A DNA stretch of 64,000 nucleotides, taken from positions 62,001 to 126,000 of the forward strand of contig CASEKC010000003.1 in the NCBI GenBank assembly GCA_949288485.1, read 5' to 3'. The stretch is from an uncultured bacterium (GTDB lineage: Bacteria; Bacillota_I; Bacilli_A; RFN20; CAG-826). The stretch's first letter is position 1, and every line of letters starts with the position of its first letter. The notes beneath the pieces are model-generated. The model saw nothing but the letters and a program-made list of their open reading frames with translations, had not been told where the DNA came from and ran no database searches. The position numbers and the translations under genes are program-made. Positions 1 to 64,000 of this stretch are shown piece after piece.

Positions 1-351
1 TTGTTATCTTTTTTAGCATATTTTATTTATTTTTTTAAACATTGTTTAAAAAATTATAATTTTTTTCCCGTAAATTTTCCCGTACAAAATTATTGAATTT
101 TGTTTTTATTGATTGACGACTAATGTAAAAATATTTCCTTTTTTAGTGGTAATGTCAATATAAAAATTAGGAATTTTATTTACCTATGAAAATTAAACGC
201 AGTCTAAAAGTTTTAAATTTTTGCGTTTTAACTTAGCTTTTAGTAAAATAAAGTTAATGAAGAGAAAGCAGAAAATTTATAAAAATAAATATTTTTTGAA
301 ATTTATTTATTATGATTTTTGTCAAATTTTATTAATAATTGGAGGAATTTT
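1..351. other. AT-rich gene-free stretch with CCCGTA doublet
   Basis: No convincing reading frame is visible. It holds two CCCGTA copies 12 nt apart (67-72 and 79-84), matching a doublet next to tRNA-Gly at 2626-2642. The end carries the ribosome binding site GGAGG (341-345) of the first gene. A phrase near 150 (aatgtcaatataa) recurs near 1856, so the two sides of the islet share a short repeat. Confidence 0.5.
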
Positions 352-1245
352 ATGAAAATCAATAATAAATTTATGAATTTTATGGTTCTTTTTTCGTTAT
401 CATTTTTAATTACATCTATTAGTCAATCATATACTTTGATAGATAGTGAAGCCTATGGTGATTGGAAATCAGAATATGCTAATTATAACTGCTATGCATT
501 TGCTATTAATCGTACTGAAATTCCACCTGAATTTGATACATTAAAACAATATCAGCCAGGTGATTTTAGTAATCAATCAATTTCAATGAGTGATTCAATT
601 TTTACTATCGCTAATGTTGTTAAAGATGATTTAGAAGAACTTTCTTACTCAAATATTAATGTTTCCACAAATTATTTTAGCGGTTATGATTACACAATCG
701 TTGTAAGAAAAGGGAATGATGATTATCATTTTATGAAATTAAGCACTGATAATAATCGGTATCATAAACCGGGATTTACCCAAGTTTTAAGATATAAATA
801 CCAACCATCTAATTCAAGGATATGGACAAATGAATATATTGATGAAAATGGTGTTGCTCATGTTGGTTCAATTGAATATGATAGCACAATTTATTATATT
901 TCTTATGACAATATGCATGAACATAACTATAGTTATGAATATAGACCTATTGATAAAAAATATCACTATTCTTACTGCGAATGCGGTTTTAAAATAAAAA
1001 GTGGCCACGTTGTAACCGGTTCGCCAAATTCACATGGAGAATACAATTGTTTATTATGCGGTGGTTTAGCAGAAATTGGCTTTGCTATAATAGATCCTAT
1101 ATCTTTAAATAATGAATATGTATTTGATTTTACTTTCGTAGCACCAAATGGAGTCTTGTATTTATCAGTGAATGATTATAAAAAGTTTATAGATTCTACT
1201 TTAAAAATACCTGAAGAATATAGTGCGTTTTGGGAGGTAATTTAA
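352..1245 (+). CDS. Secreted protein with Cys/His protease-like pattern and C-terminal CxC/CxxC motifs
   Basis: A 297-residue protein starting at the ATG that follows GGAGG with good spacing; an in-frame start 33 bp upstream lacks such a site. The N-terminus is a signal peptide or membrane anchor (about residues 5-27). An N-C-Y-A-F-A block (about 50) and a later Y-H-F-M block (about 134) resemble the Cys and His of papain-like NlpC/CHAP-type folds, but the third catalytic residue is not certain. The C-terminal part has C-E-C-G and C-L-L-C-G-G, a zinc-ribbon-like arrangement similar in style to the shufflon tails at 49-50 kb. It is followed after 1 bp by a lipoprotein gene, so the two form an operon. 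Function unknown; a surface hydrolase is one guess. Confidence 0.6.
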   Translation: MKINNKFMNFMVLFSLSFLITSISQSYTLIDSEAYGDWKSEYANYNCYAFAINRTEIPPEFDTLKQYQPGDFSNQSISMSDSIFTIANVVKDDLEELSYSNINVSTNYFSGYDYTIVVRKGNDDYHFMKLSTDNNRYHKPGFTQVLRYKYQPSNSRIWTNEYIDENGVAHVGSIEYDSTIYYISYDNMHEHNYSYEYRPIDKKYHYSYCECGFKIKSGHVVTGSPNSHGEYNCLLCGGLAEIGFAIIDPISLNNEYVFDFTFVAPNGVLYLSVNDYKKFIDSTLKIPEEYSAFWEVI

Positions 1246-1246
1246 T

Positions 1247-1756
1247 ATGGTGAAAAAAAGATTTATTCTAATAGGAATGTTTGTGTTTTTGATTTGCTCT
1301 TGTTCAAATAAAACTAAAATAAATATTGAAATTTTAAAGAACCAATCAATTTTAAGTTTATCTTCAACCGAGATCGTTTATAAAGTTGACTTGCCGACTG
1401 AAGATAATATTGATTTTGTTATCTCATGCGATATAGGACACGTTAATAATCAATTTTCTCCTAATAAAGTTATTGTAAATGAAAATGAAGAAACTAGTTG
1501 GAGTTGTTATCCAGAAGAGGTTAAGGATAATTATGGAAATTACTATCAATATGGTTTTATTGAAGGGTTAATTAGACAAAATAAAATTGAAAAAGGTTAT
1601 TTTTTAATCGCTATTAAAAACTATGAAGCCGATCCCAAAAATTATGATTATCGTATAGAAGTATTATCTACATATTTCGATAAATCATCTTCATTAGATG
1701 AAATAAGCTCCCTTATTAAAAATGAAAAAAAAGATTTTATTGAAAAATATAAATAA
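1247..1756 (+). CDS. Putative lipoprotein, 169 aa
   Basis: The N-terminus has two lysines, a hydrophobic stretch and an I-C-S-C lipobox, so the mature protein probably starts at Cys19 as a membrane-anchored lipoprotein. The rest is polar with beta-strand-like spacing and no family I recognise. It begins 1 bp after the preceding secreted protein gene, with GGAGG just upstream, so the two are co-translated. Both sit in the islet beside degenerate IS remnants and are probably acquired genes. Confidence 0.65.
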   Translation: MVKKRFILIGMFVFLICSCSNKTKINIEILKNQSILSLSSTEIVYKVDLPTEDNIDFVISCDIGHVNNQFSPNKVIVNENEETSWSCYPEEVKDNYGNYYQYGFIEGLIRQNKIEKGYFLIAIKNYEADPKNYDYRIEVLSTYFDKSSSLDEISSLIKNEKKDFIEKYK

Positions 1757-1910
1757 TTACTTGGCATTAAATAATTTACGCATTTTATCTAAATTTAAGT
1801 AGGAAATTTTGATTTATAAACTGCATGAAAATTAGAGCTTTTAAGCTTTTGATAATGTCAATATAAGAATTACCGATTTTGAAAAATAAGAGCGCCAATT
1901 TTAGGAATGT

Positions 1911-2190
1911 TTATTCTTCATTGAACAAATAATCTTTTTCTTTCATTCTGTATGAAGGGCAGATAATATTAAATATCTTTGAATGATGCAATCTCTCTCT
2001 AAAACAGTATTTGCTAAAACAATATCTCCAAAAACTTCGCCCCATTTAGAAAAAGCTTTATTTGTTGTAATAATTGTTGGATGTTTTTCATATCTCATTC
2101 CAATTAATTGGAAAATATAAAATAGCATCATGAGAATCTATCGGAAGAAAACCTAATTCATCAATTATTAGTACCCAATAAGAATAAAAT
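1911..2190 (-). pseudogene. istB: Degenerate IS21-family istB (ATPase helper of transposition)
   Basis: Read on the minus strand across three frames this gives the C-terminal half of an IstB ATPase: L-I-I-D-E-L-G-F-L-P (Walker B region), then R-Y-E-K-H-P-T-I-I-T-T-N with S-K-W-G-E-V-F-G-D, then L-H-H-S and S-Y-R-M-K-E-K before a stop at 1911-1913. At least two frameshifts separate these blocks (near 2120 and 2000), and the N-terminal P-loop part and istA are missing. It is an inactive remnant of an IS21-like element. Confidence 0.8.
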
Positions 2191-2239
2191 GGGTTATTTA
2201 AATTTCCAGGGGATTCCCTGGGATATGAAAAATAAGAGT

Positions 2240-2480
2240 TTATAAAAACTTTAAAGAAAAAGGGGGATGGCGAAGGTTAAAATCCTCCTTTTCATTTTTG
2301 CTATTTTCTTATTTTGATCAATATATGAAACTCTTTTTCTCATTCTCTAGAAATTCTTTAATCATAACTTTTCGAAATTATTTTAGAAATTTGGTTATTT
2401 ATTCCTTCCGTAACACCATTTTTATCAACATATTTATTATTACGGGAATCGGGATATTAAAAATAACTTCAGCTTGTTCG
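2240..2480 (-). pseudogene. Probable ISL3-type transposase C-terminal remnant
   Basis: On the minus strand, frames around 2290-2450 give N-G-V-T-E-G-I-N-N-Q-I followed after a frameshift by K-N-F and R-M-R-K-R-V. This resembles the E-G-x-N-N-x-I-K...Y-G-(Y/F)-x-N-F-x-x-(F/M)-R-x-R tail of ISL3 transposases. Stops and shifts interrupt it. The similarity is short, so the family call is tentative. Confidence 0.4.
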
Positions 2481-2655
2481 AAAAGATAAAAAACTCTAAT
2501 TTTAAAAGAAAGTTTAATTTCAAAATAATAAATCATATTAAAATTTAATGTTTTTATTGACATTTTTAAACGAAAAAATAAGAAAAAATATCGATTTGTG
2601 TTAAAGAATAACTTCAAAAAGTTTTCCCGTACAATTCCCGTACAAAAACAAAAAA

Positions 2656-2671
2656 GCCGATAGTTATCGGC
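2656..2671 (-). terminator. Terminator of tRNA-Gly
   Basis: Inverted repeat GCCGATA/TATCGGC with a 2-nt centre, followed on the minus strand by a T run. It lies directly downstream of the tRNA 3' end. Confidence 0.75.
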
Positions 2672-2684
2672 AAAATTTCTCAAT

Positions 2685-2758
2685 TGGAGCAGGTGACGGG
2701 AATCGAACCCGCGTAATCAGCTTGGAAGGCTGATGCTCTACCATTAAACTACACCTGC
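2685..2758 (-). tRNA. tRNA-Gly (anticodon TCC)
   Basis: A full cloverleaf on the minus strand: acceptor GCAGGTG/CACCTGC, T-loop GGTTCGATTCC, anticodon loop C-T-TCC-A-A, and an encoded CCA end (2685-2687). Its downstream side borders the scar of an old mobile element. Confidence 0.95.
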
Positions 2759-2809
2759 GTGCCTAAATAATATATCAAAGAAGTAATTTTAAATCAATAC
2801 TAAATTAAT

Positions 2810-2838
2810 AAATCTAGACCAATAAGTGGTCTAGATTT
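2810..2838 (-). terminator. Terminator of trxA
   Basis: An 11-bp perfect stem (AAATCTAGACC/GGTCTAGATTT) with a 7-nt loop, between trxA and tRNA-Gly. Confidence 0.7.
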
Positions 2839-2867
2839 ATAAATATTTAGTAAGATTTAAAATTTAA

Positions 2868-3176
2868 TTAAGCATTTTTAACAAGTGATAATAAAGCGTC
2901 TTTATCCATATATCCGCTAACAGTTTTCTTATTTTCACCATTTTTAAAAACGATTAATGTAGGAACAACTGTAATATGGAAATCTCCAGCAAGTTCACCA
3001 AATTTATCAACATCAACTTTAACAACAGTGATATCTTTATTTTCTTCTGCTAAATCTTCAAGTTCTGGAGTAAGCATTTTACAAGGACCACACCATGTAG
3101 CAAAAAAATCAACTAAAACATCACCTTTTGAAATTAAATCTTTGAATTCTGAAGCATTTTCTAAATGAATTAACAT
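2868..3176 (-). CDS. trxA: Thioredoxin
   Basis: A 102-residue single-domain thioredoxin with the redox motif W-C-G-P-C (Cys29, Cys32) and the conserved cis-proline in V-V-P-T-L. It reduces protein disulfides in the cytoplasm and is normally recharged by thioredoxin reductase, which is not in this window. The start is set by AAGGAGG 8-9 nt upstream. It lies 32 bp downstream of the TraX-like gene on the same strand, so it may be the last gene of a three-gene operon, ending at the hairpin at 2810-2838. Confidence 0.95.
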   Translation of the reverse strand: MLIHLENASEFKDLISKGDVLVDFFATWCGPCKMLTPELEDLAEENKDITVVKVDVDKFGELAGDFHITVVPTLIVFKNGENKKTVSGYMDKDALLSLVKNA

Positions 3177-3208
3177 ATATTTATTCCTCCTTATATATAA
3201 CTTAATTC

Positions 3209-4057
3209 TTAAAAAATAAATGTAAATATTAGAAAAATAATTACGATATGTAAAGGATAATATAAATAGAAAAAATATTGAACTAATTTGCTCTGATATC
3301 CTTTATTATAATTATAAAAAAGAATAAAAATAGAGGCTAAAATTATATAGGTTGAATAAACATTATTACTTCCTAAAGAAAAAGAAGTATAAGTAAAAAG
3401 ATAAGAAATAAGTGAAAATAAAGCTAAAATGATTGAATATATTGCATTTTTACTAAATTTATAAGAAGCAGTTTCTTTAAAATTAATATCTATTTTTTCT
3501 ATCCTTTTTTCATAATAATGAAAAGAAATAATCGTAAGTAAAAATAATAAAAGTCCAAATAAAGAATATTGAGGAAATAATCCCCCTAATATTTTATAAA
3601 TAGTTAAATCTAAATTAATAATATTAATCTTAATTAAATAAGTAATTATAAAATAAATAAAAATTAATCCTATTAACGGATAAGAATAATTTTTATTTAT
3701 TTTATATAAATAGTAAATAAGTACAAATAAAGATAAATCTATAAATATATTACCAAATTGATAAATATTATAACTATCTAAAGAAGGAACAAAAGAAAAA
3801 GATAAAATAGCTATAAAAATAATAAAAGCTAATAAAACTAATCTTAATAAATATTTTTTTATATTTGTTGTCTTATTAATTCCTTCAATAAGTAAAAAGA
3901 TAAATAGAGGAAAAGCTAAACTTCCTATACTTAAAAAAAGAGTAGATATTAAACTATTTATTTCAACTAAAAAAATACCTATATGAGATAAACTCATTAA
4001 GATAATCGTAATAATTTTTAAAGTTAAGTTATTTATAAATAATATTTTTTCTTTCAT
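3209..4057 (-). CDS. TraX-like polytopic membrane protein
   Basis: 282 residues, nearly all hydrophobic, with about eight to nine membrane segments. The opening L-K-I-I-T-I-I-L-M-S-L-S-H-I-G and the following F-P-L-F-I-F-L-L-I-E-G with N-I-K-K-Y-L-L-R-L match the pattern of TraX family proteins, which are named for F-pilin acetylation but are widespread as probable acyltransferases in Bacillota chromosomes. It starts 4 bp after the CPBP protease gene, so the two are co-transcribed. The substrate is unknown, and the family name does not imply a link with conjugation here. Confidence 0.75.
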   Translation of the reverse strand: MKEKILFINNLTLKIITIILMSLSHIGIFLVEINSLISTLFLSIGSLAFPLFIFLLIEGINKTTNIKKYLLRLVLLAFIIFIAILSFSFVPSLDSYNIYQFGNIFIDLSLFVLIYYLYKINKNYSYPLIGLIFIYFIITYLIKINIINLDLTIYKILGGLFPQYSLFGLLLFLLTIISFHYYEKRIEKIDINFKETASYKFSKNAIYSIILALFSLISYLFTYTSFSLGSNNVYSTYIILASIFILFYNYNKGYQSKLVQYFFYLYYPLHIVIIFLIFTFIF

Positions 4058-4061
4058 TTTT

Positions 4062-4964
4062 TTAATATAAAGAGGAACTAATAAGTGTTAAAAGCAAAGA
4101 TAATAAATTATTAAAAATATGGGCAATTGAAGAAACTCCAAACCCTTCTTTAGTATAAAAATAACAAAGTAATAATCCTGAAACTAAATATGTTGGTAAA
4201 TTTGAAAGTTCAATAATTAAAGCATCAACATTTCCGCTAAATAGAGCAGTAAAATCAAAATGAATAAGTCCAAAAATTAAAATTGTAATTAAATAAGCCC
4301 AAAGTGGTTTTAATTTTTGAGAAATTGAAGAAAATAAACCAACTCGATAAGTAACTTCTTCACAAAGAGGGCCTAAAATTCCAAAAACAATAAGTGATAA
4401 AATAGGAAAAGCAGTAGTAATTGTATTAATTCCGGTTTCATTAGTATTAACTGAAGTATTTGAAGTTAATAAAGACATAATCGAGGAAACAAAAGAAGAA
4501 ACAATAACTAAAATTAATCCATAAGCAATTCCATATAAATAAGTTCTTTTCTTTTTAAAAGGAATTAAAAATTTAGAAATATCTTTTCCATTTATTATTA
4601 AAATAATCGCTCCAAAAGTGACAAAGTAGGTAGAAAAATTTAAAAAAGCTAATCCTTTAGTTGAAAAAGAAGCTAAATAAGGATTAAGCGAAACTAAAAT
4701 TACTGATAAAAAAAGTGAAATAATTTGAAGACCTAAAAATCCAACAAAAAATAAAAGTAAATTTTTATTTCTTTCTAAATAAATTTCTTGTCTAGTAAAT
4801 TTAAAAACATTTGGATTTTCATTTTGGTTATTTTCAATAACTTTTTCTTCTTTTTCTTCTATATTTTCAATTATTTCATCTTGTTTATACCCACAATAAG
4901 GGCAAGTAGGAAGATCGCTATCGATTAATAAACCACATTTTTGACATTTTCTTTTTTCGTTCAT
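4062..4964 (-). CDS. CPBP-family intramembrane metalloprotease with zinc-ribbon head
   Basis: A 300-residue protein with an N-terminal zinc ribbon (C-Q-K-C at about 7-10 and C-P-Y-C-G at about 21-25), an acidic linker, and about eight membrane segments. The CPBP/Abi motifs are present: E-E-V-T-Y-R (EExxxR), then L-I-H-F-D-F and H-I-F-N-N. These place it among Rce1-like intramembrane proteases. A TATAAT-like box sits only 7 bp before the ATG and there is no ribosome binding site, so the mRNA is probably leaderless. It is divergent from the YigZ gene 31 bp away. Substrate unknown. Confidence 0.85.
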   Translation of the reverse strand: MNEKRKCQKCGLLIDSDLPTCPYCGYKQDEIIENIEEKEEKVIENNQNENPNVFKFTRQEIYLERNKNLLLFFVGFLGLQIISLFLSVILVSLNPYLASFSTKGLAFLNFSTYFVTFGAIILIINGKDISKFLIPFKKKRTYLYGIAYGLILVIVSSFVSSIMSLLTSNTSVNTNETGINTITTAFPILSLIVFGILGPLCEEVTYRVGLFSSISQKLKPLWAYLITILIFGLIHFDFTALFSGNVDALIIELSNLPTYLVSGLLLCYFYTKEGFGVSSIAHIFNNLLSLLLTLISSSLY

Positions 4965-4995
4965 GCTTTAAATTATAATATAATTTGTTTAATTT

Positions 4996-5604
4996 ATGAA
5001 TTACACGATTTTAGAATTAGCAACAAGTGAAATAGAAGTAGAAAAATCACATTTTTATGGATATCTTTTTCCAGTTTCTTCAATTAAAGAATTTAATGAA
5101 ATTTTATCTAAAATTAAAAAAGAAAACATTAAAGCTCGCCATTTTTGTTATGCCTATATTATTAATAATGAAAAAAGAGGGAATGATGATGGTGAACCAA
5201 AAGGAAGCGCTGGTTTACCATTATTAAATTCATTAATTAAAAATGAATTGAGTAATGTAGCAATCGTTGTCGTTAGATATTTTGGAGGAACACTTTTAGG
5301 AAGTGGAAGACTTTTAAGAACTTATGTTCATTCTTTTGAAGAAACATTTTTGAAAGCAAAAAAGGTTGCATTAATAATAATGAAAAAATACGATGTTTCT
5401 TTACCTTATGATTTATATGATATTTTTAAAAACTATTTAAAACTAAGTAAATTTAATATCTTAAATACATCTTTTAATGATACAATTATTATTAGTTTTA
5501 TTGCGCCCGTTTCTTTTAAAAAAGAAACGATGCTTGATAAATTTTTATTTAAAATTAATATTTTAAATGAAGAAGATTATTGTTATAGAAAGGAAGTTAA
5601 ATAA
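4996..5604 (+). CDS. yigZ: IMPACT/YigZ family protein
   Basis: 202 residues. The N-terminal IMPACT domain shows the family block A-R-H-F-C-Y-A-Y followed by D-D-G-E-P-K-G-S-A-G-L-P and V-V-V-R-Y-F-G-G-T-L-L-G-S-G-R-L; the C-terminal part is the smaller ferredoxin-like domain. YigZ proteins are thought to act on translation or nucleic acids, but no reaction is settled. The ATG follows TATAAT (4979-4984) by 11 nt with no ribosome binding site, so it looks leaderless. Mrp follows after 2 bp. Confidence 0.9.
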   Translation: MNYTILELATSEIEVEKSHFYGYLFPVSSIKEFNEILSKIKKENIKARHFCYAYIINNEKRGNDDGEPKGSAGLPLLNSLIKNELSNVAIVVVRYFGGTLLGSGRLLRTYVHSFEETFLKAKKVALIIMKKYDVSLPYDLYDIFKNYLKLSKFNILNTSFNDTIIISFIAPVSFKKETMLDKFLFKINILNEEDYCYRKEVK

Positions 5605-5606
5605 TT

Positions 5607-6431
5607 ATGCCAGAATGCGATCACAACTGTGGAAATTGTAGTGAAAACTGCGATTCAAGAATACAAAAATTGGAAACAAATTTCTTAAATAAAATTAAAC
5701 ATATTATTGGAGTCATTTCAGGAAAAGGTGGAGTAGGTAAATCTTTTGTCACATCTTTAATTGCATCCGAACTTAATAAAAAAGGTTATAAGGTAGGAAT
5801 TTTAGATGGAGATATTACTGGACCTTCAATTCCAAAAGCTTTTAATGTTCATGGGCAACTTGAAGGAGATGGACACTCTTTAATTTTCCCTTATGTTACT
5901 AAATCAAATATTAAGATGGTTTCATCTAATCTTTTATTAACAAATGAAAGTGATCCAATTATTTGGAGAGGAACACTTATTTCTTCTCTTTTATCTCAAT
6001 TTTATGTTGATGTTTTATGGGGAGAATTAGACTGTTTATTAATCGATATGCCTCCAGGAACAGGAGATGTTACTTTAACAGCTTTCCAATCAATTCCTTT
6101 AGATGGAATAATTGTTGTTACAACTCCTCAAGATTTAGTCTCTTTAATAGTTGAAAAAGCGATAAATATGGCTAAAATGATGAATATTAATATTATTGGA
6201 CTTGTTGAAAATATGTCTTATATTAAATGTCCTCATTGTAATGAAGTTATTAATATTTTTGGTTCAAGTAATGTTAATGAAGTTTCTAAAAAAGAAAATG
6301 TTAAACTTTTAAGTAAACTTCCACTTGTTAGTGAAAACGCTAAAAATATTGATAAAGGGAGTGTTGAAGATATCCATATTGAAGAAATTGAACCAGTTAT
6401 TAATGAAATATTAGCAACATTTGGTAAATAA
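5607..6431 (+). CDS. mrp: Mrp/NBP35-type P-loop ATPase (Fe-S cluster carrier)
   Basis: 274 residues with the deviant Walker A G-K-G-G-V-G-K-S, a D-M-P-P-G-T-G-D block and C-P-H-C near the C-terminus, which binds a bridging Fe-S cluster in this family. An extra Cys-rich N-terminus (C-D-H-N-C-G-N-C-S-E-N-C, residues 4-15) resembles the N-terminal ferredoxin-like cluster of NBP35-type members. It carries Fe-S clusters to apoproteins in the cytoplasm. It sits between yigZ and the aminopeptidase P gene in a tight operon. Confidence 0.92.
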   Translation: MPECDHNCGNCSENCDSRIQKLETNFLNKIKHIIGVISGKGGVGKSFVTSLIASELNKKGYKVGILDGDITGPSIPKAFNVHGQLEGDGHSLIFPYVTKSNIKMVSSNLLLTNESDPIIWRGTLISSLLSQFYVDVLWGELDCLLIDMPPGTGDVTLTAFQSIPLDGIIVVTTPQDLVSLIVEKAINMAKMMNINIIGLVENMSYIKCPHCNEVINIFGSSNVNEVSKKENVKLLSKLPLVSENAKNIDKGSVEDIHIEEIEPVINEILATFGK

Positions 6432-6432
6432 T

Positions 6433-7704
6433 ATGATTAAAGTAGAAGAATTTATTGCTCGAAGAAGTAAACTTATCGAAAAAATGGATGATGATTCAAT
6501 CGCCCTTATTTTTGCAGGTATTCCAAAAGTAAGTAGCGCTGATGAATCTTTTCCTTTTATCGTAAATCGTAATTTTTTATATTTAACTAATATTTATCAA
6601 GAAGGATCTATTTTAGTAATTAAAAAGAGTGGAGGATTAGTTAATGATACTCTTTATATCCATGAATATAATGAAATATATGAAAAATGGATTGGTAAAA
6701 GATTAACTATTGAAGAAGCTAAAGCTATAAGTGCGGTTAATAATATTTTATACTTAAATCAGCTTGAATCTGATTTAAGTATAATCTTAAAAAATAGTTC
6801 TATTAAAAAAATATATTTAGATTTAGATGAAGAAATAAAAATAAAAGAACATTTAACTACATTAGAATTAAAAGATATTTTTAAAAAAGTATATCCTACT
6901 ATTGAAATAGAAAATATTTATGATGAAATTGTTTCTTTAAGAATGGTTAAAAGCGAAGCAGAAATTGAAGAATTTAAAAAAGCTATCTATAAAACTGATT
7001 TAGGTTTAAAAGCAATAATTAAAAAAATAAAACCAGGCTTAAAAGAATATCAACTAAAATCTCTTTTTTATTACACTATTCAAGATTTTGATAATAGTGA
7101 ATTATCTTTTCCTACCATTGTTTCAAGTGGAGTTAACGCTACTTGTTTACATTATGAAGAAGCTAAAGATGAAATTAAAAATAATGATTTGGTTTTATTT
7201 GATTTAGGAAGTCGAAATAATACTTATTGCGCCGATATTTCTAGAACTTATCCAGCTAATGGAAAATTTACTCCTTTACAAAAAACAATTTATGAAATTG
7301 TTTTAAATTGTAACAAGATGGTTATTGAAAACGCTAAAGAAGGGGTAACTATAAAAGAATTAAATAACATGGTTATCGAATTTTTAGCAACTAATTGTTT
7401 AAAAGCTGGTTTAATTAACAATAAAGAAGAAATTGAAAAATATTATTTCCATTCAATTTCTCACCATATTGGTCTTGATACTCATGATCCAGTTTCTTCA
7501 AACGATAAATCTTTAAAAAGAGCAGAAATTCCTTTAAAAGAAGGAAATATTATAAGCGATGAGCCTGGATTATATTTTAAAGAATTAGGTATTGGAGTAA
7601 GAATTGAAGACGATTTATTAATTACCAAAGATGGGTGTATAAATTTATCAAAAGACATTATAAAGGAAGTTGAAGATATAGAAAAAGCCTTTGAAAGGAG
7701 ATAA
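6433..7704 (+). CDS. pepP: Xaa-Pro aminopeptidase (M24B)
   Basis: About 423 residues. The N-terminal creatinase-like domain is followed by the pita-bread M24 catalytic domain, with dimetal ligands visible in L-F-D-L-G, C-A-D-I-S-R-T, S-H-H-I-G-L-D-T-H-D, S-D-E-P-G and G-V-R-I-E-D-D. It removes N-terminal residues before proline. I start at ATG 6433, just after the mrp stop; a TTG at 6421 is also possible but would overlap mrp. Translation is probably coupled to mrp because no separate ribosome binding site is visible. Confidence 0.92.
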   Translation: MIKVEEFIARRSKLIEKMDDDSIALIFAGIPKVSSADESFPFIVNRNFLYLTNIYQEGSILVIKKSGGLVNDTLYIHEYNEIYEKWIGKRLTIEEAKAISAVNNILYLNQLESDLSIILKNSSIKKIYLDLDEEIKIKEHLTTLELKDIFKKVYPTIEIENIYDEIVSLRMVKSEAEIEEFKKAIYKTDLGLKAIIKKIKPGLKEYQLKSLFYYTIQDFDNSELSFPTIVSSGVNATCLHYEEAKDEIKNNDLVLFDLGSRNNTYCADISRTYPANGKFTPLQKTIYEIVLNCNKMVIENAKEGVTIKELNNMVIEFLATNCLKAGLINNKEEIEKYYFHSISHHIGLDTHDPVSSNDKSLKRAEIPLKEGNIISDEPGLYFKELGIGVRIEDDLLITKDGCINLSKDIIKEVEDIEKAFERR

Positions 7705-7707
7705 AAA

Positions 7708-8889
7708 ATGAAATATCAATGTACAGTTTGTGGTCAAATAATCGACCAAAATGACGTTTGTCCTATTTGTGGGAGTGATGGAGAAAAAATCATCGCTTTA
7801 GGTGATGAAAAAGAGGCCACAACTTACCGTTGTCTTTCTTGCGGAAGAGTTTTTGAAAATAAAGAAGTTTGTCCTTTTTGTGGAGGAGAAGAACTTTATG
7901 ATTTAACACACGATAAAATGTTTGATCGTAATAAAAAAGATGAACCACAAAAAGAAGAAGTTAAAGAAGAAGATGAAGAAATGGATTTATTTTCTAATGA
8001 TTTTTCTAGTGAAGAAGAGTTTGATAATAAACCAGTTGATTTATCTAAAGTAACTATTGAAGAACCACAAAAAGAAGAAGTTAAAGAAGAAATAATTGAA
8101 GACGATTCCTCTTTAATAACTGATGATGATTTTTCAAATAGCGATATTATTGTTCATGAAGCTGAAAAAGAAGAGGAAGATAATTTAGTAAATTCACTTT
8201 CAAGTGAAGAAAATAATGAAACATTAATTGATGAATCAATTAATGATGAATCTCTTTTTGAAACAAAAGAAAGTGAAAATATTGAAGAAAATATTAATGA
8301 AGAACCTCTTTTAAATGAAGAAGATATTGAACTTTCTAATCCTTTTGATGATTTACCTTTTGAAAAAGAAGAAGAAGAAAAAGTTACTCCATTAGATGAA
8401 GAAATTAAAGAAGTTAAAGAAGAAGTAATTGAGGAAACAAAAGTTGAACCTTTAAATTTAACTAGCGAACATCTCGAAGAAGTTAAAGAAACAAATGATG
8501 AAAGAGTTACTTCTAATGAAGTAGTCGAAGAAGAAAAAACTATTGAAAAACAAGAAGTCAAAGAAGAAAAAGATACTTCTTTAAGTGATTTAAAAGAAGA
8601 AAGAAATAAAATCATTGATAAAATCTTAATTCTTTCAATTTTAAATAATAAAAATGATCTTTCTTTAGAAAAACTTTCTCTTTCAGATTCTTTAATTTTA
8701 AATGAAGTATTTGATGAAATTTCTAAATTAAATAATGATGAAAATGAATCTTTATTAACATTATTTAATAAAAAATATGAATTAGATAAAGAAATTTTCG
8801 CTTTAGAAAAAACGCCATTAAATGGTTATTTGCTTTATAAAGATGAAGAATTATTAAAAGAAATTACTAAGGAAAATAAAAATGATTAA
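7708..8889 (+). CDS. Protein with two rubredoxin-like zinc ribbons and a long acidic region
   Basis: 393 residues. The first 75 hold two rubredoxin-like knuckle pairs: C-T-V-C-G with C-P-I-C-G, then C-L-S-C-G with C-P-F-C-G. Residues about 85-300 are extremely rich in Glu and Lys with repeated E-E-V-K-E-E phrases (one repeat, P-Q-K-E-E-V-K-E-E, occurs twice) and are probably disordered. The C-terminal 90 residues are helical. No known family beyond the metal ribbons. It overlaps the next gene by 8 bp and is part of the same operon. Confidence 0.75.
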   Translation: MKYQCTVCGQIIDQNDVCPICGSDGEKIIALGDEKEATTYRCLSCGRVFENKEVCPFCGGEELYDLTHDKMFDRNKKDEPQKEEVKEEDEEMDLFSNDFSSEEEFDNKPVDLSKVTIEEPQKEEVKEEIIEDDSSLITDDDFSNSDIIVHEAEKEEEDNLVNSLSSEENNETLIDESINDESLFETKESENIEENINEEPLLNEEDIELSNPFDDLPFEKEEEEKVTPLDEEIKEVKEEVIEETKVEPLNLTSEHLEEVKETNDERVTSNEVVEEEKTIEKQEVKEEKDTSLSDLKEERNKIIDKILILSILNNKNDLSLEKLSLSDSLILNEVFDEISKLNNDENESLLTLFNKKYELDKEIFALEKTPLNGYLLYKDEELLKEITKENKND

Positions 8890-9532
8890 TAATATAATTT
8901 TTGATTTTAATGGAACAATTATTGATGATGGTCATTTATGCTATCAAATTGAATATGATATATTACCATTAAAAAATAAAGAAAAATTTAGTTATGAAAC
9001 ATATCGTGATATTTTTTGTCATCCAATTACTGAATATTATTTAAAAATCGGATTAGATAATAAAAATTACGATTATAATAAAATAAATGAGGTTTTCTTT
9101 AATGAGTATCAAGAAAGATACAAAAAAGATGTAAAACTTTTTGATAATGTTAAAGAAACATTAACTTATTTTAAAAATAAAGGGTATAAATTATATATTT
9201 TATCAGCAACGGAGATTAATCTTTTAAAAGAACAATTAGAATATTTTGATATTTTAAAATATTTTGATGATTTTATCGCGTCAAACAAAAAAGATGCTCA
9301 AGGAAAAAAAGATTATGGTAAAGATTTTGTAAATAAACTTAATCTTACAAAAGAAAACGCTATATTAATAGGTGATACTGTTCATGATTTTGAGGTTGGA
9401 GAGTATTTAGATGTTAATATACTTTTGTTTTCGAAAGGACATAATTCATTAAAACAACTTTCCCCTTTAAATGCTCCAATAGTTTCTTCTTATTTAGATA
9501 TTAGAAATTATATTGAGGATTTAAATAAGTAG
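8882..9532 (+). CDS. HAD-superfamily phosphatase
   Basis: 216 residues. Motif I is I-F-D-F-N-G-T-I (nucleophile Asp8 with Asn in place of the usual second Asp of DxD), motif II is I-L-S-A-T, motif III is around K-K-D, and motif IV is I-G-D-T-V-H-D. The phosphoglycolate-phosphatase-like cap lies between. The D-F-N-G-T variant occurs in other HAD phosphatases, though loss of the second Asp may change activity. Substrate unknown. It overlaps the zinc-ribbon gene and lies 1 bp before the cardiolipin synthase gene. Confidence 0.85.
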   Translation: MINNIIFDFNGTIIDDGHLCYQIEYDILPLKNKEKFSYETYRDIFCHPITEYYLKIGLDNKNYDYNKINEVFFNEYQERYKKDVKLFDNVKETLTYFKNKGYKLYILSATEINLLKEQLEYFDILKYFDDFIASNKKDAQGKKDYGKDFVNKLNLTKENAILIGDTVHDFEVGEYLDVNILLFSKGHNSLKQLSPLNAPIVSSYLDIRNYIEDLNK

Positions 9533-9533
9533 T

Positions 9534-11105
9534 ATGGCAAAAAAAATAAGGAAGAAAAAGAATTTACATTTAAGATTTTTTCTAGTTTTATTAGCATTTT
9601 TAATTGAAACTTGTCTTTTTATATTTTTACTTTTTGCGTTTATTAACTATGAATCTTATAGATTTTATTATCTTATTCCTTTAATAGTAATAATTGTTTT
9701 AAATTTTATACTTGGAATATTTGTTTTTAATACAAAAGTAAATGTTGATTATAAATTATCTTGGCTTGTTACAATTTTAATTTTTCCATTTTTTGGTGCG
9801 ATTTTATATCTTTTATTCGCTCATAAAATTACAACCAAAAGAAGAAAAAAATTAATGAATAACAACATTAAAAAATATTTAAAAAAATATAAATATAACG
9901 ATAATGAATTTCTTAATTCACTAAAAGAAGATAATCCAGAAGCTTATATGATAGCTAAATATATCGATTATTGTGGTTATACTTTATATAAAAATAGTGA
10001 ATTTAAATATTTTGAAAGTGGTGAAAAAGGTTTCCCTATTATTTTAGAAGAATTAAAAAAAGCTAAAAGATTTATTTTCATGGAATATTTCATTATTGAA
10101 GAAGGTGAAATGTATAATTCGATTTATGAAATATTAAAACAAAAAGTCAAAGAAGGTGTTAAAGTAATTTTTCTTTACGATGATTTTGGAACATCTACAA
10201 AAATACCAACGTTTTATTATAAAAAAGTAAGAAAAGATGGAATTATCTGTTATCCATTTAATAGAATTTCCCCAACAATGAATATTCGTCAAAATTCTCG
10301 TGATCATAAAAAAATTATTGTTATTGATGGAATAATTGGATTTACTGGTGGAAGTAATTTAGCTGATGAATATATTAATAAAATCAATCGATTTGGTTAT
10401 TGGAAAGATAATTTTTTGATGATTAAAGGTAATGCTGTTGATGGTTTTACTCTTCCTTTTATCGCTTCTTTTTATTTTGCATCAAGAAAAGAATTAAATT
10501 TTGAAGAATTTTCTTTTGAAAAAAATAAAGATTTATTAAAAGAAGAAATAAAACCAAATGCATATATTCAAGCTTATAGTGATGTTCCTTATGATGATGA
10601 AGAAATATCTAAAAATGTTTATTTAAGAATGATAAATAGTGCAAAAAAATATATTTATTTATCAACGCCTTATCTTGTTCCAGATACCGAATTAATTAAT
10701 GCGCTTAATAATGCTGCAAAATCAGGAGTTGAAGTAATTATCGTTACACCAGGAATTCCTGATAAAAAATTAGTTTTCCAAATTACAAGATCTTATTATT
10801 CTGAATTTTTAGTTAAGGGTATAAAAATTTATGAATTTACTCCAGGATTTAATCATGAAAAAATAATGATAGTTGATGATAAGATGGCTTTAAGTGGAAC
10901 TTGCAATTTTGAGTATCGTTCATTATTTTTACATTTTGAAGATTGTATCTTTGTTTCTAATTCTTCTGAAATTATTGAAATGAGAAATTCATTTTTAAAT
11001 ATGGTAAGTAAATCAACTCTTCAAGATATTAATAAATATGTTAATAGTTCAATATTTAAAAGATGGATACTATCTTTACTTAGAATATTTGCTCCATTAA
11101 TTTAA
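9534..11105 (+). CDS. cls: Cardiolipin synthase (phospholipase D family)
   Basis: 523 residues: two N-terminal membrane segments (about 12-38 and 43-63, then one near 80-97), then two PLD domains with H-x-K motifs at His258 (D-H-K-K-I-I-V-I-D-G) and His441 (N-H-E-K-I-M-I-V-D-D), each followed by G-S-N or G-T-C-N-F. It joins two phosphatidylglycerol molecules into cardiolipin in the membrane. Length and layout are typical of bacterial Cls. It is the last gene of the operon, closed by the hairpin at 11115-11146. Confidence 0.93.
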   Translation: MAKKIRKKKNLHLRFFLVLLAFLIETCLFIFLLFAFINYESYRFYYLIPLIVIIVLNFILGIFVFNTKVNVDYKLSWLVTILIFPFFGAILYLLFAHKITTKRRKKLMNNNIKKYLKKYKYNDNEFLNSLKEDNPEAYMIAKYIDYCGYTLYKNSEFKYFESGEKGFPIILEELKKAKRFIFMEYFIIEEGEMYNSIYEILKQKVKEGVKVIFLYDDFGTSTKIPTFYYKKVRKDGIICYPFNRISPTMNIRQNSRDHKKIIVIDGIIGFTGGSNLADEYINKINRFGYWKDNFLMIKGNAVDGFTLPFIASFYFASRKELNFEEFSFEKNKDLLKEEIKPNAYIQAYSDVPYDDEEISKNVYLRMINSAKKYIYLSTPYLVPDTELINALNNAAKSGVEVIIVTPGIPDKKLVFQITRSYYSEFLVKGIKIYEFTPGFNHEKIMIVDDKMALSGTCNFEYRSLFLHFEDCIFVSNSSEIIEMRNSFLNMVSKSTLQDINKYVNSSIFKRWILSLLRIFAPLI

Positions 11106-11114
11106 TAAAAATAA

Positions 11115-11146
11115 AATTACCAAACAAGTTAGCTCGTTTGGTAATT
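11115..11146. terminator. Bidirectional terminator between cls and typA
   Basis: A 12-bp stem (AAATTACCAAAC/GTTTGGTAATTT) flanked by A and T runs, placed between two converging genes. Confidence 0.85.
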
Positions 11147-11162
11147 TTTATTATTAAATTAA

Positions 11163-12998
11163 TTATTTATTTTCACCTTCAAGGATTTTCATTTTTGCTT
11201 CATATTTTTTTCTTTCAGCATCATTAAGAATCTTTTTTCTCATACGATATGTTTTAGGAGTAATTTCAACTAATTCATCCATATTAATATAATCTAAACA
11301 TGCTTCAAGAGTAAGTTTACGAGGTGTTTTTAAAACAACTGTTTGATCTTTATTTGAAGAACGTTGGTTAGTTAAGTTTTTAGTCTGACAAACATTGACA
11401 CTTAAATCAGTATCATATTTATTTTCTCCAACAATCATTCCTTCATAAATTTCAACACCAGGAGCAATAAACATAACTCCTCTATCTTCAACGTGTTGTA
11501 AAGCATAAGGAGTTGATTGACCAGTAGAAGTAGCAACTAAAACACCAATTTGTCTTTCACCAATTTTTCCTTTAGATACTTCACGATATTCACGATAAGT
11601 ATGAGCAATAATTCCATAACCTCTTGTTAAAGTTAAAAAGTTAGTAACAAAACCAATCAATCCACGGGAAGGAATAATATAGTTTATTTTTGTATTAACA
11701 TCATTACTATCCATGTTGATTAATTCAGCGTCTCTTTCTCCAAGAGAAGTCATAATATCACCAACATATTCATTTGGAACTTCAATTGATAAATCTTCAT
11801 ATGGTTCCATTTTTTTACCATCAATTTCTTTGATAATAACTTGAGGACGAGAAACTTCAATTTCAAAGCCTTCTCTTCTCATGTTTTCAATTAAAATTCC
11901 TAAATGGAGTTCGCCTCTTCCTGAAACTATCCATGATTCTTTATTAGGGACACGACTAACTTTTAATGAAACATCTTTTTCTTTTTCTTTATATAATCTA
12001 TCTTCAATTTGTCTAGCAGTTAAAAGTTTTCCATCTTTTCCAGCAAAAGGTGATGAATTAGTACCAAAAGTCATTTGTAAGGTAGGTTCATCAATATGAA
12101 GAAGAGGTAGTGGATCAGGATTATTTAATTCACAAATTGTTTCACCAACATTTATATCAGCTAAACCTGCAAATGCAACTATATCACCAGCTTCACATTC
12201 TTCAATTTCTATTTTCTTTAAGCCAGAATATCCCATTAATTTTAAAATTTTGAAGTTAGTTGTAGAACCATCTGTTCTACAACATGTAACTTGTTGTCCG
12301 ACTTTAATTTTTCCTCTTTGAATTCTTCCAATACCCATTCTTCCAACATAGTCATTATAATCAAGTAAGGCAGCTTGAACTTGTAAAGGACCTTCAATAT
12401 TTACTGGAGGTTCTGGAATTTCATTAACAATTAAATCAAAAATAGCATCCATTCCTGGTTTTTGGCTTGATAAAGAAGGATCTAAAGAAGAAGTCCCATT
12501 TAAAGCAGAAGTATATGCAACTTTAAAATCTAATAAATCTTCAGGAGCATCAAGTTCCATAAAGAGTTGTAAAACTTCATCAACCGCTTTAGCAGGATTT
12601 GCATTAGGTCTATCGACTTTATTAATAATGACTACTGGTTTAACATGGGCTTCTAATGCTTTTTTTAAAACGAATCTTGTTTGAGGCATAGTACCTTCAA
12701 AAGCATCGACTAAAAGAAGACATCCATCAACCATGTGCATGATTCTTTCAACTTCTCCACCAAAATCAGCGTGTCCTGGAGTATCTAAAATATTAATTTT
12801 GTAATCTTTATATTTTACGGAGGTAGTTTTAGCTAATATTGTAATTCCTCTTTCTCTTTCGATATCATTGCTGTCCATGGCACGATCTTCAATTTTTTCA
12901 TTTTCTCTTAATGTTGAAGAGTATTTTAATAATTGGTTAACAAGTGTTGTTTTTCCATGGTCAACGTGAGCGATAATTGCAACATTTCTTAGCTTCAT
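11163..12998 (-). CDS. typA: GTPase TypA/BipA
   Basis: 611 residues, full length. G1 is [11 protein letters not shown]2 region R-G-I-T-I, G3 D-T-P-G-H-A-D-F, G4 N-K-V-D-R-P, followed by the EF-G-like domains and the BipA-specific C-terminal domain. It binds ribosomes and helps large-subunit assembly and stress growth. The ATG follows AAGGAGG. It is monocistronic. Confidence 0.97.
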
Positions 12999-13092
12999 TT
13001 AAAATTCCTCCTTAATTTTTAAAAACCTTAACTAATATACACTTATTTATTTTATAAATAAATAAATTTTGTTTATAAAAGTTTATTTTATA

Positions 13093-13122
13093 TTGAAAAC
13101 CATCAATAAAAAATAATAAAAT
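13093..13122 (+). promoter_or_regulatory. Promoter of malQ giving a probable leaderless mRNA
   Basis: TTGAAA (13093-13098), 18-nt spacer, TAAAAT (13117-13122). The malQ ATG at 13132 is 9 nt beyond the -10 box, so transcription should start at or just before the codon. Confidence 0.6.
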
Positions 13123-13131
13123 TAAGCACGT

Positions 13132-14583
13132 ATGAGAACGAATGGTATTTTAATGGCACTATCATCCTTACCAAGTGATGCAGGTATTGGAGATTTTTAT
13201 AAAAGTGCTTTTGAGTTTATTGATCTTTTAAGTGAAGCAGGTATTAAAATTTGGCAACTTTTGCCTCTTAATCCTGTTGGTTATGCTGCTTCTCCTTATC
13301 AAAGTGAATGTGGTGAAGCTCTTGATCCAATTTTTATTTCTTTAGATTATTTAAAAGAAAATGGTTATATAAAAAGCTTTAAAAAATATAGCGATAAAAG
13401 TGAAAAACGCGTCGATTTTGACAAAGTAAGAGAATATAAAGAAAAATATTTTAAAGAAGCTTTTAAAAAACAAAAAGATACCGAAACAAAAGAATTCAAA
13501 AAGTTTTTAAAAGATAATCCATGGTGCTATGAATACGCTTTATTCCACACCTTATTTTTAAAAAATAATTATTTAGATTGGAATAAATGGAGTGAAGAAG
13601 AAAAATATGCTGCATATAATTATAAAAAATTCGATGATTCAGCATATAAAGAAGATATTTTATATATTGAATGGCTTCAATATATTGCATATAAAGAATT
13701 CAATCTTTTAAAAGAATACGCTCATTCAAAAGGAATTGAGCTTATGGGCGATATCCCATTTTATGTTGGATATAATTCCTCAGATTGTTGGGCAAATCAA
13801 GACGATTTCCTTTTAGGAAATGATGATTATCCAACTTATATTGCTGGTGTCCCACCAGATTATTTCTCAGAAACTGGTCAAAGATGGGGAAATCCAATTT
13901 ATGATTGGTATTTTATTAAAGAAGACAATTACGATTTCTGGTATAAAAGAATTTTAGCTGCTAAAAAACTTTATGATATTTTAAGAATTGATCATTTTAG
14001 AGCTTTTGATACTTATTATATGATTCCTTCTCAATATCAAGATGCAAAAATTGGCGAGTGGAAAAACGCTCCAGGAGATGAATTTTTCTCATTCTTAAAA
14101 GATAAAAAGATAGGTTTACCAATTGTTGCTGAAGATTTAGGAGATTTATTCCCTTCAGTTTTGGAATTAAGAGATAAATATGAACTTCCAGGAATGAATG
14201 TTTTAGAATTCACTCTTATGGATAAAGATATTGAAATTGTTGAAAATCAAGTTTTATATACTGGAACTCACGATAATGAAACACTTTTAGGATGGTTTGA
14301 TTCTTTAAGTGAAAAGGATAAAGAAATTCTTGATATCGTTATGAGATATAAAAAGATGGAAGGAAAAGATTTCTTAGATAAAATCTTAAATTACGCTTTT
14401 TCTAGTGTTGCTAAATATGTAATTATTCCTACTCAAGATTATTTAGGCCTTCCAAGTTATTATAGAATGAACACTCCAGGAACTTGTGGAGCTCCAGATT
14501 GGCAATTTAAATTAGAAAACTTTGATGAATTTAAAAAGAAAGTTCCATACATCAAAGAATTAGTAGAAAAATATAAACGTTAA
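13132..14583 (+). CDS. malQ: 4-alpha-glucanotransferase
   Basis: 483 residues, a complete GH77 amylomaltase. It transfers glucan chains between maltodextrins in the cytoplasm. The nucleophile is Asp287 in R-I-D-H-F-R, the acid/base Glu334 in A-E-D-L-G, and the transition-state Asp381 in T-H-D-N-E. The N-terminal S-S-L-P-S and later G-D-I-P-F-Y-V are family hallmarks. There is no Shine-Dalgarno; the promoter position implies a leaderless mRNA. It is followed by rimO after 1 bp, an unusual partner. Confidence 0.96.
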   Translation: MRTNGILMALSSLPSDAGIGDFYKSAFEFIDLLSEAGIKIWQLLPLNPVGYAASPYQSECGEALDPIFISLDYLKENGYIKSFKKYSDKSEKRVDFDKVREYKEKYFKEAFKKQKDTETKEFKKFLKDNPWCYEYALFHTLFLKNNYLDWNKWSEEEKYAAYNYKKFDDSAYKEDILYIEWLQYIAYKEFNLLKEYAHSKGIELMGDIPFYVGYNSSDCWANQDDFLLGNDDYPTYIAGVPPDYFSETGQRWGNPIYDWYFIKEDNYDFWYKRILAAKKLYDILRIDHFRAFDTYYMIPSQYQDAKIGEWKNAPGDEFFSFLKDKKIGLPIVAEDLGDLFPSVLELRDKYELPGMNVLEFTLMDKDIEIVENQVLYTGTHDNETLLGWFDSLSEKDKEILDIVMRYKKMEGKDFLDKILNYAFSSVAKYVIIPTQDYLGLPSYYRMNTPGTCGAPDWQFKLENFDEFKKKVPYIKELVEKYKR

Positions 14584-14584
14584 G

Positions 14585-15877
14585 ATGATTAATATAGGTT
14601 TGATTTCACTTGGTTGTAGTAAAAACACCGTTGATAGCGAAGCTATTTTAGCCTTATTTAAAAAAGAAAACTTTAAAATTGTTAATAAACTAGAAGATTG
14701 CGATTGTATTATTGTAAATACATGTGGTTTTATTTTGGATGCAAAAAAAGAAGCAATTGAAACAATTTTAGAAGTTTTAAATTATAAAAGAGCAAAAATA
14801 GTTGTTTGTGGATGTTTAGTAGAAAGATATTTAGAGGAATTAAAAAAGGAAATTCCTGAAGTTTCATTATGGATATCTTTTAAAGACTATCCTCGTTTTG
14901 CAAGTTTAGTTTCTTCTTTATTTAATATCGAAAATTCTACTGATTTTGATATTTTTAATCGTGTTTTATCAACAAAGCCTTATACTGCATTTTTAAAAAT
15001 AAGCGAAGGTTGTTCAAATTTTTGTGGATTTTGTGCTATTCCTTATATTAGAGGTCGTTTCCATTCTTTTGATTTTGATTCTTTAATTAATGAAGCTAAA
15101 GAATTAGCGTTAAAAGGAGTAAAAGAACTAGTTATTGTTTCTCAAGATACTGGTAGATATGGAAGTGATTTTAAGGATAAAAATATTAATTTATTAACTC
15201 TTTTAAAAGACTTAGTAAAAATTGAAGGTATTGAATTTATTCGACTTTTATATTTATATCCTGATGAAGTTGACGATGAATTAATTGATTTTATTAATAA
15301 TTCGCCAAAAATGACTCACTATTTTGATATACCAATTCAACATATATCTAATAAAGTTTTAAAGTTAATGAACCGTAGAGATACTAAAGAGTCGATAACT
15401 AATTTATTTAATAGAATTAAAGAAAAAGTTGAAGATCCAATTTTTAGAACGACAATTATTGTTGGTTATCCAGGAGAAAATAAAGAGGATTTAGATGAAT
15501 TAAAAGAATTTATTAATGAATATCACTTTAATCATTTAGGAGTTTTCACTTATTCAAAAGAAGAAGGAACATATGGAGCAAAACTTCCTAATCAAATAAA
15601 TGAAGAAGAAAAAATAAGAAGAAAAGGCGAAATCATGCAAGAACAAGCATCAATTTCTTATTTAGGAAATAAAAAACTTATTGGAAAAACATTTAAAGCA
15701 ATTATCACTGATGTTTTAAAAAACGATGAATATTATGTTAGATGTGGTTATAATGCTCCGGATGAAATTGATGGAAATATTATTTTAAAAACAAATAACA
15801 AACATCATGAAGGAGATATCATAAATATCGAAATTACTCACGCTTTTGTCTATGATTTATTTGCTAAAGAAGTATAA
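14585..15877 (+). CDS. rimO: Ribosomal protein S12 methylthiotransferase RimO
   Basis: 430 residues. The N-terminal methylthiotransferase domain starts I-S-L-G-C-S-K-N-T-V-D-S-E, a RimO rather than MiaB signature. The radical SAM CxxxCxxC is Cys143/147/150 (C-S-N-F-C-G-F-C), and a TRAM domain ends the protein. It adds a methylthio group to an aspartate of ribosomal protein S12 using two 4Fe-4S clusters. It is co-transcribed with malQ upstream. Confidence 0.95.
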   Translation: MINIGLISLGCSKNTVDSEAILALFKKENFKIVNKLEDCDCIIVNTCGFILDAKKEAIETILEVLNYKRAKIVVCGCLVERYLEELKKEIPEVSLWISFKDYPRFASLVSSLFNIENSTDFDIFNRVLSTKPYTAFLKISEGCSNFCGFCAIPYIRGRFHSFDFDSLINEAKELALKGVKELVIVSQDTGRYGSDFKDKNINLLTLLKDLVKIEGIEFIRLLYLYPDEVDDELIDFINNSPKMTHYFDIPIQHISNKVLKLMNRRDTKESITNLFNRIKEKVEDPIFRTTIIVGYPGENKEDLDELKEFINEYHFNHLGVFTYSKEEGTYGAKLPNQINEEEKIRRKGEIMQEQASISYLGNKKLIGKTFKAIITDVLKNDEYYVRCGYNAPDEIDGNIILKTNNKHHEGDIINIEITHAFVYDLFAKEV

Positions 15878-15901
15878 TAGTTAATGGAGGATGTTAAAAA
15901 T

Positions 15902-16147
15902 ATGGTTAAATGGTTTGATGATTTAGATCAAGTAGTAAAAATTATTCTTTTAATTCCTATTTGGGGCTGGCTTATTTCTGCTTTATATAGAATTTTTAAA
16001 TATGTTGAAGGTGAAAACAAAAATACAGTAACTTTAGTTATTGGAATTATTTGTTTATTACCATTTTTAGCTGTTGGTTTTGTTTTTTCAATAATCGATT
16101 TAGTAATGGTTATTACTTCAAATAAAATTTCTTTATTAGCTGATTAA
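15902..16147 (+). CDS. Small two-helix membrane protein
   Basis: About 81 residues. I prefer the ATG at 15902, which has GGAGG 11 nt upstream; an in-frame ATG at 15884 would itself contain that GGAGG. Two hydrophobic segments (about 12-28 and 42-66) make it an integral membrane protein. The I-L-L-I-P-I-W-G-W-L-I-S-A-L-Y-R pattern is seen in small Bacillota membrane proteins of unknown function. It sits between rimO and the ZIP transporter. Confidence 0.65.
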   Translation: MVKWFDDLDQVVKIILLIPIWGWLISALYRIFKYVEGENKNTVTLVIGIICLLPFLAVGFVFSIIDLVMVITSNKISLLAD

Positions 16148-16182
16148 TTTTTAAAGTTAAACTTTTTGGAGTAAACCAAAAA

Positions 16183-16992
16183 ATGAATAAATATTTATTT
16201 ACGGCAATATGCTTAATAATTCCAGCTATTGCCACAACTTTAGGCAGTTCATTTGTTTATTTTTTTAAAAATAAATCTTCTAATGGAAAAATAGAACAAA
16301 TATTCAATGGTTTTGCTGCAGGAGTTATGCTTGCAGCCTCTATTTTTGGATTAATTATTCCTTCAATGGAAGCAGAAATTACTTATATGCCTTCAATTGT
16401 TGTTACAATTTTAGGTTTTTTATTAGGAATTGGGTTAATTTTATTAATTGATCATCTTATTCCACATATTCATGCTTCTCAAGGTGAAGAAGAAGGAATA
16501 AAAACTGAAAAAATATCTAAAGCTAATAAAATGTTTTTAGCAGTTACTATTCATAATGTCCCTGAAGGATTATCAGTTGGAGTAGCTTTAGGAGTTGCAC
16601 TTGCTTCTTTAAATAATAATGGCGGAGATTTACTCACAGTTATGGGTTCAGCTTTAATGATTTCTTTAGGTATTTCAATACAAAATATTCCTGAAGGAGC
16701 AGCAATTGCTCTTCCTTTAAAAGAAACAACAAATAGTTCTACTAAAGCTTTTTTATATGGAACATTTAGTGGAATAGTTGAACCACTTGCTGGAATAATC
16801 GGTTTATTTTTAGCTTATTACATCGAATTTTTAATGCCTTGGGCACTTGCTTTAGCTGGAGGATGTATGTTTTATGTAATTATTGAAGATTTAATTCCTT
16901 CAGCAATGAAAAATTCTTCTAATCATATTGGCTTATTATCGTTTGTTGCAGGTTTTATATTGATGATGATATTAGAAGCAACATTAGGTTAA
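16183..16992 (+). CDS. ZIP-family metal transporter
   Basis: 269 residues with eight membrane segments. The metal path motifs H-N-V-P-E-G (TM4) and N-I-P-E-G (TM5) are intact and a His-containing cytoplasmic loop (H-L-I-P-H-I-H) lies between TM3 and TM4. The architecture matches ZupT/GufA-type ZIP importers of zinc or other divalent metals. The specific metal cannot be told from sequence. It ends at the hairpin at 17002-17015. Confidence 0.92.
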   Translation: MNKYLFTAICLIIPAIATTLGSSFVYFFKNKSSNGKIEQIFNGFAAGVMLAASIFGLIIPSMEAEITYMPSIVVTILGFLLGIGLILLIDHLIPHIHASQGEEEGIKTEKISKANKMFLAVTIHNVPEGLSVGVALGVALASLNNNGGDLLTVMGSALMISLGISIQNIPEGAAIALPLKETTNSSTKAFLYGTFSGIVEPLAGIIGLFLAYYIEFLMPWALALAGGCMFYVIIEDLIPSAMKNSSNHIGLLSFVAGFILMMILEATLG

Positions 16993-17001
16993 AAAGAAAA
17001 A

Positions 17002-17015
17002 AGAGCACTCGCTCT
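17002..17015. terminator. Bidirectional terminator
   Basis: AGAGC/GCTCT stem with a 4-nt loop, T run on the plus strand and A run upstream, between the converging ZIP and XRE genes. Confidence 0.75.
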
Positions 17016-17021
17016 TTTTTA

Positions 17022-17801
17022 TTACTTAACTTCTTTATTATTAGTATAAAGAATAGTTATTTTATTTTTCTTTAATAAAACTAAGTTAATTATTGAAAGA
17101 ATTATATAAATAAATAAGAAAATTAAAATAAATATTGCTCCTACTTTTAAAACTATTGAGGAAAAAGAAGTTACTTGAACTAATTTTGGTTCTTCTAAAA
17201 CAATAAAATTAGGAGAACATAAAACTACAATAAAAGATAAAAAAGAAACAATTAAATTAATAATATTAAATGTTTTCGATTTTGAAATATAAAAAGATTC
17301 GATTAAAGAAAGAATAATTAAAGATAATAAAAGAATAATAACTGAAATCATTGTAAATAAGCTTTTAGTATTTACCATTGATATAGCCTCAAATCCATTA
17401 TAAGTAATAGTTAAACTAATTCCTTCATAAATTAGATTTCCTAGACTAATAAAGGGAGCAAAAAGAAGGAAAAAGATAATAAAACTGAGTAAAAATTTCG
17501 AATATGATAATAATTTTATGTTAGTTAAACAAAAGAAGAATTTCTTTTTAGGTTTTGTTTCTTTCTTTTCTTCTTTCTTTATATTATCTTTATTATCATT
17601 TTCTATTTCATCTTTTAATAAATAATCAAGTGAACAATTAAAAATTTCACTAATTGTAATTAATTTATCAACTTCTGGTAAACTTAAATTACTTTCATAT
17701 TTAGAAATTGATTGTCTTGAAACATTTAAAAGATCTGCTAATTGTTCTTGAGTAATATTATTTTCTTTTCTTAATTTAGCTATTTTTTCTCCAGTTTTCA
17801 T
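17022..17801 (-). CDS. XRE-family regulator with membrane-spanning C-terminus
   Basis: 259 residues. Residues 1-65 form a classic XRE helix-turn-helix (I-T-Q-E-Q-L-A-D-L-L-N-V-S-R-Q-S-I-S-K-Y-E). A Lys/Glu-rich linker follows, then four hydrophobic segments. Regulators of this layout usually sense an envelope or membrane state and control nearby genes. The gene stands alone on the minus strand and its start has a clear upstream purine-rich site. Target unknown. Confidence 0.85.
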   Translation of the reverse strand: MKTGEKIAKLRKENNITQEQLADLLNVSRQSISKYESNLSLPEVDKLITISEIFNCSLDYLLKDEIENDNKDNIKKEEKKETKPKKKFFFCLTNIKLLSYSKFLLSFIIFFLLFAPFISLGNLIYEGISLTITYNGFEAISMVNTKSLFTMISVIILLLSLIILSLIESFYISKSKTFNIINLIVSFLSFIVVLCSPNFIVLEEPKLVQVTSFSSIVLKVGAIFILIFLFIYIILSIINLVLLKKNKITILYTNNKEVK

Positions 17802-17920
17802 ATTTTATTATTCTCCTTTAATATATAAAAAATTATATAGTTAATTCATATTTCATTAAATAAAGTTGAAGTTTCTAAATGTAAACTTATAGTTGCGTTT
17901 TATTTATTATAAATTAAAAA

Positions 17921-17940
17921 AACACGATAATTATCGTGTT
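17921..17940 (-). terminator. Terminator of tRNA-Thr
   Basis: A perfect 20-nt palindrome (AACACGATAA/TTATCGTGTT) followed on the minus strand by a T run, about 20 nt past the tRNA 3' end. Confidence 0.75.
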
Positions 17941-17960
17941 ATTTATATTTTAATAATTAG

Positions 17961-18034
17961 TGGTGCCCCCTCGCAGAGTCGAACTACGCATAGATCCTTA
18001 CCATGGATCCGTTATACCGATTAACTAAGGGGGC
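17961..18034 (-). tRNA. tRNA-Thr (anticodon GGT)
   Basis: A full cloverleaf on the minus strand: acceptor GCCCCCT/AGGGGGC, anticodon stem GATCC/GGATC around loop A-T-GGT-A-A, T-arm CGTAG-TTCGACT-CTGCG, and encoded CCA (17961-17963). Confidence 0.95.
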
Positions 18035-18091
18035 TTATTTAGTGCCTAAATATATTATCATACTCTTTTAATATAAAACAATAAAAATTAT

Positions 18092-18130
18092 TAACATCGA
18101 TATCCTTATAAATAAAAGATATCGATGTTA
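18092..18130 (-). terminator. Hairpin overlapping the end of the LD-carboxypeptidase gene
   Basis: A 13-bp stem (TAACATCGATATC/GATATCGATGTTA) with a 13-nt loop. One arm is inside the last codons of the gene, the other just past its stop. Confidence 0.6.
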
Positions 18131-19116
18131 TTATTGATATAACTTACTTTCGCTTTAGCACCATTTTTAAAAGGAAGAGAAGGAGGAAGATGTGATAAAT
18201 CTATATCAAAAAGAATTGGAACATTAAAAGATTTTAATATATCTTTAGCACCTTTAATAAAAGATTCTCCCATAATTACTTCATTATAATGAAATGCTCT
18301 TCCAATTAAAAACATCTTAACATATTTAAACCAACCAGCTTCTTTAAGTAAAAATAATGCTCTTCTAAAAGATATTGGATTTAAATCACAAGATTCTAAA
18401 TACCAAATAAATCCATCTTTTTTATTTTCTTTAATAAAAGCTTTTACATTATCATATTTACTTCCACAAATATTTACTAAACAATCAATACATCCTCCAA
18501 GAAGCATTCCTTCTTTAGCTTCTTTATATTTATATGGTTTAATAATTTTCTTTTCGGTTAAATTTAATTTAGCCAAAGGATTAGTTTCATCTTTTAAAGA
18601 ATTTAATTGCCATTTTTTATAACCTTTAAAATGTTTTTCTCCCTTTAACATTTTTAAAGCGTCTTTAGTTTCATATTTAAAAGGAAAATATGCAAAAGAA
18701 GGAGCACAAGGACCATAAATTGTTACGATATTGGCTAAAGTTGTTAAAGTAAATGTTAAATTTGTGTTATCAGAAAATCCCATAAACCATTTTGGAGGTA
18801 ATTCTTTTATTTTTTTAAAATCAATAAAAGGAAGAATTTCATTCATTAATTCTCCTCCACCAACCGAAAGAATTAAAGAAGAATCGCTTTTATAAGCGTC
18901 CATAAATTCTTTAGCACGTTTTTTAGGAGTATTACTCGATAATACTCCTTCATTTTTATATATATTTTCACCAAGTAATAGTTGATATCCTTCACTTTTT
19001 AAATTAGTTATTGCAATATCTAATTCTGTTTTATAAGGTTCAATTGTACAACCAAAAGAAGGAGCAACTAAACTAATTTTATCGTTGTTTTTAAGTAATT
19101 TAGGTTCTTTTATCAT
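18106..19116 (-). CDS. ldcA: LD-carboxypeptidase (peptidase family S66)
   Basis: 336 residues. The N-terminal N-D-K-I-S-L-V-A-P-S block, the nucleophile region with G-F-S-D-N-T (Ser in a strand-turn-helix), and the later L-G-G-C-I-D-C-L and W-Y-L-E-S-C-D blocks carry the Ser-Glu-His pattern of S66 enzymes. These cut L,D-peptide bonds in recycled murein tetrapeptides; MccF relatives also cleave microcin C. Which of the two roles applies cannot be decided here. The gene is divergent from the 43-aa peptide gene. Confidence 0.88.
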   Translation of the reverse strand: MIKEPKLLKNNDKISLVAPSFGCTIEPYKTELDIAITNLKSEGYQLLLGENIYKNEGVLSSNTPKKRAKEFMDAYKSDSSLILSVGGGELMNEILPFIDFKKIKELPPKWFMGFSDNTNLTFTLTTLANIVTIYGPCAPSFAYFPFKYETKDALKMLKGEKHFKGYKKWQLNSLKDETNPLAKLNLTEKKIIKPYKYKEAKEGMLLGGCIDCLVNICGSKYDNVKAFIKENKKDGFIWYLESCDLNPISFRRALFLLKEAGWFKYVKMFLIGRAFHYNEVIMGESFIKGAKDILKSFNVPILFDIDLSHLPPSLPFKNGAKAKVSYINNNIDIFYL

Positions 19117-19185
19117 ATTATTTCCTTATTAAAAATAATTATAACAAAATAGTTGAATAAAAAAATAAAATAATATGAAAGTAAG

Positions 19186-19199
19186 TGAAAGCACTTTCA
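19186..19199. promoter_or_regulatory. cre-like operator 1
   Basis: TGAAAGCACTTTCA, very close to the CcpA/LacI-family consensus TGAAAGCGCTTTCA, in the gap between ldcA and the 43-aa peptide gene. Confidence 0.55.
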
Positions 19200-19263
19200 T
19201 ATGAAAGAAAAAATATTTAAAAAAATACGATATTTATCAATGTTTTTAAATTATGAAAATTTA

Positions 19264-19277
19264 TGAAAGCACTTACA
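19264..19277. promoter_or_regulatory. cre-like operator 2
   Basis: TGAAAGCACTTACA, 78 bp from the first copy. Just after it, at 19283-19296, lies the perfect palindrome TCGATAAATATCGA, with a near copy in the other orientation around 19226-19239. Two kinds of operator therefore share this spacer. Confidence 0.5.
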
Positions 19278-19360
19278 AAAAATCGATAAATATCGACATT
19301 TTTTTAAAATTTTTTGAAATTAAATTAAAATATAGTTGTTCTTAAGGAGGACAAAAAATT

Positions 19361-19492
19361 ATGGAAAAGAAATTACTCAACGATTATGTTAAAGAATTAG
19401 AAGAATTAAAAGCTGAAAAAGAAGCTGAAAGAGAAAATGAAAACGAAGACGAAGGCAGATTCTTCCCAGATTTTAGAAATTTCTTAAAATAA
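19361..19492 (+). CDS. Small acidic helical peptide, 43 aa
   Basis: ATG at 19361 is preceded by AAGGAGG at ideal distance and the frame ends with TAA at 19490. The peptide is a Lys/Glu-rich helix (K-E-L-E-E-L-K-A-E-K-E) followed by an acidic stretch and an aromatic tail (R-F-F-P-D-F-R-N-F-L-K). It has its own terminator at 19553-19573 and a long regulatory region upstream with two cre-like sites, so it is a real, controlled gene. I do not recognise a family. Confidence 0.75.
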   Translation: MEKKLLNDYVKELEELKAEKEAERENENEDEGRFFPDFRNFLK

Positions 19493-19552
19493 TTAGAAAT
19501 TTTATTCTCTTTTAAGACTTTATATACATTTTTAATAAGTCTTTAATAAATC

Positions 19553-19573
19553 AAGCCACTCACAGAGTGGCTT
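19553..19573 (+). terminator. Terminator of the 43-aa peptide gene
   Basis: AAGCCACTC/GAGTGGCTT stem with a short loop and a T-rich 3' side. Confidence 0.8.
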
Positions 19574-19670
19574 TTCTTTTACTCAAAAAAATTATTGAAA
19601 AAAATTCTCAATAATCCTTGACTAACAAAAGATACTTTTTTATAATTTTTATCAATAAGAGGTAAATTAT

Positions 19671-20054
19671 TTGGAAAGATTAACTAAACAAAGAAAATAT
19701 ATTATTGAAGCGGTAACTAATTTAGGTCATGCTACTTTTGATGATATTGAAGAATATCTTTTAAATAATAATTTGCATTTATCTCTTGCTACTTTATATC
19801 GCAATATATCTTCTTTAAATAAAGATGGTATAATAAGAAAAGTAGATTGTTCTTTGCCATCGATTTATTATGAAATTAATCAAAATATAAAACCTCATAA
19901 TCATTTTATATGTTTGAAATGTCATAAAATTATCGATATTGAAAATAACAATAATAAAGATTATATCGATGAAAATGGTAATGAAGTTATATATGAAACA
20001 TCTAATAAATATGGATATTGTAAAGAATGTAGAAATGGTAAAAATGATGATTAA
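19671..20054 (+). CDS. perR: Fur-family regulator, probably PerR
   Basis: 127 residues from a TTG start with AGAGG upstream. A winged helix (A-T-F-D-D-I-E-E-Y-L and S-L-A-T-L-Y-R-N-I-S-S-L) is followed by H-N-H-F-I-C-L-K-C-H and a second C-K-E-C pair, the structural zinc site of Fur proteins. It stands directly upstream of rubredoxin and rubrerythrin, the usual peroxide-defence targets of PerR in anaerobes, so PerR is more likely than Fur or Zur. This assignment rests on context. Confidence 0.8.
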   Translation: MERLTKQRKYIIEAVTNLGHATFDDIEEYLLNNNLHLSLATLYRNISSLNKDGIIRKVDCSLPSIYYEINQNIKPHNHFICLKCHKIIDIENNNNKDYIDENGNEVIYETSNKYGYCKECRNGKNDD

Positions 20055-20100
20055 TTCATCATATTTATATTTTTAAGCTTTAAAAGGAGAAAGGAAGAAA

Positions 20101-20223
20101 ATGAAAAAATTCAGATGTATCCTTTGTGGATACGAGTGGGAAACCGATGAAGAAAATCCAGTTTGCCCTGTATGTGGTGCAAGTGGAGATGATGTCGTTA
20201 TTGAAGTGGAGGAAGGAAAATAA
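20101..20223 (+). CDS. Rubredoxin-like protein, 40 aa
   Basis: ATG with AAAGGAGAAAGG upstream. It has C-I-L-C-G-Y-E-W and C-P-V-C-G, the two knuckles that bind one iron, and is slightly shorter than a classic rubredoxin. It probably passes electrons to rubrerythrin, whose gene starts 2 bp later, for peroxide reduction. Confidence 0.85.
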
Positions 20224-20225
20224 AT

Positions 20226-20768
20226 ATGGCAAATAAATATAACGGAACACAAACTGAAAAGAATTTACAAACAGCTTTTGCTGGAGAATCACAAGCAAGA
20301 AATAAATATACGTATTTTGCAAGCGTTGCTAAAAAAGAAGGTTATGAACAAATCGCAGCTTTATTTTTAGAAACAGCAGATAATGAAAAAGAACACGCAA
20401 AAATGTGGTTCAAAGAATTAGGAGAACTCGGCGATACTAAAGAAAATTTAAAAGCAGCTGCAGCTGGAGAAAATTATGAATGGACCGATATGTATAAAGG
20501 TTTTGCTGAAACAGCTGAAAAAGAAGGTTTTAAAGAATTAGCAGTTAAATTTAGATTAGTTGCTGATGTTGAAAAACACCACGAAGAAAGATATTTAGCA
20601 CTTTTAGATAACGTTAATAATTTAAAAGTATTCAAAAAAGATGAAGAAGTTACAGTTTGGAAATGTAGAAACTGTGGTTATATCTTTGTAGGAAAAGAAG
20701 CACCAAAAGTTTGCCCTTGCTGTGCTCATCCACAAAGCTTCTTTGAAGTTAATGCTTCAAATTATTAA
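20226..20768 (+). CDS. rbr: Rubrerythrin
   Basis: 180 residues. A ferritin-like four-helix domain with Glu/His di-iron ligands ([20 protein letters not shown]) is followed by a C-terminal rubredoxin domain (C-R-N-C-G and C-P-C-C-A-H-P). It reduces hydrogen peroxide in the cytoplasm of anaerobes. It forms an operon with rubredoxin and probably the upstream regulator, ending at the hairpin at 20793-20820. Confidence 0.96.
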
Positions 20769-20792
20769 TTTTTAATAAGTAATATTATTTAA

Positions 20793-20820
20793 AGATCTAG
20801 CTAAATATCTAGCTAGATCT
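20793..20820 (+). terminator. Terminator of the rubrerythrin operon
   Basis: An 11-bp stem AGATCTAGCTA/TAGCTAGATCT with a T run behind it. Confidence 0.9.
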
Positions 20821-20891
20821 TTTTTAATATATATACATCTTTTATTAAAAACACTATAATTTAGAAGTTAAGAAAAGGGAGAAAAAATGTT

Positions 20892-21314
20892 ATGTTAATT
20901 GATACTATTAAAAAAGAAAACATGTTAGCATTAAAAGAAAAAAATGAAAATAAAAGAGCAGTTTTGTCAGTAATTATTAATAAATACATGCTTTTAGTAA
21001 CAGAAAAAAGAGCTAAAAATCAAGAAGTAAAAGAAGAAGATGTTATTAAAATTATTTCTAAAACATTAAAAGAATTAGAAGAAGAAAAAGCTTCTTATTT
21101 AGAAGCTAATCGTTTAGAAAGTGTTAAAAAAATCGATGAACAAATTTCTTATATTTCTTCTTATCTTCCTAAATTAATGAGTGAAGAAGAAATTAAAGAA
21201 GAAATTTTAAAATTAGAAGATAAATCTATTCCTGCTGTTATGAAACATTTTAAAACAAATTTTGCTGGAAAATGTGATATGGGAGTAGTTAATAAAGTTT
21301 TAAAAAGTTTATAG
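20892..21314 (+). CDS. YqeY/GatB-like family protein
   Basis: 140 residues with the YqeY pattern: I-K-K-E-N-M-L-A-L-K near the start and A-S-Y-L-E-A-N-R-L-E, I-S-Y-I-S-S-Y-L-P-K-L-M in the middle. Related domains occur at the end of GatB and may bind tRNA. Its free-standing role is unknown. GGGAG precedes the start. It is the last chromosomal protein gene before the element. Confidence 0.88.
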   Translation: MLIDTIKKENMLALKEKNENKRAVLSVIINKYMLLVTEKRAKNQEVKEEDVIKIISKTLKELEEEKASYLEANRLESVKKIDEQISYISSYLPKLMSEEEIKEEILKLEDKSIPAVMKHFKTNFAGKCDMGVVNKVLKSL

Positions 21315-21421
21315 AACTTTTTAAAACTATAACTTATTAATTATTATTGATAATTTATATTTTATAAGTGTATAATAAATAGGCTTAATTTTAAGCCTAT
21401 TTATATACCTATTATAAATAT

Positions 21422-21495
21422 GGGGGTGTGGTTCAATGGTAGAACAGCGGTCTCCAAAACCGTTGACGTGGGTTCGATTCCTTCCACCCCCGCCA
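21422..21495 (+). tRNA. tRNA-Trp (anticodon CCA), integration site of the element
   Basis: A full cloverleaf: acceptor GGGGGTG/CACCCCC, anticodon loop C-T-CCA-A-A, T-loop GGTTCGATTCC and encoded CCA (21493-21495). An integrase gene starts 121 bp downstream, the usual arrangement when an element uses a tRNA 3' end as its attachment site. Confidence 0.95.
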
Positions 21496-21507
21496 GAAAA
21501 TGAAATA

Positions 21508-21527
21508 AATGCGATGGTTATCGCATT
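21508..21527 (+). terminator. Terminator of tRNA-Trp
   Basis: AATGCGAT/ATCGCATT with a GGTT loop and T run. A partial copy (cgat-GGTT-atcgcattttttt) recurs at about 44592-44612 in the transfer-origin region. Confidence 0.8.
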
Positions 21528-21548
21528 TTTTTATTTTTCTCAAAAAAA

Positions 21549-21573
21549 GTTGGTAAAAAAGTTGGTAAAAAAA
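21549..21573 (+). repeat. Doubled GTTGGTAAAAAA at the left end of the element
   Basis: Two direct copies of GTTGGTAAAAAA, 12 bp apart, between the tRNA terminator and the integrase gene. They may be arm-type integrase binding sites. The core att sequence itself would be the tRNA 3' end; its second copy is outside the window. Confidence 0.5.
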
Positions 21574-21616
21574 TACTTGTTTTTTCTAGGTTTTTATATA
21601 TATTATTTAAAATAAT

Positions 21617-22750
21617 ATGGGTGTTAGAAAGTCAAAAATAGATTCAAGATTTTACATTATTGACGGTGTTGTTTTAATTGATGGACAAAGATTTAGGTAT
21701 CATAAACAAGATTTGAATGATAAAAATTTTATGTCTAAAAAATGGTGCCAAGAATACGAACAACGAATTCGACAAGAGATATTAGATAAGAATCAATCTA
21801 AAGATGAATTTAAAAAGTTGTCTATAAAAGGTTTAGTTGAAGCTTATATCGAAAAAATAAAAACTGATGGTTATAGAGAATCAACAATACAATCTCTGAA
21901 CTATAAAATAGATCTTTATATTTATAGTTTTTTTGGCAAAACCATTTTAGTTCATGAAGCTTTTAAAGTTTCGAAATGTGTTGAATTCAGAAATTTTGTT
22001 GGTTCTTTTAATATGACTGCAAATTATAAAAATAAAATACTTGCTTTGTTAAAACAATTAATTAATTACGCAGCTGTTATTAAAGTCATTACATATAATA
22101 CTGAAAGAGATTGTAATAATGTTTTACAATCAATTCGCAATAATGATCAAAAGAAAATAATTCATTCATATACATCGTTTGAAGATGCTACAAAAGTTTG
22201 GGAAAATGCTTCTTCAGATTTTTATAAAAATGTTATTAAGTTTTTCTATTTTTCAGGTTGTCGTATTAGTGAATTTTTAGCCATAATGAAAAAAGATATA
22301 TTCTTTAATACAACAGATAATAATACTTTTTGTGCAGAAGTGTCTATTAATAAACAAGTTAGTAAAACTAAAGGAGAAATTTTACCATATTTAAAAACAT
22401 CCACTTCATATAGAAAAATTAGGTATTATGGCGATGTTGCTTTAGCCTTATATGAATACATAGAAAGAAATGATTTTGACGATGATGATATTGTTTTTAA
22501 TATTTCTAAAACGACTTTTAGAAGAGAATTAACTAAAGCATTTGATAAAGCAGGAGTTCAAAGAAATACTTTCCATGGGTTTGGAAGAAAGTCTATTGCA
22601 ACTTATTTATATAAATATTCAAAAGACGCAAAACTAGCTCAAATATATTTAGGTCATAAAAAAGTTGATATGACAATGAATACTTATGTGCTAAATGAAG
22701 CTTTAGAAGAAAATTTGGATATAATTTTAGAAGAAATAGAAAAGAAGTAG
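21617..22750 (+). CDS. int: Tyrosine integrase of the element
   Basis: 377 residues: an N-terminal arm-binding part, an SAM-like core-binding domain (about 65-170) and the catalytic domain. Visible catalytic residues are Arg216 (G-C-R-I-S-E-F), Lys260, His320, His347 (L-G-H-K-K) and the nucleophile Tyr357 (N-T-Y). The box II motif reads H-G-F-G-R, so the arginine normally three residues after His320 is a glycine and the next residue, Arg324, may replace it. Position next to tRNA-Trp points to site-specific integration and excision of the ICE. Confidence 0.9.
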   Translation: MGVRKSKIDSRFYIIDGVVLIDGQRFRYHKQDLNDKNFMSKKWCQEYEQRIRQEILDKNQSKDEFKKLSIKGLVEAYIEKIKTDGYRESTIQSLNYKIDLYIYSFFGKTILVHEAFKVSKCVEFRNFVGSFNMTANYKNKILALLKQLINYAAVIKVITYNTERDCNNVLQSIRNNDQKKIIHSYTSFEDATKVWENASSDFYKNVIKFFYFSGCRISEFLAIMKKDIFFNTTDNNTFCAEVSINKQVSKTKGEILPYLKTSTSYRKIRYYGDVALALYEYIERNDFDDDDIVFNISKTTFRRELTKAFDKAGVQRNTFHGFGRKSIATYLYKYSKDAKLAQIYLGHKKVDMTMNTYVLNEALEENLDIILEEIEKK

Positions 22751-22804
22751 GTTTATTCCTACTTCTTAATACCATTTAGATATTAAAATAATATCATTTA
22801 ATTA

Positions 22805-24298
22805 TTAATCATATTCTTGTAAATTTTCGTTATTAATTTCAAAACCTGCCTCTTTGATGTCTTCGTCTTCAAAGCCGTTATTTCTTAATAGTTCTACATA
22901 TTCATCGTTATAATTATAAATAGCATCGGCTTCTAATAAAGTATCAAGAATTGCTGATTTCGTTTCTATTTTTTCTATTTCTTCCTTAGATGCATCTAAC
23001 TCTTTCTGAAGATTATTAATGATAACATCGCTAGAAGCATTAATATTTTTGTCTAATAAATTAAATCTTAATGATTCTAGTTTATATTTTTCTCTATAAT
23101 CACATTCATCGAGATTATTTAAAGCTTCATTAATTAATGGATTAACCATGTTATCTTTAATTGCATATTCAGCGGCGCTATCATCGCCATCATAAATATT
23201 CATTTCATCAATTTTTTCAATATGATAACCTTGTTCATCATCATAAAATAACGCATATCCATATTCTGTTCCTAAACCAAAACCGCAATCTCGAAGTTCT
23301 TTAATTTGATCAGAATTTAATGATTTTAGATAGTCTCTTTTTTCTTTAACACTATCAAAATTATCAAGTTTATCACAAACATATTCAAATAAGTCGTCAA
23401 CTTGATAAAATTCATAAATATCAGATAAATTAATTCCTTGTTTAGCTAAGTTTTTTTCTAATTTTTCTCTCGAGTCGAAAGTATATTCTCCATTACTTTC
23501 AAATCTATTATAGTCAGGAATAAATTGACAATAATCTCTAGAATAACGAATATCTTTATTTTCTTCATAATAATTAAGATATTGCTTAAAAAGTCTAAAT
23601 AAATCTTTTCCCATATCTTCTTTTGATGGATAAATAGTTTTTCTTTCATAAACAGTCACTCTATCATAACTTTTCCCATCATAAGAATAATTATTCTTAT
23701 AAAGAATTTTGTCTTCTTCATTATAAATTTCTTCAACATCTTCTGTAATTATGGTTCCAAAAGATTCGCCTTCTCTACTTCCATTAACTATATTTTCTTT
23801 TCCCCGTTCAATTTCATAAGATTTAACAGCCCATTTTTGATGTTTTTCATCGAAAAAACCATATTTTTCAATAAAATCTTCTTTAGTTAACCCTCTAAAT
23901 CTTGGGGCTTGGTATTTTCTATAATTAAATTCTTTTGTACTAATAAATAATGCATCCAAATTATCTTTTAAATGTTCTAAATCAGTATAACAATTCTCTT
24001 CACCAGTATAATCATGTTCATCTTTTGCTCTTCTAATTAAAATATCTTTTCGCCAACTATTAAGAAAATAACGAACATCTAAAATAGATAAATAAATATA
24101 ATTATTATCTCGTTTTAAAAATGCACTAAAATCGTAATGATTTGGTGAAAACGAAACAAGTTCAGCATTAATTTCTTTAGCAACATTAGTTAAATATTTT
24201 TTGTAATCTTTGGCAAATTCTTTAAATTCATCAGATTGAGTTCCTCCCCAATCTTCAATAATATGGTTATACCATTTTTTCATAATATTCTTTTCCAT
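22805..24298 (-). CDS. Unknown protein, 497 aa, in the ArdC operon
   Basis: A mostly acidic soluble protein with no signal peptide. I recognise no catalytic motif. The N-terminal 150 residues look globular; the end is a Glu/Asp-rich helical region. The start is supported by GGAGAG seven bases upstream. It is the third gene of the operon led by the ArdC-like protein, starting 3 bp after the 159-aa gene. Large acidic proteins near antirestriction genes of conjugative elements are often early-entry or DNA-mimic factors; here that is only a suggestion. Confidence 0.6.
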   Translation of the reverse strand: MEKNIMKKWYNHIIEDWGGTQSDEFKEFAKDYKKYLTNVAKEINAELVSFSPNHYDFSAFLKRDNNYIYLSILDVRYFLNSWRKDILIRRAKDEHDYTGEENCYTDLEHLKDNLDALFISTKEFNYRKYQAPRFRGLTKEDFIEKYGFFDEKHQKWAVKSYEIERGKENIVNGSREGESFGTIITEDVEEIYNEEDKILYKNNYSYDGKSYDRVTVYERKTIYPSKEDMGKDLFRLFKQYLNYYEENKDIRYSRDYCQFIPDYNRFESNGEYTFDSREKLEKNLAKQGINLSDIYEFYQVDDLFEYVCDKLDNFDSVKEKRDYLKSLNSDQIKELRDCGFGLGTEYGYALFYDDEQGYHIEKIDEMNIYDGDDSAAEYAIKDNMVNPLINEALNNLDECDYREKYKLESLRFNLLDKNINASSDVIINNLQKELDASKEEIEKIETKSAILDTLLEADAIYNYNDEYVELLRNNGFEDEDIKEAGFEINNENLQEYD

Positions 24299-24301
24299 AT
24301 T

Positions 24302-24781
24302 CTATCTCTCCATTTCTTCTTCCGTTTTCTTTGATTTGCTCTCAACTTCACTTGCATAATCTTCATACCACCATTCTTTAGCGTTCATATCGACATAATC
24401 ATAAACTTCATGATATAGTTCATCAGATTCTCTATCATATGAAATAGTCTCTATAAAGCCAACTCCAGGTTCTTCAGCTGAGATATTTAATGCTTCTACA
24501 TCATATTTTTCAAATGCCTCTTTAAAAGTAAGAAATTTTTCATCAGAGTAACCATCTCTATTTAAAGAAGAACTCTCAAAAGACCATCTACAACTAATAT
24601 TACCTTTTATATAAGTAATTCCATTTGGTAAATCTATATATTCCAACTCATCTCTAAAATCATCTATCCATGCTCCGACATAGTTTCCATCTTTATCCAT
24701 TCCGTAAAAAAGATTTAAAAATTCCTCTTTATTTTTAGTAGGCACTAATACATTAATTTTCCCATAACAAATATTTGCCAT
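24302..24781 (-). CDS. Unknown small protein, possibly Api92-like ferredoxin fold
   Basis: 159 residues, soluble, acidic and rich in Trp and Tyr. It opens M-A-N-I-C-Y-G and continues with a block containing C-R-W-S-F-E-S. This is reminiscent of the Api92-like ferredoxin-like proteins found on phages and conjugative elements, but the match is by eye and weak. GGAGA lies ahead of the ATG, and it is 2 bp from the ArdC-like gene upstream. Confidence 0.55.
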   Translation of the reverse strand: MANICYGKINVLVPTKNKEEFLNLFYGMDKDGNYVGAWIDDFRDELEYIDLPNGITYIKGNISCRWSFESSSLNRDGYSDEKFLTFKEAFEKYDVEALNISAEEPGVGFIETISYDRESDELYHEVYDYVDMNAKEWWYEDYASEVESKSKKTEEEMER

Positions 24782-24783
24782 AA

Positions 24784-26349
24784 TTACATCTCCATTTCAT
24801 TTTCTGATTCTTTTTGATTAGTCTGTTTACTTAAAAACTGAGAGAATCTTTCTTTAAACTCAGGGTGATGTAATTCGATATCGTTAATGTTATCATCACA
24901 ATTTTTAATAACATTTGTATAGTGGTCATATAAATCTTCGCTAATTAAAATGCCATTTTGTGCACTATTTTGCCATTGTTTTAATGTATTTTCTTTTTCT
25001 AATTGATATTCGGTATAGTCTTGAAATAATTTTTCAGTATTTTCTACATCGATTTGATCTTGACTGGATGGAAAAATAGATAAATCATTTACAACATTTG
25101 TATTCTTTGTATAAACTTCCTCTTTATCAAAATTAATTAAGATTTCTTTTGCTTTGAAGTTTCTTAAATTATTTATAGATTCATCTATTAATTCTGTTTT
25201 ATTATCTTTAATAACTGAGATTGTCTTGTTTAAAGCTTGAATTGCTAAATCACAAATTTCAAAATCATAATAAAAATATTTTTTCGCTAATAAATCAATT
25301 TTATCATTTGTTATTTTCTTGCTTTTAAGTTTGAACTCTCTCTTTATGGAACTTTTTAAACTATCTAAATAGCCACTAATATATCTGGTGCTAAATTCAT
25401 TTGCTAATTCTTTTTCAAGATGAACTTCTCCATTTTTTTCAACTTCGATATCTTTTCTTAAAATATCATATTGACTACTAAAAAGAGCACTAAATAATTC
25501 GGCTTGAATTTCATAGTTAGATTTATCAAGAACATATTTAGAATTAAAATTATCAATATTTTTTTGTGTAATGTAATGACCTAATTCATGTGCTAAAATC
25601 GAGCATTTACTTTCTATTGGTGCGCTATCAATTACATAAATCTTTTTATCTCTTAAATTTAAATAACCAGAATATTGAGCTTCTTCATTATCTTCTACAA
25701 CACTGATATCAAGTCTATTAGCTACATCTTTTAAAATTTCATAGACTTTTTTACCTTCTTCAGGATTATATTCTTTTGTATCGTATCTTTGAATTAAAGC
25801 TGCTCTTTCTTTTTCAGGCATATTTGTTTGATCGATACTAAAAAGAATTGGTCTTGGTCTAAAAGTTTTACCAGGTAAAAGTTCAATATTATGTTCCTTT
25901 AAAGATTTATTAACAGCCTCTCTATCATCTTTTTTATAAGAAAGATAATTGAAAAAGATTTTAACAAACATATTTGTGTAATCACATTTACCTTTATTTT
26001 CTTTAACAACTGCATCTAAATCTTTGAGGATTTGTTGTTTGTCTTTATTCTTTGTGTTGACGGTAAACATATTTATTGGAGTTACTACTTGATAAGCCTT
26101 ACTACCGATATTTACCTTGTTTCCTCTTTCGTTCCATTGTTTCATTGTTGCAAAAAAAGGAGTACAAGAGGACATTTTACTTTGAACCATTAAAAGTAAT
26201 TGATTTTTAAATGAATAATCAGCCATATTAAATGAGTTTCTAAATTTAATAAATTCGGCTAATTTTTCTCCACTTACAATATACTCATTAAAAATTTTAA
26301 AGAGTTGATCTCTATAATCCTCTTTCTTTTTTCCTACTAATTCTTCCAT
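24784..26349 (-). CDS. ArdC-like antirestriction protein with metallopeptidase domain
   Basis: 521 residues from ATG 26349; upstream ATGs would read through the promoter and leader hairpin. The N-terminal part fits the ArdC ssDNA-binding domain (Y-S-F-K-N-Q-L-L-L-M-V-Q, then A-T-M-K-Q-W-N-E-R-G-N-K-V). Residues 254-258 give H-E-L-G-H, the zinc site of ImmA/IrrE-type peptidases, and the C-terminal 200 residues are helical. ArdC-type proteins protect incoming single-stranded plasmid DNA from restriction in the recipient. It leads the operon and is driven by a shared-type promoter (26401-26441). Confidence 0.8.
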   Translation of the reverse strand: MEELVGKKKEDYRDQLFKIFNEYIVSGEKLAEFIKFRNSFNMADYSFKNQLLLMVQSKMSSCTPFFATMKQWNERGNKVNIGSKAYQVVTPINMFTVNTKNKDKQQILKDLDAVVKENKGKCDYTNMFVKIFFNYLSYKKDDREAVNKSLKEHNIELLPGKTFRPRPILFSIDQTNMPEKERAALIQRYDTKEYNPEEGKKVYEILKDVANRLDISVVEDNEEAQYSGYLNLRDKKIYVIDSAPIESKCSILAHELGHYITQKNIDNFNSKYVLDKSNYEIQAELFSALFSSQYDILRKDIEVEKNGEVHLEKELANEFSTRYISGYLDSLKSSIKREFKLKSKKITNDKIDLLAKKYFYYDFEICDLAIQALNKTISVIKDNKTELIDESINNLRNFKAKEILINFDKEEVYTKNTNVVNDLSIFPSSQDQIDVENTEKLFQDYTEYQLEKENTLKQWQNSAQNGILISEDLYDHYTNVIKNCDDNINDIELHHPEFKERFSQFLSKQTNQKESENEMEM

Positions 26350-26369
26350 TAATAAAAATTTCCTAATAA

Positions 26370-26396
26370 GAAAACACGAGACTTCGATTGTGTTTA
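26370..26396 (-). repeat. 27-nt leader repeat, copy 1 (hairpin at the transcript start)
   Basis: An identical 27-nt stretch is found at 38571-38597. On the minus strand it contains AAACAC-(12 nt)-GTGTTT, a 6-bp hairpin placed 4-30 nt downstream of the -10 box, that is, at the 5' end of the mRNA. Confidence 0.85.
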
Positions 26397-26400
26397 AGAC

Positions 26401-26441
26401 ATTATAGAGGAAAAGGAAAAATCGTGTGTGTTGAGATAAAT
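26401..26441 (-). promoter_or_regulatory. Shared-type promoter P1 (ArdC operon)
   Basis: On the minus strand: ATTTATCTCAA (26431-26441), 24 nt, TATAAT (26401-26406). One of six promoters with the same 11-mer and exactly the same spacing; this copy differs from ATTTATCTGAG at two bases. Confidence 0.8.
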
Positions 26442-26493
26442 ATATAATCATAATAATATTATTGTATAATCAAAATAATATTAATTATTGATT

Positions 26494-26511
26494 ACCATTG
26501 TTAGCAATGGT
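26494..26511. promoter_or_regulatory. Operator palindrome overlapping the -10 box of the RHH gene
   Basis: ACCATTG-TTAG-CAATGGT, a perfect 7-bp dyad whose right end is the first T of TATAAT (26511-26516). Binding here would block the promoter of the ribbon-helix-helix gene at 26546. A 19-nt match lies inside the topoisomerase gene (29682-29700). Confidence 0.7.
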
Positions 26512-26545
26512 ATAATATAAATATAAAAAGGAGACTAACTATTAA

Positions 26546-27172
26546 ATGGAAATTATGGAAACACCACTAAGTTATGAATTAGCTATTTATAAAGTTAATA
26601 ATAAAAATGAAAAAGAAAATAAATTAGAAGATGTTTATAGATTTGAAGGAGTAGTATCAGCAAACTCTAAATTTTATGAATTCATGGTAAAATATGCTAA
26701 AAAAAGTGGTTGCTATCGTTTAGTTTTAACTGAAATAAGACATTACGACAATGATAAAGAAATAATTTCAATGACCTCACTTGTAAATGATCATATTTTT
26801 AAGAAAAATGGAAGAAATCCAAATACTTTAAATAAAAAAGACCGATTAAAAAGAGTCCAAAAAGAAATATTTTTAACAAGTTCTGTTGAAAAAAGTTTAG
26901 AGTTATACTCAATAAGAGAATCTAAAATGGAGTACGCAAGAAAACGACTAGAAGATGGTATTGTGGAATTTATATTTTCACCTAAAAAAGAGTATTATCA
27001 AAATAAAGCGTTAGAGGTAGAGTTACCAAAGAAAAAAGAAATGAAACGTACTACCATATATCTTGATGAATTTTTATTGAATCAATTAAAGAAATATATT
27101 GATGAAAATAAAATTGATATTGATGTAATGACGTTGTGTTCAAAAATTTTAACAAGAAAAGTATTAATATAA
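26546..27172 (+). CDS. Ribbon-helix-helix DNA-binding protein
   Basis: 208 residues. The last 45 read R-T-T-I-Y-L-D-E-F-L-L-N-Q-L-K-K-Y, a ribbon strand followed by two helices as in CopG/Arc repressors; the N-terminal 150 residues are of unknown fold, basic in the middle. A GGAG site precedes the start. The perfect palindrome over its own -10 box suggests autorepression. It could also act on other promoters of the element. No partner toxin is adjacent. Confidence 0.7.
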   Translation: MEIMETPLSYELAIYKVNNKNEKENKLEDVYRFEGVVSANSKFYEFMVKYAKKSGCYRLVLTEIRHYDNDKEIISMTSLVNDHIFKKNGRNPNTLNKKDRLKRVQKEIFLTSSVEKSLELYSIRESKMEYARKRLEDGIVEFIFSPKKEYYQNKALEVELPKKKEMKRTTIYLDEFLLNQLKKYIDENKIDIDVMTLCSKILTRKVLI

Positions 27173-27260
27173 CAATAAAATGATATTATAATAATATTAT
27201 AAAGATATTGTTATAATAACTATTTAATGATATAATTATATTATTGAAGGAGGAAAAAAT

Positions 27261-27597
27261 ATGTTAATTAAAAAATACAATGCTTATAAAAAGGAAAAAG
27301 ACGACGCAAAAAAAAGAAGAGTTGAAGAATGAAATATTAGATACTTTCTATTCGCATAACGGTATTAGATTTGCAAGAATTATGATGTTAACACTTTATA
27401 CTTTTATTGGAGTCGTTTGTTTAATTACTCTATTATGTTTATTGGTTGATTTAGAAGGTTTTGGTTTAAGAGCTTTACTTATTGGAATAATTTTCTTTTT
27501 AACATCTATAGGCTTTCTGCCAGGGATAATCATATATTCAAAAGATATAAAAATAGTTAAAGCCTTGGAAGAAGCTAATAAAGAGAAAAATAATTAG
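27261..27597 (+). pseudogene. Two-helix membrane protein gene split by a frameshift in an A8 run
   Basis: GGAGG precedes ATG 27261, but that frame stops after 23 codons. The following frame, open from 27280 to 27597, carries two membrane segments and an E-E-A-N-K-E-K tail. Removing one A from the A8 run at 27308-27315 joins M-L-I-K-K-Y-N-A-Y-K-K-E to the downstream protein in one natural reading frame of about 111 residues. It may be a slippage mutant, a base-call error, or a case of slippage-dependent expression. Confidence 0.6.
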
Positions 27598-27654
27598 TTG
27601 AGGTATTTAACTATTAAAAATATGACAACGTATCAAAATGAATATCATATAAAA

Positions 27655-27690
27655 AAGTGTACATTTTTATCTTGAAATTTTTGTACACTT
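27655..27690. terminator. Hairpin between the membrane-protein gene and topB
   Basis: AAGTGTACA/TGTACACTT stem of 9 bp with an 18-nt AT-rich centre. It could end transcription from the left or be an unrelated structural element. Confidence 0.4.
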
Positions 27691-27735
27691 AAATCTTAAA
27701 ATTAATACACCACTATTCGAACCTCCTTAAATAAA

Positions 27736-27766
27736 AAGTGCTACCGTATTTAGTGGTAGTACTTTT
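27736..27766 (-). terminator. Terminator of topB
   Basis: AAAGTGCTACC/GGTAGTACTTT imperfect stem just past the topB stop, with T run on the minus strand. Confidence 0.65.
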
Positions 27767-27769
27767 GTT

Positions 27770-29947
27770 TTATTCAAAGGTAATCCAGACATCGTTTTTA
27801 TTATTTTCTTTTTTATAAGTTAAATATGCCGAATATCTTTTTTTATTTTTACTTGTAAAGCCTGATACTTTTTTAGAAGTTTTTCCCCTTATAAATAAAT
27901 CTTTAGCAGCCGAAGATGAAATCTTATATAAACCTAAGGATTTAGCTAATTGGTTTTTAAATATTACTGTATTACACTCTTTATTTTCACAACAATATAA
28001 CTTATCTTTTTCAATGATGTTAGAACCACAAAATGGGCATTTACATAATATTTCATTTGAATTAGAAGAGATCTTATTTTCGCCATTTTTAGTAGCTTCT
28101 TTAATATCTTCAATTAATTTTTTATCAAGTTTAAAAATATAATTTAAACATTCTGCAAAGTTTAATTTACCATTTTCGATATCATCTAATTTCTTTTCTA
28201 AATCAACTGTTAAACTAACTGATTTTAAAATTTCACTAGGAAATATTCTAATGAAATCAATTCCTTTTTGAGTTGGTATAATCTGCTTTTTATCAACCGT
28301 AATATAATTTCTTTGTTTTAAGGATTCAATAATTCCAGCTCGTGTGGCTTCCGTACCAATGCCTTCAACCTTTTTAATGATATTTTGATCATCCTTGTTT
28401 TGAAGATATTTAGAAGGATTTTTCATTTCTTTAATAAGAGTGCCTTCTGTAAATCTTTTTGGTGGCTGAGTATCTTTCTCTTTATAAAAAACTTCTAATA
28501 AATTAACTTTTTGTCCTAATTTTAGAATTAGTTCACCCGTTTTATTTTCATCTTCTTTCGGTTTATCGATAATTCTAAAACCTTCTTCTAATTGCTTTGT
28601 AAAAGAATATTTAAAAGTAGTAGTACCATTAAAGAGAAGAAAAGTTGTCGTCTCATCTATTGCATCAGGTAGAAATGCAGTTAAAAACCTTAAAACAATG
28701 GCATCATATACATTTTTCTCATAAGTATTTAAGGAATTATATTCTTCTTTTGTTATCTTTTTACCAGTAGGAGTTAATGCTTCATGAGCACCAATTTTAT
28801 CTTTATTTGCGATACATTTTTTATCGATTTTATAATTATTTTGTTTAATTAATTCAGTAAATTGATTAAACACTTCTAATAAAGAATCTACTATAACTGA
28901 GTTACATTTATTTGCCCATTCAGGAGAAATATGTTTTTCATCGGTTCTTGGATATGTTACAAGTGAATATTTTTCATACAAAGACTGGACTGTATTTAAA
29001 ATTATTTGGGCAGAATAACCAAATTTAGAAGACATAGCTATTTGTAAATCACTAAGAGAAAATAAAGGTTTGTGTGAAATATTCCTTTTTGTCTTCTTGA
29101 CATCGTTAACAATATAATCACCTTTTTCGATTGATGAAATTATTTTGTTTACCTCATCTATATTTTCATATTCATTTTTTTCATTTTTGTCTTCAGGAAC
29201 GTAATCTGCAAAAAATGCAATTGCATCATCTTTAAATTTACCTTTTATCGAATATAATTTTTTACTTTTAAAATTATTGATATCATTTTCTCTATCAACA
29301 ATCATTTTCAAAGTAGGTGTTTGAACTCTACCTACACTAATTACATCTTTTGATGAATTTTTAAAAGAAGAAGTCATTGCCCTCGTTGCATTTAAACCGA
29401 GATGATAATCTGCATAAGCTCTTGCTTTAGCTGACCATCCAAGATTTTTATATTCAATTAGCGGTCTTCTGTTTTTAAAAGCTTCTTGTATGCCTTCGTT
29501 AGTAGTAGAAGAAATCCACATTCTGGAAAATATTATTCCATCAGAGAATTTAATATTTGAACCTAAAATTATATTTCTAAAAATGTATTCACCTTCACGA
29601 TCAGCATCACAAGCATTAATAATTTCACCAACTGTATCGCTTACTAATAATTTTTTGATTATTTTAGCTTGTTCAATTGTCCCATTGTTAGCAATGGTAT
29701 TTAATTTTATATTTGTAAATGCAAACGGAAGAATATCTATGTTCCAACTCTTATATTTTTCATCCATTTCTTGTGGATATGCCAATTTATATAAATGACC
29801 AATTGCATAAGTAAAAATAAAATTGTCTGTTTCAAAATAACCATTTTTTTCAAATTTGGAATGGTTTAAAGCGAAAGCTATTTTCTTTGCCATATCGGGT
29901 TTTTCGGCAATAATTAGTATTTTATTTCTATTTTTAATATCTATCAT
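27770..29947 (-). CDS. topB: DNA topoisomerase III (type IA) of the element
   Basis: 725 residues. The TOPRIM domain starts I-L-I-I-A-E-K-P-D-M-A and contains D-A-D-R-E-G-E; S-V-G-R-V-Q-T-P-T-L is the family signature; the active-site tyrosine is Tyr332 in T-Y-P-R-T-D-E-K-H. The C-terminus has one zinc finger (C-P-F-C-G...C-C...C). Type IA topoisomerases of this size are carried by many Gram-positive conjugative elements and are thought to resolve transfer or replication intermediates. It lies downstream of a frameshifted gene under promoter P2. Confidence 0.93.
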   Translation of the reverse strand: MIDIKNRNKILIIAEKPDMAKKIAFALNHSKFEKNGYFETDNFIFTYAIGHLYKLAYPQEMDEKYKSWNIDILPFAFTNIKLNTIANNGTIEQAKIIKKLLVSDTVGEIINACDADREGEYIFRNIILGSNIKFSDGIIFSRMWISSTTNEGIQEAFKNRRPLIEYKNLGWSAKARAYADYHLGLNATRAMTSSFKNSSKDVISVGRVQTPTLKMIVDRENDINNFKSKKLYSIKGKFKDDAIAFFADYVPEDKNEKNEYENIDEVNKIISSIEKGDYIVNDVKKTKRNISHKPLFSLSDLQIAMSSKFGYSAQIILNTVQSLYEKYSLVTYPRTDEKHISPEWANKCNSVIVDSLLEVFNQFTELIKQNNYKIDKKCIANKDKIGAHEALTPTGKKITKEEYNSLNTYEKNVYDAIVLRFLTAFLPDAIDETTTFLLFNGTTTFKYSFTKQLEEGFRIIDKPKEDENKTGELILKLGQKVNLLEVFYKEKDTQPPKRFTEGTLIKEMKNPSKYLQNKDDQNIIKKVEGIGTEATRAGIIESLKQRNYITVDKKQIIPTQKGIDFIRIFPSEILKSVSLTVDLEKKLDDIENGKLNFAECLNYIFKLDKKLIEDIKEATKNGENKISSNSNEILCKCPFCGSNIIEKDKLYCCENKECNTVIFKNQLAKSLGLYKISSSAAKDLFIRGKTSKKVSGFTSKNKKRYSAYLTYKKENNKNDVWITFE

Positions 29948-30092
29948 ATCGTTAAAAGGCTCACAATTGCGTTCTTATAGGGCAAATTTAAACGTTTTTA
30001 GTTTTTAGGTAATTTATATCGGTCAAATAAAATCTTTCAAGATTTTGCTATTTAAACGCAAATATTTACCAAAATATTTTTTATGATATTTT

Positions 30093-30537
30093 TTAATTAT
30101 TATAACTAATCACAAATTCTTCAATTTTTGGTAATAATCCATCAAAATTAATGGAATATATTATTTCATTGTTTTTCTTTTCTTCAAAAATATACTTTAA
30201 TTCTTTGAGAAGATTTATATTTTTCCTAAAGGTATTCCTTGCCATTGAGTGAAGATGAACTTTTAGTTCATTTGAAGAAACGGTTCCTTTATTGAAAAAA
30301 CAAAATTTGAAAATTTCTGCGAATATGTAAATTGCATAGTATTTATGACCACCTGAAATACCTTCTAAGTGATACATCCAAATAGGAGAAATTGTAAAAA
30401 TTTCTTTACTATCATTATGTCTAAGCCAATTATCGCGAATAAAAGCAAATCTACTATTTCTATCTTCCTTCTCAGCTTCTTTTTATTTGTTTTTTATATG
30501 AATTTAATAAAAATTCCTTCGTTAAGTGTTTTTCCAT
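30093..30537 (-). pseudogene. Unknown 148-aa-class protein split by a +1 in an A5 run
   Basis: The minus-strand ATG at 30537 has GGAGG eight bases ahead and sits 28 bp after the -10 of promoter P2. Its frame stops after 21 codons (near 30475). One base over, the frame runs from E-A-E-K-E-D-R-N-S-R-F-A-F-I-R-D-N-W to the stop at 30093. Removing one A from the AAAAA run near 30486 joins them. The downstream part looks like a winged-helix or replication-type domain (S-P-I-W-M-Y-H-L-E-G) but I cannot name it. Confidence 0.6.
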
Positions 30538-30564
30538 TTAAAAATACCTCCACAATTTTTCTTA

Positions 30565-30605
30565 ATTATAGAGCATTCTTTAAAATCATGTCGGCTCAGA
30601 TAAAT
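30565..30605 (-). promoter_or_regulatory. Shared-type promoter P2 (topB operon)
   Basis: On the minus strand: ATTTATCTGAG (30595-30605), 24 nt, TATAAT (30565-30570). The spacer begins CCGACATGA, identical to promoter P5 at 44711. Confidence 0.85.
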
Positions 30606-30902
30606 GAACAATTTGATGCTGTGAAAATGATTCTGAAAAGTCAAAAAACATCAAAAAGAAAAACTTTTCTTTTAATTACTTCTTTTGAAAAATTAGTAAA
30701 AAATGAATGAGTATTACATTAGTAATACGAATAAATTTTTGATAAATATGTTTGTAAATATAAATATTATTATAAATATAAATACGGGTAACATTTGTTC
30801 CCCATTTATTGCCCCATATATAATACTTAATTTTATGAGAATATTTTTTATTAGTGGACAATAAGTGGACAAAAGGGTGGACAAATGTCCACCCTATTTT
30901 TA
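30606..30902. other. Gene-free junction with paired short motifs
   Basis: No coding frame is supported. It contains CCCCAT twice 12 nt apart (30800-30805, 30812-30817), and GTGGACA three times 11-12 nt apart (30854, 30865, 30877), the last inside a strong hairpin (30874-30895). The same hairpin-plus-doublet layout borders tRNA-Gly and tRNA-Trp in this window, so this may be the scar of an element boundary. Confidence 0.45.
30874..30895. terminator. Terminator of the XRE repressor gene
   Basis: AGGGTGGACA/TGTCCACCCT, a 10-bp perfect stem, directly past the XRE stop on the minus strand and followed by T-rich sequence on the plus strand. Confidence 0.65.
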
Positions 30903-31259
30903 TTAATCTTTTTTATCTCCAATAGATATATTTGAATTACTAGAAATAATTGTATTGTTTGAATTATTAATAACTGTTTCATGTCTTATCTGAAGATCGT
31001 TTAATACTTTTCTACAATTCATTAAAATTTCATATTCTTCGTTTGTTATCGTAATTCCGTTTTCTTCGCCAAGAATTAAATAATCCAAACTTACTCTATA
31101 TATACTAGCTAATTTAGCCAAAACATCAATTGATGGTTCATAAGCTCCATTTTCATATTCACTAAATGTACTTGGGGCGACATTTATAAGTTTTGCAACT
31201 TCTTTAGCGGATAAGCCTTGTTTTTTTCTTAACTCAGCAAGAATTTTATAGTTTTTCAT
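30903..31259 (-). CDS. XRE-family repressor
   Basis: 118 residues. The first 65 form a helix-turn-helix (L-S-A-K-E-V-A-K-L-I-N-V-A-P-S-T-F-S-E-Y-E); the rest is helical with an Asn/Ser-rich tail (N-N-S-N-N-T-I-I-S-S-N). It is divergent from the replisome-organizer operon, as cI-like repressors are. Dyads in the 132-bp spacer are likely operators. It probably keeps the replication/maintenance operon quiet while the element is integrated. Confidence 0.85.
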   Translation of the reverse strand: MKNYKILAELRKKQGLSAKEVAKLINVAPSTFSEYENGAYEPSIDVLAKLASIYRVSLDYLILGEENGITITNEEYEILMNCRKVLNDLQIRHETVINNSNNTIISSNSNISIGDKKD

Positions 31260-31270
31260 AAAATAATTAT

Positions 31271-31347
31271 ATTCAAAATTTGGAATAAATAAATTTTTAT
31301 CTTGATTATTTAGTTTTATCCGAATATAATATTATCATAATTTGGAT
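31271..31347. promoter_or_regulatory. Operator dyads between divergent XRE and replication operon
   Basis: ATCCGAAT at 31318-31325 and ATTTGGAT at 31340-31347 form an interrupted dyad; a related near-palindrome ATTCAAAATTTGGAAT lies at 31271-31286. These fit binding sites of the adjacent repressor. Confidence 0.55.
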
Positions 31348-31391
31348 TACACGAAATTCATAGGCTTTATTTTCGTATAATGAGGTAATTT

Positions 31392-31871
31392 ATGAGGTAT
31401 TATGATAAGACAAAAAAGTGGTTTGTAATTATTGAAGAAGATTTTCGGACAAGTCCACAATTTGAAGAATTGAGAAAAATAAATTCAGAATATTGTTTGA
31501 TGTTCGTTGATTTAATATTTTTAACAAAAAATAGTAATGGAATTTTTGAAAATAATGTAGGAAGAAAATTAGTTCCAATAGATTTTCCAGAGATATCAAG
31601 AAAATTATCCTTTTATACTCCACAACAAATTAAAAATGGGATGATGTCAATGGCAGAATTAGGTTTATTGCAAGTGTTTGAAGAAAGAGTTCTTTCGATA
31701 GCTGATTTCGATAATTTTATAAGAAGTAAAACAATTGGTTCAATACAAGCAAAAGAACAACGAGATAGAAAAAAAGAAAAAAGAATTGAATTAAATCCTA
31801 AAAAGATTGGTTGTGTAGAAGAAGATATTCAAAAAGCTGATGATGCAATAAAATTCGTAGACAAATTATAG
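31392..31871 (+). CDS. Replisome-organizer N-terminal domain protein
   Basis: 159 residues. The pattern K-W-F-V-I-I-E-E-D-F, followed by Y-C-L-M-F-V-D-L-I-F-L-T-K and M-S-M-A-E-L-G-L-L-Q-V, matches the N-terminal winged-helix domain of phage replisome organizers (DnaD-like). The C-terminus is basic (R-D-R-K-K-E-K-R). It is first in an operon of about 16 small genes and probably starts replication of the excised element. Confidence 0.75.
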   Translation: MRYYDKTKKWFVIIEEDFRTSPQFEELRKINSEYCLMFVDLIFLTKNSNGIFENNVGRKLVPIDFPEISRKLSFYTPQQIKNGMMSMAELGLLQVFEERVLSIADFDNFIRSKTIGSIQAKEQRDRKKEKRIELNPKKIGCVEEDIQKADDAIKFVDKL

Positions 31872-31883
31872 TGAGGGTTTGAT

Positions 31884-32219
31884 ATGTCTTTAGGTTTTTC
31901 TTCTGCAGAAAATCTTGCTTATGCAATTTTAACAGATTCAATTAATGACCTAAGAAGAAGTAGGTTTAATTTAACAAGTCCTGATGGAAAAATAGCTAAG
32001 TTAAATCGTCAAATAGAGGAGGTAAGTAAAGAAAAGAAGAAAAATAATTATCAATTGAGAAGGCAGAGTGCTCTTATTAATGAAAGGAATTCATATTTAA
32101 GAGATGTAGAAGAGAATAAAAAATTTATTAATTCAAAGTGGTGTGCTCAACTTTGCGAGTTTGTAAATATTGATCATATTTGGCTAATAGAAACGCTTGA
32201 AAAAGAAAAATTATTATAG
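31884..32219 (+). CDS. Small coiled-coil protein
   Basis: 111 residues; the middle (about 35-80) is a charged coiled coil with heptad-like spacing, with short globular ends. Start follows GTGAGGG after 5-6 bases. Unknown family; second gene of the replication operon. Confidence 0.6.
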   Translation: MSLGFSSAENLAYAILTDSINDLRRSRFNLTSPDGKIAKLNRQIEEVSKEKKKNNYQLRRQSALINERNSYLRDVEENKKFINSKWCAQLCEFVNIDHIWLIETLEKEKLL

Positions 32220-32231
32220 GAAGGAGTAGTT

Positions 32232-32510
32232 ATGTTAACAGTAGGTGAAGGAAGATATAAATATAATGTTTGCGAGGCAGAAGATAAGACAAAATTGCTT
32301 GAAAAGGGAATTTGGACTAAATCTGAATGTGCAGCATATTTTGGAATTCCTTTATGGAAAATGACACCTGTATTTAAAAAAATAAAAAATAATCCACCTT
32401 TTAAAAGATGTATTTATCGTGATGAAATTTTAAATTGTTTTAATACATCTTGGGAGAAGGAAGTAGCTATAATTAAAAATCTCAAGGAATTAAATAATGG
32501 CGATAATTAA
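32232..32510 (+). CDS. Putative small DNA-binding protein
   Basis: 92 residues. The central part, W-T-K-S-E-C-A-A-Y-F-G-I-P-L-W-K-M-T-P-V, has the spacing of a helix-turn-helix as in excisionases and MerR-like small proteins, followed by a wing-like stretch (F-K-R-C-I-Y-R-D-E-I). It could be the excisionase or a replication partner. The call rests only on this motif. GGAAGGAG precedes the start. Confidence 0.5.
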   Translation: MLTVGEGRYKYNVCEAEDKTKLLEKGIWTKSECAAYFGIPLWKMTPVFKKIKNNPPFKRCIYRDEILNCFNTSWEKEVAIIKNLKELNNGDN

Positions 32511-32763
32511 CATTATTCTTTCATACGCTTTCATTCTTTTATGTATTTTTTTAACAGCATGGTTTATTTATAAAGCTGTTCAATATTTAAAATACGGTTC
32601 AAAAAATCGAAAGAAACAAGATAAAGTTTCAACGATGGGAATGAGCTGGAAAGAGAAAAGACAAAAAAGAAAAGAAATTAAAAAAGCAGAGAAAGAAGAA
32701 ATAGCGAAGATTAGAAACCATATAAAAGGTGGTGACATAGAAGATGAAAAAGTTGATAAGTAG
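32497..32763 (+). CDS. Small single-pass membrane protein
   Basis: 88 residues: one N-terminal membrane helix (about 4-28), then a very basic/acidic helical tail (K-E-K-R-Q-K-R-K-E-I-K-K-A). It overlaps the previous gene by 14 bp and the next by 20 bp, so translation is coupled. Unknown function. Confidence 0.6.
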   Translation: MAIINIILSYAFILLCIFLTAWFIYKAVQYLKYGSKNRKKQDKVSTMGMSWKEKRQKRKEIKKAEKEEIAKIRNHIKGGDIEDEKVDK

Positions 32764-33112
32764 AATAAATGATTTTATTGAAGTTAATAATCAAACTTTT
32801 GTTCATTATGTTAAAGGCAAAAGGTATGTTTGCTTATCGACTAATAATGAAAGAGATTTACAAGTTTTAAGGAAACTTTACAGATCATCAAAATTCGAGT
32901 TAAAAGATGGCTTTTACGTATTTGATTGGTATTTAGAACGAAAAGATTATTTTCCTTTTGAAAAAGGAATTGACCGAAGAAAATTTATTGTTTTAGATCC
33001 TGACAAAAAACATCTTGAAAACGGATACCAAAGTTTAATGGCTCGAATTGATAAATTATGGAATCAAATTATTAATTATGGAAAGGAAAATGAATCCGAT
33101 AAAAATACTTGA
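32744..33112 (+). CDS. Unknown protein, 122 aa
   Basis: Soluble, basic, with many aromatic residues (H-Y-V-K-G-K-R-Y-V-C-L-S). No family recognised. It overlaps both neighbours in the replication operon, supporting real translation. Confidence 0.55.
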   Translation: MKKLISRINDFIEVNNQTFVHYVKGKRYVCLSTNNERDLQVLRKLYRSSKFELKDGFYVFDWYLERKDYFPFEKGIDRRKFIVLDPDKKHLENGYQSLMARIDKLWNQIINYGKENESDKNT

Positions 33113-33455
33113 TAAGAAAGGCAAAATTTTAAAAGCTGGTGATATATTAGAAAGTGGAAACGGAAACAAATATATCTTTATTTCATGTGGTTTTCTTTCG
33201 CCATATATTGATGATGCTTTTCATGCTTATGATGAATTTTTTTATAAATTTAGCTATGAAGAACACACTTTAATTTTTTATGATGCAACCATTGTTGGCA
33301 AAGTTTCTTTTGATGAGTTAGTTTATTTAATTACCTTAATTTTAAATAAGTTTCCTAAAATTGTTATCTATTATAATCGCTATTTAGAACCAACTAACAA
33401 AGTGATTAATGAAATTAAAAATAATGAATTTTTTAACCATAACACAATGAAATAA
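33090..33455 (+). CDS. Unknown protein, 121 aa
   Basis: I start at ATG 33090, which has GGAAAGG just upstream; an earlier in-frame start would overlap the previous gene by more than 60 bp. The N-terminus (G-K-I-L-K-A-G-D-I-L-E-S-G-N-G-N-K-Y) looks like a small beta-barrel. Unknown function. Confidence 0.55.
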   Translation: MNPIKILDKKGKILKAGDILESGNGNKYIFISCGFLSPYIDDAFHAYDEFFYKFSYEEHTLIFYDATIVGKVSFDELVYLITLILNKFPKIVIYYNRYLEPTNKVINEIKNNEFFNHNTMK

Positions 33456-33458
33456 AGT

Positions 33459-33614
33459 ATGAAAAGAAAACACGTATTTATAACAATTTTTGTGATTTTT
33501 TGCTCGATATTAATTATTCTTTGTGGATTTATTTTATTTCTAGCAATATTAAATCTTCAAAGTGAGTATTTAGAAATATTAAGAGAAGCAGGAGAAATAA
33601 TTTATGGAGGCTAA
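33459..33614 (+). CDS. Tiny membrane protein, 51 aa
   Basis: ATG 33459 to TAA 33612-33614. One long hydrophobic helix (about residues 6-32) follows a K-R-K-H start, then a short acidic tail. It overlaps the next gene by 11 bp, fitting the dense packing of this operon. Unknown. Confidence 0.55.
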   Translation: MKRKHVFITIFVIFCSILIILCGFILFLAILNLQSEYLEILREAGEIIYGG

Positions 33615-33834
33615 AGAAATAATAAAAAACTTAAAAGAGATGGGTTATTCAAACTCTGACGACCATTTATTTTCAAGAAGTTATTATGATCAACGAGTTT
33701 GTATCGATATTAAAAATAAAATCTTTTATGTTGTTGTAGGCTGGGTTCGTACTCAAGAACAACTAGATTATATTCAAATAGCTTTAAACAATGTAAAAAG
33801 AGATTTTGATATTTTTTTTGGGGGGATAAATTAA
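33604..33834 (+). CDS. Unknown protein, 76 aa
   Basis: A small soluble protein with E-I-I-K-N-L-K-E-M-G-Y at the start and mixed alpha/beta content. It overlaps the preceding tiny gene and touches the next ATG at its stop, so it is translationally coupled. No family recognised. Confidence 0.55.
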   Translation: MEAKEIIKNLKEMGYSNSDDHLFSRSYYDQRVCIDIKNKIFYVVVGWVRTQEQLDYIQIALNNVKRDFDIFFGGIN

Positions 33835-34094
33835 TGAAGTTTAATCAAATTAAGGTAATTGATGAAGATTACGAAAGTGTAGTTGGGAAAAATTACAGAT
33901 GCTTAATCATTAAAGACTTGGGTTTTAAAGTTGGGGATTTTGTTCATTTTTATTATAAGGATGAAAGAGAAGACGAATACGAAGAAAATGAAAATAATTT
34001 ATTTAAAATTGGACAAGTTATTAAAAGCGATAAATTAAAAGATGGTTACTGCGTTTTATATTTAAAAAAGATGAGGACTTATTTATATGATTAG
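33834..34094 (+). CDS. Small protein, possibly ASCH/DUF3850-like
   Basis: 86 residues. The phrase F-K-V-G-D-F-V-H-F within an alpha/beta context recalls ASCH-type (DUF3850) domains, which are predicted to bind RNA or modified bases and are common on mobile elements. The match is short. It shares a base with the gene before and overlaps the one after by 8 bp. Confidence 0.5.
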   Translation: MKFNQIKVIDEDYESVVGKNYRCLIIKDLGFKVGDFVHFYYKDEREDEYEENENNLFKIGQVIKSDKLKDGYCVLYLKKMRTYLYD

Positions 34095-34365
34095 AGGATT
34101 ATTTGAAAAACAATTTTTAAATAAAAAAGTTGAGATTTATAGTGTTTTTTATATGAAAAAACCTTTTCATGTTAAGGGCATATTAAGGCAAAATATGATT
34201 AGCTTTGATAATGGTGATGAATATTTTGATAAGACTTATAAAACAGATCATTCAAATATTACTTTTAAAATTTCTCATATTGGAAAATTAATCTGCAATG
34301 GTAAATGCTATTATCCTAACGGAAAGATAACTTATGATGCAGATTATTGGAAGAAGATAAAATAA
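34087..34365 (+). CDS. Unknown protein, 92 aa
   Basis: A basic, aromatic-rich small protein with predicted beta strands (I-G-K-L-I-C-N-G-K-C-Y-Y-P-N-G-K-I). Overlapping start with the gene before. Unknown function. Confidence 0.5.
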   Translation: MIRGLFEKQFLNKKVEIYSVFYMKKPFHVKGILRQNMISFDNGDEYFDKTYKTDHSNITFKISHIGKLICNGKCYYPNGKITYDADYWKKIK

Positions 34366-34372
34366 TTCAATT

Positions 34373-34531
34373 ATGAAAAGAAAGAAGATTACCGAACACG
34401 ATGTAATTACTATTATTGAAAAATTAAAATACAACGGAAATTTTTTAACAAGTCTTCAGAGCTTATCAAATAAAGATTATCAAACGATTATTGAATATTT
34501 TTATTATGTTAAATTGGAGGAAAATAAATGA
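34373..34531 (+). CDS. Small helical protein, 52 aa
   Basis: ATG 34373 to TGA 34529-34531, overlapping the exonuclease start in ATGA, which is typical of coupled genes. The sequence is a helical hairpin with basic start (K-R-K-K-I-T-E-H-D). Unknown. Confidence 0.5.
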   Translation: MKRKKITEHDVITIIEKLKYNGNFLTSLQSLSNKDYQTIIEYFYYVKLEENK

Positions 34532-35088
34532 AATGGATAGATTATAAATGCAGTGGGAAAAGGTGCGAACTTCCTCTTATTAGTTATGTTGTTTTAGATA
34601 CTGAAACAACTGGATTAATTCCTAGTGAAAATGAAATTATTCAACTTTCAATGTTAAAAATTAAAGATGGGGAAGTTGTTGATATTTTTAACAATTTTTA
34701 TAAATCACATAATCCAATTCCTGAAAGAGTAACTGCTATTAATGGAATTAGCGATGAAACAGTTAAGGAAAAACCTTATATTGAAGATTGTTTAAGCGAT
34801 ATTTCTTCATTTATTGGTGATTTACCAATTGTTGGTCATAATCTTGGATTCGATGTTGAGTTTTTGGATAAATATTTTATGCAAAAAGAAAATAGGAAAT
34901 TATCTAATTTATGGGATGACACAATGAAATTAGCTCGTGAAAATTTTCAATTATCTAGTTATAAATTAGGTGATTTATCAATAAGATTTAATAATAAATA
35001 TTTTCCTTCTCATAATTCACTTGATGATTGTTATGCGACTTATGAACTTTACGAAAATCTCAAAAGAATATATATAGTGGAAGATTAA
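34528..35088 (+). CDS. DnaQ-like 3'-5' exonuclease
   Basis: 186 residues. Exo I is L-D-T-E-T-T-G (Asp24, Glu26), Exo II is in G-H-N-L-G-F-D-V-E-F, and Exo III is H-N-S-L-D-D-C, giving a full DEDDh set. It would trim or proofread DNA (or RNA) 3' ends during element replication. GGAGG lies eight bases before the ATG. Free-standing DnaQ-like nucleases are common in phage and ICE replication clusters. Confidence 0.9.
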   Translation: MKWIDYKCSGKRCELPLISYVVLDTETTGLIPSENEIIQLSMLKIKDGEVVDIFNNFYKSHNPIPERVTAINGISDETVKEKPYIEDCLSDISSFIGDLPIVGHNLGFDVEFLDKYFMQKENRKLSNLWDDTMKLARENFQLSSYKLGDLSIRFNNKYFPSHNSLDDCYATYELYENLKRIYIVED

Positions 35089-35090
35089 CT

Positions 35091-35678
35091 ATGAATGAAA
35101 AAGTTAAATTAAAATTAAATGAATTAGGATATAAGTTTATAAAACAAGATAAAGTATATTTTAAAAGAACTTATATTGACTCAAATGTAACGTGTACTGG
35201 TGTTCCTTTTGTATTTTTTCGTCGTATTTATTTAAATTATACAAATATTTCAAAATCTTATTACACAGTTGAAGCAGAGATAAATTTTGAAGCTACAAAT
35301 AAAGAAATTATAAAAGAATTCAATGAACGATATTTAAAAGAAATGGATTTAGTAGCAGAAGAATTAAGAGAAGTTATTACGACTTCTTATTCTCCGAAAG
35401 AAAGAATTGATGAAATCATAGATGATGTTTTAAATTGCGGGGCGGATGAAGTCGATATTGACGAGTGTTGGAGTTATAAATCTTTAGTCAAAGACTTAGA
35501 AATTTTAGAAATTTTAAGAGATCATTTGACTACTAAAGTTCTATATGGATATGATTCTCCAAATCAAATTTGTTGGCTTGATGATAAAGGAAAAAGGATT
35601 ATTTTAATTGAAGGCGATAAATATTATAAAGAGATAAAAGAATGGCTTGACGGGAAAGGGGAAAATGGCAATGAATAA
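35091..35678 (+). CDS. Unknown protein, 195 aa
   Basis: The first half is beta-rich with F-F-R-R-I-Y-L-N-Y, the second half helical and acidic (E-E-L-R-E-V-I, D-D-V-L-N-C-G-A-D-E). No catalytic motif seen. It starts 2 bp after the exonuclease gene and overlaps the next. Confidence 0.55.
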   Translation: MNEKVKLKLNELGYKFIKQDKVYFKRTYIDSNVTCTGVPFVFFRRIYLNYTNISKSYYTVEAEINFEATNKEIIKEFNERYLKEMDLVAEELREVITTSYSPKERIDEIIDDVLNCGADEVDIDECWSYKSLVKDLEILEILRDHLTTKVLYGYDSPNQICWLDDKGKRIILIEGDKYYKEIKEWLDGKGENGNE

Positions 35679-36015
35679 TCATGCACCTTTATATGGGAAT
35701 GAGCTTGATCCATGTTTTGCTTGTGCTTTAAAAGAAGCTACTAAAAATGAAGATATAGATATAAATGATATTCATTTTAAACACGATTATTGTACTTTAT
35801 CAGAAGCAAAAAGAAAGTTAGCTCAAACTTTTCCATCATCTTTAAGATACAAATATTTTAAAAAAGATGAACGTTTTTTATTAAAAGAATTTCATTTTAA
35901 AGGCAAATTTATCATTCTTACTTTAGGTCATTTTTCTTATGTAGAGGATTTAGTAAATTATACTTTCTTTAATAATTTAAATGATGAAGTTGTTGCTTAT
36001 TGGGAGATTATCTAA
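35665..36015 (+). CDS. Unknown protein, 116 aa
   Basis: I start at ATG 35665, which has GGGAAAGGGG upstream. Contains C-F-A-C and H-D-Y-C near the N-terminus, a possible metal-binding pair. No family recognised. Confidence 0.5.
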   Translation: MAMNNHAPLYGNELDPCFACALKEATKNEDIDINDIHFKHDYCTLSEAKRKLAQTFPSSLRYKYFKKDERFLLKEFHFKGKFIILTLGHFSYVEDLVNYTFFNNLNDEVVAYWEII

Positions 36016-36018
36016 TAA

Positions 36019-36432
36019 ATGTATTTTGATGATATCTTTAACATAAAAAGAAAGATAAGATTATTTTTGAAAGCCTTTAATGGAATAAAGAATAAAGAAA
36101 CAATTCCTATATTATTTAATAAATTAAATGATCTTTCTTATTATAAAAATCAAATTATTAGTTTAAAAAATGAAGGGATATTAGAAAGCAATTTTGAATT
36201 CCAAAAAGTTTTAAATTATTGTTGTGATTTTTATAAAAGAATAAACAAATACAAAAAGGAATTAGAACAAGCTGAGTTATTAGATATCATAAATAATTGT
36301 CTAAGAATTAGAGATGTTTCATCATGTAAAGAATGTTCAAGGTGTAATACCAACATTTGCCGTTTACTTTTAAAAAAAGAGTTAACTGAAGACGAAATGA
36401 TTAAATATTGGAGAAAGATGATAAAAGTTTAA
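36019..36432 (+). CDS. Cys-rich helical protein, 137 aa
   Basis: Helical throughout; the region near 94-114 has C-x16-C-x2-C-x3... reading C-L-R-I-R and S-C-K-E-C-S-R-C-N-T-N-I-C, a likely metal-binding cluster. It is the last gene of the replication operon, closed by the hairpin at 36437-36456. Confidence 0.55.
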   Translation: MYFDDIFNIKRKIRLFLKAFNGIKNKETIPILFNKLNDLSYYKNQIISLKNEGILESNFEFQKVLNYCCDFYKRINKYKKELEQAELLDIINNCLRIRDVSSCKECSRCNTNICRLLLKKELTEDEMIKYWRKMIKV

Positions 36433-36436
36433 TTTT

Positions 36437-36456
36437 AGTGACTTTGATTAGTCGCT
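36437..36456 (+). terminator. Terminator of the replication operon
   Basis: AGTGAC/GTCGCT stem (one G-T pair) with an 8-nt loop and six T residues. Confidence 0.75.
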
Positions 36457-36566
36457 TTTTTATTATACTTATTAATAATCATTAAAATAATATTAATATA
36501 ATATCATAATAATATTGCTATGTAATTAAAACTTTGTTATAATAATGTCAAATAAAGGAGTTAGGT

Positions 36567-37016
36567 ATGAGCAAGTTTTCAAAATATTTAAAAGCAAGAG
36601 AAGGAAAAGAAGTTAAATTCTTTTTCGGAGAAGATACCAAATTATATGGTAATCATGTTGATTTTAAGCATTACAAAGATAAAGATAACATTATTATAAT
36701 CACAAATAATGTTAAATATTTTTTTAACAAAGACTGTTATGTTCTAGTAGTTGATAATGATAAAATCGTTTATTTAAAAAGTTGGCAATTAAAACCAGTT
36801 AAGAATTGGGATCTTAAAGTTAATACTTGGGCGGTAAAATTAAACAGAAATTATTTTAAACCTTTCAAGTTAAGTTTTGTATTTGAAGATTATTGTTTTG
36901 AGAAAGAAGATACATTTGATGATTTAGTTAATGTTGCCAAATCTCAAGATGAAAACAAGACAATTTTTAAGTTAGGTCATTATAAATGTTTAAAAGGTCA
37001 TTATTCAACATTCTAA
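36567..37016 (+). CDS. Unknown protein, 149 aa
   Basis: A basic, beta-rich soluble protein with repeated aromatic residues. GGAG precedes the start. The AT-rich upstream region contains ATAATATCAT, the reverse of a 10-mer found at other promoters of the element. No family recognised. Confidence 0.55.
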   Translation: MSKFSKYLKAREGKEVKFFFGEDTKLYGNHVDFKHYKDKDNIIIITNNVKYFFNKDCYVLVVDNDKIVYLKSWQLKPVKNWDLKVNTWAVKLNRNYFKPFKLSFVFEDYCFEKEDTFDDLVNVAKSQDENKTIFKLGHYKCLKGHYSTF

Positions 37017-37080
37017 ACCGTCCTCAGTTTGAAATAGGAATAGGTAGTAGACAATTTATATATTATAGGCTTAAAAAAAT

Positions 37081-37099
37081 GAGGATTTGTTAGATCCTC
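37081..37099. terminator. Bidirectional terminator
   Basis: GAGGAT/ATCCTC stem with a 7-nt loop, A run before and T run after, between two converging genes. Confidence 0.8.
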
Positions 37100-37118
37100 T
37101 TTTTTTATTCCATGATAT

Positions 37119-38552
37119 TTATTCTTTGATATTTATTCTTTCAGAATATTTATGTTTCAAAATGTATTTCCAGTTTTCAACTGTATTACAATATTCTGCG
37201 AAATAATAATTAAATAATTTTTTATGGAAATCATAACTTTCATTTTTAAAGTTATTATTTACGACACCAGTAATTGTTTTGTTATATACGTCATCAGTAA
37301 TATCAATATGTAATTTGCTGCTATCGAGTCTATCTTGGATTGTATCTTTAATCTTGTAGGCAGTATTGATTATAATTTCTTTTTGTGGCGTTTTAGTCTC
37401 ATCTTCTAAAACTTGTAGGGCAACTATACCATGAAATTCTGGTTCGTCAATCCAAACCGCATATTTATTGTCATCTAAATTTTCAAGAGTCTTTTTCGTT
37501 TTGGTGATGACATTTTGTTTGTTAAAAAGATTGTTGTAAAGATAGAAGAAGTCTTTTGCCGATAAATTATGATCGGTTTCTTCTAATCTGTCGCTAATAA
37601 GTTGTTTTTGGGTTTGTTTGTCATAGGTTTCCCAGTCATCATAAGTATTCATACAATAATTTTTTGCTTTATTAAATTGATGATAATTGATGCTCAAAAA
37701 ATTGGCGGTGACTTTAAAAGGAATATTATTCTTTTTAAATTCTTCGATCGTTTCACCTTCATATAATAAAGCTTCAATTACTTCTGTTGGAACATTTGGC
37801 ACATCAAACGATTTATCGTATTCAGGATTACGACAATGTTTAATATAAGAATAAACTTCATCATCGTTAAAATGGTCAAAAGCATTAATCATTTCTTTTT
37901 TGTCATTAAATTCTTCATAAAACTTATAAGCATAATTTTTGTAATAAGAAAAATATTGATCAAATAATTCTTTAGTAGTTTCTTTTGAAGGAAGTTTTAA
38001 TGCTTCATTTAATAATGCGTTCCCTTTAAAAAAGATTTCGCCTTCGTTTGTAAAAGAAGGAGTTTCTTTTTCATCATTTTCAGCTGATAAATTTTGTTCA
38101 GGTGGAATAGATAAATTTACACTAAAATTTGCTAGTTCTTTAATTAGTTCATCATTATTATCTGAATAAATTAAAACTTTATTTGATAATAAAGAATCCT
38201 CTTTTTTAGCTAGTAAATTAACAAAATCATGTTCTTTTCCTTCTAAGTTGTTAAAAGGTTTTTTAATAAAAATTATAGAAGTTAAATTATTATTAATTGC
38301 TCTTCTTAAAATTTCTTTATTAAAAGAGCCATCTTCTAAATTTAATTTAAAAATGATGCCTGAATTTAATGCTTTGGTAGAAAGCTCCATGGTTTCTAAA
38401 TTATCATTTTCTAATTCTGAATTAGTAAATTTAGGTAAACCAAAGAAGTGGATAAAATGATTATCTATAATATCTATATTACCTACAACTTCGCAATAAT
38501 ATTCTCTCTTTTTGCCACTAAATGATCCAATTTGATATTCAAAATCTGACAT
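37119..38552 (-). CDS. Unknown protein, 477 aa, under a shared-type promoter
   Basis: A large soluble acidic protein. The first 160 residues look like an alpha/beta domain (I-D-I-I-D-N-H-F-I-H-F-F-G-L and S-N-K-V-L-I-Y-S-D-N-N-D-E), the rest is helical. No known motif. It has the same promoter and the same 27-nt leader hairpin as the ArdC operon, so it is probably an early transfer function, perhaps one acting in the recipient. It stands alone. Confidence 0.65.
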   Translation of the reverse strand: MSDFEYQIGSFSGKKREYYCEVVGNIDIIDNHFIHFFGLPKFTNSELENDNLETMELSTKALNSGIIFKLNLEDGSFNKEILRRAINNNLTSIIFIKKPFNNLEGKEHDFVNLLAKKEDSLLSNKVLIYSDNNDELIKELANFSVNLSIPPEQNLSAENDEKETPSFTNEGEIFFKGNALLNEALKLPSKETTKELFDQYFSYYKNYAYKFYEEFNDKKEMINAFDHFNDDEVYSYIKHCRNPEYDKSFDVPNVPTEVIEALLYEGETIEEFKKNNIPFKVTANFLSINYHQFNKAKNYCMNTYDDWETYDKQTQKQLISDRLEETDHNLSAKDFFYLYNNLFNKQNVITKTKKTLENLDDNKYAVWIDEPEFHGIVALQVLEDETKTPQKEIIINTAYKIKDTIQDRLDSSKLHIDITDDVYNKTITGVVNNNFKNESYDFHKKLFNYYFAEYCNTVENWKYILKHKYSERINIKE

Positions 38553-38570
38553 AATTTTATATCCTAACTC

Positions 38571-38597
38571 GAAAACACGAGACTTCGATTGTGTTTA
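38571..38597 (-). repeat. 27-nt leader repeat, copy 2
   Basis: Identical to 26370-26396 and at almost the same distance from the -10 box. Forms AAACAC/GTGTTT hairpin at the mRNA 5' end. Confidence 0.85.
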
Positions 38598-38600
38598 GAT

Positions 38601-38641
38601 TATTATTGGGAAAAAGAGAATTCATGTGTGCTCAGATAAAT
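38601..38641 (-). promoter_or_regulatory. Shared-type promoter P3 (477-aa gene)
   Basis: On the minus strand: ATTTATCTGAG (38631-38641), 24 nt, ATAATA (38601-38606). The -10 is the weakest of the set. Confidence 0.75.
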
Positions 38642-38645
38642 ATAT

Positions 38646-38669
38646 TATCATATTAATATTAATATGATA
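38646..38669. promoter_or_regulatory. 24-bp perfect palindrome between divergent promoters
   Basis: The half site is TATCATATTAAT and its exact inverse follows with no gap. It lies between promoter P3 and the HipA-like module, a position typical for an operator. It includes ATGATA, as in the 10-mer ATGATATTAT seen upstream of other element genes. Confidence 0.55.
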
Positions 38670-38730
38670 TTATTTTAATTGCGTTTAATTTTAGATTAAT
38701 GTATAATATTCGTGTTAAGGAGGTATAAAT

Positions 38731-38988
38731 ATGGCTCAAGAACATTCTGAATTTCGTGAAGTAGAATTTCGCTATGGTTTTTCTTTTCCTTGGTTTATGC
38801 TTCCTTCTGAAGTTCAACAAGCGATAGATGAATTAGAACATTCATTAGAAGTTCATGATTTGATGGATGATTGTCATTTAGCATATTTACAATCACTAAT
38901 GGAAGTTCGATATGAATCTTTAGGTTTGTTAATATCACGAGAAATAGCAGAACGATATGATTTAGCTTTGCCTGAATATTATCGTTAA
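38731..38988 (+). CDS. Small partner protein of HipA-like kinase, module 1
   Basis: 85 residues, acidic and helical (E-V-Q-Q-A-I-D-E-L-E-H-S-L-E). It has AAGGAGG at good distance and is followed at once by the kinase gene, whose Shine-Dalgarno overlaps its stop. Its place matches that of an antitoxin, but it lacks an obvious DNA-binding motif. A gene of similar size precedes the second HipA-like kinase at 61354. Confidence 0.6.
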   Translation: MAQEHSEFREVEFRYGFSFPWFMLPSEVQQAIDELEHSLEVHDLMDDCHLAYLQSLMEVRYESLGLLISREIAERYDLALPEYYR

Positions 38989-39001
38989 GGAGGATATGGT
39001 T

Positions 39002-40060
39002 ATGTTTATTTATGATTTTGATAAACTAGATATATCTAGAAAAGTATATGATGGATGTGAACCTAAAACTTGTTTAAGTGATGGAAGACATTTTTATGTC
39101 TTAAAAGAACCTAGACCAATGAAAGGCAATATTCCAAGTAGTAGAAAAGATCAACAAGCCGAATATTATTATAATTGTATAAGTGAATATTTAGGTTCTG
39201 AAATTTTTAATCTTTGTGGAATAGAAACTCAAAAAACATATTTAGGAAACTTTACTTGTCATGATGGTGTAAAAAGACTTTGCGTTGCATGTGAAGATTT
39301 TACAACTGATGAAAAATATTTGGATCTTGATACAGGTAAAACAAGTGTTTTGTTAATTTCAATGGCGATGTATAAGCATGATTTTAAAAGACAAGGAACA
39401 AATGATGATACATTAGTTGGAAGAGAAGATGGTGATGCTTATTTAGATGAACTTGATTATATTTGGCTTAACTCTAAATATTTAAAAGATAAATATGAAA
39501 AAATTAAAAAAGAGTATTACAATCGTTTTGTTGTTGACGCTTTAATTGGAAATCCAGATAGGCATAATGGAAACTGGGGATTTTTAGTCCCTGCTAGCGG
39601 AGATGAAAAAATAAAAGAAATTTTTAAAATATCACCTGTCTATGATTGCGGTGCATCTTTTTTATCTCAAGCTAATTCTAATCGACTTGTAGAAGTTTTA
39701 AATTCAAAAGAATTATTACAAACAAGATTTAATGATTTTCCAAAAACTCAAGTTTCTCCTAGATTACAAAACGGATTAACAGGAATAAAGTTCGGTTCTT
39801 ATTTTAACTCTTTAGAAAACGAAGAGCTTAATAAGGCGATTATTGAAATGACTCCGAAAATAAAAGAAGTATTACCTGATATTTATGATTTAATTGATGA
39901 TATGGTTTATTCGGAAGTTATAAGTAAAAGTAGAGGCAATTTTTATAAAACATTTATTGAAGGCAGATTTAATAATATAATTCTTTCATCGTATTTAAAA
40001 TTAGAAAAAGTGAGTGATTGTTCTATTGATAAAGAAAAAGATGATGAAATGGAACGCTAA
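39002..40060 (+). CDS. HipA-like Ser/Thr kinase, module 1
   Basis: 352 residues from ATG 39002, eight bases after AGGAGG; the ATG at 38996 is too close to that site. The catalytic loop reads G-N-P-D-R-H-N-G-N-W-G (Asp186) and the metal motif is Y-D-C-G, as in HipA/CtkA kinases. The N-terminal part has K-E-P-R-P-M as possible ATP-loop region. HipA kinases arrest growth by phosphorylating translation factors; relatives have other targets. With the small upstream gene it resembles a toxin-antitoxin or maintenance module. Confidence 0.8.
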   Translation: MFIYDFDKLDISRKVYDGCEPKTCLSDGRHFYVLKEPRPMKGNIPSSRKDQQAEYYYNCISEYLGSEIFNLCGIETQKTYLGNFTCHDGVKRLCVACEDFTTDEKYLDLDTGKTSVLLISMAMYKHDFKRQGTNDDTLVGREDGDAYLDELDYIWLNSKYLKDKYEKIKKEYYNRFVVDALIGNPDRHNGNWGFLVPASGDEKIKEIFKISPVYDCGASFLSQANSNRLVEVLNSKELLQTRFNDFPKTQVSPRLQNGLTGIKFGSYFNSLENEELNKAIIEMTPKIKEVLPDIYDLIDDMVYSEVISKSRGNFYKTFIEGRFNNIILSSYLKLEKVSDCSIDKEKDDEMER

Positions 40061-40110
40061 AAATAGTATAATAAATTTACCATAAAAAAGATTTTTTGTT
40101 GGAAAAGAAA

Positions 40111-40132
40111 AGAGGGAATTGCCGTTCCCTCT
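40111..40132. terminator. Bidirectional terminator
   Basis: AGAGGGAA/TTCCCTCT with a 6-nt loop, A-rich before and T run after, between the converging kinase and VirD4 genes. Confidence 0.85.
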
Positions 40133-40134
40133 TT

Positions 40135-42705
40135 TTAAAACATATTAGTTAATGAATCCAAGTTATTTGTACATTCTGTAATTATTAATTCGTTTTCTGT
40201 GTATGTATGTTCCTTTTTTTCTTGTCTTTCTTTATTTGATTTTGGGAAAGAGAAATTATCTCTTTTTACATTTATTTTTTTAGAAGATTCTTCAGACTTT
40301 TTATATGTGTTCGGATTAAAATTTTCCATAAATTCATTAACGGTATTATTAACTATTGTTCCAATCGATGCTTGATGTTTTGCTGATTCTGCTTTTTTAA
40401 GAAGGAAACGTTTTCTATTTCGTTGATTTTGTTCTCTTATTTTTTGTATTTCAATTGTTTCTTTGTTAATTCCTCTTGCGTTTTTAGCACTAGATGAAGT
40501 TGGTTTATTATCATCTTTCTTTTTTTGCGAAATATCATAGAAAGTATCTCTTTCAGAATAAATAATTTCTTTTTTTGTTGCATCAACAAATCCTTTTTGA
40601 AATAAACCTATCTTATTTGCTACTTTATTAAAATAAGGAACAAAATTAGTTTTACATGGATCTTCTCTAAATAATTTAAAGTAGGCTGTTCCTGTAATCA
40701 TGTTAGTAAGTTGGTTCATTGGAACAATATCTCTACTCGTTAAAGAGTAATTAGCATTAATGTTTCCACTATTCAAATCTTTTGAGGAATTAGAAGAAGA
40801 ACGAGTAACAATTGTTTCTTTTCCTAATTCACCGTGGAAATATTTAACTGTTTCAATGTCTGATGAACCTAAATATAGATGGATAGCACAGTTTGATAAT
40901 ATTGATGAACCTTCCTCTTTGCCGTAAATTGAATATAATTGTGAAACTGATTGTAAAATAATATCAAAATAAATCCATCTTGAACGACAAGCTCCAGTCC
41001 ATTGTTTAAATTCTTTAATTTTAGGCATTTGGGCAAACTCATCTAAATAAAAGTAAGCTTTTCTTTTTAAATGGTCATCTTTTGATTCAGTGGCAAGATA
41101 AATCATAAAGTTATATAACTGTTTAATTAATAATGTTGCAATAGGATATTTTGTAGAGTTTTCATCAGGAATAGTAATAAATAATGCAACTGGTTTTTCT
41201 CCTTCAATAATATCCTTTAAATCGAAATCTGAGCCACTGGTTATATATGTAATTCCACTTGTAAGATATTCTTTTAAAAGCGAATTAGTGTTTGAGATAT
41301 AAGATGATACTGTTTTTTCTGATTCGTTATCAATAATAACTGCAGCAGCTGTCATTGCTCTTGATGTTTTTTTATCTCTATTTTTTAACCATCCAGGCAT
41401 GTCTGATGCCATTTTATTAATAATATTTCCTATATTGTTAATGGTAAATTTTTCTAAGGTCATGTTGTTTTCTGCTTTCGTCGAATCTTCAAGCATCGCC
41501 CAAATACATCCTTCGATAATACCACGAGAACCGCTATTCCATGTTTGGTTTTCTCCAGAACCTTCAGGAATAATAGTCGAAGATAAAGCAAGAATTTCTG
41601 TTGTTACCTTATCAATTAATGATGAATTCTTTAAAATTTCTAAACAAAATAAAACGTTGTTTTGCTTATTCTCGGTCGTGCAAACATAAAATTTTGAAGT
41701 TTCATTATCGACCGTTATAGACATTTTAAATTGAGGAAATCCATTTACTGTTTTTGAAAAAAAGATATTACGATTTTTACTAGAAATAATAATTTTTGAT
41801 TTATCGTCTTTAACAAAAGATATTTTTAACTGATCAAAGATAATTACGTTTTCTTGTTTTGCTAAATTGAAACTTATTACATCTTTAGTTACATTACCAA
41901 TGACTTTTCTGAAAGTGAATTCATCTAAATATGTATGATAATATCTCCACATCAATTCTAATGGATTAAAACGAGTTGAAGAACGCTCATTTCTAAGGTT
42001 AATGTTATAAATTTTATAACCGTTATCACTTAATTTTTTTGAAAGATTATTAAAGAGTTCACCTTTAACATCGTTAATGATCATTGTTGGTTTTTCATCA
42101 CTTAATGAATTAAGTAATATGTTAGGCATTAAAAAGTATTGAGTTTTACCAACACCAGGAGAACCTATTGTAACCATGTTGACATCTCTTGTTAACATTA
42201 AGTATTTAAATTTATTAAACGAAATTTTTGAACTAACAAGCCATCCACTTTTTTCACAATATTTTTTCTTTATAAACCTTTTAAAAAATCTAAAAAGTTT
42301 TCTGTTTGAAAGTTTTGAAGGTGGATAAGAATAATAATTTCTCCCTTTTCTTCCAAACTGTTTAATCATTTCGTCTTCACTCATTAATTTTGAATTTCCA
42401 TAAGCATCTGTTTTAGCTTTAGAATATCCTTGAACAAATTTAGCTGGATTATTGAATTTATATTTAAGTGAATAAAAAATATTGATAACGAGAAAAAGAA
42501 CGGCACCTACAATACTTGTAATAATTGGCAATGTATTTTTATAACTTATTAATACATTTGACCAACCAAATTCAAAACCAATAACAGAATTTGTTTCTTT
42601 GTAATAAATTAAAAGTGCATCTAACACTATTCCTAAAAAGTAAAATAAACCAACTACTATAAGAAATAAAAATAAAGTAAATATTATCCTTTTAAAAATC
42701 CTCAT
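40135..42705 (-). CDS. virD4: VirD4/TraG-type coupling protein (T4CP)
   Basis: 856 residues. Two N-terminal membrane helices (about 5-35 and 60-80), Walker A G-S-P-G-V-G-K-T at about 182-189, Walker B Y-L-D-E-F-A-Q near 555 and the T4CP signature W-T-G-A-C-R-S-R-W. It couples the relaxase-DNA complex to the secretion channel. Between about residues 245 and 345 there is a beta-rich insertion not seen in standard VirD4 proteins. The C-terminal 200 residues are Lys/Asn/Ser-rich and probably disordered. It overlaps the relaxase gene by 14 bp. Confidence 0.93.
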   Translation of the reverse strand: MRIFKRIIFTLFLFLIVVGLFYFLGIVLDALLIYYKETNSVIGFEFGWSNVLISYKNTLPIITSIVGAVLFLVINIFYSLKYKFNNPAKFVQGYSKAKTDAYGNSKLMSEDEMIKQFGRKGRNYYSYPPSKLSNRKLFRFFKRFIKKKYCEKSGWLVSSKISFNKFKYLMLTRDVNMVTIGSPGVGKTQYFLMPNILLNSLSDEKPTMIINDVKGELFNNLSKKLSDNGYKIYNINLRNERSSTRFNPLELMWRYYHTYLDEFTFRKVIGNVTKDVISFNLAKQENVIIFDQLKISFVKDDKSKIIISSKNRNIFFSKTVNGFPQFKMSITVDNETSKFYVCTTENKQNNVLFCLEILKNSSLIDKVTTEILALSSTIIPEGSGENQTWNSGSRGIIEGCIWAMLEDSTKAENNMTLEKFTINNIGNIINKMASDMPGWLKNRDKKTSRAMTAAAVIIDNESEKTVSSYISNTNSLLKEYLTSGITYITSGSDFDLKDIIEGEKPVALFITIPDENSTKYPIATLLIKQLYNFMIYLATESKDDHLKRKAYFYLDEFAQMPKIKEFKQWTGACRSRWIYFDIILQSVSQLYSIYGKEEGSSILSNCAIHLYLGSSDIETVKYFHGELGKETIVTRSSSNSSKDLNSGNINANYSLTSRDIVPMNQLTNMITGTAYFKLFREDPCKTNFVPYFNKVANKIGLFQKGFVDATKKEIIYSERDTFYDISQKKKDDNKPTSSSAKNARGINKETIEIQKIREQNQRNRKRFLLKKAESAKHQASIGTIVNNTVNEFMENFNPNTYKKSEESSKKINVKRDNFSFPKSNKERQEKKEHTYTENELIITECTNNLDSLTNMF

Positions 42706-43903
42706 GAAAAATTTCTCCTATTTTTTCTTTATATTCTTCAATCTCTTGTTCAGCAATTAAATCATCAAGAGTTGCATAATCCTTTTTAAATAATGGATAC
42801 TCTACTAATCCATTTATTAATTCGTTCAATAAGCGATTACTTTCTTTTTCTAGTTGCTTATTTTCAATTGCTTTAGAACGAATAAGACCAATGTCATTTG
42901 CATAGATTTTTCTTGATTTACTAATTTTATGAGTTCGTTTTGCTTCTCTTGTTTTTTTATTATAAGCAAGAGTAGCAAGAGCTAGATCGCCAAATCTATT
43001 ATGTAATTTCTCTAGTTGATCCTCTTTAAACTTTGAATGCTTTTTAATATATTCTTCGGACTCATTAGCTTGACCAATTGCTATATAATTTTCTTGTATT
43101 AAATTAAGTGTATTTTCAAATTCATCTTTAATCATTTTTAAGTTAGGATTTGTCTCGAAAATTTTGTCAATGAAAAAATTTACTTTGGCTTTTTTATCCT
43201 CTGATAAATCTTTATATTTTTTAACTGAAAAATCTTGAATTTCGTTTGCTACTTGAGTTGCTAATTCAGAAGCGGAAAGCATCCTTGTTTCTTGTTTAAA
43301 TAAACCAGTAACTGCATTCTTAAAATTATAATCATATTTATTTTTTATTATCTCTTCTGTGACGATAGACCTATACATATCTAATGTCTTTTTTTGTATT
43401 TTTGGATGCACTTCACTTTTATATCTTAAGTTACCATTTGAATCTTTAAATAGTTTTTCTTTTTCGAAAAATTTTATATGAGCGTGAATGTGTTCTCTGT
43501 CTGTGTGAATACCAGCAATCCACTCAACATTATCTGGTTTGAAACCAGCCATTTTTAAAAATTTATTGAATGTACTTTGGATTGCGTTTTTAGCTGTATC
43601 AGCATCTTGAATGAAATCTGAAACTTGTTTTCCAAAAGAGAAGATGCAGTCATAAACTGGAACATCTAATTCTCGAGATGCTTTTCTAATTTCTTTTATA
43701 TCTTGTTTTGTAAAATCTTTTTCACCATTAAAAAGAGCGGCTCTTTCTCCAACGTATTGTTCAAAGTTATATGATTGTTCATCGTGAGCCCATCTTGATC
43801 TAGCAACTAAACGCCTTTCTTTATTTGTGGTTGGCAAATAATTTTTTGGATAAGATTTTAGATATTCGACTCTAAAAAAATTGCCTAAATATTTGTCTGC
43901 CAT
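42692..43903 (-). CDS. mobL: MobL-type relaxase
   Basis: 403 residues. The HUH metal site is His133-x4-His138-x-His140-x-His142 (G-I-H-T-D-R-E-H-I-H-A-H), with upstream blocks (S-F-G-K-Q-V and a candidate nucleophile Tyr nearer the N-terminus) in the order of MobL/MobP relaxases. The C-terminal half is a long coiled coil. It should nick the transfer origin, which is probably in the gap at 44336-44816, and pilot the strand. Operon: accessory protein, relaxase, VirD4. Confidence 0.85.
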   Translation of the reverse strand: MADKYLGNFFRVEYLKSYPKNYLPTTNKERRLVARSRWAHDEQSYNFEQYVGERAALFNGEKDFTKQDIKEIRKASRELDVPVYDCIFSFGKQVSDFIQDADTAKNAIQSTFNKFLKMAGFKPDNVEWIAGIHTDREHIHAHIKFFEKEKLFKDSNGNLRYKSEVHPKIQKKTLDMYRSIVTEEIIKNKYDYNFKNAVTGLFKQETRMLSASELATQVANEIQDFSVKKYKDLSEDKKAKVNFFIDKIFETNPNLKMIKDEFENTLNLIQENYIAIGQANESEEYIKKHSKFKEDQLEKLHNRFGDLALATLAYNKKTREAKRTHKISKSRKIYANDIGLIRSKAIENKQLEKESNRLLNELINGLVEYPLFKKDYATLDDLIAEQEIEEYKEKIGEIFHEDF

Positions 43904-43906
43904 TTA

Positions 43907-44335
43907 TTATTCACCATCCCTTATTTCATTAATATAATCAATAACTTTTTCTAACTGAAATTTTTCAATCATGTATGTATTTTTGATACCGAAATTATTT
44001 GGAGGAAGAAGTTTCTCAGGGTTAATATTTTGATATTTGTAATATAGCTTTAAAGACTCTAAAACAACATTTGTATAAACAAAATTTTGGATACTCCATG
44101 AAGTAATTGTTGTTATCCTTTTATTTATATCAACAATAGTATTTTCAATTGTTTTTAACTCTTCTTTAATATCTCTTATTGATGATGTTAATTCATTTGA
44201 ACCTAATGAATGTTCAAGCATTTCGTTAATAATTTTTGTAGATGGTTTTCCAGTGGCTTTTTTAAAACTTTCTATTTCCTTTAAGACTTCGTCATTGGTA
44301 ATTCTTAATTTAAAAATGTTATTCATGTATTTCAA
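43907..44335 (-). CDS. Relaxase accessory protein (MobC/RHH-like)
   Basis: 142 residues. Residues 8-45 (I-F-K-L-R-I-T-N-D-E-V-L-K-E-I-E-S-F-K-K) have a ribbon strand plus two helices as in RHH relaxosome proteins, followed by a coiled coil and a C-terminal domain. AGGAGG lies ahead of the start. Proteins in this position bind repeats at oriT and help the relaxase nick. It is first in the transfer-processing operon. Confidence 0.7.
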   Translation of the reverse strand: MKYMNNIFKLRITNDEVLKEIESFKKATGKPSTKIINEMLEHSLGSNELTSSIRDIKEELKTIENTIVDINKRITTITSWSIQNFVYTNVVLESLKLYYKYQNINPEKLLPPNNFGIKNTYMIEKFQLEKVIDYINEIRDGE

Positions 44336-44362
44336 TTTTCCTCCTAATTTTTTATCAACTTG

Positions 44363-44403
44363 ATTATATCAAAAGAAGGAAAAATCGACTTTCTCAGATA
44401 AAT
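44363..44403 (-). promoter_or_regulatory. Shared-type promoter P4 (relaxase/VirD4 operon)
   Basis: On the minus strand: ATTTATCTGAG (44393-44403), 24 nt, TATAAT (44363-44368). Confidence 0.85.
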
Positions 44404-44429
44404 GAATAAATTTTTTAAAAATTTTTCAA

Positions 44430-44455
44430 AATTTATTTCTATTGAGAAATAAATT
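44430..44455. repeat. 11-bp inverted repeat in the oriT region
   Basis: AATTTATTTCT/AGAAATAAATT with an ATTG loop. AT-rich and perfect; suited to cruciform or single-strand folding. Confidence 0.7.
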
Positions 44456-44470
44456 CATAAGACAAGAGGA

Positions 44471-44690
44471 ACTTTTTGTGGTCAAAAATTTTTATATATA
44501 TATTTCCGTATGGAAATATATATATAAGAACACTAGGTACTTTTTGTGGCAAAAGGACTTTTTGTGGTCTACTAAATAATCAAAAAAGTATCGATGGTTA
44601 TCGCATTTTTTTGATATGGTACCTTTTTGTGGTCGCTTAAATTAAATAATAATTATTATAACAGGATAAGGGAAATGGAACTTTTTGTGG
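44471..44690 (+). repeat. Five direct CTTTTTGTGG iterons
   Basis: Copies of (A/C)CTTTTTGTGG start at 44471, 44539, 44557, 44622 and 44680, each preceded by GG within a few bases. All are in the same orientation with irregular spacing. They look like binding sites of a replication or relaxosome protein. Confidence 0.8.
44492..44527. repeat. 16-bp perfect inverted repeat
   Basis: Arms ending TTTCC and starting GGAAA around the centre GTAT, with alternating TA in the outer stem. The strongest hairpin of the gap; a candidate relaxase recognition hairpin or lagging-strand origin. Confidence 0.75.
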
Positions 44691-44710
44691 CTCACACAAA
44701 AAAGTAGTCC

Positions 44711-44751
44711 ATTTATCTGAGCCGACATGAATTTTCAAAATGTTGTAAACT
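44711..44751 (+). promoter_or_regulatory. Shared-type promoter P5 (fibre/shufflon operon)
   Basis: ATTTATCTGAG (44711-44721), 24 nt, TAAACT (44746-44751). The 11-mer and the next nine bases are the same as in P2. Confidence 0.8.
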
Positions 44752-44816
44752 ACTGGCGATGAGTAGAGATGAGTCGAAAATTCAAGTTAGTTTTTAATTG
44801 ATGAAAGGAGTTTTAG

Positions 44817-45203
44817 ATGCAAGTTTTATCATTGTTATTCACTAATGTCTTAGTCGAACTTTCCGACAATGCAATGGAAATTATTAGAATGATAGTTACT
44901 ATTGCAAATTATTTATTGCCTACTGTTGGTGCTATCGTTGCAGTTGTATTTTTAGTTAAAACTGTTATCAAAGCCTTAGAAATGAGTAAGGCAAAATCTA
45001 GTGGGGATCAACAAGGTTATCAACATGCTAAAGATGGAGTTATTTGGAGTGTTGTTACTACATTAGGTTGTTTATCTATTGCTATTGTATTTGGATTTGC
45101 AACTGACATTGTTGCCTTAATCTATCCAGAATTTGGTGAATATATTAATGGTTTAGAACAAGGAGCTGAAACTGTTAGTTTAGTTGTCAACTCATTAATT
45201 TAA
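44817..45203 (+). CDS. Small two/three-helix membrane protein, VirB2/pilin-like
   Basis: 128 residues. Three hydrophobic segments (about 1-15, 25-50, 75-105) surround a short polar loop (S-K-A-K-S-S-G-D-Q-Q-G). The layout resembles VirB2/TrbC-type prepilins and small pilin-like proteins of Gram-positive type IV secretion clusters. AAAGGAG precedes the start. It is first in the fibre operon under promoter P5, so it may form the channel or a pilus core. Confidence 0.65.
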   Translation: MQVLSLLFTNVLVELSDNAMEIIRMIVTIANYLLPTVGAIVAVVFLVKTVIKALEMSKAKSSGDQQGYQHAKDGVIWSVVTTLGCLSIAIVFGFATDIVALIYPEFGEYINGLEQGAETVSLVVNSLI

Positions 45204-45267
45204 AATTCAAATTTGTCATCTCTCTCGGAAAAGAATTTTTGTTATTGCAGGAGGAAATTAAGTTATT

Positions 45268-45762
45268 ATGAAAAAAACAAAAATTACAGTTTTAAGTGCT
45301 TTAGCTTGTGGAGCAATTGTAGCAGGAGGTTTTGCTGCATGGACATTTTCTGGTGATGCCAGTAGTGCTCAAACATTAGGAGTTAGTATTGCTACTGCAA
45401 ATGAAAGTGGTAATGTTGCGATTGAAGCTGAAGGTACATTACAACTTGATCAAGGTTCTATTACATGGGATAGCTTTGATGTTAAAGCAACTTACACAGG
45501 TGGAAGTGATTCAACAGAAAATACTGATGGTACTGTTGTTAGAACCTACACTGTTTCATTAGATGATGCTTTAGATGATTATATTGAAATTTCAGCAAAT
45601 GCAAGTGGTAATTGGACAGATGGAACAACTATTACAGCTCCAACATTTGCTTGGGTAAACGAACCACATAATATGACAGAATATAACACAATGAAATCTG
45701 CTATTGAAAACTCCAAGATTACATTTACATTCTCAGCAGATTGGACAGATACTGCTGAATAA
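45268..45762 (+). CDS. TasA/camelysin-like fibre subunit A
   Basis: 164 residues. The N-terminus K-K-T-K...V-A-G-G-F-A-A-W-T-F-S-G-D-A-S-S-A has the long, weakly cut signal typical of SipW substrates such as TasA (G-G-G-T-W-A-A-F-N-D). The mature part is Cys-free, acidic, Thr/Ser-rich and beta-predicted. It aligns with the next gene product over K-A-T-Y-(T/V)-G-G, L-D-x-Y, W-x-D-G and N-x-x-E/D-Y blocks. A dedicated signal peptidase follows two genes later. Probable major subunit of an extracellular fibre. Confidence 0.75.
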   Translation: MKKTKITVLSALACGAIVAGGFAAWTFSGDASSAQTLGVSIATANESGNVAIEAEGTLQLDQGSITWDSFDVKATYTGGSDSTENTDGTVVRTYTVSLDDALDDYIEISANASGNWTDGTTITAPTFAWVNEPHNMTEYNTMKSAIENSKITFTFSADWTDTAE

Positions 45763-45775
45763 TTAGATATTAACT

Positions 45776-46324
45776 ATGAGAAATAAAGCAAAGATAGGAA
45801 TAGTAACTCTATCTTCGCTTGGAATTGTTGCTTACTTGCTTTGTGGGGTGGGAATTCTCACCTCACAACAAGTTGCGTTAGATAACGCAGGATCGCTTGG
45901 TGTTCATTATGATTCTGACAGTGATAATGTAGTTATTGAAAACGGCTCTTCTAATGGCGAAAATGTTGAGCCAAATCCTGATGAAGATTATGAAAATTAT
46001 GAAGGTAAAGCATTGTTATTTTTGAATGATAATGAAGTATCCTTAGTCGGCCAATTAAAAGCAACTTACGTGGGCGGAGAAAATGTCAACCGTTACTATG
46101 TAATTGAGATGAGTGAAGAGCTTGATAGGTACGTAAAAGTTTCTGAAAGTGAAACCTTTAGATGGGAAGATGGAGTTCCTATTAATCCTAAATTTGAATT
46201 TAAGACTAATATGAATCCACAGAATTATGATGAATACTTAAAGCTACTTAAAAACTTTGAAGAAGATAAACCTTATTTAAGAATTAAATTTGGAGTTGCT
46301 ATAAATGAAGGAGGTAATAATTAA
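45776..46324 (+). CDS. Fibre subunit B, paralogue of subunit A
   Basis: 182 residues. A signal-like hydrophobic N-terminus (I-V-T-L-S-S-L-G-I-V-A-Y-L-L-C-G-V-G), an acidic Asn/Asp/Glu linker, and a domain matching subunit A (K-A-T-Y-V-G-G, L-D-R-Y-V-K-V-S, W-E-D-G-V-P-I, N-P-Q-N-Y-D-E-Y, L-R-I-K-F). Probably a minor subunit or fibre adaptor. Its stop shares a base with the signal peptidase start. Confidence 0.7.
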   Translation: MRNKAKIGIVTLSSLGIVAYLLCGVGILTSQQVALDNAGSLGVHYDSDSDNVVIENGSSNGENVEPNPDEDYENYEGKALLFLNDNEVSLVGQLKATYVGGENVNRYYVIEMSEELDRYVKVSESETFRWEDGVPINPKFEFKTNMNPQNYDEYLKLLKNFEEDKPYLRIKFGVAINEGGNN

Positions 46325-47610
46325 TGACTAGTTTAGAAATATTTAATTTAATAGTTTACATTGTTTTAGCTTTAGTAATATTTTCCTTCTTCTTTTTAGC
46401 AGTTAAAGTTTGGTTTAATTCTGAAAGTGAATTAATCGGAGTTGGAAAATATGATGATGAAATTAGAAAGAATAAAAAGAAAAAAGAACATAAAATTTGG
46501 AAATATGTAAGAAATGTTCTTTCAGCTGTTTTATTAGGTGGCGTCCTTGGTTTAGCTATAACATTATTTGTTACAACAACCGTTAAAGAATCGATTAACG
46601 TAATTGGAACAGCACCTATCTCTATTCTTTCAGGTTCAATGTCAGAAAAAAATCATTTGAATGAATATTTATTTGAAAATGATTTAAATGATCAATTCAA
46701 TGAAGGTGATTTAATTTTATTAGATAAATTACCTGAACAAGATGATTTAGAGTTATATGACATCGTTGGTTATTTTAATAGCGATGGAGAATTAGTTGTT
46801 CATAGAATAATCGGTGGAGGATATTATGATGAACAAAATGTTTTCCATTATGTAGATAATCTTGATGATGCAGAAAACTACATTATGAGAGGTGATGCTA
46901 ATAATAATTCTGATAGTATTTATATTACTTATGACGACATGTATGGAATTTATGATGGATATAAAATTCCATATTGCGGATTTGTAACACAATATCTTCA
47001 ATCAGGATTCGGAATTGTTTCTTTATGTGGTATTGCAGGCATTATTTTCTCTTATGATTATTATGTTGATAAATATAATAAAAAATATAATGCTAGAAAA
47101 GATGAAGTTAGTGAAGAAGAACCAAATATTGATTCTGAAAATACATCTGAACTAAGCGTAGAAGAAAAAGATGTTGAATTATTAAACGAACCTGATTATT
47201 TACAAATCGGTGAATCAACTGGCGAAGTTTCTGATGAACTAGAAGCAGAACAAGAAGATACCTTTACCGATTTAGAAAAAGATTTAGCTGAAGAAGCAGA
47301 TATTAATGGAGAAATAACTGAAGATATTCCTCAAGATGTTAATTCTAACGATGAAATAAATATCGTTGATTTAAAAGAAGAGGAAGGATTACAAGATGAT
47401 AATTCTTTAAATAAAACTGATAAAGAATCAGAACAAGCTAATGTTAGTGATATTGATATCGAAGAATTAAATATAAATGAATCTACCTTTGAATTCAAAA
47501 AAGACGAAGAGGAAGTTGAAAAGAAAGAAAAGATTAATAAAGATGATTATTTGTATGGTGAAAGAAACGAGAAAGATGTTCGTTCTACCGTAAAACGTTT
47601 AAATAAATAA
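46324..47610 (+). CDS. sipW: SipW-type signal peptidase I with acidic tail
   Basis: 428 residues. Membrane helices at about 5-30, 62-85 and 222-245. The catalytic Ser105 lies in L-S-G-S-M and the second residue is His160 in V-V-H-R-I, the Ser-His dyad of SipW/ER-type enzymes rather than the Ser-Lys of ordinary LepB. M-R-G-D-A-N-N forms the conserved later box. A cytoplasmic tail of 170 residues, mostly Glu/Asp, is not found in B. subtilis SipW. It should mature the fibre subunits and the shufflon protein encoded around it. Confidence 0.9.
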   Translation: MTSLEIFNLIVYIVLALVIFSFFFLAVKVWFNSESELIGVGKYDDEIRKNKKKKEHKIWKYVRNVLSAVLLGGVLGLAITLFVTTTVKESINVIGTAPISILSGSMSEKNHLNEYLFENDLNDQFNEGDLILLDKLPEQDDLELYDIVGYFNSDGELVVHRIIGGGYYDEQNVFHYVDNLDDAENYIMRGDANNNSDSIYITYDDMYGIYDGYKIPYCGFVTQYLQSGFGIVSLCGIAGIIFSYDYYVDKYNKKYNARKDEVSEEEPNIDSENTSELSVEEKDVELLNEPDYLQIGESTGEVSDELEAEQEDTFTDLEKDLAEEADINGEITEDIPQDVNSNDEINIVDLKEEEGLQDDNSLNKTDKESEQANVSDIDIEELNINESTFEFKKDEEEVEKKEKINKDDYLYGERNEKDVRSTVKRLNK

Positions 47611-47613
47611 TTT

Positions 47614-47937
47614 ATGAATAAACAAGAAGTTGATTGTTTAGTTAGACAATGTGCAGATGCTTTGGAGGATAACGGATTTATAGATAAAAAAGAAATAGGA
47701 CAAAAAGGCAGGGTACAATTATTTTTATTAAACTTATGTGATGTTGTATCACCTTCCTATCTTGAATATTGTGTTAAGGATTTTATTAATTTTCACAATA
47801 ATCATCCTAAAAATATAAAGAAAAAATATAATTATCTAACTAATTCTTTATCTAAAAACATTGTTTCATCTAACAATTTAAAAAAATATAGAGAAATCAT
47901 CGAATTAATCAACAAATATAATCAGGAGGTTAAATAA
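47614..47937 (+). CDS. Unknown small protein, 107 aa, in the fibre operon
   Basis: A helical, basic, cytoplasmic-looking protein with C-L-V-R-Q-C near the start and a K-K-K-Y-N-Y-L-T patch. No family recognised. It lies 3 bp after the signal peptidase and 2 bp before the shufflon gene, so it is co-translated with them. Confidence 0.55.
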   Translation: MNKQEVDCLVRQCADALEDNGFIDKKEIGQKGRVQLFLLNLCDVVSPSYLEYCVKDFINFHNNHPKNIKKKYNYLTNSLSKNIVSSNNLKKYREIIELINKYNQEVK

Positions 47938-47939
47938 GT

Positions 47940-49391
47940 ATGAATTTTAAAAGTAAATTTGCCATAATTTTAGCTTCAACCTCCATTGCTTTAGGTACTG
48001 GTGGAGGTTTAGCTACGTGGCAATATTCAAAAGATGCTTCTGCCGCTCATGATCATCATATTCATATTGGAGACTTTGTTTTTAATACGATACAAATTAC
48101 CGAAAGTCCAAATTCTTCCGCTGGAACATTAAGTAAAACACTTAATTCTACTAACAACATAAGATGTGACGGACAACCTTTAGGATTTGTTGGCGGTCAA
48201 ATAGATTTAACGCAATATTTTACCGTTACACCTTTAGAAGGAGTCTCTCAAACAAACAATTTATTATTTTCCATACAAAGTGGTGAAGGTAGGATATCTG
48301 GCAATACTCTTATCGGTGGAGAAACAAGTGGCAATATTGTAGTACGAGCTTATGAAGAAGGGTATGAAGATAATTATTTAGATTTAACGTTTACAAACAA
48401 TTTAACAGTTAATAAAAGCGAACATCAAAGCGTACGAACATACACAAATATTTCTTGGGGAAATCGGAGTTCTTATACATCAACTTCAAGTACACACACA
48501 AGAACAAGAACTGGTACATTATCTTATAATGATAATTGTTCAGTATGTGGTAGTAATTTAGGTAGTGGAAGTGTCGAAGTAAATACTTCTAATTACGATA
48601 GTTATGCAACTTACGATACAACTGGATTAGGAGCAACACAAAGTGGCAACCATAATATGATAAGAAGTTATGGAACTATTTCTTGGGGCAGTTGGAGTGA
48701 TTATTCTCAATACGGTAGTTCTCAACATCAAAGAACAAGAACTGGTACATTATCTTATACAGAAAGTTGCTCAGATTGTGGTAGAAGTGGAAATAGTGGT
48801 TCTATTACTATTAACTCTAGTAATTATTCAACTTACGCTCAATACAACACTTCATCATCTACGTATCAAGAAATAGAAAGTTGCAATGATGATAAGAGTT
48901 CTTATGTAAGTAGTTCTACTAGTAGCACTTATTGGGGTAGTTGGACAGATTCTGGTTCTGAATATTCAGAAGTCACAAGAGAACCAACTTGTACTTCGAC
49001 AGGAACTAGAACTACATATCAAGACCAAACTAGAAGTGGATATTATTATAGATATGCTTCTGGCTATAACTATTATTGTGATTGTTGTAATAGATTTATG
49101 AGATCTACTGGACAAGGTAGTACAAGAGTTGATACATCAGATAGTAGAACTCTAACTGTTGGTAGTAGTACTATATCAGCAACAGGACACTCATACGGAA
49201 GTTCGAGTGATAAAGAAGAGTACACATCAATGGGTTCTTCTGGTCATCAAATAGATCATTATCAAATTTGTAAAAACTGTGGCTATGAACATTATACATA
49301 CACTTCAACAGATGGTCATACATGGGGTGAAAGACACTATGGATCGTATACTCAAATTTATTGTACTTATTGTGGATATGTAAAAAGTTAA
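47940..49391 (+). CDS. Secreted shufflon-tipped fibre/adhesin protein with tail 1
   Basis: 483 residues. The N-terminus (A-L-G-T-G-G-G-L-A-T-W-Q-Y-S-K-D-A-S-A) is a SipW-type signal. Residues about 40-160 form a beta domain; 164-240 and 240-316 are two copies of a Thr/Ser/Tyr-rich repeat, each with R-T-R-T-G-T-L-S-Y and a C-x-x-C-G pair; two further C-x-x-C pairs follow. The constant part ends at I-S-A-T-G-H (residues 412-417), encoded by recombination site S1, after which the last residues form the variable tail with C-K-N-C-G and C-T-Y-C-G. Like PilV of R64 it would be the tip that meets the recipient cell; that role is inferred. Confidence 0.85.
   Translation: MNFKSKFAIILASTSIALGTGGGLATWQYSKDASAAHDHHIHIGDFVFNTIQITESPNSSAGTLSKTLNSTNNIRCDGQPLGFVGGQIDLTQYFTVTPLEGVSQTNNLLFSIQSGEGRISGNTLIGGETSGNIVVRAYEEGYEDNYLDLTFTNNLTVNKSEHQSVRTYTNISWGNRSSYTSTSSTHTRTRTGTLSYNDNCSVCGSNLGSGSVEVNTSNYDSYATYDTTGLGATQSGNHNMIRSYGTISWGSWSDYSQYGSSQHQRTRTGTLSYTESCSDCGRSGNSGSITINSSNYSTYAQYNTSSSTYQEIESCNDDKSSYVSSSTSSTYWGSWTDSGSEYSEVTREPTCTSTGTRTTYQDQTRSGYYYRYASGYNYYCDCCNRFMRSTGQGSTRVDTSDSRTLTVGSSTISATGHSYGSSSDKEEYTSMGSSGHQIDHYQICKNCGYEHYTYTSTDGHTWGERHYGSYTQIYCTYCGYVKS
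48501..48759 (+). repeat. 28-bp direct repeat inside the constant region
   Basis: Identical 28-bp copies at 48501-48528 and 48732-48759, 231 bp (77 codons) apart and in the same frame. They are the DNA core of the two protein repeats, so recombination between them would remove exactly one repeat unit without a frameshift. Confidence 0.85.
49172..49190 (+). repeat. Shufflon recombination site S1
   Basis: TATATCAGCAACAGGACAC, plus orientation, at the constant/variable border (codons 412-417 start at 49173). 14 of 19 positions are invariant among the four sites. Confidence 0.9.
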
Positions 49392-49393
49392 TT

Positions 49394-49412
49394 TATATCA
49401 GCACTAGGTCAT
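49394..49412 (+). repeat. Shufflon recombination site S2
   Basis: TATATCAGCACTAGGTCAT, plus orientation, 2 bp after the stop of tail 1; opens tail 2. Confidence 0.9.
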
Positions 49413-49640
49413 TCTTGGTCTTATACGGGCTCATCCAAATATAGTTATTATAGTAAGGGCGGTTGTCAAGAAATGGGTGAAAGAGAATGTTCAAGATGCC
49501 ACGATACAGAATGGGTTGGAAGAGGTATTGGAAGTCATAGTATCTTTACAATAACTTCTTACGGATCACAATATCTAGGTCAATGTTCCAAATGTGGTCA
49601 TCAAGGAACCTATGATGGTTCATCAAATAGTTTTAACTAA
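49395..49640 (+). CDS. Silent shufflon tail 2 (81 codons, no start)
   Basis: The open frame runs from the site codons I-S-A-L-G-H through S-W-S-Y-T-G to TAA 49638-49640. It carries C-S-R-C-H and C-S-K-C-G-H pairs and many Gly/Ser/Tyr. There is no ATG with a ribosome site and no promoter, so it is expressed only if recombination joins it to the constant region. The Cys spacing and amino acid use match the tails in the other segments. Confidence 0.85.
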   Translation: MSALGHSWSYTGSSKYSYYSKGGCQEMGERECSRCHDTEWVGRGIGSHSIFTITSYGSQYLGQCSKCGHQGTYDGSSNSFN

Positions 49641-49646
49641 TTTTTT

Positions 49647-49665
49647 TATATCAGCACTCGGACAC
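49647..49665 (+). repeat. Shufflon recombination site S3
   Basis: TATATCAGCACTCGGACAC, plus orientation, 6 bp after the stop of tail 2; opens tail 3. Confidence 0.9.
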
Positions 49666-49986
49666 ATAAAAGGAACTTATCATATTAATAGAACAACATA
49701 TGCTAATAGACAACATATGACTACAGCATGGTGGGATTGTGCAAGATGTGGAGGCATTTACGAAACAGTTAATGCAGGAACTGTAGAATCTTGCACTGGA
49801 ATAGTAAAAGAGACTGGATATCGTTCTAATTCAAGTCAACATTGGACTTATACAATATATGAATGCCAATATTGCAATGGAAGTTGGACTGTAGAAGGAA
49901 CAAAGAGAAGTCACACAGGCGATAGTGATCCTACTGGCAATCCAGCAGCAAAAACATGCACTGTTTGTGGAACAGTTTATTATTAA
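49648..49986 (+). CDS. Silent shufflon tail 3 (112 codons, no start)
   Basis: Frame from I-S-A-L-G-H-I-K-G to TAA 49984-49986. It has C-A-R-C-G-G, C-Q-Y-C-N-G and C-T-V-C-G pairs, so three possible zinc knuckles. The longest tail of the set. Any upstream ATG in the same frame would read noncoding sequence out of register with tail 2, so it is not an independent gene. Confidence 0.85.
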   Translation: MSALGHIKGTYHINRTTYANRQHMTTAWWDCARCGGIYETVNAGTVESCTGIVKETGYRSNSSQHWTYTIYECQYCNGSWTVEGTKRSHTGDSDPTGNPAAKTCTVCGTVYY

Positions 49987-49993
49987 AAAAAGA

Positions 49994-50017
49994 GCGGATT
50001 TATTTCCGCCCTTTTTT
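49994..50017. terminator. Terminator between tails 3 and 4, usable in both directions
   Basis: GCGGA/TCCGC core stem with A run before and T run after. It lies inside the invertible block and reads as a terminator from either side, which keeps transcription ending properly in either orientation. Confidence 0.75.
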
Positions 50018-50064
50018 ATGATGTAAAAGTATAACTGTTTAAATAATACTAATTTTTGACATAA

Positions 50065-50391
50065 CTAAGCTCGTTCCTGTTTTGTTTGACCACATTGAGT
50101 ACAAGTATAAATAATATAATTTCCTGCTTGAGTACCACTGTTCCAAGAATGTGCCAGAGTCGTTCTTTGAACATAATTACAATAACGACAAGATCTCTGT
50201 CTATAATGGTATGTTGAATTATATCTTGAATAAGTATAAGAACCGTAAGAACAAGCTGCTCTTGGATCACCCGCATCAGGTAAAGAATAATCGCAACGAG
50301 TGCATTCAGTATGGGTAACTCTTTGGTGATAACCATTATATTGAGAACTATATCTGGTTTCACTCTTCATATCATGTCCTAATGCTGATAT
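50065..50391 (-). CDS. Silent shufflon tail 4, inverted (108 codons, no start needed)
   Basis: On the minus strand the frame runs from I-S-A-L-G-H-D-M-K at site S4 to TAG at 50065-50067. It contains C-T-R-C-D, C-R-Y-C-N and C-T-Q-C-G pairs and an internal C. Its orientation opposite to tails 1-3 is the direct sign that inversion is the switching reaction. Confidence 0.85.
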   Translation of the reverse strand: MSALGHDMKSETRYSSQYNGYHQRVTHTECTRCDYSLPDAGDPRAACSYGSYTYSRYNSTYHYRQRSCRYCNYVQRTTLAHSWNSGTQAGNYIIYTCTQCGQTKQERA

Positions 50392-50392
50392 A
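50374..50392 (-). repeat. Shufflon recombination site S4 (inverted)
   Basis: On the minus strand TATATCAGCATTAGGACAT. It ends 1 bp before the recombinase stop codon. Confidence 0.9.
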
Positions 50393-50393
50393 A

Positions 50394-51335
50394 TTAAAAA
50401 TATTTATATTTACTTACATTTTTGATTTTTCCTATTTTATTTTCTTCACAAATATCTGCATCAGAGATATTTACATATATTTCAGTTGTTTTAATTGACG
50501 AATGACCTAAAATAACTTTTAGTTTAAACATATTGCTATTATATTTAATCCAATCACTGGCAAATTTATGCCTTAAGTTGTGTGGAAATAATTTGTGATT
50601 TTTATTTATTTTTAACTTTATTGCAATTCGATAAAGTGACCTTCTAAAACTATCGTATTTATAAATTTTATTTTTATCTGAAAAGAATAAGTTGTCCGTA
50701 TTCCATTTATTATTAAGACTTCTCATTTCAATATATTTTTTTAATTCTTGAAGAATATTTTGATTAATCGGTACAAGCCTTTCTTTGTATGTTTTAGTAT
50801 TTCTAATTAATATAGTTTTGTTCTTTAAATCAATATCGTTCATTTTTAAATTTAGACATTCGTTGCATCTTAATCCACTTGTTAAAAGTATTAGAAAAAT
50901 AACTTTGTTTCTTAAATAAGGAAATGGATCTTTGCTTCTTTCAATGTTTCTATTATATAGATTTATTATTCTTTGAATCTCGTTGTCTTGAAGATAATAT
51001 TTAACTTTCTTTTCAAGTTTAAAAAGCATATAAGGTTTAAAGGGTATTGAACCGTTATAAAAATTAAAATCACTTAATTTTTGATAATAAGATTTTAATA
51101 TTGAATAAGCTTTATTTGCATATTCTTTACTAGTCTTAATAGAAAGTTCTGATAAGAAAGAAACAACTAAATCGGAATCAACATCATCTAAAGTTTTAAC
51201 TTTCTTAGAATTAAGATAGTCATAAAATAGATTAATAACTCTTTCATATCCTTTTTTAGTGCCATCTTTTAATTGATAAATAATTTTCTCAAAGTAAATA
51301 GTTTTTGCATTTGTAAGTTTTAATTTGTGTTTCAT
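50394..51335 (-). CDS. Tyrosine recombinase, probable shufflon invertase (Rci-like)
   Basis: 313 residues. An N-terminal SAM-like domain (about 15-90) and a catalytic domain with the complete set Arg156, Lys181, His252-x-x-Arg255, His278 and Tyr287 (L-P/F-P-H-N-L-R-H-K, L-G-H-S-S, E-I-Y). It is distinct from the ICE integrase at 21617 and lies against the last recombination site, exactly as rci does in R64. AGGAGG sits before the ATG. It probably recombines the 19-bp sites S1-S4; the activity is inferred from position and motifs. Confidence 0.85.
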   Translation of the reverse strand: MKHKLKLTNAKTIYFEKIIYQLKDGTKKGYERVINLFYDYLNSKKVKTLDDVDSDLVVSFLSELSIKTSKEYANKAYSILKSYYQKLSDFNFYNGSIPFKPYMLFKLEKKVKYYLQDNEIQRIINLYNRNIERSKDPFPYLRNKVIFLILLTSGLRCNECLNLKMNDIDLKNKTILIRNTKTYKERLVPINQNILQELKKYIEMRSLNNKWNTDNLFFSDKNKIYKYDSFRRSLYRIAIKLKINKNHKLFPHNLRHKFASDWIKYNSNMFKLKVILGHSSIKTTEIYVNISDADICEENKIGKIKNVSKYKYF

Positions 51336-51619
51336 TTATTCCTCCTAAAATTAAAAATGTATACTTTCAAATTTTATTAATTAAATACAAATATTTTAAA
51401 TAGAATAAATATCTATCTAGGAAAGAAAAACTTAAATATCACGATAAAATTCGTATTTTTTATATATTTTAAACTATTTAGAAAATTTGAAAAAATTTAC
51501 TTGCAAACTACAAAAATTGTAATTATAATATAGACATAAGATAAAAATTTGTAACTTAATTACAAAATTTATTTTAAAAAATAATTAAATGAGTTATTAA
51601 TTCGGAGGTACTTAATTTT
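51336..51619. promoter_or_regulatory. Divergent promoter region of recombinase and lipoprotein
   Basis: AT-rich spacer with a strong promoter toward the lipoprotein: TTGCAA (51501-51506), 17 nt, TATAAT (51524-51529). The mRNA leader of about 80 nt ends with GGAGG. No shared-type 11-mer is present, so this unit is controlled separately from the transfer operons. Confidence 0.7.
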
Positions 51620-52411
51620 ATGAGAAAAACACATTTATTATTATCATTAGCAGCTACAATGATCGTCGGAGGTACATTATCATCATGTAACAGCAACACA
51701 AAAGAAGTAGGTTCAAATTCTGTTTCAACTTTATCAGAAACAAAAAAAGAACAAGCTCTTGAAGAAATCGATGTAATTAATTGCGACTTAATTAAAGTTC
51801 CTACAGGTGCTTATTCTTCTTCTGTCTATTATAATGAAAAAACAAGTGATGGCAAGAATTTAGCAGAAATTCAACATGATATTGGAACAAGAATGATTGA
51901 AAATTTATCTTCTTATCTTTATAGACAAGCTACAACAACAAAAACTTTAAGTGAAGAAGTTTTAAAAGAAATTTTATCATTTGATTTTATCGCTTATCAT
52001 ACAAATGTTAATAATTTTGGTTCAACAGCCGTTGTTTATAATGATTTTATGAATAATGCTGGAAAAGGATTAGAAACAAGATTTGTTGATAACGAAGAAG
52101 TTATTGATCCATTATTAGATGAATTCTATTTTAATTATAAGGATTTAATGGCTCTTACAGGTGCTTATTCCAGTGATGTTTATTATATGAATGAAGAAAC
52201 ACCTGCTTTATCTAAAAACATTTATATCCAAATGCTCAATAACTTAAATGAGTATTTAATCACTACACTTGTTGATGGTGATGATGTAAATGAAGAGAAA
52301 GTTAAAGAAATTCTTTCAACAAAATTCATTGCTTATCATACAAACGTTAATAATTGGGGTAGAAATAGTACCGCTTATCGTAAGTTTGTTAATGGTGTTG
52401 AAAACCAATAA
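51620..52411 (+). CDS. Lipoprotein with a duplicated domain
   Basis: 263 residues. Signal peptide with lipobox L-S-S-C (Cys23). The mature part has two copies of a unit of about 100 residues, each with T-G-A-Y-S-S-x-V-Y-Y and F-I-A-Y-H-T-N-V-N-N-(F/W)-G. The family is unknown to me. With its own strong promoter and a surface position inside a conjugation cluster, it could serve surface exclusion or donor protection; this is only an inference from place. Confidence 0.7.
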   Translation: MRKTHLLLSLAATMIVGGTLSSCNSNTKEVGSNSVSTLSETKKEQALEEIDVINCDLIKVPTGAYSSSVYYNEKTSDGKNLAEIQHDIGTRMIENLSSYLYRQATTTKTLSEEVLKEILSFDFIAYHTNVNNFGSTAVVYNDFMNNAGKGLETRFVDNEEVIDPLLDEFYFNYKDLMALTGAYSSDVYYMNEETPALSKNIYIQMLNNLNEYLITTLVDGDDVNEEKVKEILSTKFIAYHTNVNNWGRNSTAYRKFVNGVENQ

Positions 52412-52420
52412 TTAATAGTT

Positions 52421-52453
52421 AATAACTGCTAGGAGTAGTTCCTAGCAGTTATT
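52421..52453 (+). terminator. Terminator of the lipoprotein gene
   Basis: A 14-bp perfect stem (AATAACTGCTAGGA/TCCTAGCAGTTATT) with a 5-nt loop. The following T stretch is weak, so some read-through into the next genes is possible. Confidence 0.7.
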
Positions 52454-52524
52454 CCTAATTGAAAATGTTTAAAAATACTTCTAAAATATTTGTAAAGTAA
52501 AAACAAATTTTGTAGAGGTAAAAT

Positions 52525-53193
52525 ATGACTATTAAGGATTTAACTCCAGTTCAACAATTAATGTTCTTATATAATTTAAAAAATTTAACTTTATCCAACA
52601 TTTTAAAAGTAAATAATCATGTTTTGGAAGATATTGTTAAAAATACAGCTTTAACTCCTAATGTGAATACATTAAAAATTTTAAGCAACTACTTAAATGT
52701 AACGATCGATCTAATTTTAAATCATTCTTTGAAAAATTCTGTAAAAATTGAAAATGCTAATTTAAAAGAATCTGTATATGTCGATTTTTATGAATACATT
52801 ATTCTTAGAAGCAGAAATATTATTACTGATGTTGTAGAAGAAAATAGAATTCGTCACGAAATAAAGAGCGATTCATTATTATTGATTTCTAATAATATTA
52901 TGATTAATAAATTAGCTTTTGAAGAAAGCGATTCAATCAATATCACTCATCCAATACATCAAATTCTTTTTAAATCTAGCAATCTAAATTATATTTATAA
53001 AACAAAATACAATCTTTATACAGAATATATAGAATCGGTTGTTTATAATGTTTATTCTTTCAATTTTGCTAGAAAAATGATGGCTAAATTAAATAAGGAC
53101 GAAGGTGAAATTGTTATAAAAAGAGTTGAAACCTACATTGAAAAAATAAGAGATGGAGGTAAAAATGAGGAGGAAAGTAGAAAAAATAATTAG
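52525..53193 (+). CDS. HTH-like regulator R1
   Basis: 222 residues. The first 70 (T-P-V-Q-Q-L-M-F-L-Y-N-L-K-N-L-T-L-S-N-I-L-K-V and L-K-I-L-S-N-Y-L-N-V-T-I-D-L-I-L) have the helix pattern of XRE-type regulators without the usual core residues. The rest is helical with no known motif. It is paralogous to the next gene. GTAGAGGTAAAAT precedes the ATG, the same string as before the third gene of the cluster. It is a candidate activator of the shared-type promoters. Confidence 0.6.
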   Translation: MTIKDLTPVQQLMFLYNLKNLTLSNILKVNNHVLEDIVKNTALTPNVNTLKILSNYLNVTIDLILNHSLKNSVKIENANLKESVYVDFYEYIILRSRNIITDVVEENRIRHEIKSDSLLLISNNIMINKLAFEESDSINITHPIHQILFKSSNLNYIYKTKYNLYTEYIESVVYNVYSFNFARKMMAKLNKDEGEIVIKRVETYIEKIRDGGKNEEESRKNN

Positions 53194-53695
53194 TAATCCA
53201 ATTAGATTGCTTTTATATATTTATAACATTCCTCTTAGAAGTCTAGTTAACGTTTTAGATGAAAAAGAAGGATACATTTATCAAAGCATAAGAAATTATG
53301 ATTTTTATCAAAAACCTTATTCTTTTATAGAAAAATTTGCAAACTTTTTAAATACAACTCAAGATTTTTTTGTTAGAAGAGATCTTAATAAATGTATTAA
53401 AGTTAATGTTTTAAATAAAATCTATTTGTTAGATTTAAAAGACTATATTATAGCTAGAGGGAAAGGAGTAATAGAAGAAAAGTTAGATAAAGAGAATAAA
53501 ACTATTTTAAGAAAGATTACTAATATTGACATTATTCAAGAAATAATAATGTCTGAAAAAAATGGATTAAATCTTTCTAAATTATTAGAAAAATATAATT
53601 ATGTAGATCAATCTAAACTTATGCTTGTTAAATCAACAAATCTTAATTATAAGAGAGAAAGTTTAGAAGAAATTTATAATTATTTTGTTAATTAA
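53165..53695 (+). CDS. HTH-like regulator R2
   Basis: 176 residues from ATG 53165, which has GGAGGT ahead; it overlaps R1 by 29 bp. N-terminal pattern I-R-L-L-L-Y-I-Y-N-I-P-L-R-S-L-V-N-V-L then F-A-N-F-L-N-T-T-Q-D-F-F resembles R1 and XRE folds. The middle D-L-K-D-Y-I-I-A-R-G matches D-F-Y-E-Y-I-I-L-R-S in R1. Two such adjacent paralogues may act as a heteromeric regulator. Confidence 0.6.
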   Translation: MRRKVEKIISNPIRLLLYIYNIPLRSLVNVLDEKEGYIYQSIRNYDFYQKPYSFIEKFANFLNTTQDFFVRRDLNKCIKVNVLNKIYLLDLKDYIIARGKGVIEEKLDKENKTILRKITNIDIIQEIIMSEKNGLNLSKLLEKYNYVDQSKLMLVKSTNLNYKRESLEEIYNYFVN

Positions 53696-53711
53696 TTGTA
53701 GAGGTAAAATT

Positions 53712-54638
53712 ATGGCTAAGTTATATGACAAATTTATTAATTTCAGTATATTAAAAACTATAATTCTTGTTATTGTATTTGGAATTATAGGTCTAATTAT
53801 TTTAGGAATTGCTGCGATTGTAACTTGGCTTTTTGCTGGTAATTTTGAAATTTATCATTTATCTTTCAATATTATCGCTTATATTTATTTAGGTATTTTA
53901 GCCATTTTACTTTTATTACTTGCTATTAAATTTATTTTAGGTGTATTTGGACTAGGAGTAATGGCAGTATCTAAAATTAGAAACTTTTCAATTAAACACA
54001 AGGAGAAAAAAATGCTAAAGAAAAAAGAAAAAGAACGCAAGAAATTAGAAAATATGAGTGAAGATGAATTATTTGACTTTATGTTTAATAATTCAGAATA
54101 TACAATTCATATTTTTACTGGCGATGAAAATACTGCAAATACAGTAGAAAAACTTTTAAAAACTGATGATGGTAAATACAGCTGGAATCAAATAGATCCT
54201 ATTGAAGAAGGTTTTGAAGGGGAAGAAGTTGATTGGTGGGGAACTAGTGATATAAAATGGCTTGAAAAAATTGTTGCAGATAATGTTCCTCATATAGACT
54301 TAGGAACACAAAAAGGTGCACCTGGAAAAATGATTGAAATTATCTCTAAAACTTTTCCTGATTTGGTTCTAGGATTTGCTTGGAATAACTTTACAAGCGG
54401 AAACTGTTATGCAGTTGTTTTAAAAAATGGTGAAATTCTTAATCAAGAACAATTTGATATGAGTAATTACCTTGACGATGAGAAAGAATTGAGTGAAAAG
54501 GAAATCGAAGAAAACTATTTAAAACTTTTTAATGATGAAGGAAAATCAATTTATGATTTTGTAGCAAAATACATCCAAGAACATCCTGAAGAATTAGAAG
54601 CATTAAAAAGAGAAAATGCTGAACAAATTAATGAATAA
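53712..54638 (+). CDS. Membrane protein with C-terminal soluble domain, 308 aa
   Basis: I start at ATG 53712, which has GTAGAGGT upstream. Two membrane helices (about 12-42 and 56-86), a basic linker (K-H-K-E-K-K-M-L-K-K-K-E-K), then a domain with D-W-W-G-T-S-D-I-K-W and F-A-W-N-N-F, which slightly resembles Api92-like ferredoxin domains. It may help anchor the secretion apparatus; no firm family. Confidence 0.6.
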   Translation: MAKLYDKFINFSILKTIILVIVFGIIGLIILGIAAIVTWLFAGNFEIYHLSFNIIAYIYLGILAILLLLLAIKFILGVFGLGVMAVSKIRNFSIKHKEKKMLKKKEKERKKLENMSEDELFDFMFNNSEYTIHIFTGDENTANTVEKLLKTDDGKYSWNQIDPIEEGFEGEEVDWWGTSDIKWLEKIVADNVPHIDLGTQKGAPGKMIEIISKTFPDLVLGFAWNNFTSGNCYAVVLKNGEILNQEQFDMSNYLDDEKELSEKEIEENYLKLFNDEGKSIYDFVAKYIQEHPEELEALKRENAEQINE

Positions 54639-54644
54639 TTCATC

Positions 54645-54685
54645 ATTTATCTGAGACGGACAAAGTTCCGTCTTTTTTTTATAAT
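54645..54685 (+). promoter_or_regulatory. Shared-type promoter P6 with a terminator inside its spacer
   Basis: ATTTATCTGAG (54645-54655), 24 nt, TATAAT (54680-54685). The spacer contains GACGGA/TCCGTC with a T run (54654-54679), a terminator for the upstream operon. Confidence 0.85.
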
Positions 54686-54715
54686 TGTGTTGATTAATTA
54701 TTAAGGAGATTTTTA

Positions 54716-56854
54716 ATGAATATTTTAGGAGCAATAAATGTTTTAGCAGCAAGCGATTCGGAAGGGATGTTCAACCGTGGTTGGGATATTATTGGAAATC
54801 TAAAGGATTTTGCTTGGGAGCTTATTTACAATTTTATAACTTTCTTGTTACAAGTTGTTTATTCAATAGAAGGTGCATTTTATTATTTAACAGGTTTAAA
54901 TGCACTAAGACCAGGTTTTGATAATATGAGTGGTATTTCAGGATTGTTGCCAACGATTGATGGCGATGGCAATTTTGACCCCGGCTTATTGATGAGAGAG
55001 TCTTCTTTTCAAAGTGCAATCTTTGTAATGTTAATTGTCGGCGTTGTTATGGCGGTTTTCTTCCTTATTTATGGAGCGTTAAAAGGTGCTTTTAATAGAG
55101 AAGGAAAAACTGCCGCAATGATAAAAATGTCCATAGCAAATACCTTAAGAGCTGTACTCTTCTTGTTGTTTGCTCCAATTGTTGTAATGTTAGTTTTAGG
55201 AACAATTACATATTGCCTGGGAATTATTTTTCAAGGATTATTTAGTGTTTTGTTAGGCACCGAAGGTTCTTCCTCATCTTCAATAGCTTATAATATTTAT
55301 AAAGCGTGTTTTTTAGGCGGAAATGGTGATTTAGCAAACTTTCAAAGTGCAGTTGAAGCTGGGAAATTTAATAATTTTCCAGACTATTTTAATAACTTAG
55401 AACAAACTAAGGACTTTTTAAATATGGCTTCTGATGATATTTGTATCGTTCAATATGCTGATCAATTTTCTATAATATTTTTCCCTTTAAAAGATTTAGT
55501 TTTAAATACTAATATTAATTTTGCGTCAAGATATTCATATGGTATTGGATTTGTTGGAGGCATATTTTCTCTTGTAGCTTTGTCTATATTAACAATAAGA
55601 GCTGGTGAAAGGTTGTTTGAGATCTTGGCAGATTATTTTTTATGTTTTCCTGCAATCTCGACAATGCCAATTGATAATGGTCAAAGATTAGGACAACGGT
55701 CTCAACTTTTTTTAGGAAGAATTATTAATTTTAGTGGTTCAGTTATTGCAATGGCTGTTTATATTTTTGTTTTAAGTTTAACACCAAAAATTTTGGGGCA
55801 ATTCGAAGCGTATAATACTGTGACAGCTATGTTTTTTAGAGGAATTCTTCTATTAGTTTTGATTATTGCTGGAGCTTACGCTTGCGTTAAAGGGGGAAAT
55901 ACAGTTGCTCAACTTATAGGTAGTGCCGCCGCAAGTGCTGAGGCTAATTCAATGCAACAAACAATGGGTTTAGCACATCTTGGTATGCATGGTCTTCAAT
56001 TAGGTGGAAGAGCCTTATCTCGCGGACTTGCAAGCGGTGTTGGCGGTGGAACTGGTGTATTTAAGAATTTAAGAGGAGCACAAACCGCTAAAACTCAACA
56101 AATGGCAGCACAGGCTTTAACTAATAAACAAAATGCTGTTTATGATCAATTGTTAAGTGGCGGAATAGGATTGGGAGCTGGTTTAGCAGTTGGCGCTGTA
56201 GCTAATAATTTAAAAAACAATGTTCCTAATCTTTCAAAAGGTGAAAACAATTCTAACAATAATGATTCAGGAAATAATGGAGGCGGAACAGCAGATGTAT
56301 CTCAAGATGCACCTACACAGCCTTTAAATAATGAAAACAATTCTAATGTAAATAGTGAAAACATATCTTCTAACCAAGGTAAGTCCCCTATGCAGGAACT
56401 AAAAGAAGGAAATAATAGTGCTTTAACAAAAAAAGAAAAGGCTAAAAATATTGCAGGAACTATATTTGGGAGCGCTACAAAATCAGCTAAAAACGCAATT
56501 TCTTCTTCAGGTAGTGTTACAGGTAAAGTAGTAGGAGGAGTTGCTGGATTTGTTGGAGGATTGGTTGGAGCTGGAGTTGGCGCATCATTAGCAGTAGCTG
56601 GGAAAGGAGTTTCCAAAGCAGGAAAAGCAACATGGAATGTTACTAAGAATATAGCTAAAAAGAGCTGGGGCGCTTATAAGAGCGAAAAAGAGATTAGAAA
56701 AGAAACTAAAAATGTTAAAAATGACAAAGATTTTAAGAGATGGGCAGAATATGAGCAAAAAGCAAATCACATTTCTAAACGATTAATTAATAAAGAAGCT
56801 AGATTTAAAGCCAAAGAAAATATTGCAAATAAAAATAAAGAAGGAGGTAAATAA
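54716..56854 (+). CDS. VirB6/TrbL-type membrane protein of the T4SS
   Basis: 712 residues. About six to seven membrane segments in the first 420 residues, with the order short helix, long periplasmic-side loop, helices as in TrbL/VirB6 proteins, then a soluble Gly/Asn/Ser-rich region and a Lys-rich end. The VirB4-like ATPase gene follows after 2 bp. It should form the inner-membrane channel of the conjugation machine. AAGGAG precedes the start. Confidence 0.8.
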   Translation: MNILGAINVLAASDSEGMFNRGWDIIGNLKDFAWELIYNFITFLLQVVYSIEGAFYYLTGLNALRPGFDNMSGISGLLPTIDGDGNFDPGLLMRESSFQSAIFVMLIVGVVMAVFFLIYGALKGAFNREGKTAAMIKMSIANTLRAVLFLLFAPIVVMLVLGTITYCLGIIFQGLFSVLLGTEGSSSSSIAYNIYKACFLGGNGDLANFQSAVEAGKFNNFPDYFNNLEQTKDFLNMASDDICIVQYADQFSIIFFPLKDLVLNTNINFASRYSYGIGFVGGIFSLVALSILTIRAGERLFEILADYFLCFPAISTMPIDNGQRLGQRSQLFLGRIINFSGSVIAMAVYIFVLSLTPKILGQFEAYNTVTAMFFRGILLLVLIIAGAYACVKGGNTVAQLIGSAAASAEANSMQQTMGLAHLGMHGLQLGGRALSRGLASGVGGGTGVFKNLRGAQTAKTQQMAAQALTNKQNAVYDQLLSGGIGLGAGLAVGAVANNLKNNVPNLSKGENNSNNNDSGNNGGGTADVSQDAPTQPLNNENNSNVNSENISSNQGKSPMQELKEGNNSALTKKEKAKNIAGTIFGSATKSAKNAISSSGSVTGKVVGGVAGFVGGLVGAGVGASLAVAGKGVSKAGKATWNVTKNIAKKSWGAYKSEKEIRKETKNVKNDKDFKRWAEYEQKANHISKRLINKEARFKAKENIANKNKEGGK

Positions 56855-56856
56855 AA

Positions 56857-59682
56857 ATGCTTAGATATTGTCCAAAAAGAATGAAAGAAAAGACCAAAAT
56901 TTTTGGTCAATTAACACTTATAGACATTGTTTTAATGTTTATTGGGCTTATAGTCGCAGTCATCATTTTAGCAATTGGAGGTTTTACTGAGGCTTTCTTA
57001 ATAAAACTTCCTTTTGCAATTATTGTATTAATTATTGCTTTCTTCTTTAATTATCCTTTAACTGGTGAGGGAAGTACTAGAATAAGAACTCATTTAAAAA
57101 ATTTCTTAAAATATGCTTTTAGAAAGAAGAAATATAATTCTTGTTGTTTATCTAAAGATCTAGGACTTGAGTTTAATGAAAAGTATGTTTTCCATAAAGG
57201 AAGAGGTATTTATTCAGTTGTTTTAGAAATTGAACCATCTTTATTTATTCTTAAAAACGAAGAAGAACAAGATGATATTATTAATAATTTAGCGAATGCT
57301 TTTCTTTATCCTTCTAAATTTACATTAATAAAAACTGACATGTTTATGAATGTTGGAACTTATTATGAAAATAACCAAGAAAAGATTAATTCTTTAGAAC
57401 CTAAAATTAATACTGATATTGCTGCTTTTAGTGAAATGAAGGTATTAAAGGAAGAGGAATATTATTTAAAAGAATATTTAACAAGACAATATACTAATCC
57501 TAAATATTTTATTATTGTCTATGATTTTAAAATCGAAAATTTAGAATCTGTTGTTTCTGATTTTATGAACCAACTTAAAATGGCTAAATTTGATTCTAAA
57601 ATTGCAAGCGATAAAGTAATTAAAAAATTATATAAAAATTATTATGACTGTATCGAAAATGAAAAAGGTGATTTAGTCACTAATGATTGGTACGAAAAAT
57701 ATAATCATGTCGTTGCTAAAGTTGGTAAAGACGAAAAAGGAAATGAAATTTTTAGAAAGTTTAAAGTTTTTAGTATCCAAAATTTACCTAGAAGAGTAAG
57801 AAATGGATGGTTAGCTGATTTAAGTAATATTAATGGTGTTAAATTAAGTTTTAAGGTAGGAAGTCCAGTTCAAGCATTAAAAATTAAAAATGTTTTAAGT
57901 GGAAGTGCTGTTGAGCTTAGAATGCAGCTTTCAAAACCAAAAAAACTCTATGAACAAGAAGAAATTGAATATCAAATTGACTGTATTAATCAACTTATCA
58001 GTGATTTAAATAATGGTAATATTCAAGTTAGAAATTGCTATGTTAATTTTTTAGTACCATTAGAAGCAGAAAAGGAATTTTTACAACAAGCTAATTTAAT
58101 GCAAATTGGAATTGATAGATTATTATTTAGACAAGCTGAAGCATATCTTAATTGTGATTTATTTAAATTCCTAAATCTCAAAGAAATGAAAGGTGTTTCT
58201 AACGAGTTTACATCAGATATTATCGCTAGTGCTTATCCATTTATTTATCCAACATTCTTCGATAAGAAAGGACAATATATTGGTGATTCAATGGGATTAC
58301 CAGTCTTCTTTGATCCATTCTATAATTTAAATGGGGATTCAAATTACCGTGTTAATGCAAATATTTCAATTACTGGAACATCAGGTGTTGGAAAATCATA
58401 TCTATCAAAAGTTATTTTGTTGAATTCAGCAACAACTGTTCAAAAAATTAGAATTTTAGATCCAGAGAATGAATATTCGATTTTAGCTAATAATTTATTT
58501 GGTAAGGTTATTAATGTTGCTGGTGGAATTGAAACAGTTAATCCACTTCAAATTTTTACTTCGATTAATGAAGATAAAAATGATGAAAAGAATGTAGTCA
58601 CTTTACATAAACAATTTTTAGAAGAATTTTTTAAAACTGCAATCAAAAGACTTCAAGATGATGATTTATTATCTTCATATTTATTTAAAGCAGTAGATGT
58701 TCTTTATTCTCGCTGGAATTATTATGACGGATGTGAATTATCTTCTAATCCAAAAGATTATCCATTAATTAAAGACTTATATTCTTTATTAGAAGAACTT
58801 TATTCTAATGAAATTCAAAAGAAAAATGAGTATGAAGCTCATTATTATAAAGAACTATTAATTTTATTATCTTCATTTATTGGAGAAGGCAATAAAGCAA
58901 AATTATGGAATAATTACACAACCTTATCTCTTGATAATAAGATTATTGTTTTTAATTTCCAATCATTATTAAATTCAGCTAATAAAAATATATCGGCTGC
59001 TCAAATGCTTTTAATAATGAAATTTTTAAATCAAGAAATCGCAATGAACAGAAATAATAATCATTTATTAAATAAAGAAGATAAAGTAATGATTATGGTT
59101 GATGAAGCTCATAATTTTATTTCTAAAGATTATCCAATTGCTTTAAATTTCCTATACAAAATGAGTAAGCAAATTAGAAAATATTTTGGTTCATTAATAA
59201 TTACAACTCAACAAATTAATGACTTTTTAGGAGGAGATGAAAATACTGCAAAACTCGCAAGAGGTATTATTGCTAACTGCCAATATTCGTTTATTTTTGG
59301 TAATCCTAACGCTGTTAATGAAGTTAAAAATCTTTATGGAGAAATCATGAATTTTACTGAAGAAGAATTGAAGATTTTAAGAGATAATCAACAAGGAACT
59401 TGTTTAATGCAACTTTCCCCGATGGTTAGATCTATTCTTAAAGTTGCTTGCATAGGCGATTCTTCGATTTATTTTAATGATAGCGATATCAAAGAAGCTT
59501 TAATTGATTCTTACAATGAAATTAGCGATATTCCATTTAATGAAACGAAAGAAGTTATTGATAATAACGAAAATGAAGAAGTGAAAGAAAAAGGTAATGA
59601 CATTGTTTTTAGAAACGATGAAATTACTATAACTAGAGAAGACTTAGAATTTCTTAAAAGTATTAAATTAAACAGTAATTAG
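56857..59682 (+). CDS. virB4: VirB4-type ATPase fused to a PrgI-like head
   Basis: 941 residues. The first 100 hold two membrane helices in a PrgI-like arrangement; the rest is a VirB4/TraE ATPase with Walker A G-T-S-G-V-G-K-S (507-514) and Walker B M-V-D-E-A-H-N-F (about 747-754). It powers assembly of the conjugation channel and pilus. Fusion of PrgI with VirB4 is known from other Gram-positive elements. No VirB8/TcpC or cell-wall hydrolase is seen in the window; they are probably beyond the right edge. Confidence 0.92.
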   Translation: MLRYCPKRMKEKTKIFGQLTLIDIVLMFIGLIVAVIILAIGGFTEAFLIKLPFAIIVLIIAFFFNYPLTGEGSTRIRTHLKNFLKYAFRKKKYNSCCLSKDLGLEFNEKYVFHKGRGIYSVVLEIEPSLFILKNEEEQDDIINNLANAFLYPSKFTLIKTDMFMNVGTYYENNQEKINSLEPKINTDIAAFSEMKVLKEEEYYLKEYLTRQYTNPKYFIIVYDFKIENLESVVSDFMNQLKMAKFDSKIASDKVIKKLYKNYYDCIENEKGDLVTNDWYEKYNHVVAKVGKDEKGNEIFRKFKVFSIQNLPRRVRNGWLADLSNINGVKLSFKVGSPVQALKIKNVLSGSAVELRMQLSKPKKLYEQEEIEYQIDCINQLISDLNNGNIQVRNCYVNFLVPLEAEKEFLQQANLMQIGIDRLLFRQAEAYLNCDLFKFLNLKEMKGVSNEFTSDIIASAYPFIYPTFFDKKGQYIGDSMGLPVFFDPFYNLNGDSNYRVNANISITGTSGVGKSYLSKVILLNSATTVQKIRILDPENEYSILANNLFGKVINVAGGIETVNPLQIFTSINEDKNDEKNVVTLHKQFLEEFFKTAIKRLQDDDLLSSYLFKAVDVLYSRWNYYDGCELSSNPKDYPLIKDLYSLLEELYSNEIQKKNEYEAHYYKELLILLSSFIGEGNKAKLWNNYTTLSLDNKIIVFNFQSLLNSANKNISAAQMLLIMKFLNQEIAMNRNNNHLLNKEDKVMIMVDEAHNFISKDYPIALNFLYKMSKQIRKYFGSLIITTQQINDFLGGDENTAKLARGIIANCQYSFIFGNPNAVNEVKNLYGEIMNFTEEELKILRDNQQGTCLMQLSPMVRSILKVACIGDSSIYFNDSDIKEALIDSYNEISDIPFNETKEVIDNNENEEVKEKGNDIVFRNDEITITREDLEFLKSIKLNSN

Positions 59683-59703
59683 ATGTGTTATAATTTGAAC
59701 ATT

Positions 59704-60510
59704 ATGAAAACGCAGTTAAAACCTATATTAAAATGGGTTGGTGGGAAAAGACAACTACTCGATAAAATTCTTCCCCTTATCCCGCAAGACATAGATACAT
59801 ATTATGAACCATTTGCTGGAGGTTTGGCTGTTCTTTTGGCACTCCAACCAAATAAAGCTGTTGTTAACGATTTAAATAGAGATTTAATTAATTTTTATAT
59901 AGATGTAAAAAATAATCCTAATGAGCTTATAAATACAATAAAAATTTTTAAGAACGAAAAAGATGAATTTTATAAAATAAGATCTATGGATAGAAACGAA
60001 GAATACTCATCCTTAGATTCTGTTATAAAGTCAGCTCGTTTTTATTATCTTAATAAAACAGCCTACAATGGTCTTTATAGAGTTAATTCTTCTGGTTTTT
60101 TTAATGCACCTTATGGGGCTTATAAAACATTTTCATTGGATGAAGATAACTTAAAAGGCGTTTCAAATTATTTTAAAAAACACAAAGTAAAGTTTTACAA
60201 TAAAAGTTATGAAAAAGTTTTAAAAAATGTCAAATGTGGTGATTTCGTTTATATAGATCCTCCATATTTTGATACTTTTACACAATATACAAAAGGACAA
60301 TTTGGTAAAGAAGAACAAATTAAATTAAAGTTGTTATGTGATGAATTAAATAAAAAAGGTGTTAAATTTTTGTTATCTAACTCAGATACTGATTTTATCA
60401 AAGATTTATATAAAAATTATAAAATTGAAAAAGTAGTTGTTAAAAGATATATTAATTGTGATGGTAAAAATAGAAATAATTTTACTGAGGTTTTAGTTAG
60501 GAATTATTAA
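59704..60510 (+). CDS. Dam-type N6-adenine DNA methyltransferase
   Basis: 268 residues from ATG 59704. Motifs: K-W-V-G-G-K-R, E-P-F-A-G-G (SAM binding), and D-P-P-Y (Asp185) for catalysis, the D12 class order seen in Dam and DpnM. The extended -10 TGTTATAAT lies at 59686-59694, so the mRNA is nearly leaderless; an in-frame ATG at 59683 would be upstream of it. Together with the next gene it forms a type II restriction-modification pair, or an element self-methylation system. Confidence 0.88.
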   Translation: MKTQLKPILKWVGGKRQLLDKILPLIPQDIDTYYEPFAGGLAVLLALQPNKAVVNDLNRDLINFYIDVKNNPNELINTIKIFKNEKDEFYKIRSMDRNEEYSSLDSVIKSARFYYLNKTAYNGLYRVNSSGFFNAPYGAYKTFSLDEDNLKGVSNYFKKHKVKFYNKSYEKVLKNVKCGDFVYIDPPYFDTFTQYTKGQFGKEEQIKLKLLCDELNKKGVKFLLSNSDTDFIKDLYKNYKIEKVVVKRYINCDGKNRNNFTEVLVRNY

Positions 60511-60512
60511 TT

Positions 60513-61007
60513 ATGGGTGAATCACAAGGCGCAACTGCTAATAAAAATGGACATATTTTAGAAGAGACGATTACTCCGGCATTAAAAGATCGTGGTTTTG
60601 TTATTGTCTCTTATAAAGATTATCTTAAAAATTTAGAATATTATAATTCTTTGGATAAGGTAGCGGTTAAACAATTTAAATTTGAAACAATTTATGAGCA
60701 ACCAGGTAAAACTGAATATGTTTTATTAGGCAAAAAGATAAAGGAACCTATACGTATTGAATGTAAACGGCAACAAAGTGCTGGTTCCGTTGATGAAAAA
60801 TTTCCATATATGTATCTTAATGCAGTTCAAAAATATCCAGAAAATATAATCTTTTTTGTTGTAGATGGAAGTGGATATAAAAAAGGATCTCGTGAGTGGA
60901 TTGAGAAAAGAATCAAAGAAAATTGGTTAAATGACAAAGGAAAAACTATTAAACTTTTTTATTTGTCTGAAATAATTAAATTCATTAATACCAATTTTAA
61001 AGATTAA
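60513..61007 (+). CDS. Putative PD-(D/E)xK restriction endonuclease
   Basis: 164 residues. The core I-R-I-E-C-K-R-Q (Glu83, Lys85) after a beta hairpin, followed by a helix with Y-P-E-N-I-I-F-F-V-V-D, matches the second half of a PD-(D/E)xK fold; the first acidic residue is less clear. It starts 2 bp after the methylase, the classic type II layout. Recognition site unknown; GATC is possible from the methylase class. It could instead be a solitary nuclease. Confidence 0.7.
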   Translation: MGESQGATANKNGHILEETITPALKDRGFVIVSYKDYLKNLEYYNSLDKVAVKQFKFETIYEQPGKTEYVLLGKKIKEPIRIECKRQQSAGSVDEKFPYMYLNAVQKYPENIIFFVVDGSGYKKGSREWIEKRIKENWLNDKGKTIKLFYLSEIIKFINTNFKD

Positions 61008-61129
61008 TATTAATTGATATCTTTTTAATCGTGTTATGATATTATATTGTTATTATTATAATATTATGTTATAATAAATTTAAACAAAAAGTATTGTTAA
61101 ATATTTTTTATGTAGAAGAAGGTAGCATG

Positions 61130-61357
61130 ATGGATGAATATACTAGAAGTGATTTTATAGATGATTCGATTGTCATTGATTTTGAAATAACAAAAGATTT
61201 ATGGTGGGAAATTCAAGAATATGAAAAAGCTATAAATAACAAAGAATGGTGTGTCGCCGAAGATATTAATGCAAACATGTGGGTTATTTTAAAAAACACG
61301 CTCGAAAAATATTCTAAAGACGAAATTTCAAAAATAAAGGAGAAATATAAAATATGA
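61130..61357 (+). CDS. Small partner protein of HipA-like kinase, module 2
   Basis: 75 residues, acidic, Trp-rich (L-W-W-E-I-Q-E-Y-E-K-A). I start at ATG 61130, seven bases after AGAAGG. Its stop overlaps the kinase start as ATGA, so the two are coupled. Size, charge and place match the partner gene of module 1 although the sequences are not clearly alike. The upstream region carries the 10-mer ATGATATTAT (61036-61045). Confidence 0.6.
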   Translation: MDEYTRSDFIDDSIVIDFEITKDLWWEIQEYEKAINNKEWCVAEDINANMWVILKNTLEKYSKDEISKIKEKYKI

Positions 61358-62358
61358 TAAGAGATTTCGATATAATTAATTGTAATGATTTGGAAAAAAC
61401 GTATGGAACTTTTCATGGTAGAGCTGGTGCTAAATGGGAAGTTGTTTTAAAGAATGAATTATATATCATGAAGTTTCCTAACAATATTAAAAATATGAAA
61501 AAAGTAGAAATTAGTTATTCAACTGCTCCTTTAAGTGAATTTTTAGGCTCCCATATTTACGAAATTTTAGGTTTTGAAACACATAAAACATATCTTGGAT
61601 ATTATTATGATAAATTAGTGGTGTTATGTAAAAATTTTGATCCAAATAGAAATCTATTGCATGAATTTGGTGAAATAAAAAATCATGTAAGTTCGACAAA
61701 TACTGATAGTTTTGTCGACAGCAACGACACAACTCTTAGTGATATTCTTAAAACAATTGATGAATCGGAAATATTGCAAAACAAAGAAGAAATTAAAGAA
61801 CGTTTTCGGGATATGTTTGTAATAGATGCTTTTATTAATAATAGCGATAGAAACAATGGTAACTGGGGATTATTATATGATGAAACTAATCCAAAAAAAC
61901 AAAAAATAGCTCCAGTTTATGACAATGGGAATAGTTTTAATAATAAATTAAGCGTTGAGCAAATAAAAAAAAGATTATCCGATGAAAATGAACTAATAAA
62001 TTCTTCTTATAGAACACTTATTAGTGTTTTTAAAAACAATGAAGGGAAAAATATAAAACCCTTTTATATGATTAAAGAAAAAGAAAACGATGATTTAAAT
62101 AAAGCAATCTTAAGAAATGTTCCGAAAATTTGTAATAAATTTGATGAAATTTGTGAATTTATTGATTTAATACCAAATGCAACTAAAACTGGATTACCTA
62201 TAGTTTCAGATGTTTATAAAATCTTTATAAAATCTACTTTATCAAGACGTTTAGAAGATGTTTTGATACCAGTTTATGAAGATCTAAAAGAACTACAAGA
62301 AATCAACAAATGTTCAAAAGGACTTATAAAAGATAATGATGGTGGAATGACTATGTGA
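61354..62358 (+). CDS. HipA-like Ser/Thr kinase, module 2
   Basis: 334 residues. Catalytic loop N-N-S-D-R-N-N-G-N-W-G (Asp165), metal motif Y-D-N-G. Compared with module 1, the His of D-R-H is Asn, and the Cys of D-C-G is Asn. The blocks A-P-L-S-E-F-L-G-S-H-I-Y-E-I-L-G and T-Y-L-G match S-E-Y-L-G-S-E-I-F and T-Y-L-G in module 1, so the two are paralogues. Role probably in maintenance of the element or in defence. Confidence 0.75.
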   Translation: MIRDFDIINCNDLEKTYGTFHGRAGAKWEVVLKNELYIMKFPNNIKNMKKVEISYSTAPLSEFLGSHIYEILGFETHKTYLGYYYDKLVVLCKNFDPNRNLLHEFGEIKNHVSSTNTDSFVDSNDTTLSDILKTIDESEILQNKEEIKERFRDMFVIDAFINNSDRNNGNWGLLYDETNPKKQKIAPVYDNGNSFNNKLSVEQIKKRLSDENELINSSYRTLISVFKNNEGKNIKPFYMIKEKENDDLNKAILRNVPKICNKFDEICEFIDLIPNATKTGLPIVSDVYKIFIKSTLSRRLEDVLIPVYEDLKELQEINKCSKGLIKDNDGGMTM

Positions 62359-62361
62359 TTT

Positions 62362-62604
62362 ATGAAGAAATACGGTTTTAGCTTTGAACGGGAAGAAACA
62401 GAAGATAAAATTGAACTTCCTGATGTAATAGATTGCTTAGAAAAACATAAAGACAAACCTTTATCTTTTGATTTTAGATATTATTTTTCTTGCTTACGTG
62501 CTTTTTATCATGAATATCATAATGGGAATCCTTTAGATATGGATGGTAATATAATGATGGAAATATATAAAAAATATGAGAAAATTTTTAAAGAAGGAAA
62601 ATAA
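62362..62604 (+). CDS. Unknown small protein, 80 aa
   Basis: A mixed helical protein starting 3 bp after the kinase stop. C-L-R-A-F-Y-H-E-Y-H is a notable aromatic/His patch. No family recognised. Probably in the operon of kinase module 2. Confidence 0.5.
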   Translation: MKKYGFSFEREETEDKIELPDVIDCLEKHKDKPLSFDFRYYFSCLRAFYHEYHNGNPLDMDGNIMMEIYKKYEKIFKEGK

Positions 62605-62606
62605 AG

Positions 62607-63064
62607 ATGGATGAGTTAAATTTAAAGTTTAATTTTAAGAATTATGATGGTTCCCAATCTATCTAAACAAAATTATTTACAATAATGCACCCACTTTAAA
62701 TAACTCAATTAAAAACATAATTGAAGAAATTGATGAAAATAATATTATTAACGGGAAATATAAAAATTATTTAAAAAAATATATTGATATATCTACAGAT
62801 ATATTATGTAACCATCCATATCGTAAAATTTGTAAAAAATATGATTTGTATAATTATATCGATAACCAAAATGGAAAATATGATGCTTGGGAAGTCATGG
62901 AACAAGAGACTGGTTTAAATACTTATGAAAAAAGAATTGAAGAAGCTATTGTTGGCTGCTATGAATATGTAACTCAAAAGGAAGCAATTAATGAGTTAAT
63001 AAATGGTAGTGAAAATAAAACTGGTAAGAAATTAGAAAAAGACGATGGAATGGAGATAGGTTAA
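62607..63064 (+). pseudogene. Unknown 150-aa-class gene with a frameshift near 62650
   Basis: GAAGGAAAATAAAG precedes ATG 62607, whose frame stops at codon 20. A second frame is open from 62648 to the stop at 63062-63064 and carries a normal-looking helical protein (S-I-K-N-I-I-E-E-I-D, then D-A-W-E-V-M-E-Q-E-T). One missing base around 62648-62662 would explain it. It may be a real mutation or a sequence error. Confidence 0.6.
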
Positions 63065-63073
63065 ATCTATCTC
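63053..63073 (+). terminator. Terminator of the module 2 operon
   Basis: GAGATAG/CTATCTC with a 7-nt loop and T run. It overlaps the last codons. Confidence 0.75.
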
Positions 63074-63089
63074 TTTTTTAAAAAAGACA

Positions 63090-63542
63090 CTAATGAAAGT
63101 GCCTTTGGTAATAATTTTTTATTCTAATTATATTTTCATTACAAGCTAAATATTTGCATCTATTTTTAGCGTGTTCAATATTTAAAAACAATTGGTTTAT
63201 CTTTATTATTCTTTGATCGGTTTCTGAATTTTTCCAAACTAAAATAATGAAATAGAATTTCGATGAAACTAATTTATAATAAAGATTATCTATATTTAAA
63301 CCATAGTATTTTTCGATATATGATGGAAAATCATTTTTATTTATAATATCGTTTTTTAAAACATAAAATTCAAATTGTTGAAAATTAGGATTTTTAACCT
63401 TTATTAAAGCTCTACCTGAAAATTTACTATAATCATTGTATTTATATAATGTTTCAAAATATAAATCAAAAGATAAATTTTCGTTATTTATTTGTAAAAC
63501 TTCATCTATTCGAAGTCCCTTTCTTGTTCCTTTTTCTTCCAT
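63090..63542 (-). CDS. Unknown protein, 150 aa
   Basis: A basic soluble protein with many Phe, Tyr and Asn. A weak hairpin near 63085-63105 may end its transcript. It overlaps the upstream gene by 37 bp, so the start may lie a little later. No family recognised. Confidence 0.5.
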   Translation of the reverse strand: MEEKGTRKGLRIDEVLQINNENLSFDLYFETLYKYNDYSKFSGRALIKVKNPNFQQFEFYVLKNDIINKNDFPSYIEKYYGLNIDNLYYKLVSSKFYFIILVWKNSETDQRIIKINQLFLNIEHAKNRCKYLACNENIIRIKNYYQRHFH

Positions 63543-64000
63543 AAATCTTTATCCATTTTAACAATTTGAATTTGACTATATTCGGTACCTAATTCTTCAA
63601 TGATTATTTTTTCTTTGTATCTAGTACTATTTAAGCTTTGCATGAATATTTTATTTAAATTTGAATCAGTAACTTCTAAATAATGGTAACCATCATTCAT
63701 GTTACTAAATTCAGCATAACCATCTAATGGATATTCAGTTTCATTTATAAAAAGTTTTTTAGAAACTAAAAATTCCATTAAATCAGAAATATTATTGGTT
63801 TCGTTTTTATTTATACGATATGTTCCAGTATTTAGATAAAAACAAACATCATTGTTATTATCTTCCATGATTTCCTTTTGTTTTGCTTTTGCTAAACTTA
63901 ATAAATCGTTAAATTGAGTATTAACGCTATCATTAGGATTAAATAAAACCCTAATATCTAAACTATCTTTTGACTCATAACAAGGTTTTTTATTTTTATT
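63506..64000 (-). CDS. Unknown protein, N-terminal part cut by the window edge
   Basis: The frame on the minus strand is open from the window edge to the stop at 63506, giving 164 residues without a start; an internal ATG at 63868 has no good ribosome site, so the gene continues outside. Near the edge it reads L-D-I-R-V-L-F-N-P-N-D and L-L-S-L-A-K-A-K-Q-K-E-I. No recognised domain. It is in an operon with the gene at 63090. Confidence 0.55.
   Translation of the reverse strand, partial: NKNKKPCYESKDSLDIRVLFNPNDSVNTQFNDLLSLAKAKQKEIMEDNNNDVCFYLNTGTYRINKNETNNISDLMEFLVSKKLFINETEYPLDGYAEFSNMNDGYHYLEVTDSNLNKIFMQSLNSTRYKEKIIIEELGTEYSQIQIVKMDKDLWKKKEQERDFE

Follow-up and report, generated by a model that had tools for sequence, protein, structure and literature searches.

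Relaxases of the MOBP class cut the sequence (C/T)ATCCTG(C/T) beside an inverted repeat (PMC3772185). On the other hand, plasmid pLS20 is nicked at GGGGGCCGG beside GGCTTTTTGC...GCAAAAAGCC (PMC5313138) and not at ATCCTG, and its accessory protein Aux2 has three TGTGCAT sites in oriT (PMC5675868). In SXT/R391 ICEs and MGIs, the SetCD boxes show the same layout as the 12-bp promoter box described below (PMC4344509). For the Firmicutes, a review published in 2017 listed no other elements than those of the MTnSag1 type, and their oriT probably has no relation to that of the helper (PMC5704250). Here we analysed a stretch of 64 kb from an uncultured member of the Bacilli, hereafter the window, and from this analysis we propose that the region 44336-44816 is very probably the oriT of a 56-kb conjugative element (a tRNA-Trp-integrated ICE), and that at least three smaller integrase elements devoid of a nicking enzyme carry near-copies of this oriT, with which they apparently hitch a ride.

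The conjugative element and its relaxase operon

The source genome comprises 1.36 Mb in 15 contigs. The ICE begins at the 3' end of a tRNA-Trp gene (21422-21495) and its integrase is located at 21617; a 16-bp repeat, CCTTCCACCCCCGCCA, present at the 3' end of the tRNA gene, recurs at contig position about 139,242, which delimits an element of 55.8 kb. The region under study sits between two operons, one on the minus strand that encodes the RHH-like protein, the relaxase and VirD4, and another on the plus strand that begins with the pilin-like gene (Table 1). The VirB6-like and VirB4 genes are related to ICE genes of mollicutes, as indicated by profile matches.

The relaxase scores above the gathering threshold of PF18555 (28.5 bits), which places it in the MOBL family of pLS20; against the NCBIfam model MobP2 it reaches 35.5 bits, below the curated cut-off of 200, and its relatives score 98-116 bits. 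The catalytic tyrosine Y50, as well as H133, H140 and H142, are invariant in four homologues. A search of genome contigs for loci related to the relaxase found none, and PLSDB contained no plasmid with the oriT module or the relaxase. The RHH-like protein gave no significant profile match; its model (pLDDT 70, low confidence) shows a short N-terminus followed by two helices and a long helix, and the PDB searches returned only a weak match to Arc. A relative of 62 residues adjoins one of the module copies described below (L011). The protein is a probable relaxosome accessory factor.

Directly downstream of the pilin-like gene (45268-47610) there is a secreted protein that by eye looks like TasA/camelysin, together with a SipW-like signal peptidase (NF046067, below cut-off). 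The stretch 47940-50370 is richer in GC and includes a secreted-looking repeat protein rich in Ser, Thr, Tyr and Cys, as well as shorter similar ORFs on both strands; it is followed by a second tyrosine-recombinase-like ORF (50394-51335).

Table 1. Positions of the features in the window (position 1 is its first nucleotide)
Feature	Position	Strand	Basis or remark
ICE part inside the window	21480..64000		From the tRNA-Trp 3' end; other end outside the window
VirD4/TraG coupling protein	40135..42705	-	Profile matches
MobL/MobP-type relaxase	42692..43903	-	PF18555 38 bits, PF03432 26.5 bits
RHH-like small protein	43907..44335	-	Pattern, low-confidence model, weak Arc match
Putative oriT-containing intergenic region	44336..44816		Repeats, copies, folding
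Promoter box CATTTATCTGAG, RHH-like/relaxase/VirD4 operon	44393..44404	-	24 nt before TATAAT
Hairpin 1, 11 bp perfect, loop 4	44430..44455 (arms 44430-44440 / 44445-44455)		Exact
Iteron 1 CTTTTTGTGG	44472..44481	+	Exact match; conserved in 4 copies
Hairpin 2, 16 bp perfect, loop 4	44492..44527 (arms 44492-44507 / 44512-44527)		Exact
Iteron 2 CTTTTTGTGG	44540..44549	+	Exact match; conserved in 4 copies
Iteron 3 CTTTTTGTGG	44558..44567	+	Exact match; conserved in 4 copies
Hairpin 3, resembles a common terminator hairpin of the genus	44579..44615		Folding, DNA matches in the genus
Iteron 4 CTTTTTGTGG	44623..44632	+	Exact match; conserved in 4 copies
Predicted nick site TATCCTG^T	44661..44668	-	Between bottom-strand bases opposite 44662 (G) and 44661 (T); consensus match and conservation
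Nick-proximal inverted repeat AAATGGACTACTTTTTTGTG/TGAGC/CACAAAAAGTTCCATTT	44673..44714	-	17 pairs; ends 4 nt 5' of TATCCTG
Iteron 5 CTTTTTGTGG, inner arm of the nick-proximal inverted repeat	44681..44690	+	Conserved in 4 copies
Promoter box CATTTATCTGAG, pilin operon	44710..44721	+	Overlaps the distal arm of the nick-proximal repeat
T4SS pilin-like protein	44817..45203	+	PF18895 24.1 bits, just under cut-off; NF045849 weak
VirB6-like ICE transmembrane protein (MMCAP2_0566 family)	54716..56854	+	Profile match
VirB4 ATPase (Mbov_0397 type)	56857..59682	+	Profile match

Repeats and the predicted nick site

A sequence-only reading of this DNA had noticed five copies of CTTTTTGTGG in the same direction and two perfect inverted repeats, one of 11 bp and another of 16 bp with a 4-nt loop, and all of them proved to be exact; the nick motif, the inverted repeat next to it and hairpin 3 had not been noticed. 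In the whole 64-kb window the ten bases of CTTTTTGTGG are matched 9 times versus 0.14 expected, and five of these matches fall within the region. Those at 7874, 7945 and 8065 are located inside a zinc-ribbon ORF and look like coding coincidences, since the codons of its CPFCG motif (TGT CCT TTT TGT GGA) give identical letters. When folded as single-stranded DNA, the 307-nt core does far better than its dinucleotide shuffles (z = -7.98). A search of Rfam returned only sub-threshold matches, and the sigma-70 and terminator scans gave nothing above chance. Short DNA matches to 44571-44617, present in many genomes of the genus, were set aside as an ordinary terminator-like hairpin, GCGATNNTTATCGC, and not the oriT module.

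The consensus (C/T)ATCCTG(C/T) occurs once in the window, inside this region and on the bottom strand. Directly 5' of it, on the strand predicted to be nicked, lies an inverted repeat that is the probable recognition hairpin of the relaxase; this pair of motifs, linked to a relaxase with the tyrosine and the three histidines, corresponds to the features of a MOBP-type oriT. The sequence-only reading had pointed to a comparison with related elements, and homologous copies of the module do exist at three other sites; in the alignment of the four copies the longest invariant run is a stretch of 21 nt, TTCCCTTATCCTGTTATAATA (44674-44654), centred on the consensus and lying exactly across the predicted nick.

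Conservation of the module and of its geometry

Two of the copies, L010 and L011, are located on another contig of the same genome, and the third belongs to a related species, G113 (L018/L047), on the public contig CALVYH010000008.1 of an "uncultured Bacilli bacterium". A search with the core in 224 genomes of the family found it in these two species only. Matches of the pattern in viral contigs look coincidental, since the surrounding sequence shows neither an iteron array nor a repeat. Iterons 1, 2 and 5 do not vary among the four copies, and 100% of the pairs of hairpins 1 and 2 are preserved, with one compensatory (double) change in each hairpin; the double changes, seen at three pairs among the four sequences, are suggestive of covariation, weakly so because only four copies are known.

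The geometry of the predicted nick site recurs in the vicinity of more distant relaxases. A relaxase profile built from three sequences detected relaxases in 14 of 279 genomes of the order, and the flanks of 17 loci, the window included, were scanned for (C/T)ATCCTG(C/T) right after an inverted repeat scoring at least 8. An inverted repeat followed by TATCCTG^Y was present near the relaxase gene in 6 of these 17 loci, versus 0.08 on average and at most 2 in dinucleotide shuffles; in L091, L092 and L094 it is located 32-35 bp beyond the end of the relaxase match. In L095 and L096, at the similar distance of 42-47 bp, an inverted repeat is followed by TTATCTTG^T. Neither form was found in the flanks read of nine of the 17 loci, therefore the rule is not universal; in two of these nine (L097 and L107) the repeats are arranged similarly, but TTATGC replaces TTATCC. 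The putative oriT of the ICE is upstream of the accessory gene, whereas most relatives with the site have it just past the relaxase stop codon. The loci of these relatives are independent evidence for the nick sequence and for the role of the repeat, and the comparative rule, i.e., an inverted repeat followed by TTATCCTG^T near the relaxase gene, predicts oriT in relatives. In several of them (L091-L107) a second small palindrome of the GGGTATCCC type, followed by TTGC, was observed upstream of the nick-proximal repeat.

A promoter box common to several operons of the element

The divergent promoters of a shared type mentioned in the sequence-only reading turned out to be real, in the form of a 12-bp box, CATTTATCTGAG, placed at a fixed distance of 24 nt from the -10 element. 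This box marks about a dozen promoters, those of ICE operons included (among them xis-int), and their -35 region lacks a good TTGACA. Allowing 0-2 mismatches, the box was found 24 nt before a -10 element at window positions 30595 (-), 38631 (-), 44393 (-), 44710 (+) and 54644 (+), and it also occurs in L008 at 1196 (-), 10139 (-), 10192 (+) and 10321 (+). The strict pattern ATTTATCTGAG-N23-25-TATAA has seven matches in the 1.36-Mb genome, all of them in the ICE or in the element around L010, versus 0 for the reversed control; in G113 there is one occurrence, ahead of its xis-int genes. The set of boxes is likely the regulon of one activator. When L010 (9350-10230) is compared with the window (44320-44816), the oriT core appears inverted relative to the flank that contains the promoter of the RHH-like gene, with the boxes at the ends, hence both boxes may have served as recombination points.

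Satellites without a relaxase

The three additional copies of the module adjoin genes for tyrosine integrases and no relaxase is found nearby; an integrase together with an ICE-like oriT and no relaxase is what characterises an oriT-only integrative mobilizable element. In G113 (L047) the module is accompanied by an intact integrase of 419 residues, by a small xis-like gene and a winged-helix-like one, and by an operon for type I restriction-modification; the genome of G113 gave no relaxase match. L011 has a short RHH-like ORF and adjoins type III restriction-modification genes, and L010, whose RHH-like gene is truncated, is located in a region that includes a GmrSD-like gene. The integrase frames of both L010 and L011 are interrupted, therefore these satellites may be decayed or the assemblies imperfect. 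The satellite integrases form a group of their own, being 74-93% identical to each other, and two of the three satellites carry the 12-bp box. Between L010 and L047 a flank of 6.5 kb is 95% identical, and the comparison suggests that the material located between this flank and the integrase is the variable cargo of the satellite. In L010, five tandem HTH genes (17884-19445) are about 49-59% identical to the RstR-like HTH protein of the ICE (window 30903-31259).

It could be argued that the additional copies are remnants of decayed ICEs instead of active oriT-only satellites, an explanation that is compatible with the region being an oriT. The interrupted integrases of the two copies that share a genome with the ICE agree with this idea, as do the truncated RHH-like gene of L010 and the DNA similarity between the ICE and L011, which runs on through the RHH-like gene. 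We consider it unlikely, given that G113 combines an intact integrase with a genome in which no relaxase was matched, that the integrases constitute a separate group, that the promoter box precedes satellite xis-int genes, and that in L047 the module is essentially the sole long DNA similarity with the ICE.

Other functions considered for the region

The sequence-only reading left the choice between oriT and oriV. The oriT half is sustained by the nick consensus beside an inverted repeat, the peak of conservation, the same arrangement at homologous relaxases and the presence of the module in relaxase-less elements. If the region were an oriV, a replication protein would bind the iterons and open the AT-rich hairpin region, and the excised ICE would replicate; the direct repeats do lie beside AT-rich sequence, and two of the satellite copies have a small winged-helix-like protein next to them. 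Nevertheless, no match to a DnaA box was found anywhere in the 64-kb window, the iterons are irregularly spaced (68, 18, 65 and 58 bp) and not regularly phased, conservation peaks at the nick site and not in the AT-rich DNA, and the ICE copy adjoins the relaxase operon with no recognised Rep gene next to it, all of which makes replication a highly improbable function. It is equally improbable that the region is only a divergent regulatory one, with two operator boxes, attenuator hairpins and repressor-binding repeats, in spite of the box at both ends that belongs to about a dozen promoters and of hairpin 3 resembling a terminator of the genus, given that regulation can coexist with an oriT flanked by the boxes, and that the nick consensus with its inverted repeat, their maximal conservation and the recurrence of this motif at homologous relaxases whose surrounding genes are arranged differently would be left unexplained.

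A possible mechanism of transfer

Considering the region as the oriT of the ICE, the relaxase would recognise the nick-proximal inverted repeat, nick the bottom strand at TATCCTG^T and stay bound to the 5' T. The strand would leave leftwards, so that the iteron and hairpin region, followed by the genes for the RHH-like protein, the relaxase and VirD4, would be the first to reach the recipient. The RHH-like protein, whose gene accompanies that of the relaxase, would probably coat the CTTTTTGTGG iterons and position the relaxase; its binding to these repeats is plausible by analogy with Aux2 of pLS20, and the relaxase remains as an alternative binder because the nick-proximal repeat has iteron 5 as one of its arms. 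As the single strand enters the recipient, the two AT-rich hairpins may have a role on it, for instance in priming or as an early promoter. The satellites would probably be excised and mobilised in trans upon activation of the ICE, since they carry near-copies of its oriT, and two of them also its promoter box.

Comparison with known systems

The region resembles the MOBP oriTs of RP4, Ti and H. pylori tfs4 (PMC3772185) in the nick core (C/T)ATCCTG(C/T) directly after an inverted repeat and near the relaxase gene; it differs from them in that the leading side of the nick contains another four iterons as well as two large AT-rich hairpins, in its divergent MobL/MobP2-like relaxase and in its host, a low-GC member of the Bacilli. 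With pLS20 (MOBL relaxase, RHH proteins Aux1 and Aux2; PMC5313138, PMC5675868) it shares a PF18555 relaxase, a small RHH-like gene between oriT and relaxase, and short direct repeats in oriT, TGTGCAT in pLS20 and CTTTTTGTGG here. However, the nick sequence of pLS20 is not present in the region, which has the ATCCTG type instead; this difference concerns the oriT and not the protein family. What is new, as a variant of known oriTs, would be that in Bacilli an iteron-rich oriT, with a MOBP-type nick and a MobL-like relaxase, is shared with satellites that have no relaxase. The analysis provides a base-precise predicted nick site for conjugation in uncultured low-GC Bacilli, in a system with a relaxase only distantly related to those studied.

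The oriT-only mobilizable elements iOriT and pOriT (PMC11389934) have, like the satellites described here, an integrase and an oriT but no relaxase; those described here differ in that they combine an ICE-like oriT with the promoter box, and occur in Bacilli. This suggests that in this group satellites devoid of a relaxase take advantage of an ICE both for its oriT and for its regulation; therefore, islands that appear immobile could be recognised as mobile by their oriT and box motifs. It seems reasonably likely that the ICE and its satellites constitute a helper-parasite system in uncultured Bacilli, a counterpart outside the Gammaproteobacteria of SXT/MGI and IncC/SGI1, in which the satellites possess copies of the oriT of the ICE and also of its activator-controlled promoter (box, 24 nt and -10), ahead of their own xis-int genes, with variable regions that contain restriction-modification genes. 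In the SXT/R391 ICE and MGI, and IncC and SGI1, pairs (PMC4344509, PMC4207636, PMC5704250), the satellites likewise have their own copy of the oriT of the helper (MGI) as well as boxes for the helper activator before their excision genes, and these boxes immediately precede a poor -35 and are also found back-to-back, as occurs here; those systems belong to another phylum and have relaxases of the MobH class.

Follow-up and report, generated by a model that had tools for sequence, protein, structure and literature searches.

A four-tail, shufflon-like array on a secreted-protein gene of a Candidatus Onthovivens integrative conjugative element

The window, by which we mean the whole 64,000-nucleotide stretch analysed here, comes from Candidatus Onthovivens, an uncultured member of the Bacilli (class) that lives in the gut. 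The locus lies within a 55.8-kb element that sits in tRNA-Trp and is bounded by 16-bp end repeats (Table 1). With an integrase, a relaxase, a coupling protein and a VirB4 ATPase, and with ends that carry att repeats, the element has the parts of an integrative conjugative element (ICE). Its coupling protein also resembles the CD1115 family (E = 2e-67), scoring 228 bits against a cut-off of 250. The ICE integrase has almost no similarity to the second tyrosine recombinase of the element, the presumed invertase described below.

Table 1. Features of the element and of the tail array, in window coordinates
Feature	Position	Strand	Remarks
Left element end, 3' end of tRNA-Trp, CCTTCCACCCCCGCCA	21480..21495	+	Repeat at contig C3 139227 (window scale 77227)
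Separate tyrosine integrase of the ICE, beside att site	21617..22750	+	PF00589 8.1e-13
VirD4-type coupling protein	40135..42705	-	PF02534 2.2e-46
MobL/MobP-like relaxase	42692..43903	-	PF18555 1.4e-09
T4SS pilin-like protein	44817..45203	+	PF18895 3.9e-05; NF045849 3e-04
Small secreted protein, putatively pilin- or fibre-like	45268..45762	+	64% identical homologue in G022
Second small membrane or secreted protein, same cluster	45776..46324	+	
SipW-like type I signal peptidase, long acidic C-terminal extension	46324..47610	+	NF046067 8.6e-15
Constant part of secreted protein	47940..49171	+	411 codons ahead of site 1; ORF 47940-49391
Site 1, TATATCAGCAACAGGACAC	49172-49190	+	Where tail 1 meets the constant part
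Tail 1, 72 aa	49173..49391	+	Now joined to start codon
Site 2, TATATCAGCACTAGGTCAT	49394-49412	+	Start of tail 2
Tail 2, 81 aa	49395..49640	+	Silent in this order; like tails NLSSD (G022) and DLTFT (G021)
Site 3, TATATCAGCACTCGGACAC	49647-49665	+	Start of tail 3
Tail 3, 112 aa	49648..49986	+	Silent here
Terminator-like hairpin GCGGATTTATTTCCGC, then T-run	49994..50018	+	Spacer between right- and left-facing tails
Tail 4, 108 aa	50065..50391	-	Silent, left-facing
Site 4, TATATCAGCATTAGGACAT	50374-50392	-	Inverted; recombinase stop codon 1 bp away
XerC/D-like tyrosine recombinase, 313 aa, presumed shufflon invertase	50394..51335	-	PF00589 6.5e-33
VirB4-like transfer ATPase	56857..59682	+	AAA_10 3.2e-10; 54% identical homologue in G021

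Upstream of the array, the conjugation cluster encodes small pilin-like and secreted proteins, a peptidase and the constant part of the secreted protein. Both matches of the T4SS pilin-like protein (PF18895 and the Mbov_0395 family) fall under their curated cut-offs, and the small secreted protein that follows it had no family match. The constant part begins with a signal-like N-terminal segment and continues into tandem beta-rich repeats with C-x-x-C pairs; it has no Pfam match, and no signal-peptide model matched it, even at E 10. In the predicted structure, the repeats (residues 163-298) reach a pLDDT of about 60-80, and the model is poor in the N-terminal third and in the 299-410 linker (mean pLDDT 50). 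Tail 1 modelled alone has a mean pLDDT of 85.7, and fold searches with the full protein and with the tail returned no significant match; neither structure nor family matches pointed to a binding partner of the tails. The earlier note spoke of a SipW-matured protein; the peptidase is SipW-like, at a score (54.8 bits) under the curated NF046067 cut-off of 190. In the neighbourhoods of SipW-like genes in 20 relatives, neither transfer genes nor a recombinase were found. The peptidase gene adjoins the constant gene, whose product shares a W-x-(F/Y)-S-x-D-A-S motif with the small secreted protein; as the earlier note infers, the secreted protein may be matured by the SipW-like peptidase.

Four asymmetric sites of 18-19 bp follow, each opening a tail. 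The earlier note had read here four 19-bp sites that share 14 of 19 bases and encode I-S-A-(T/L)-G-H in frame, stop-terminated tails of 72-112 codons with C-x-x-C pairs (three facing right and one left), a start codon for tail 1 alone, and a complete tyrosine recombinase ending 1 bp from the last site, and our analysis bears out this description. The frame from the ATG at 47940 runs into tail 1 alone, and the tails (72, 81, 112 and 108 codons) each pass in frame through the site peptide to a stop codon, with at least two C-x-x-C pairs apiece. Across the window genome and two related genomes, 14/14 tails are in frame and C33/C36/C64/C67 are invariant. Internal in-frame ATG/GTG starts occur for tail 2 (at 49473) and tail 3 (at 49594), with no sign of use. 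Terminator-like sites, one of which lies in the central spacer, number 2 in 4.2 kb against 1.0 expected in shuffled sequence, a difference that is weak by itself. Weak zinc-ribbon matches of the tails, which depend on the C-x-x-C pairs alone, were not taken as a function.

The sites are conserved as DNA. The pattern TATATCAGCANNNGGNCA has four exact matches in the window, which are the four sites, and the same four alone are found in the whole 1,358,632-base (1.36 Mb) genome when up to one mismatch is allowed; the reversed-pattern control gave 0 matches in that genome. In other genera, the pattern at one mismatch yielded scattered single background matches, at most two per genome and on separate contigs, and a scan of viral contigs found seven with one match apiece and no array. 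In a common extracellular repeat (I-P-A-L-G-H/C-x-x-C), the peptide encoded by the site marks the boundary, and this raises the possibility that the sites reflect a conserved peptide motif of tandem modules, with DNA likeness as a by-product and the recombinase unrelated, given that I-P-A-L-G-H bounds the modules of many of the family's fixed proteins. We regard this as extremely improbable for three reasons. First, those fixed proteins mostly use ATT-CCT-GCT codons, whereas all 14 of the 14 sites in three genomes use ATA-(T/C)CA-GCx, with GCA in 13 of them, so the DNA itself is constrained; codon choice gives ATA-TCA-GCA for Ile-Ser-Ala a probability of ~0.025 per site. Second, tails are found on either strand and stop codons separate them. 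Third, the homology of related elements ends exactly at the site. Uniqueness in the genome, codon choice and the reappearance of this layout in two relatives together exclude chance.

The recombinase has a complete catalytic set (R156, K182, H252, R255, H278 and Y287) and only 26 residues beyond the catalytic Tyr. It is 85% identical to its counterpart in G022 and 84% identical to that in G021, with the same kind of sites alongside, and a recombinase with the full catalytic set adjoins the array in all three genomes. No further close recombinase was found in 395 genomes of the class. Scans of viral contigs with the constant protein, the recombinase and the peptidase recovered no relative; in plasmid and phage collections, the constant protein had no relative, and only distant recombinases turned up, about 32% identical or less among the matches listed. 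Since the enzyme matches XerC, XerD and integron integrase models, an integron-like system could be envisaged in which a XerC/D-like enzyme inserts and excises tails, but the cassettes of integrons share one orientation and have palindromic attC sites, in contrast to the short asymmetric sites and two-way tails seen here, and we consider it very improbable.

Two other genomes of the genus (G021 and G022; all comparisons are between species-level genomes) carry the recombinase beside four sites in one and six in the other, in both orientations, with tails facing both ways round a central spacer as in the window. Upstream gene order in G022 matches that of the window, with a 69% identical peptidase in the same place and a constant part of 405 aa whose N-terminal 277 aa are 64% identical, but there the constant gene is fused in frame to a different tail, KWSSS. 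The two related elements match each other at 96.5% identity through the 4.2 kb that end at the site on the recombinase side, where identity changes from 93.8% in the 500 bp on the left to 32% in the 200 bp on the right, and the tail past the site is IKGTYH in G022 and KWSSS in G021. Related elements have thus exchanged tails exactly at the site. The recombinase is flanked by three different tails in the three genomes, and the tail 3 cassette of the window corresponds to G022 1281-1634 (78% DNA identity), where it is inverted and adjoins the recombinase. The first base of the G021 contig is base 1 of a site, which would be expected from a sequenced population with several left flanks. The earlier note had named fusions of different tails lacking any site as counter-evidence; in the relatives, the different tails join at the site. 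These joints and the tRNA-Trp att repeats support that note in reading the locus as a shufflon of several tails, served by a tyrosine recombinase of its own, within an ICE of Gram-positive lineage. In the general sense of the term, the locus would qualify as a shufflon by its sequence, since the constant part bears different tails past the site in the window and in G022.

Inversion does not account for everything. The partners in the two-tail central segment differ among the three genomes (IKGTYH/DMKSE, NLSSD/NWGST and LEHSYG/NWGST), which inversion alone cannot yield, so cassette gain, loss or exchange must also have happened. The recombinase gene is a mosaic, with codons 105-182 96-100% identical in DNA and flanks at about 73%, so the elements do exchange DNA. 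Both the mosaic gene and the varying cassette content, central pairing included, would fit a slow cassette array, in which tails are gained, lost and exchanged between elements by homologous or site-specific recombination and no phase switching takes place within a clone. We find this unlikely: the sites stand in opposite orientations, their DNA is conserved past the need of the peptide, a dedicated recombinase is kept beside the array in 3/3 genomes, and a contig breaks exactly at a site. Very probably, the tails are switched by the XerC/D-like recombinase at the 18-19 bp sites. The recombinase is presumably the agent of tail exchange; inversion would be the main route, ahead of cassette gain and loss, and would occur within clones.

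In the mechanism that we propose, the XerC/D-like recombinase would act at the asymmetric sites, with inversion at TATATCAGCA and the right half of the site moving along with the tail. Between sites of opposite orientation, recombination would invert the intervening DNA and join another tail to the constant part in frame. By inversion-only bookkeeping, the three segments of the window array have 12 reachable orders, and any of the four tails reaches the expressed place in at most two inversions. Because the site lies on the I-S/P-A-L-G-H boundary codons, every swap would give a properly bounded terminal module.

Most likely, the switched tail would then vary the terminal module with which a surface or fibre protein from the conjugation cluster binds, and by analogy with the PilV tails of R64, which choose the recipient in liquid mating, a changed tail would alter which partner cell or surface is held. 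An adhesin function of the tail is plausible at slightly less than an even chance, and the tail may choose recipients. A real shufflon could instead serve phase or antigenic variation (against phage, host immunity or protists) or surface attachment, with no part in choosing conjugation partners. Ordinary lipoproteins of the cell surface in this family also contain the C-x-x-C/IPALGH repeat of the tails, and the vsa antigenic variation of Mycoplasma pulmonis follows the same plan (PMC2268961); the gene lies inside the conjugation cluster of a 55.8-kb ICE, beside pilin-like and peptidase genes and in the neighbour order of R64, which argues against such roles, and we consider them a real possibility while leaning to the contrary. 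The most specific reading is that of a monoderm ICE with a partner-choosing shufflon, independent of Rci/PilV, whose recombinase recognises the coding sequence of the I-P-A-L-G-H module boundary, so that ordinary C-x-x-C surface modules could be captured as tails and the active tail would set the recipient cells; we offer this only tentatively and think it rather doubtful as a whole.

How conjugation partners are chosen has been worked out for a few Gram-negative plasmids, and hardly for the ICEs of monoderm bacteria in the gut. A shufflon that was built independently on a secreted protein of a conjugation cluster suggests that terminal-module switching is a recurrent solution, and the locus supplies a concrete gene and tail set for testing partner choice. 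The C-terminal domain of Rci is thought to hold that enzyme to inversions; its absence from the window enzyme counts against tail switching in so far as deletion between the direct sites would have to be avoided in another way. A new recombinase-site pair lacking such a domain would be useful for studying the preference for inversion over deletion.

Three known systems invite comparison. In the R64 PilV shufflon (IncI1; also IncI2 TP114), as here, a conjugative element carries one constant secreted-protein gene with a peptidase gene directly upstream, several silent C-terminal tails facing both ways, asymmetric 19-bp sites in frame and an adjacent tyrosine recombinase; the order peptidase gene, pilV, tail array, rci is that of the window. 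The R64 sequence, used as a control, gave seven sfx sites, an rci of 384 aa and a prepilin peptidase beside pilV. The earlier note had invoked the R64 plan, and gene order and tail array support it, in contrast to homology of recombinase, PilV and site, which does not hold. With up to 5 substitutions allowed, the plus strand of 47901-51400 has no copy of the sfx site GTGCCAATCCGGTNNNTGG, the constant protein has no similarity to PilV (best 18.9 bits, E 0.40), and the recombinase aligns with Rci at 27% identity across 148 aa only (E 4e-09), with host XerC/D-like proteins closer (1e-21). Rci-family recombinases carry an extra C-terminal domain (PMC11852207) that the window enzyme lacks. R64 further differs in that its rci stands in tandem with the constant gene, convergent in the window; in the window element, no type IV pilus genes were recognised and the host is a member of the Bacilli. 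The likeness to R64 is thus, on present sequences, one of plan and not of homology. Rin tyrosine-recombinase shufflons have already been described in Gram-positive prophages (PMC6109161). Those of Bifidobacterium and Eggerthella (PMC6109161, PMC8778435) share Gram-positive hosts, an arm-less Xer-like invertase (the enzymes being likened by description) at the far end of the array, short asymmetric sites and a constant N-terminus of a binding protein with variable C-termini of 95-100 residues, but they act on a prophage receptor-binding protein, not in a conjugative element, with tails of another kind and a different site (TTCCCTAACCC; PMC6109161). The vsa/HvsR system of Mycoplasma pulmonis, from a distantly related low-GC lineage, likewise combines, by description, a constant 5' part, silent 3' parts, site-specific inversion and a tyrosine recombinase gene close by, in a chromosomal surface lipoprotein locus outside any ICE (PMC2268961). 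The sites of mycoplasma inversion systems are themselves reported to be unrelated to one another (PMC2268961).

Comparison of sequences gives good support for reading the secreted-protein locus as a real tail-switching shufflon. An earlier note, made from the sequence alone, had placed four sites here sharing 14 of 19 bases, and both the positions and the invariant 14/19 stood on inspection. A pattern search of the window found four exact matches to TATATCAGCANNNGGNCA; at ≤1 mismatch, the whole 1.36-Mb genome yielded the same four sites only, and a control with reversed TATATCAGCANNNGGNCA gave 0 matches in that genome. The separate tails of 72–112 codons were also borne out, the frames past the sites giving 72, 81, 112, and 108 aa. 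The tyrosine recombinase is complete, as proposed, with R156, K182, H252/R255, H278, and Y287 all present.

Recombination sites of the window and tail orders of the three arrays (G022 and G021, genomes of the same genus)
Feature	Position or order	Strand	Basis
Recombination site 1	49172-49190	+	sequence inspection of window
Recombination site 2	49394-49412	+	sequence inspection of window
Recombination site 3	49647-49665	+	sequence inspection of window
Recombination site 4	50374-50392	-	sequence inspection of window
Window tails, constant gene to recombinase	T1+ T2+ T3+ / T4-		
G022 tails, constant gene to recombinase	KWSSS+ NLSSD+ / NWGST- IKGTYH-		
G021 tails, toward recombinase; contig starts at tail	KWSSS+ LEHSYG+ / NWGST- NWGSN- DLTFT- KWSSS''-		

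Close relatives of the recombinase (71–85%) occur in only three of the 243 related genomes searched, all of the same genus and one filed as Candidatus Onthovivens merdipullorum. Both orientations occur among the four sites of G022 and among the six of G021, and an in-frame tail follows each site. The contig of the third genome, G023, stops within the recombinase gene, and the 14-tail set comprises the window, G022, and G021. I1, A3, H6, two C-x-x-C pairs, and one G are invariant in its alignment. In all three arrays, read toward the recombinase, the + tails stand first, a spacer next, and the - tails last.

A tail-profile search of relatives retrieved long secreted lipoproteins built of tandem modules with matching C-x-x-C pairs and an I-P-A-L-G-H boundary; the tails are thus variants of a common extracellular module in terminal position. 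Modelled alone, the tail is predicted to form a compact beta domain (mean pLDDT 85.7), for which a structural search returned no significant match. A fixed secreted ISALGH/C-x-x-C module protein without a recombination site lies beside other secreted repeat proteins in G010, of the same genus (L090, 7685-9166).

The joints fall at the sites. G022 and G021 are 96.5% identical across 4.2 kb through the recombinase, ending at a site; identity is 93.8% over the 500 bp on its recombinase side and 32%, about chance level, over the 200 bp on its tail side. The window T3 cassette is 78% identical to a G022 cassette inverted beside the recombinase. The G022 constant gene, completed from two contigs with a 99-bp identical overlap, encodes 405 aa and then the KWSSS tail in frame; as in the window, the pilin-like genes and the peptidase lie upstream. 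The G021 contig starts at exactly base 1 of a site. Its two KWSSS copies differ at base 19, which rules out a shared repeat >18 bp as the cause of the break. A population in which that KWSSS tail had more than one left flank would explain it, a suggestive reading at most. Assembly is known to fail at shufflons (PMC5430464).

The site is also constrained as DNA. Ile is encoded by ATA at all 14 sites, followed by TCA or CCA, and the third codon is GCA in 13/14, whereas in seven I-(S/P)-A-x-G-H motifs that are fixed within other relatives' repeat proteins Ile is encoded by ATT (once by ATC), followed mostly by CCT/TCT and GCT; the nucleotide sequence is therefore kept, beyond the peptide alone. 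Because bases 11-13 vary largely with tail identity where a tail is shared, we would place strand exchange to their left, within TATAYCAGCA. Position 5 is C in all six G021 sites (L026, 4155, 4421, 4667, 4890, 5364, and 5636; TATACC, Pro) and T in all window and G022 sites (TATATC, Ser); the G021 array has thus changed in concert, despite 96.5% flank identity to G022.

If inversion occurs only between opposite sites, the window array falls into three segments (T1; T2; T3 with T4). Under this bookkeeping, 12 orders are reachable, and each of the four tails can stand first within ≤2 steps. Inversion cannot account for everything in the arrays' past, since the two tails paired in the central segment differ from genome to genome; gain, loss or exchange of cassettes has taken place as well. 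The recombinase gene is mosaic between window 50394-51335 and G022 (L025, 6001-6939), with 96–100% DNA identity at codons 105-182 and 60–64% at codons 27-78, which suggests DNA exchange between elements of different species.

The shufflon sits within an ICE. The tRNA-Trp 3' end (21480-21495) recurs as a 16-bp direct repeat 55.8 kb downstream (contig CASEKC010000003.1, 139227-139242); these repeats mark the ends of the ICE, which extends ~13 kb past the window. The element encodes an integrase beside the tRNA-Trp repeat, a MobL-like relaxase, VirD4, a VirB4-like ATPase, and a T4SS pilin-like protein. The integrase shows almost no similarity to the shufflon recombinase and is thus a different enzyme. 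G021 has VirB6-like and VirB4 genes (L146, 79-5065; VirB4 54% identical) that probably belong to a further segment of the ICE of this family in that genome. Two adjoining regulator-like genes by the lipoprotein gene (window 52525-53695; L025, 3680-4874) are conserved in the related elements and have no family match.

The literature searched, a body without most subscription journals, yielded no described shufflon from a Bacilli ICE; tyrosine-recombinase shufflons (Rin) are described in prophages of Gram-positive hosts (PMC6109161, PMC8778435). R64 was examined as a control, with its prepilin peptidase, pilV, seven sfx sites, and rci. The parallel drawn earlier with its PilV/Rci system holds for the plan but not for the site, the recombinase family features or the adhesin, each of which was tested in the window locus and does not match. 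By the sequence tests made, the window shufflon is independent of Rci/PilV. In TP114, conjugation specificity has been shown to depend on the PilV tail (PMC9045228). For tail switching here, a putative role in partner choice is plausible.
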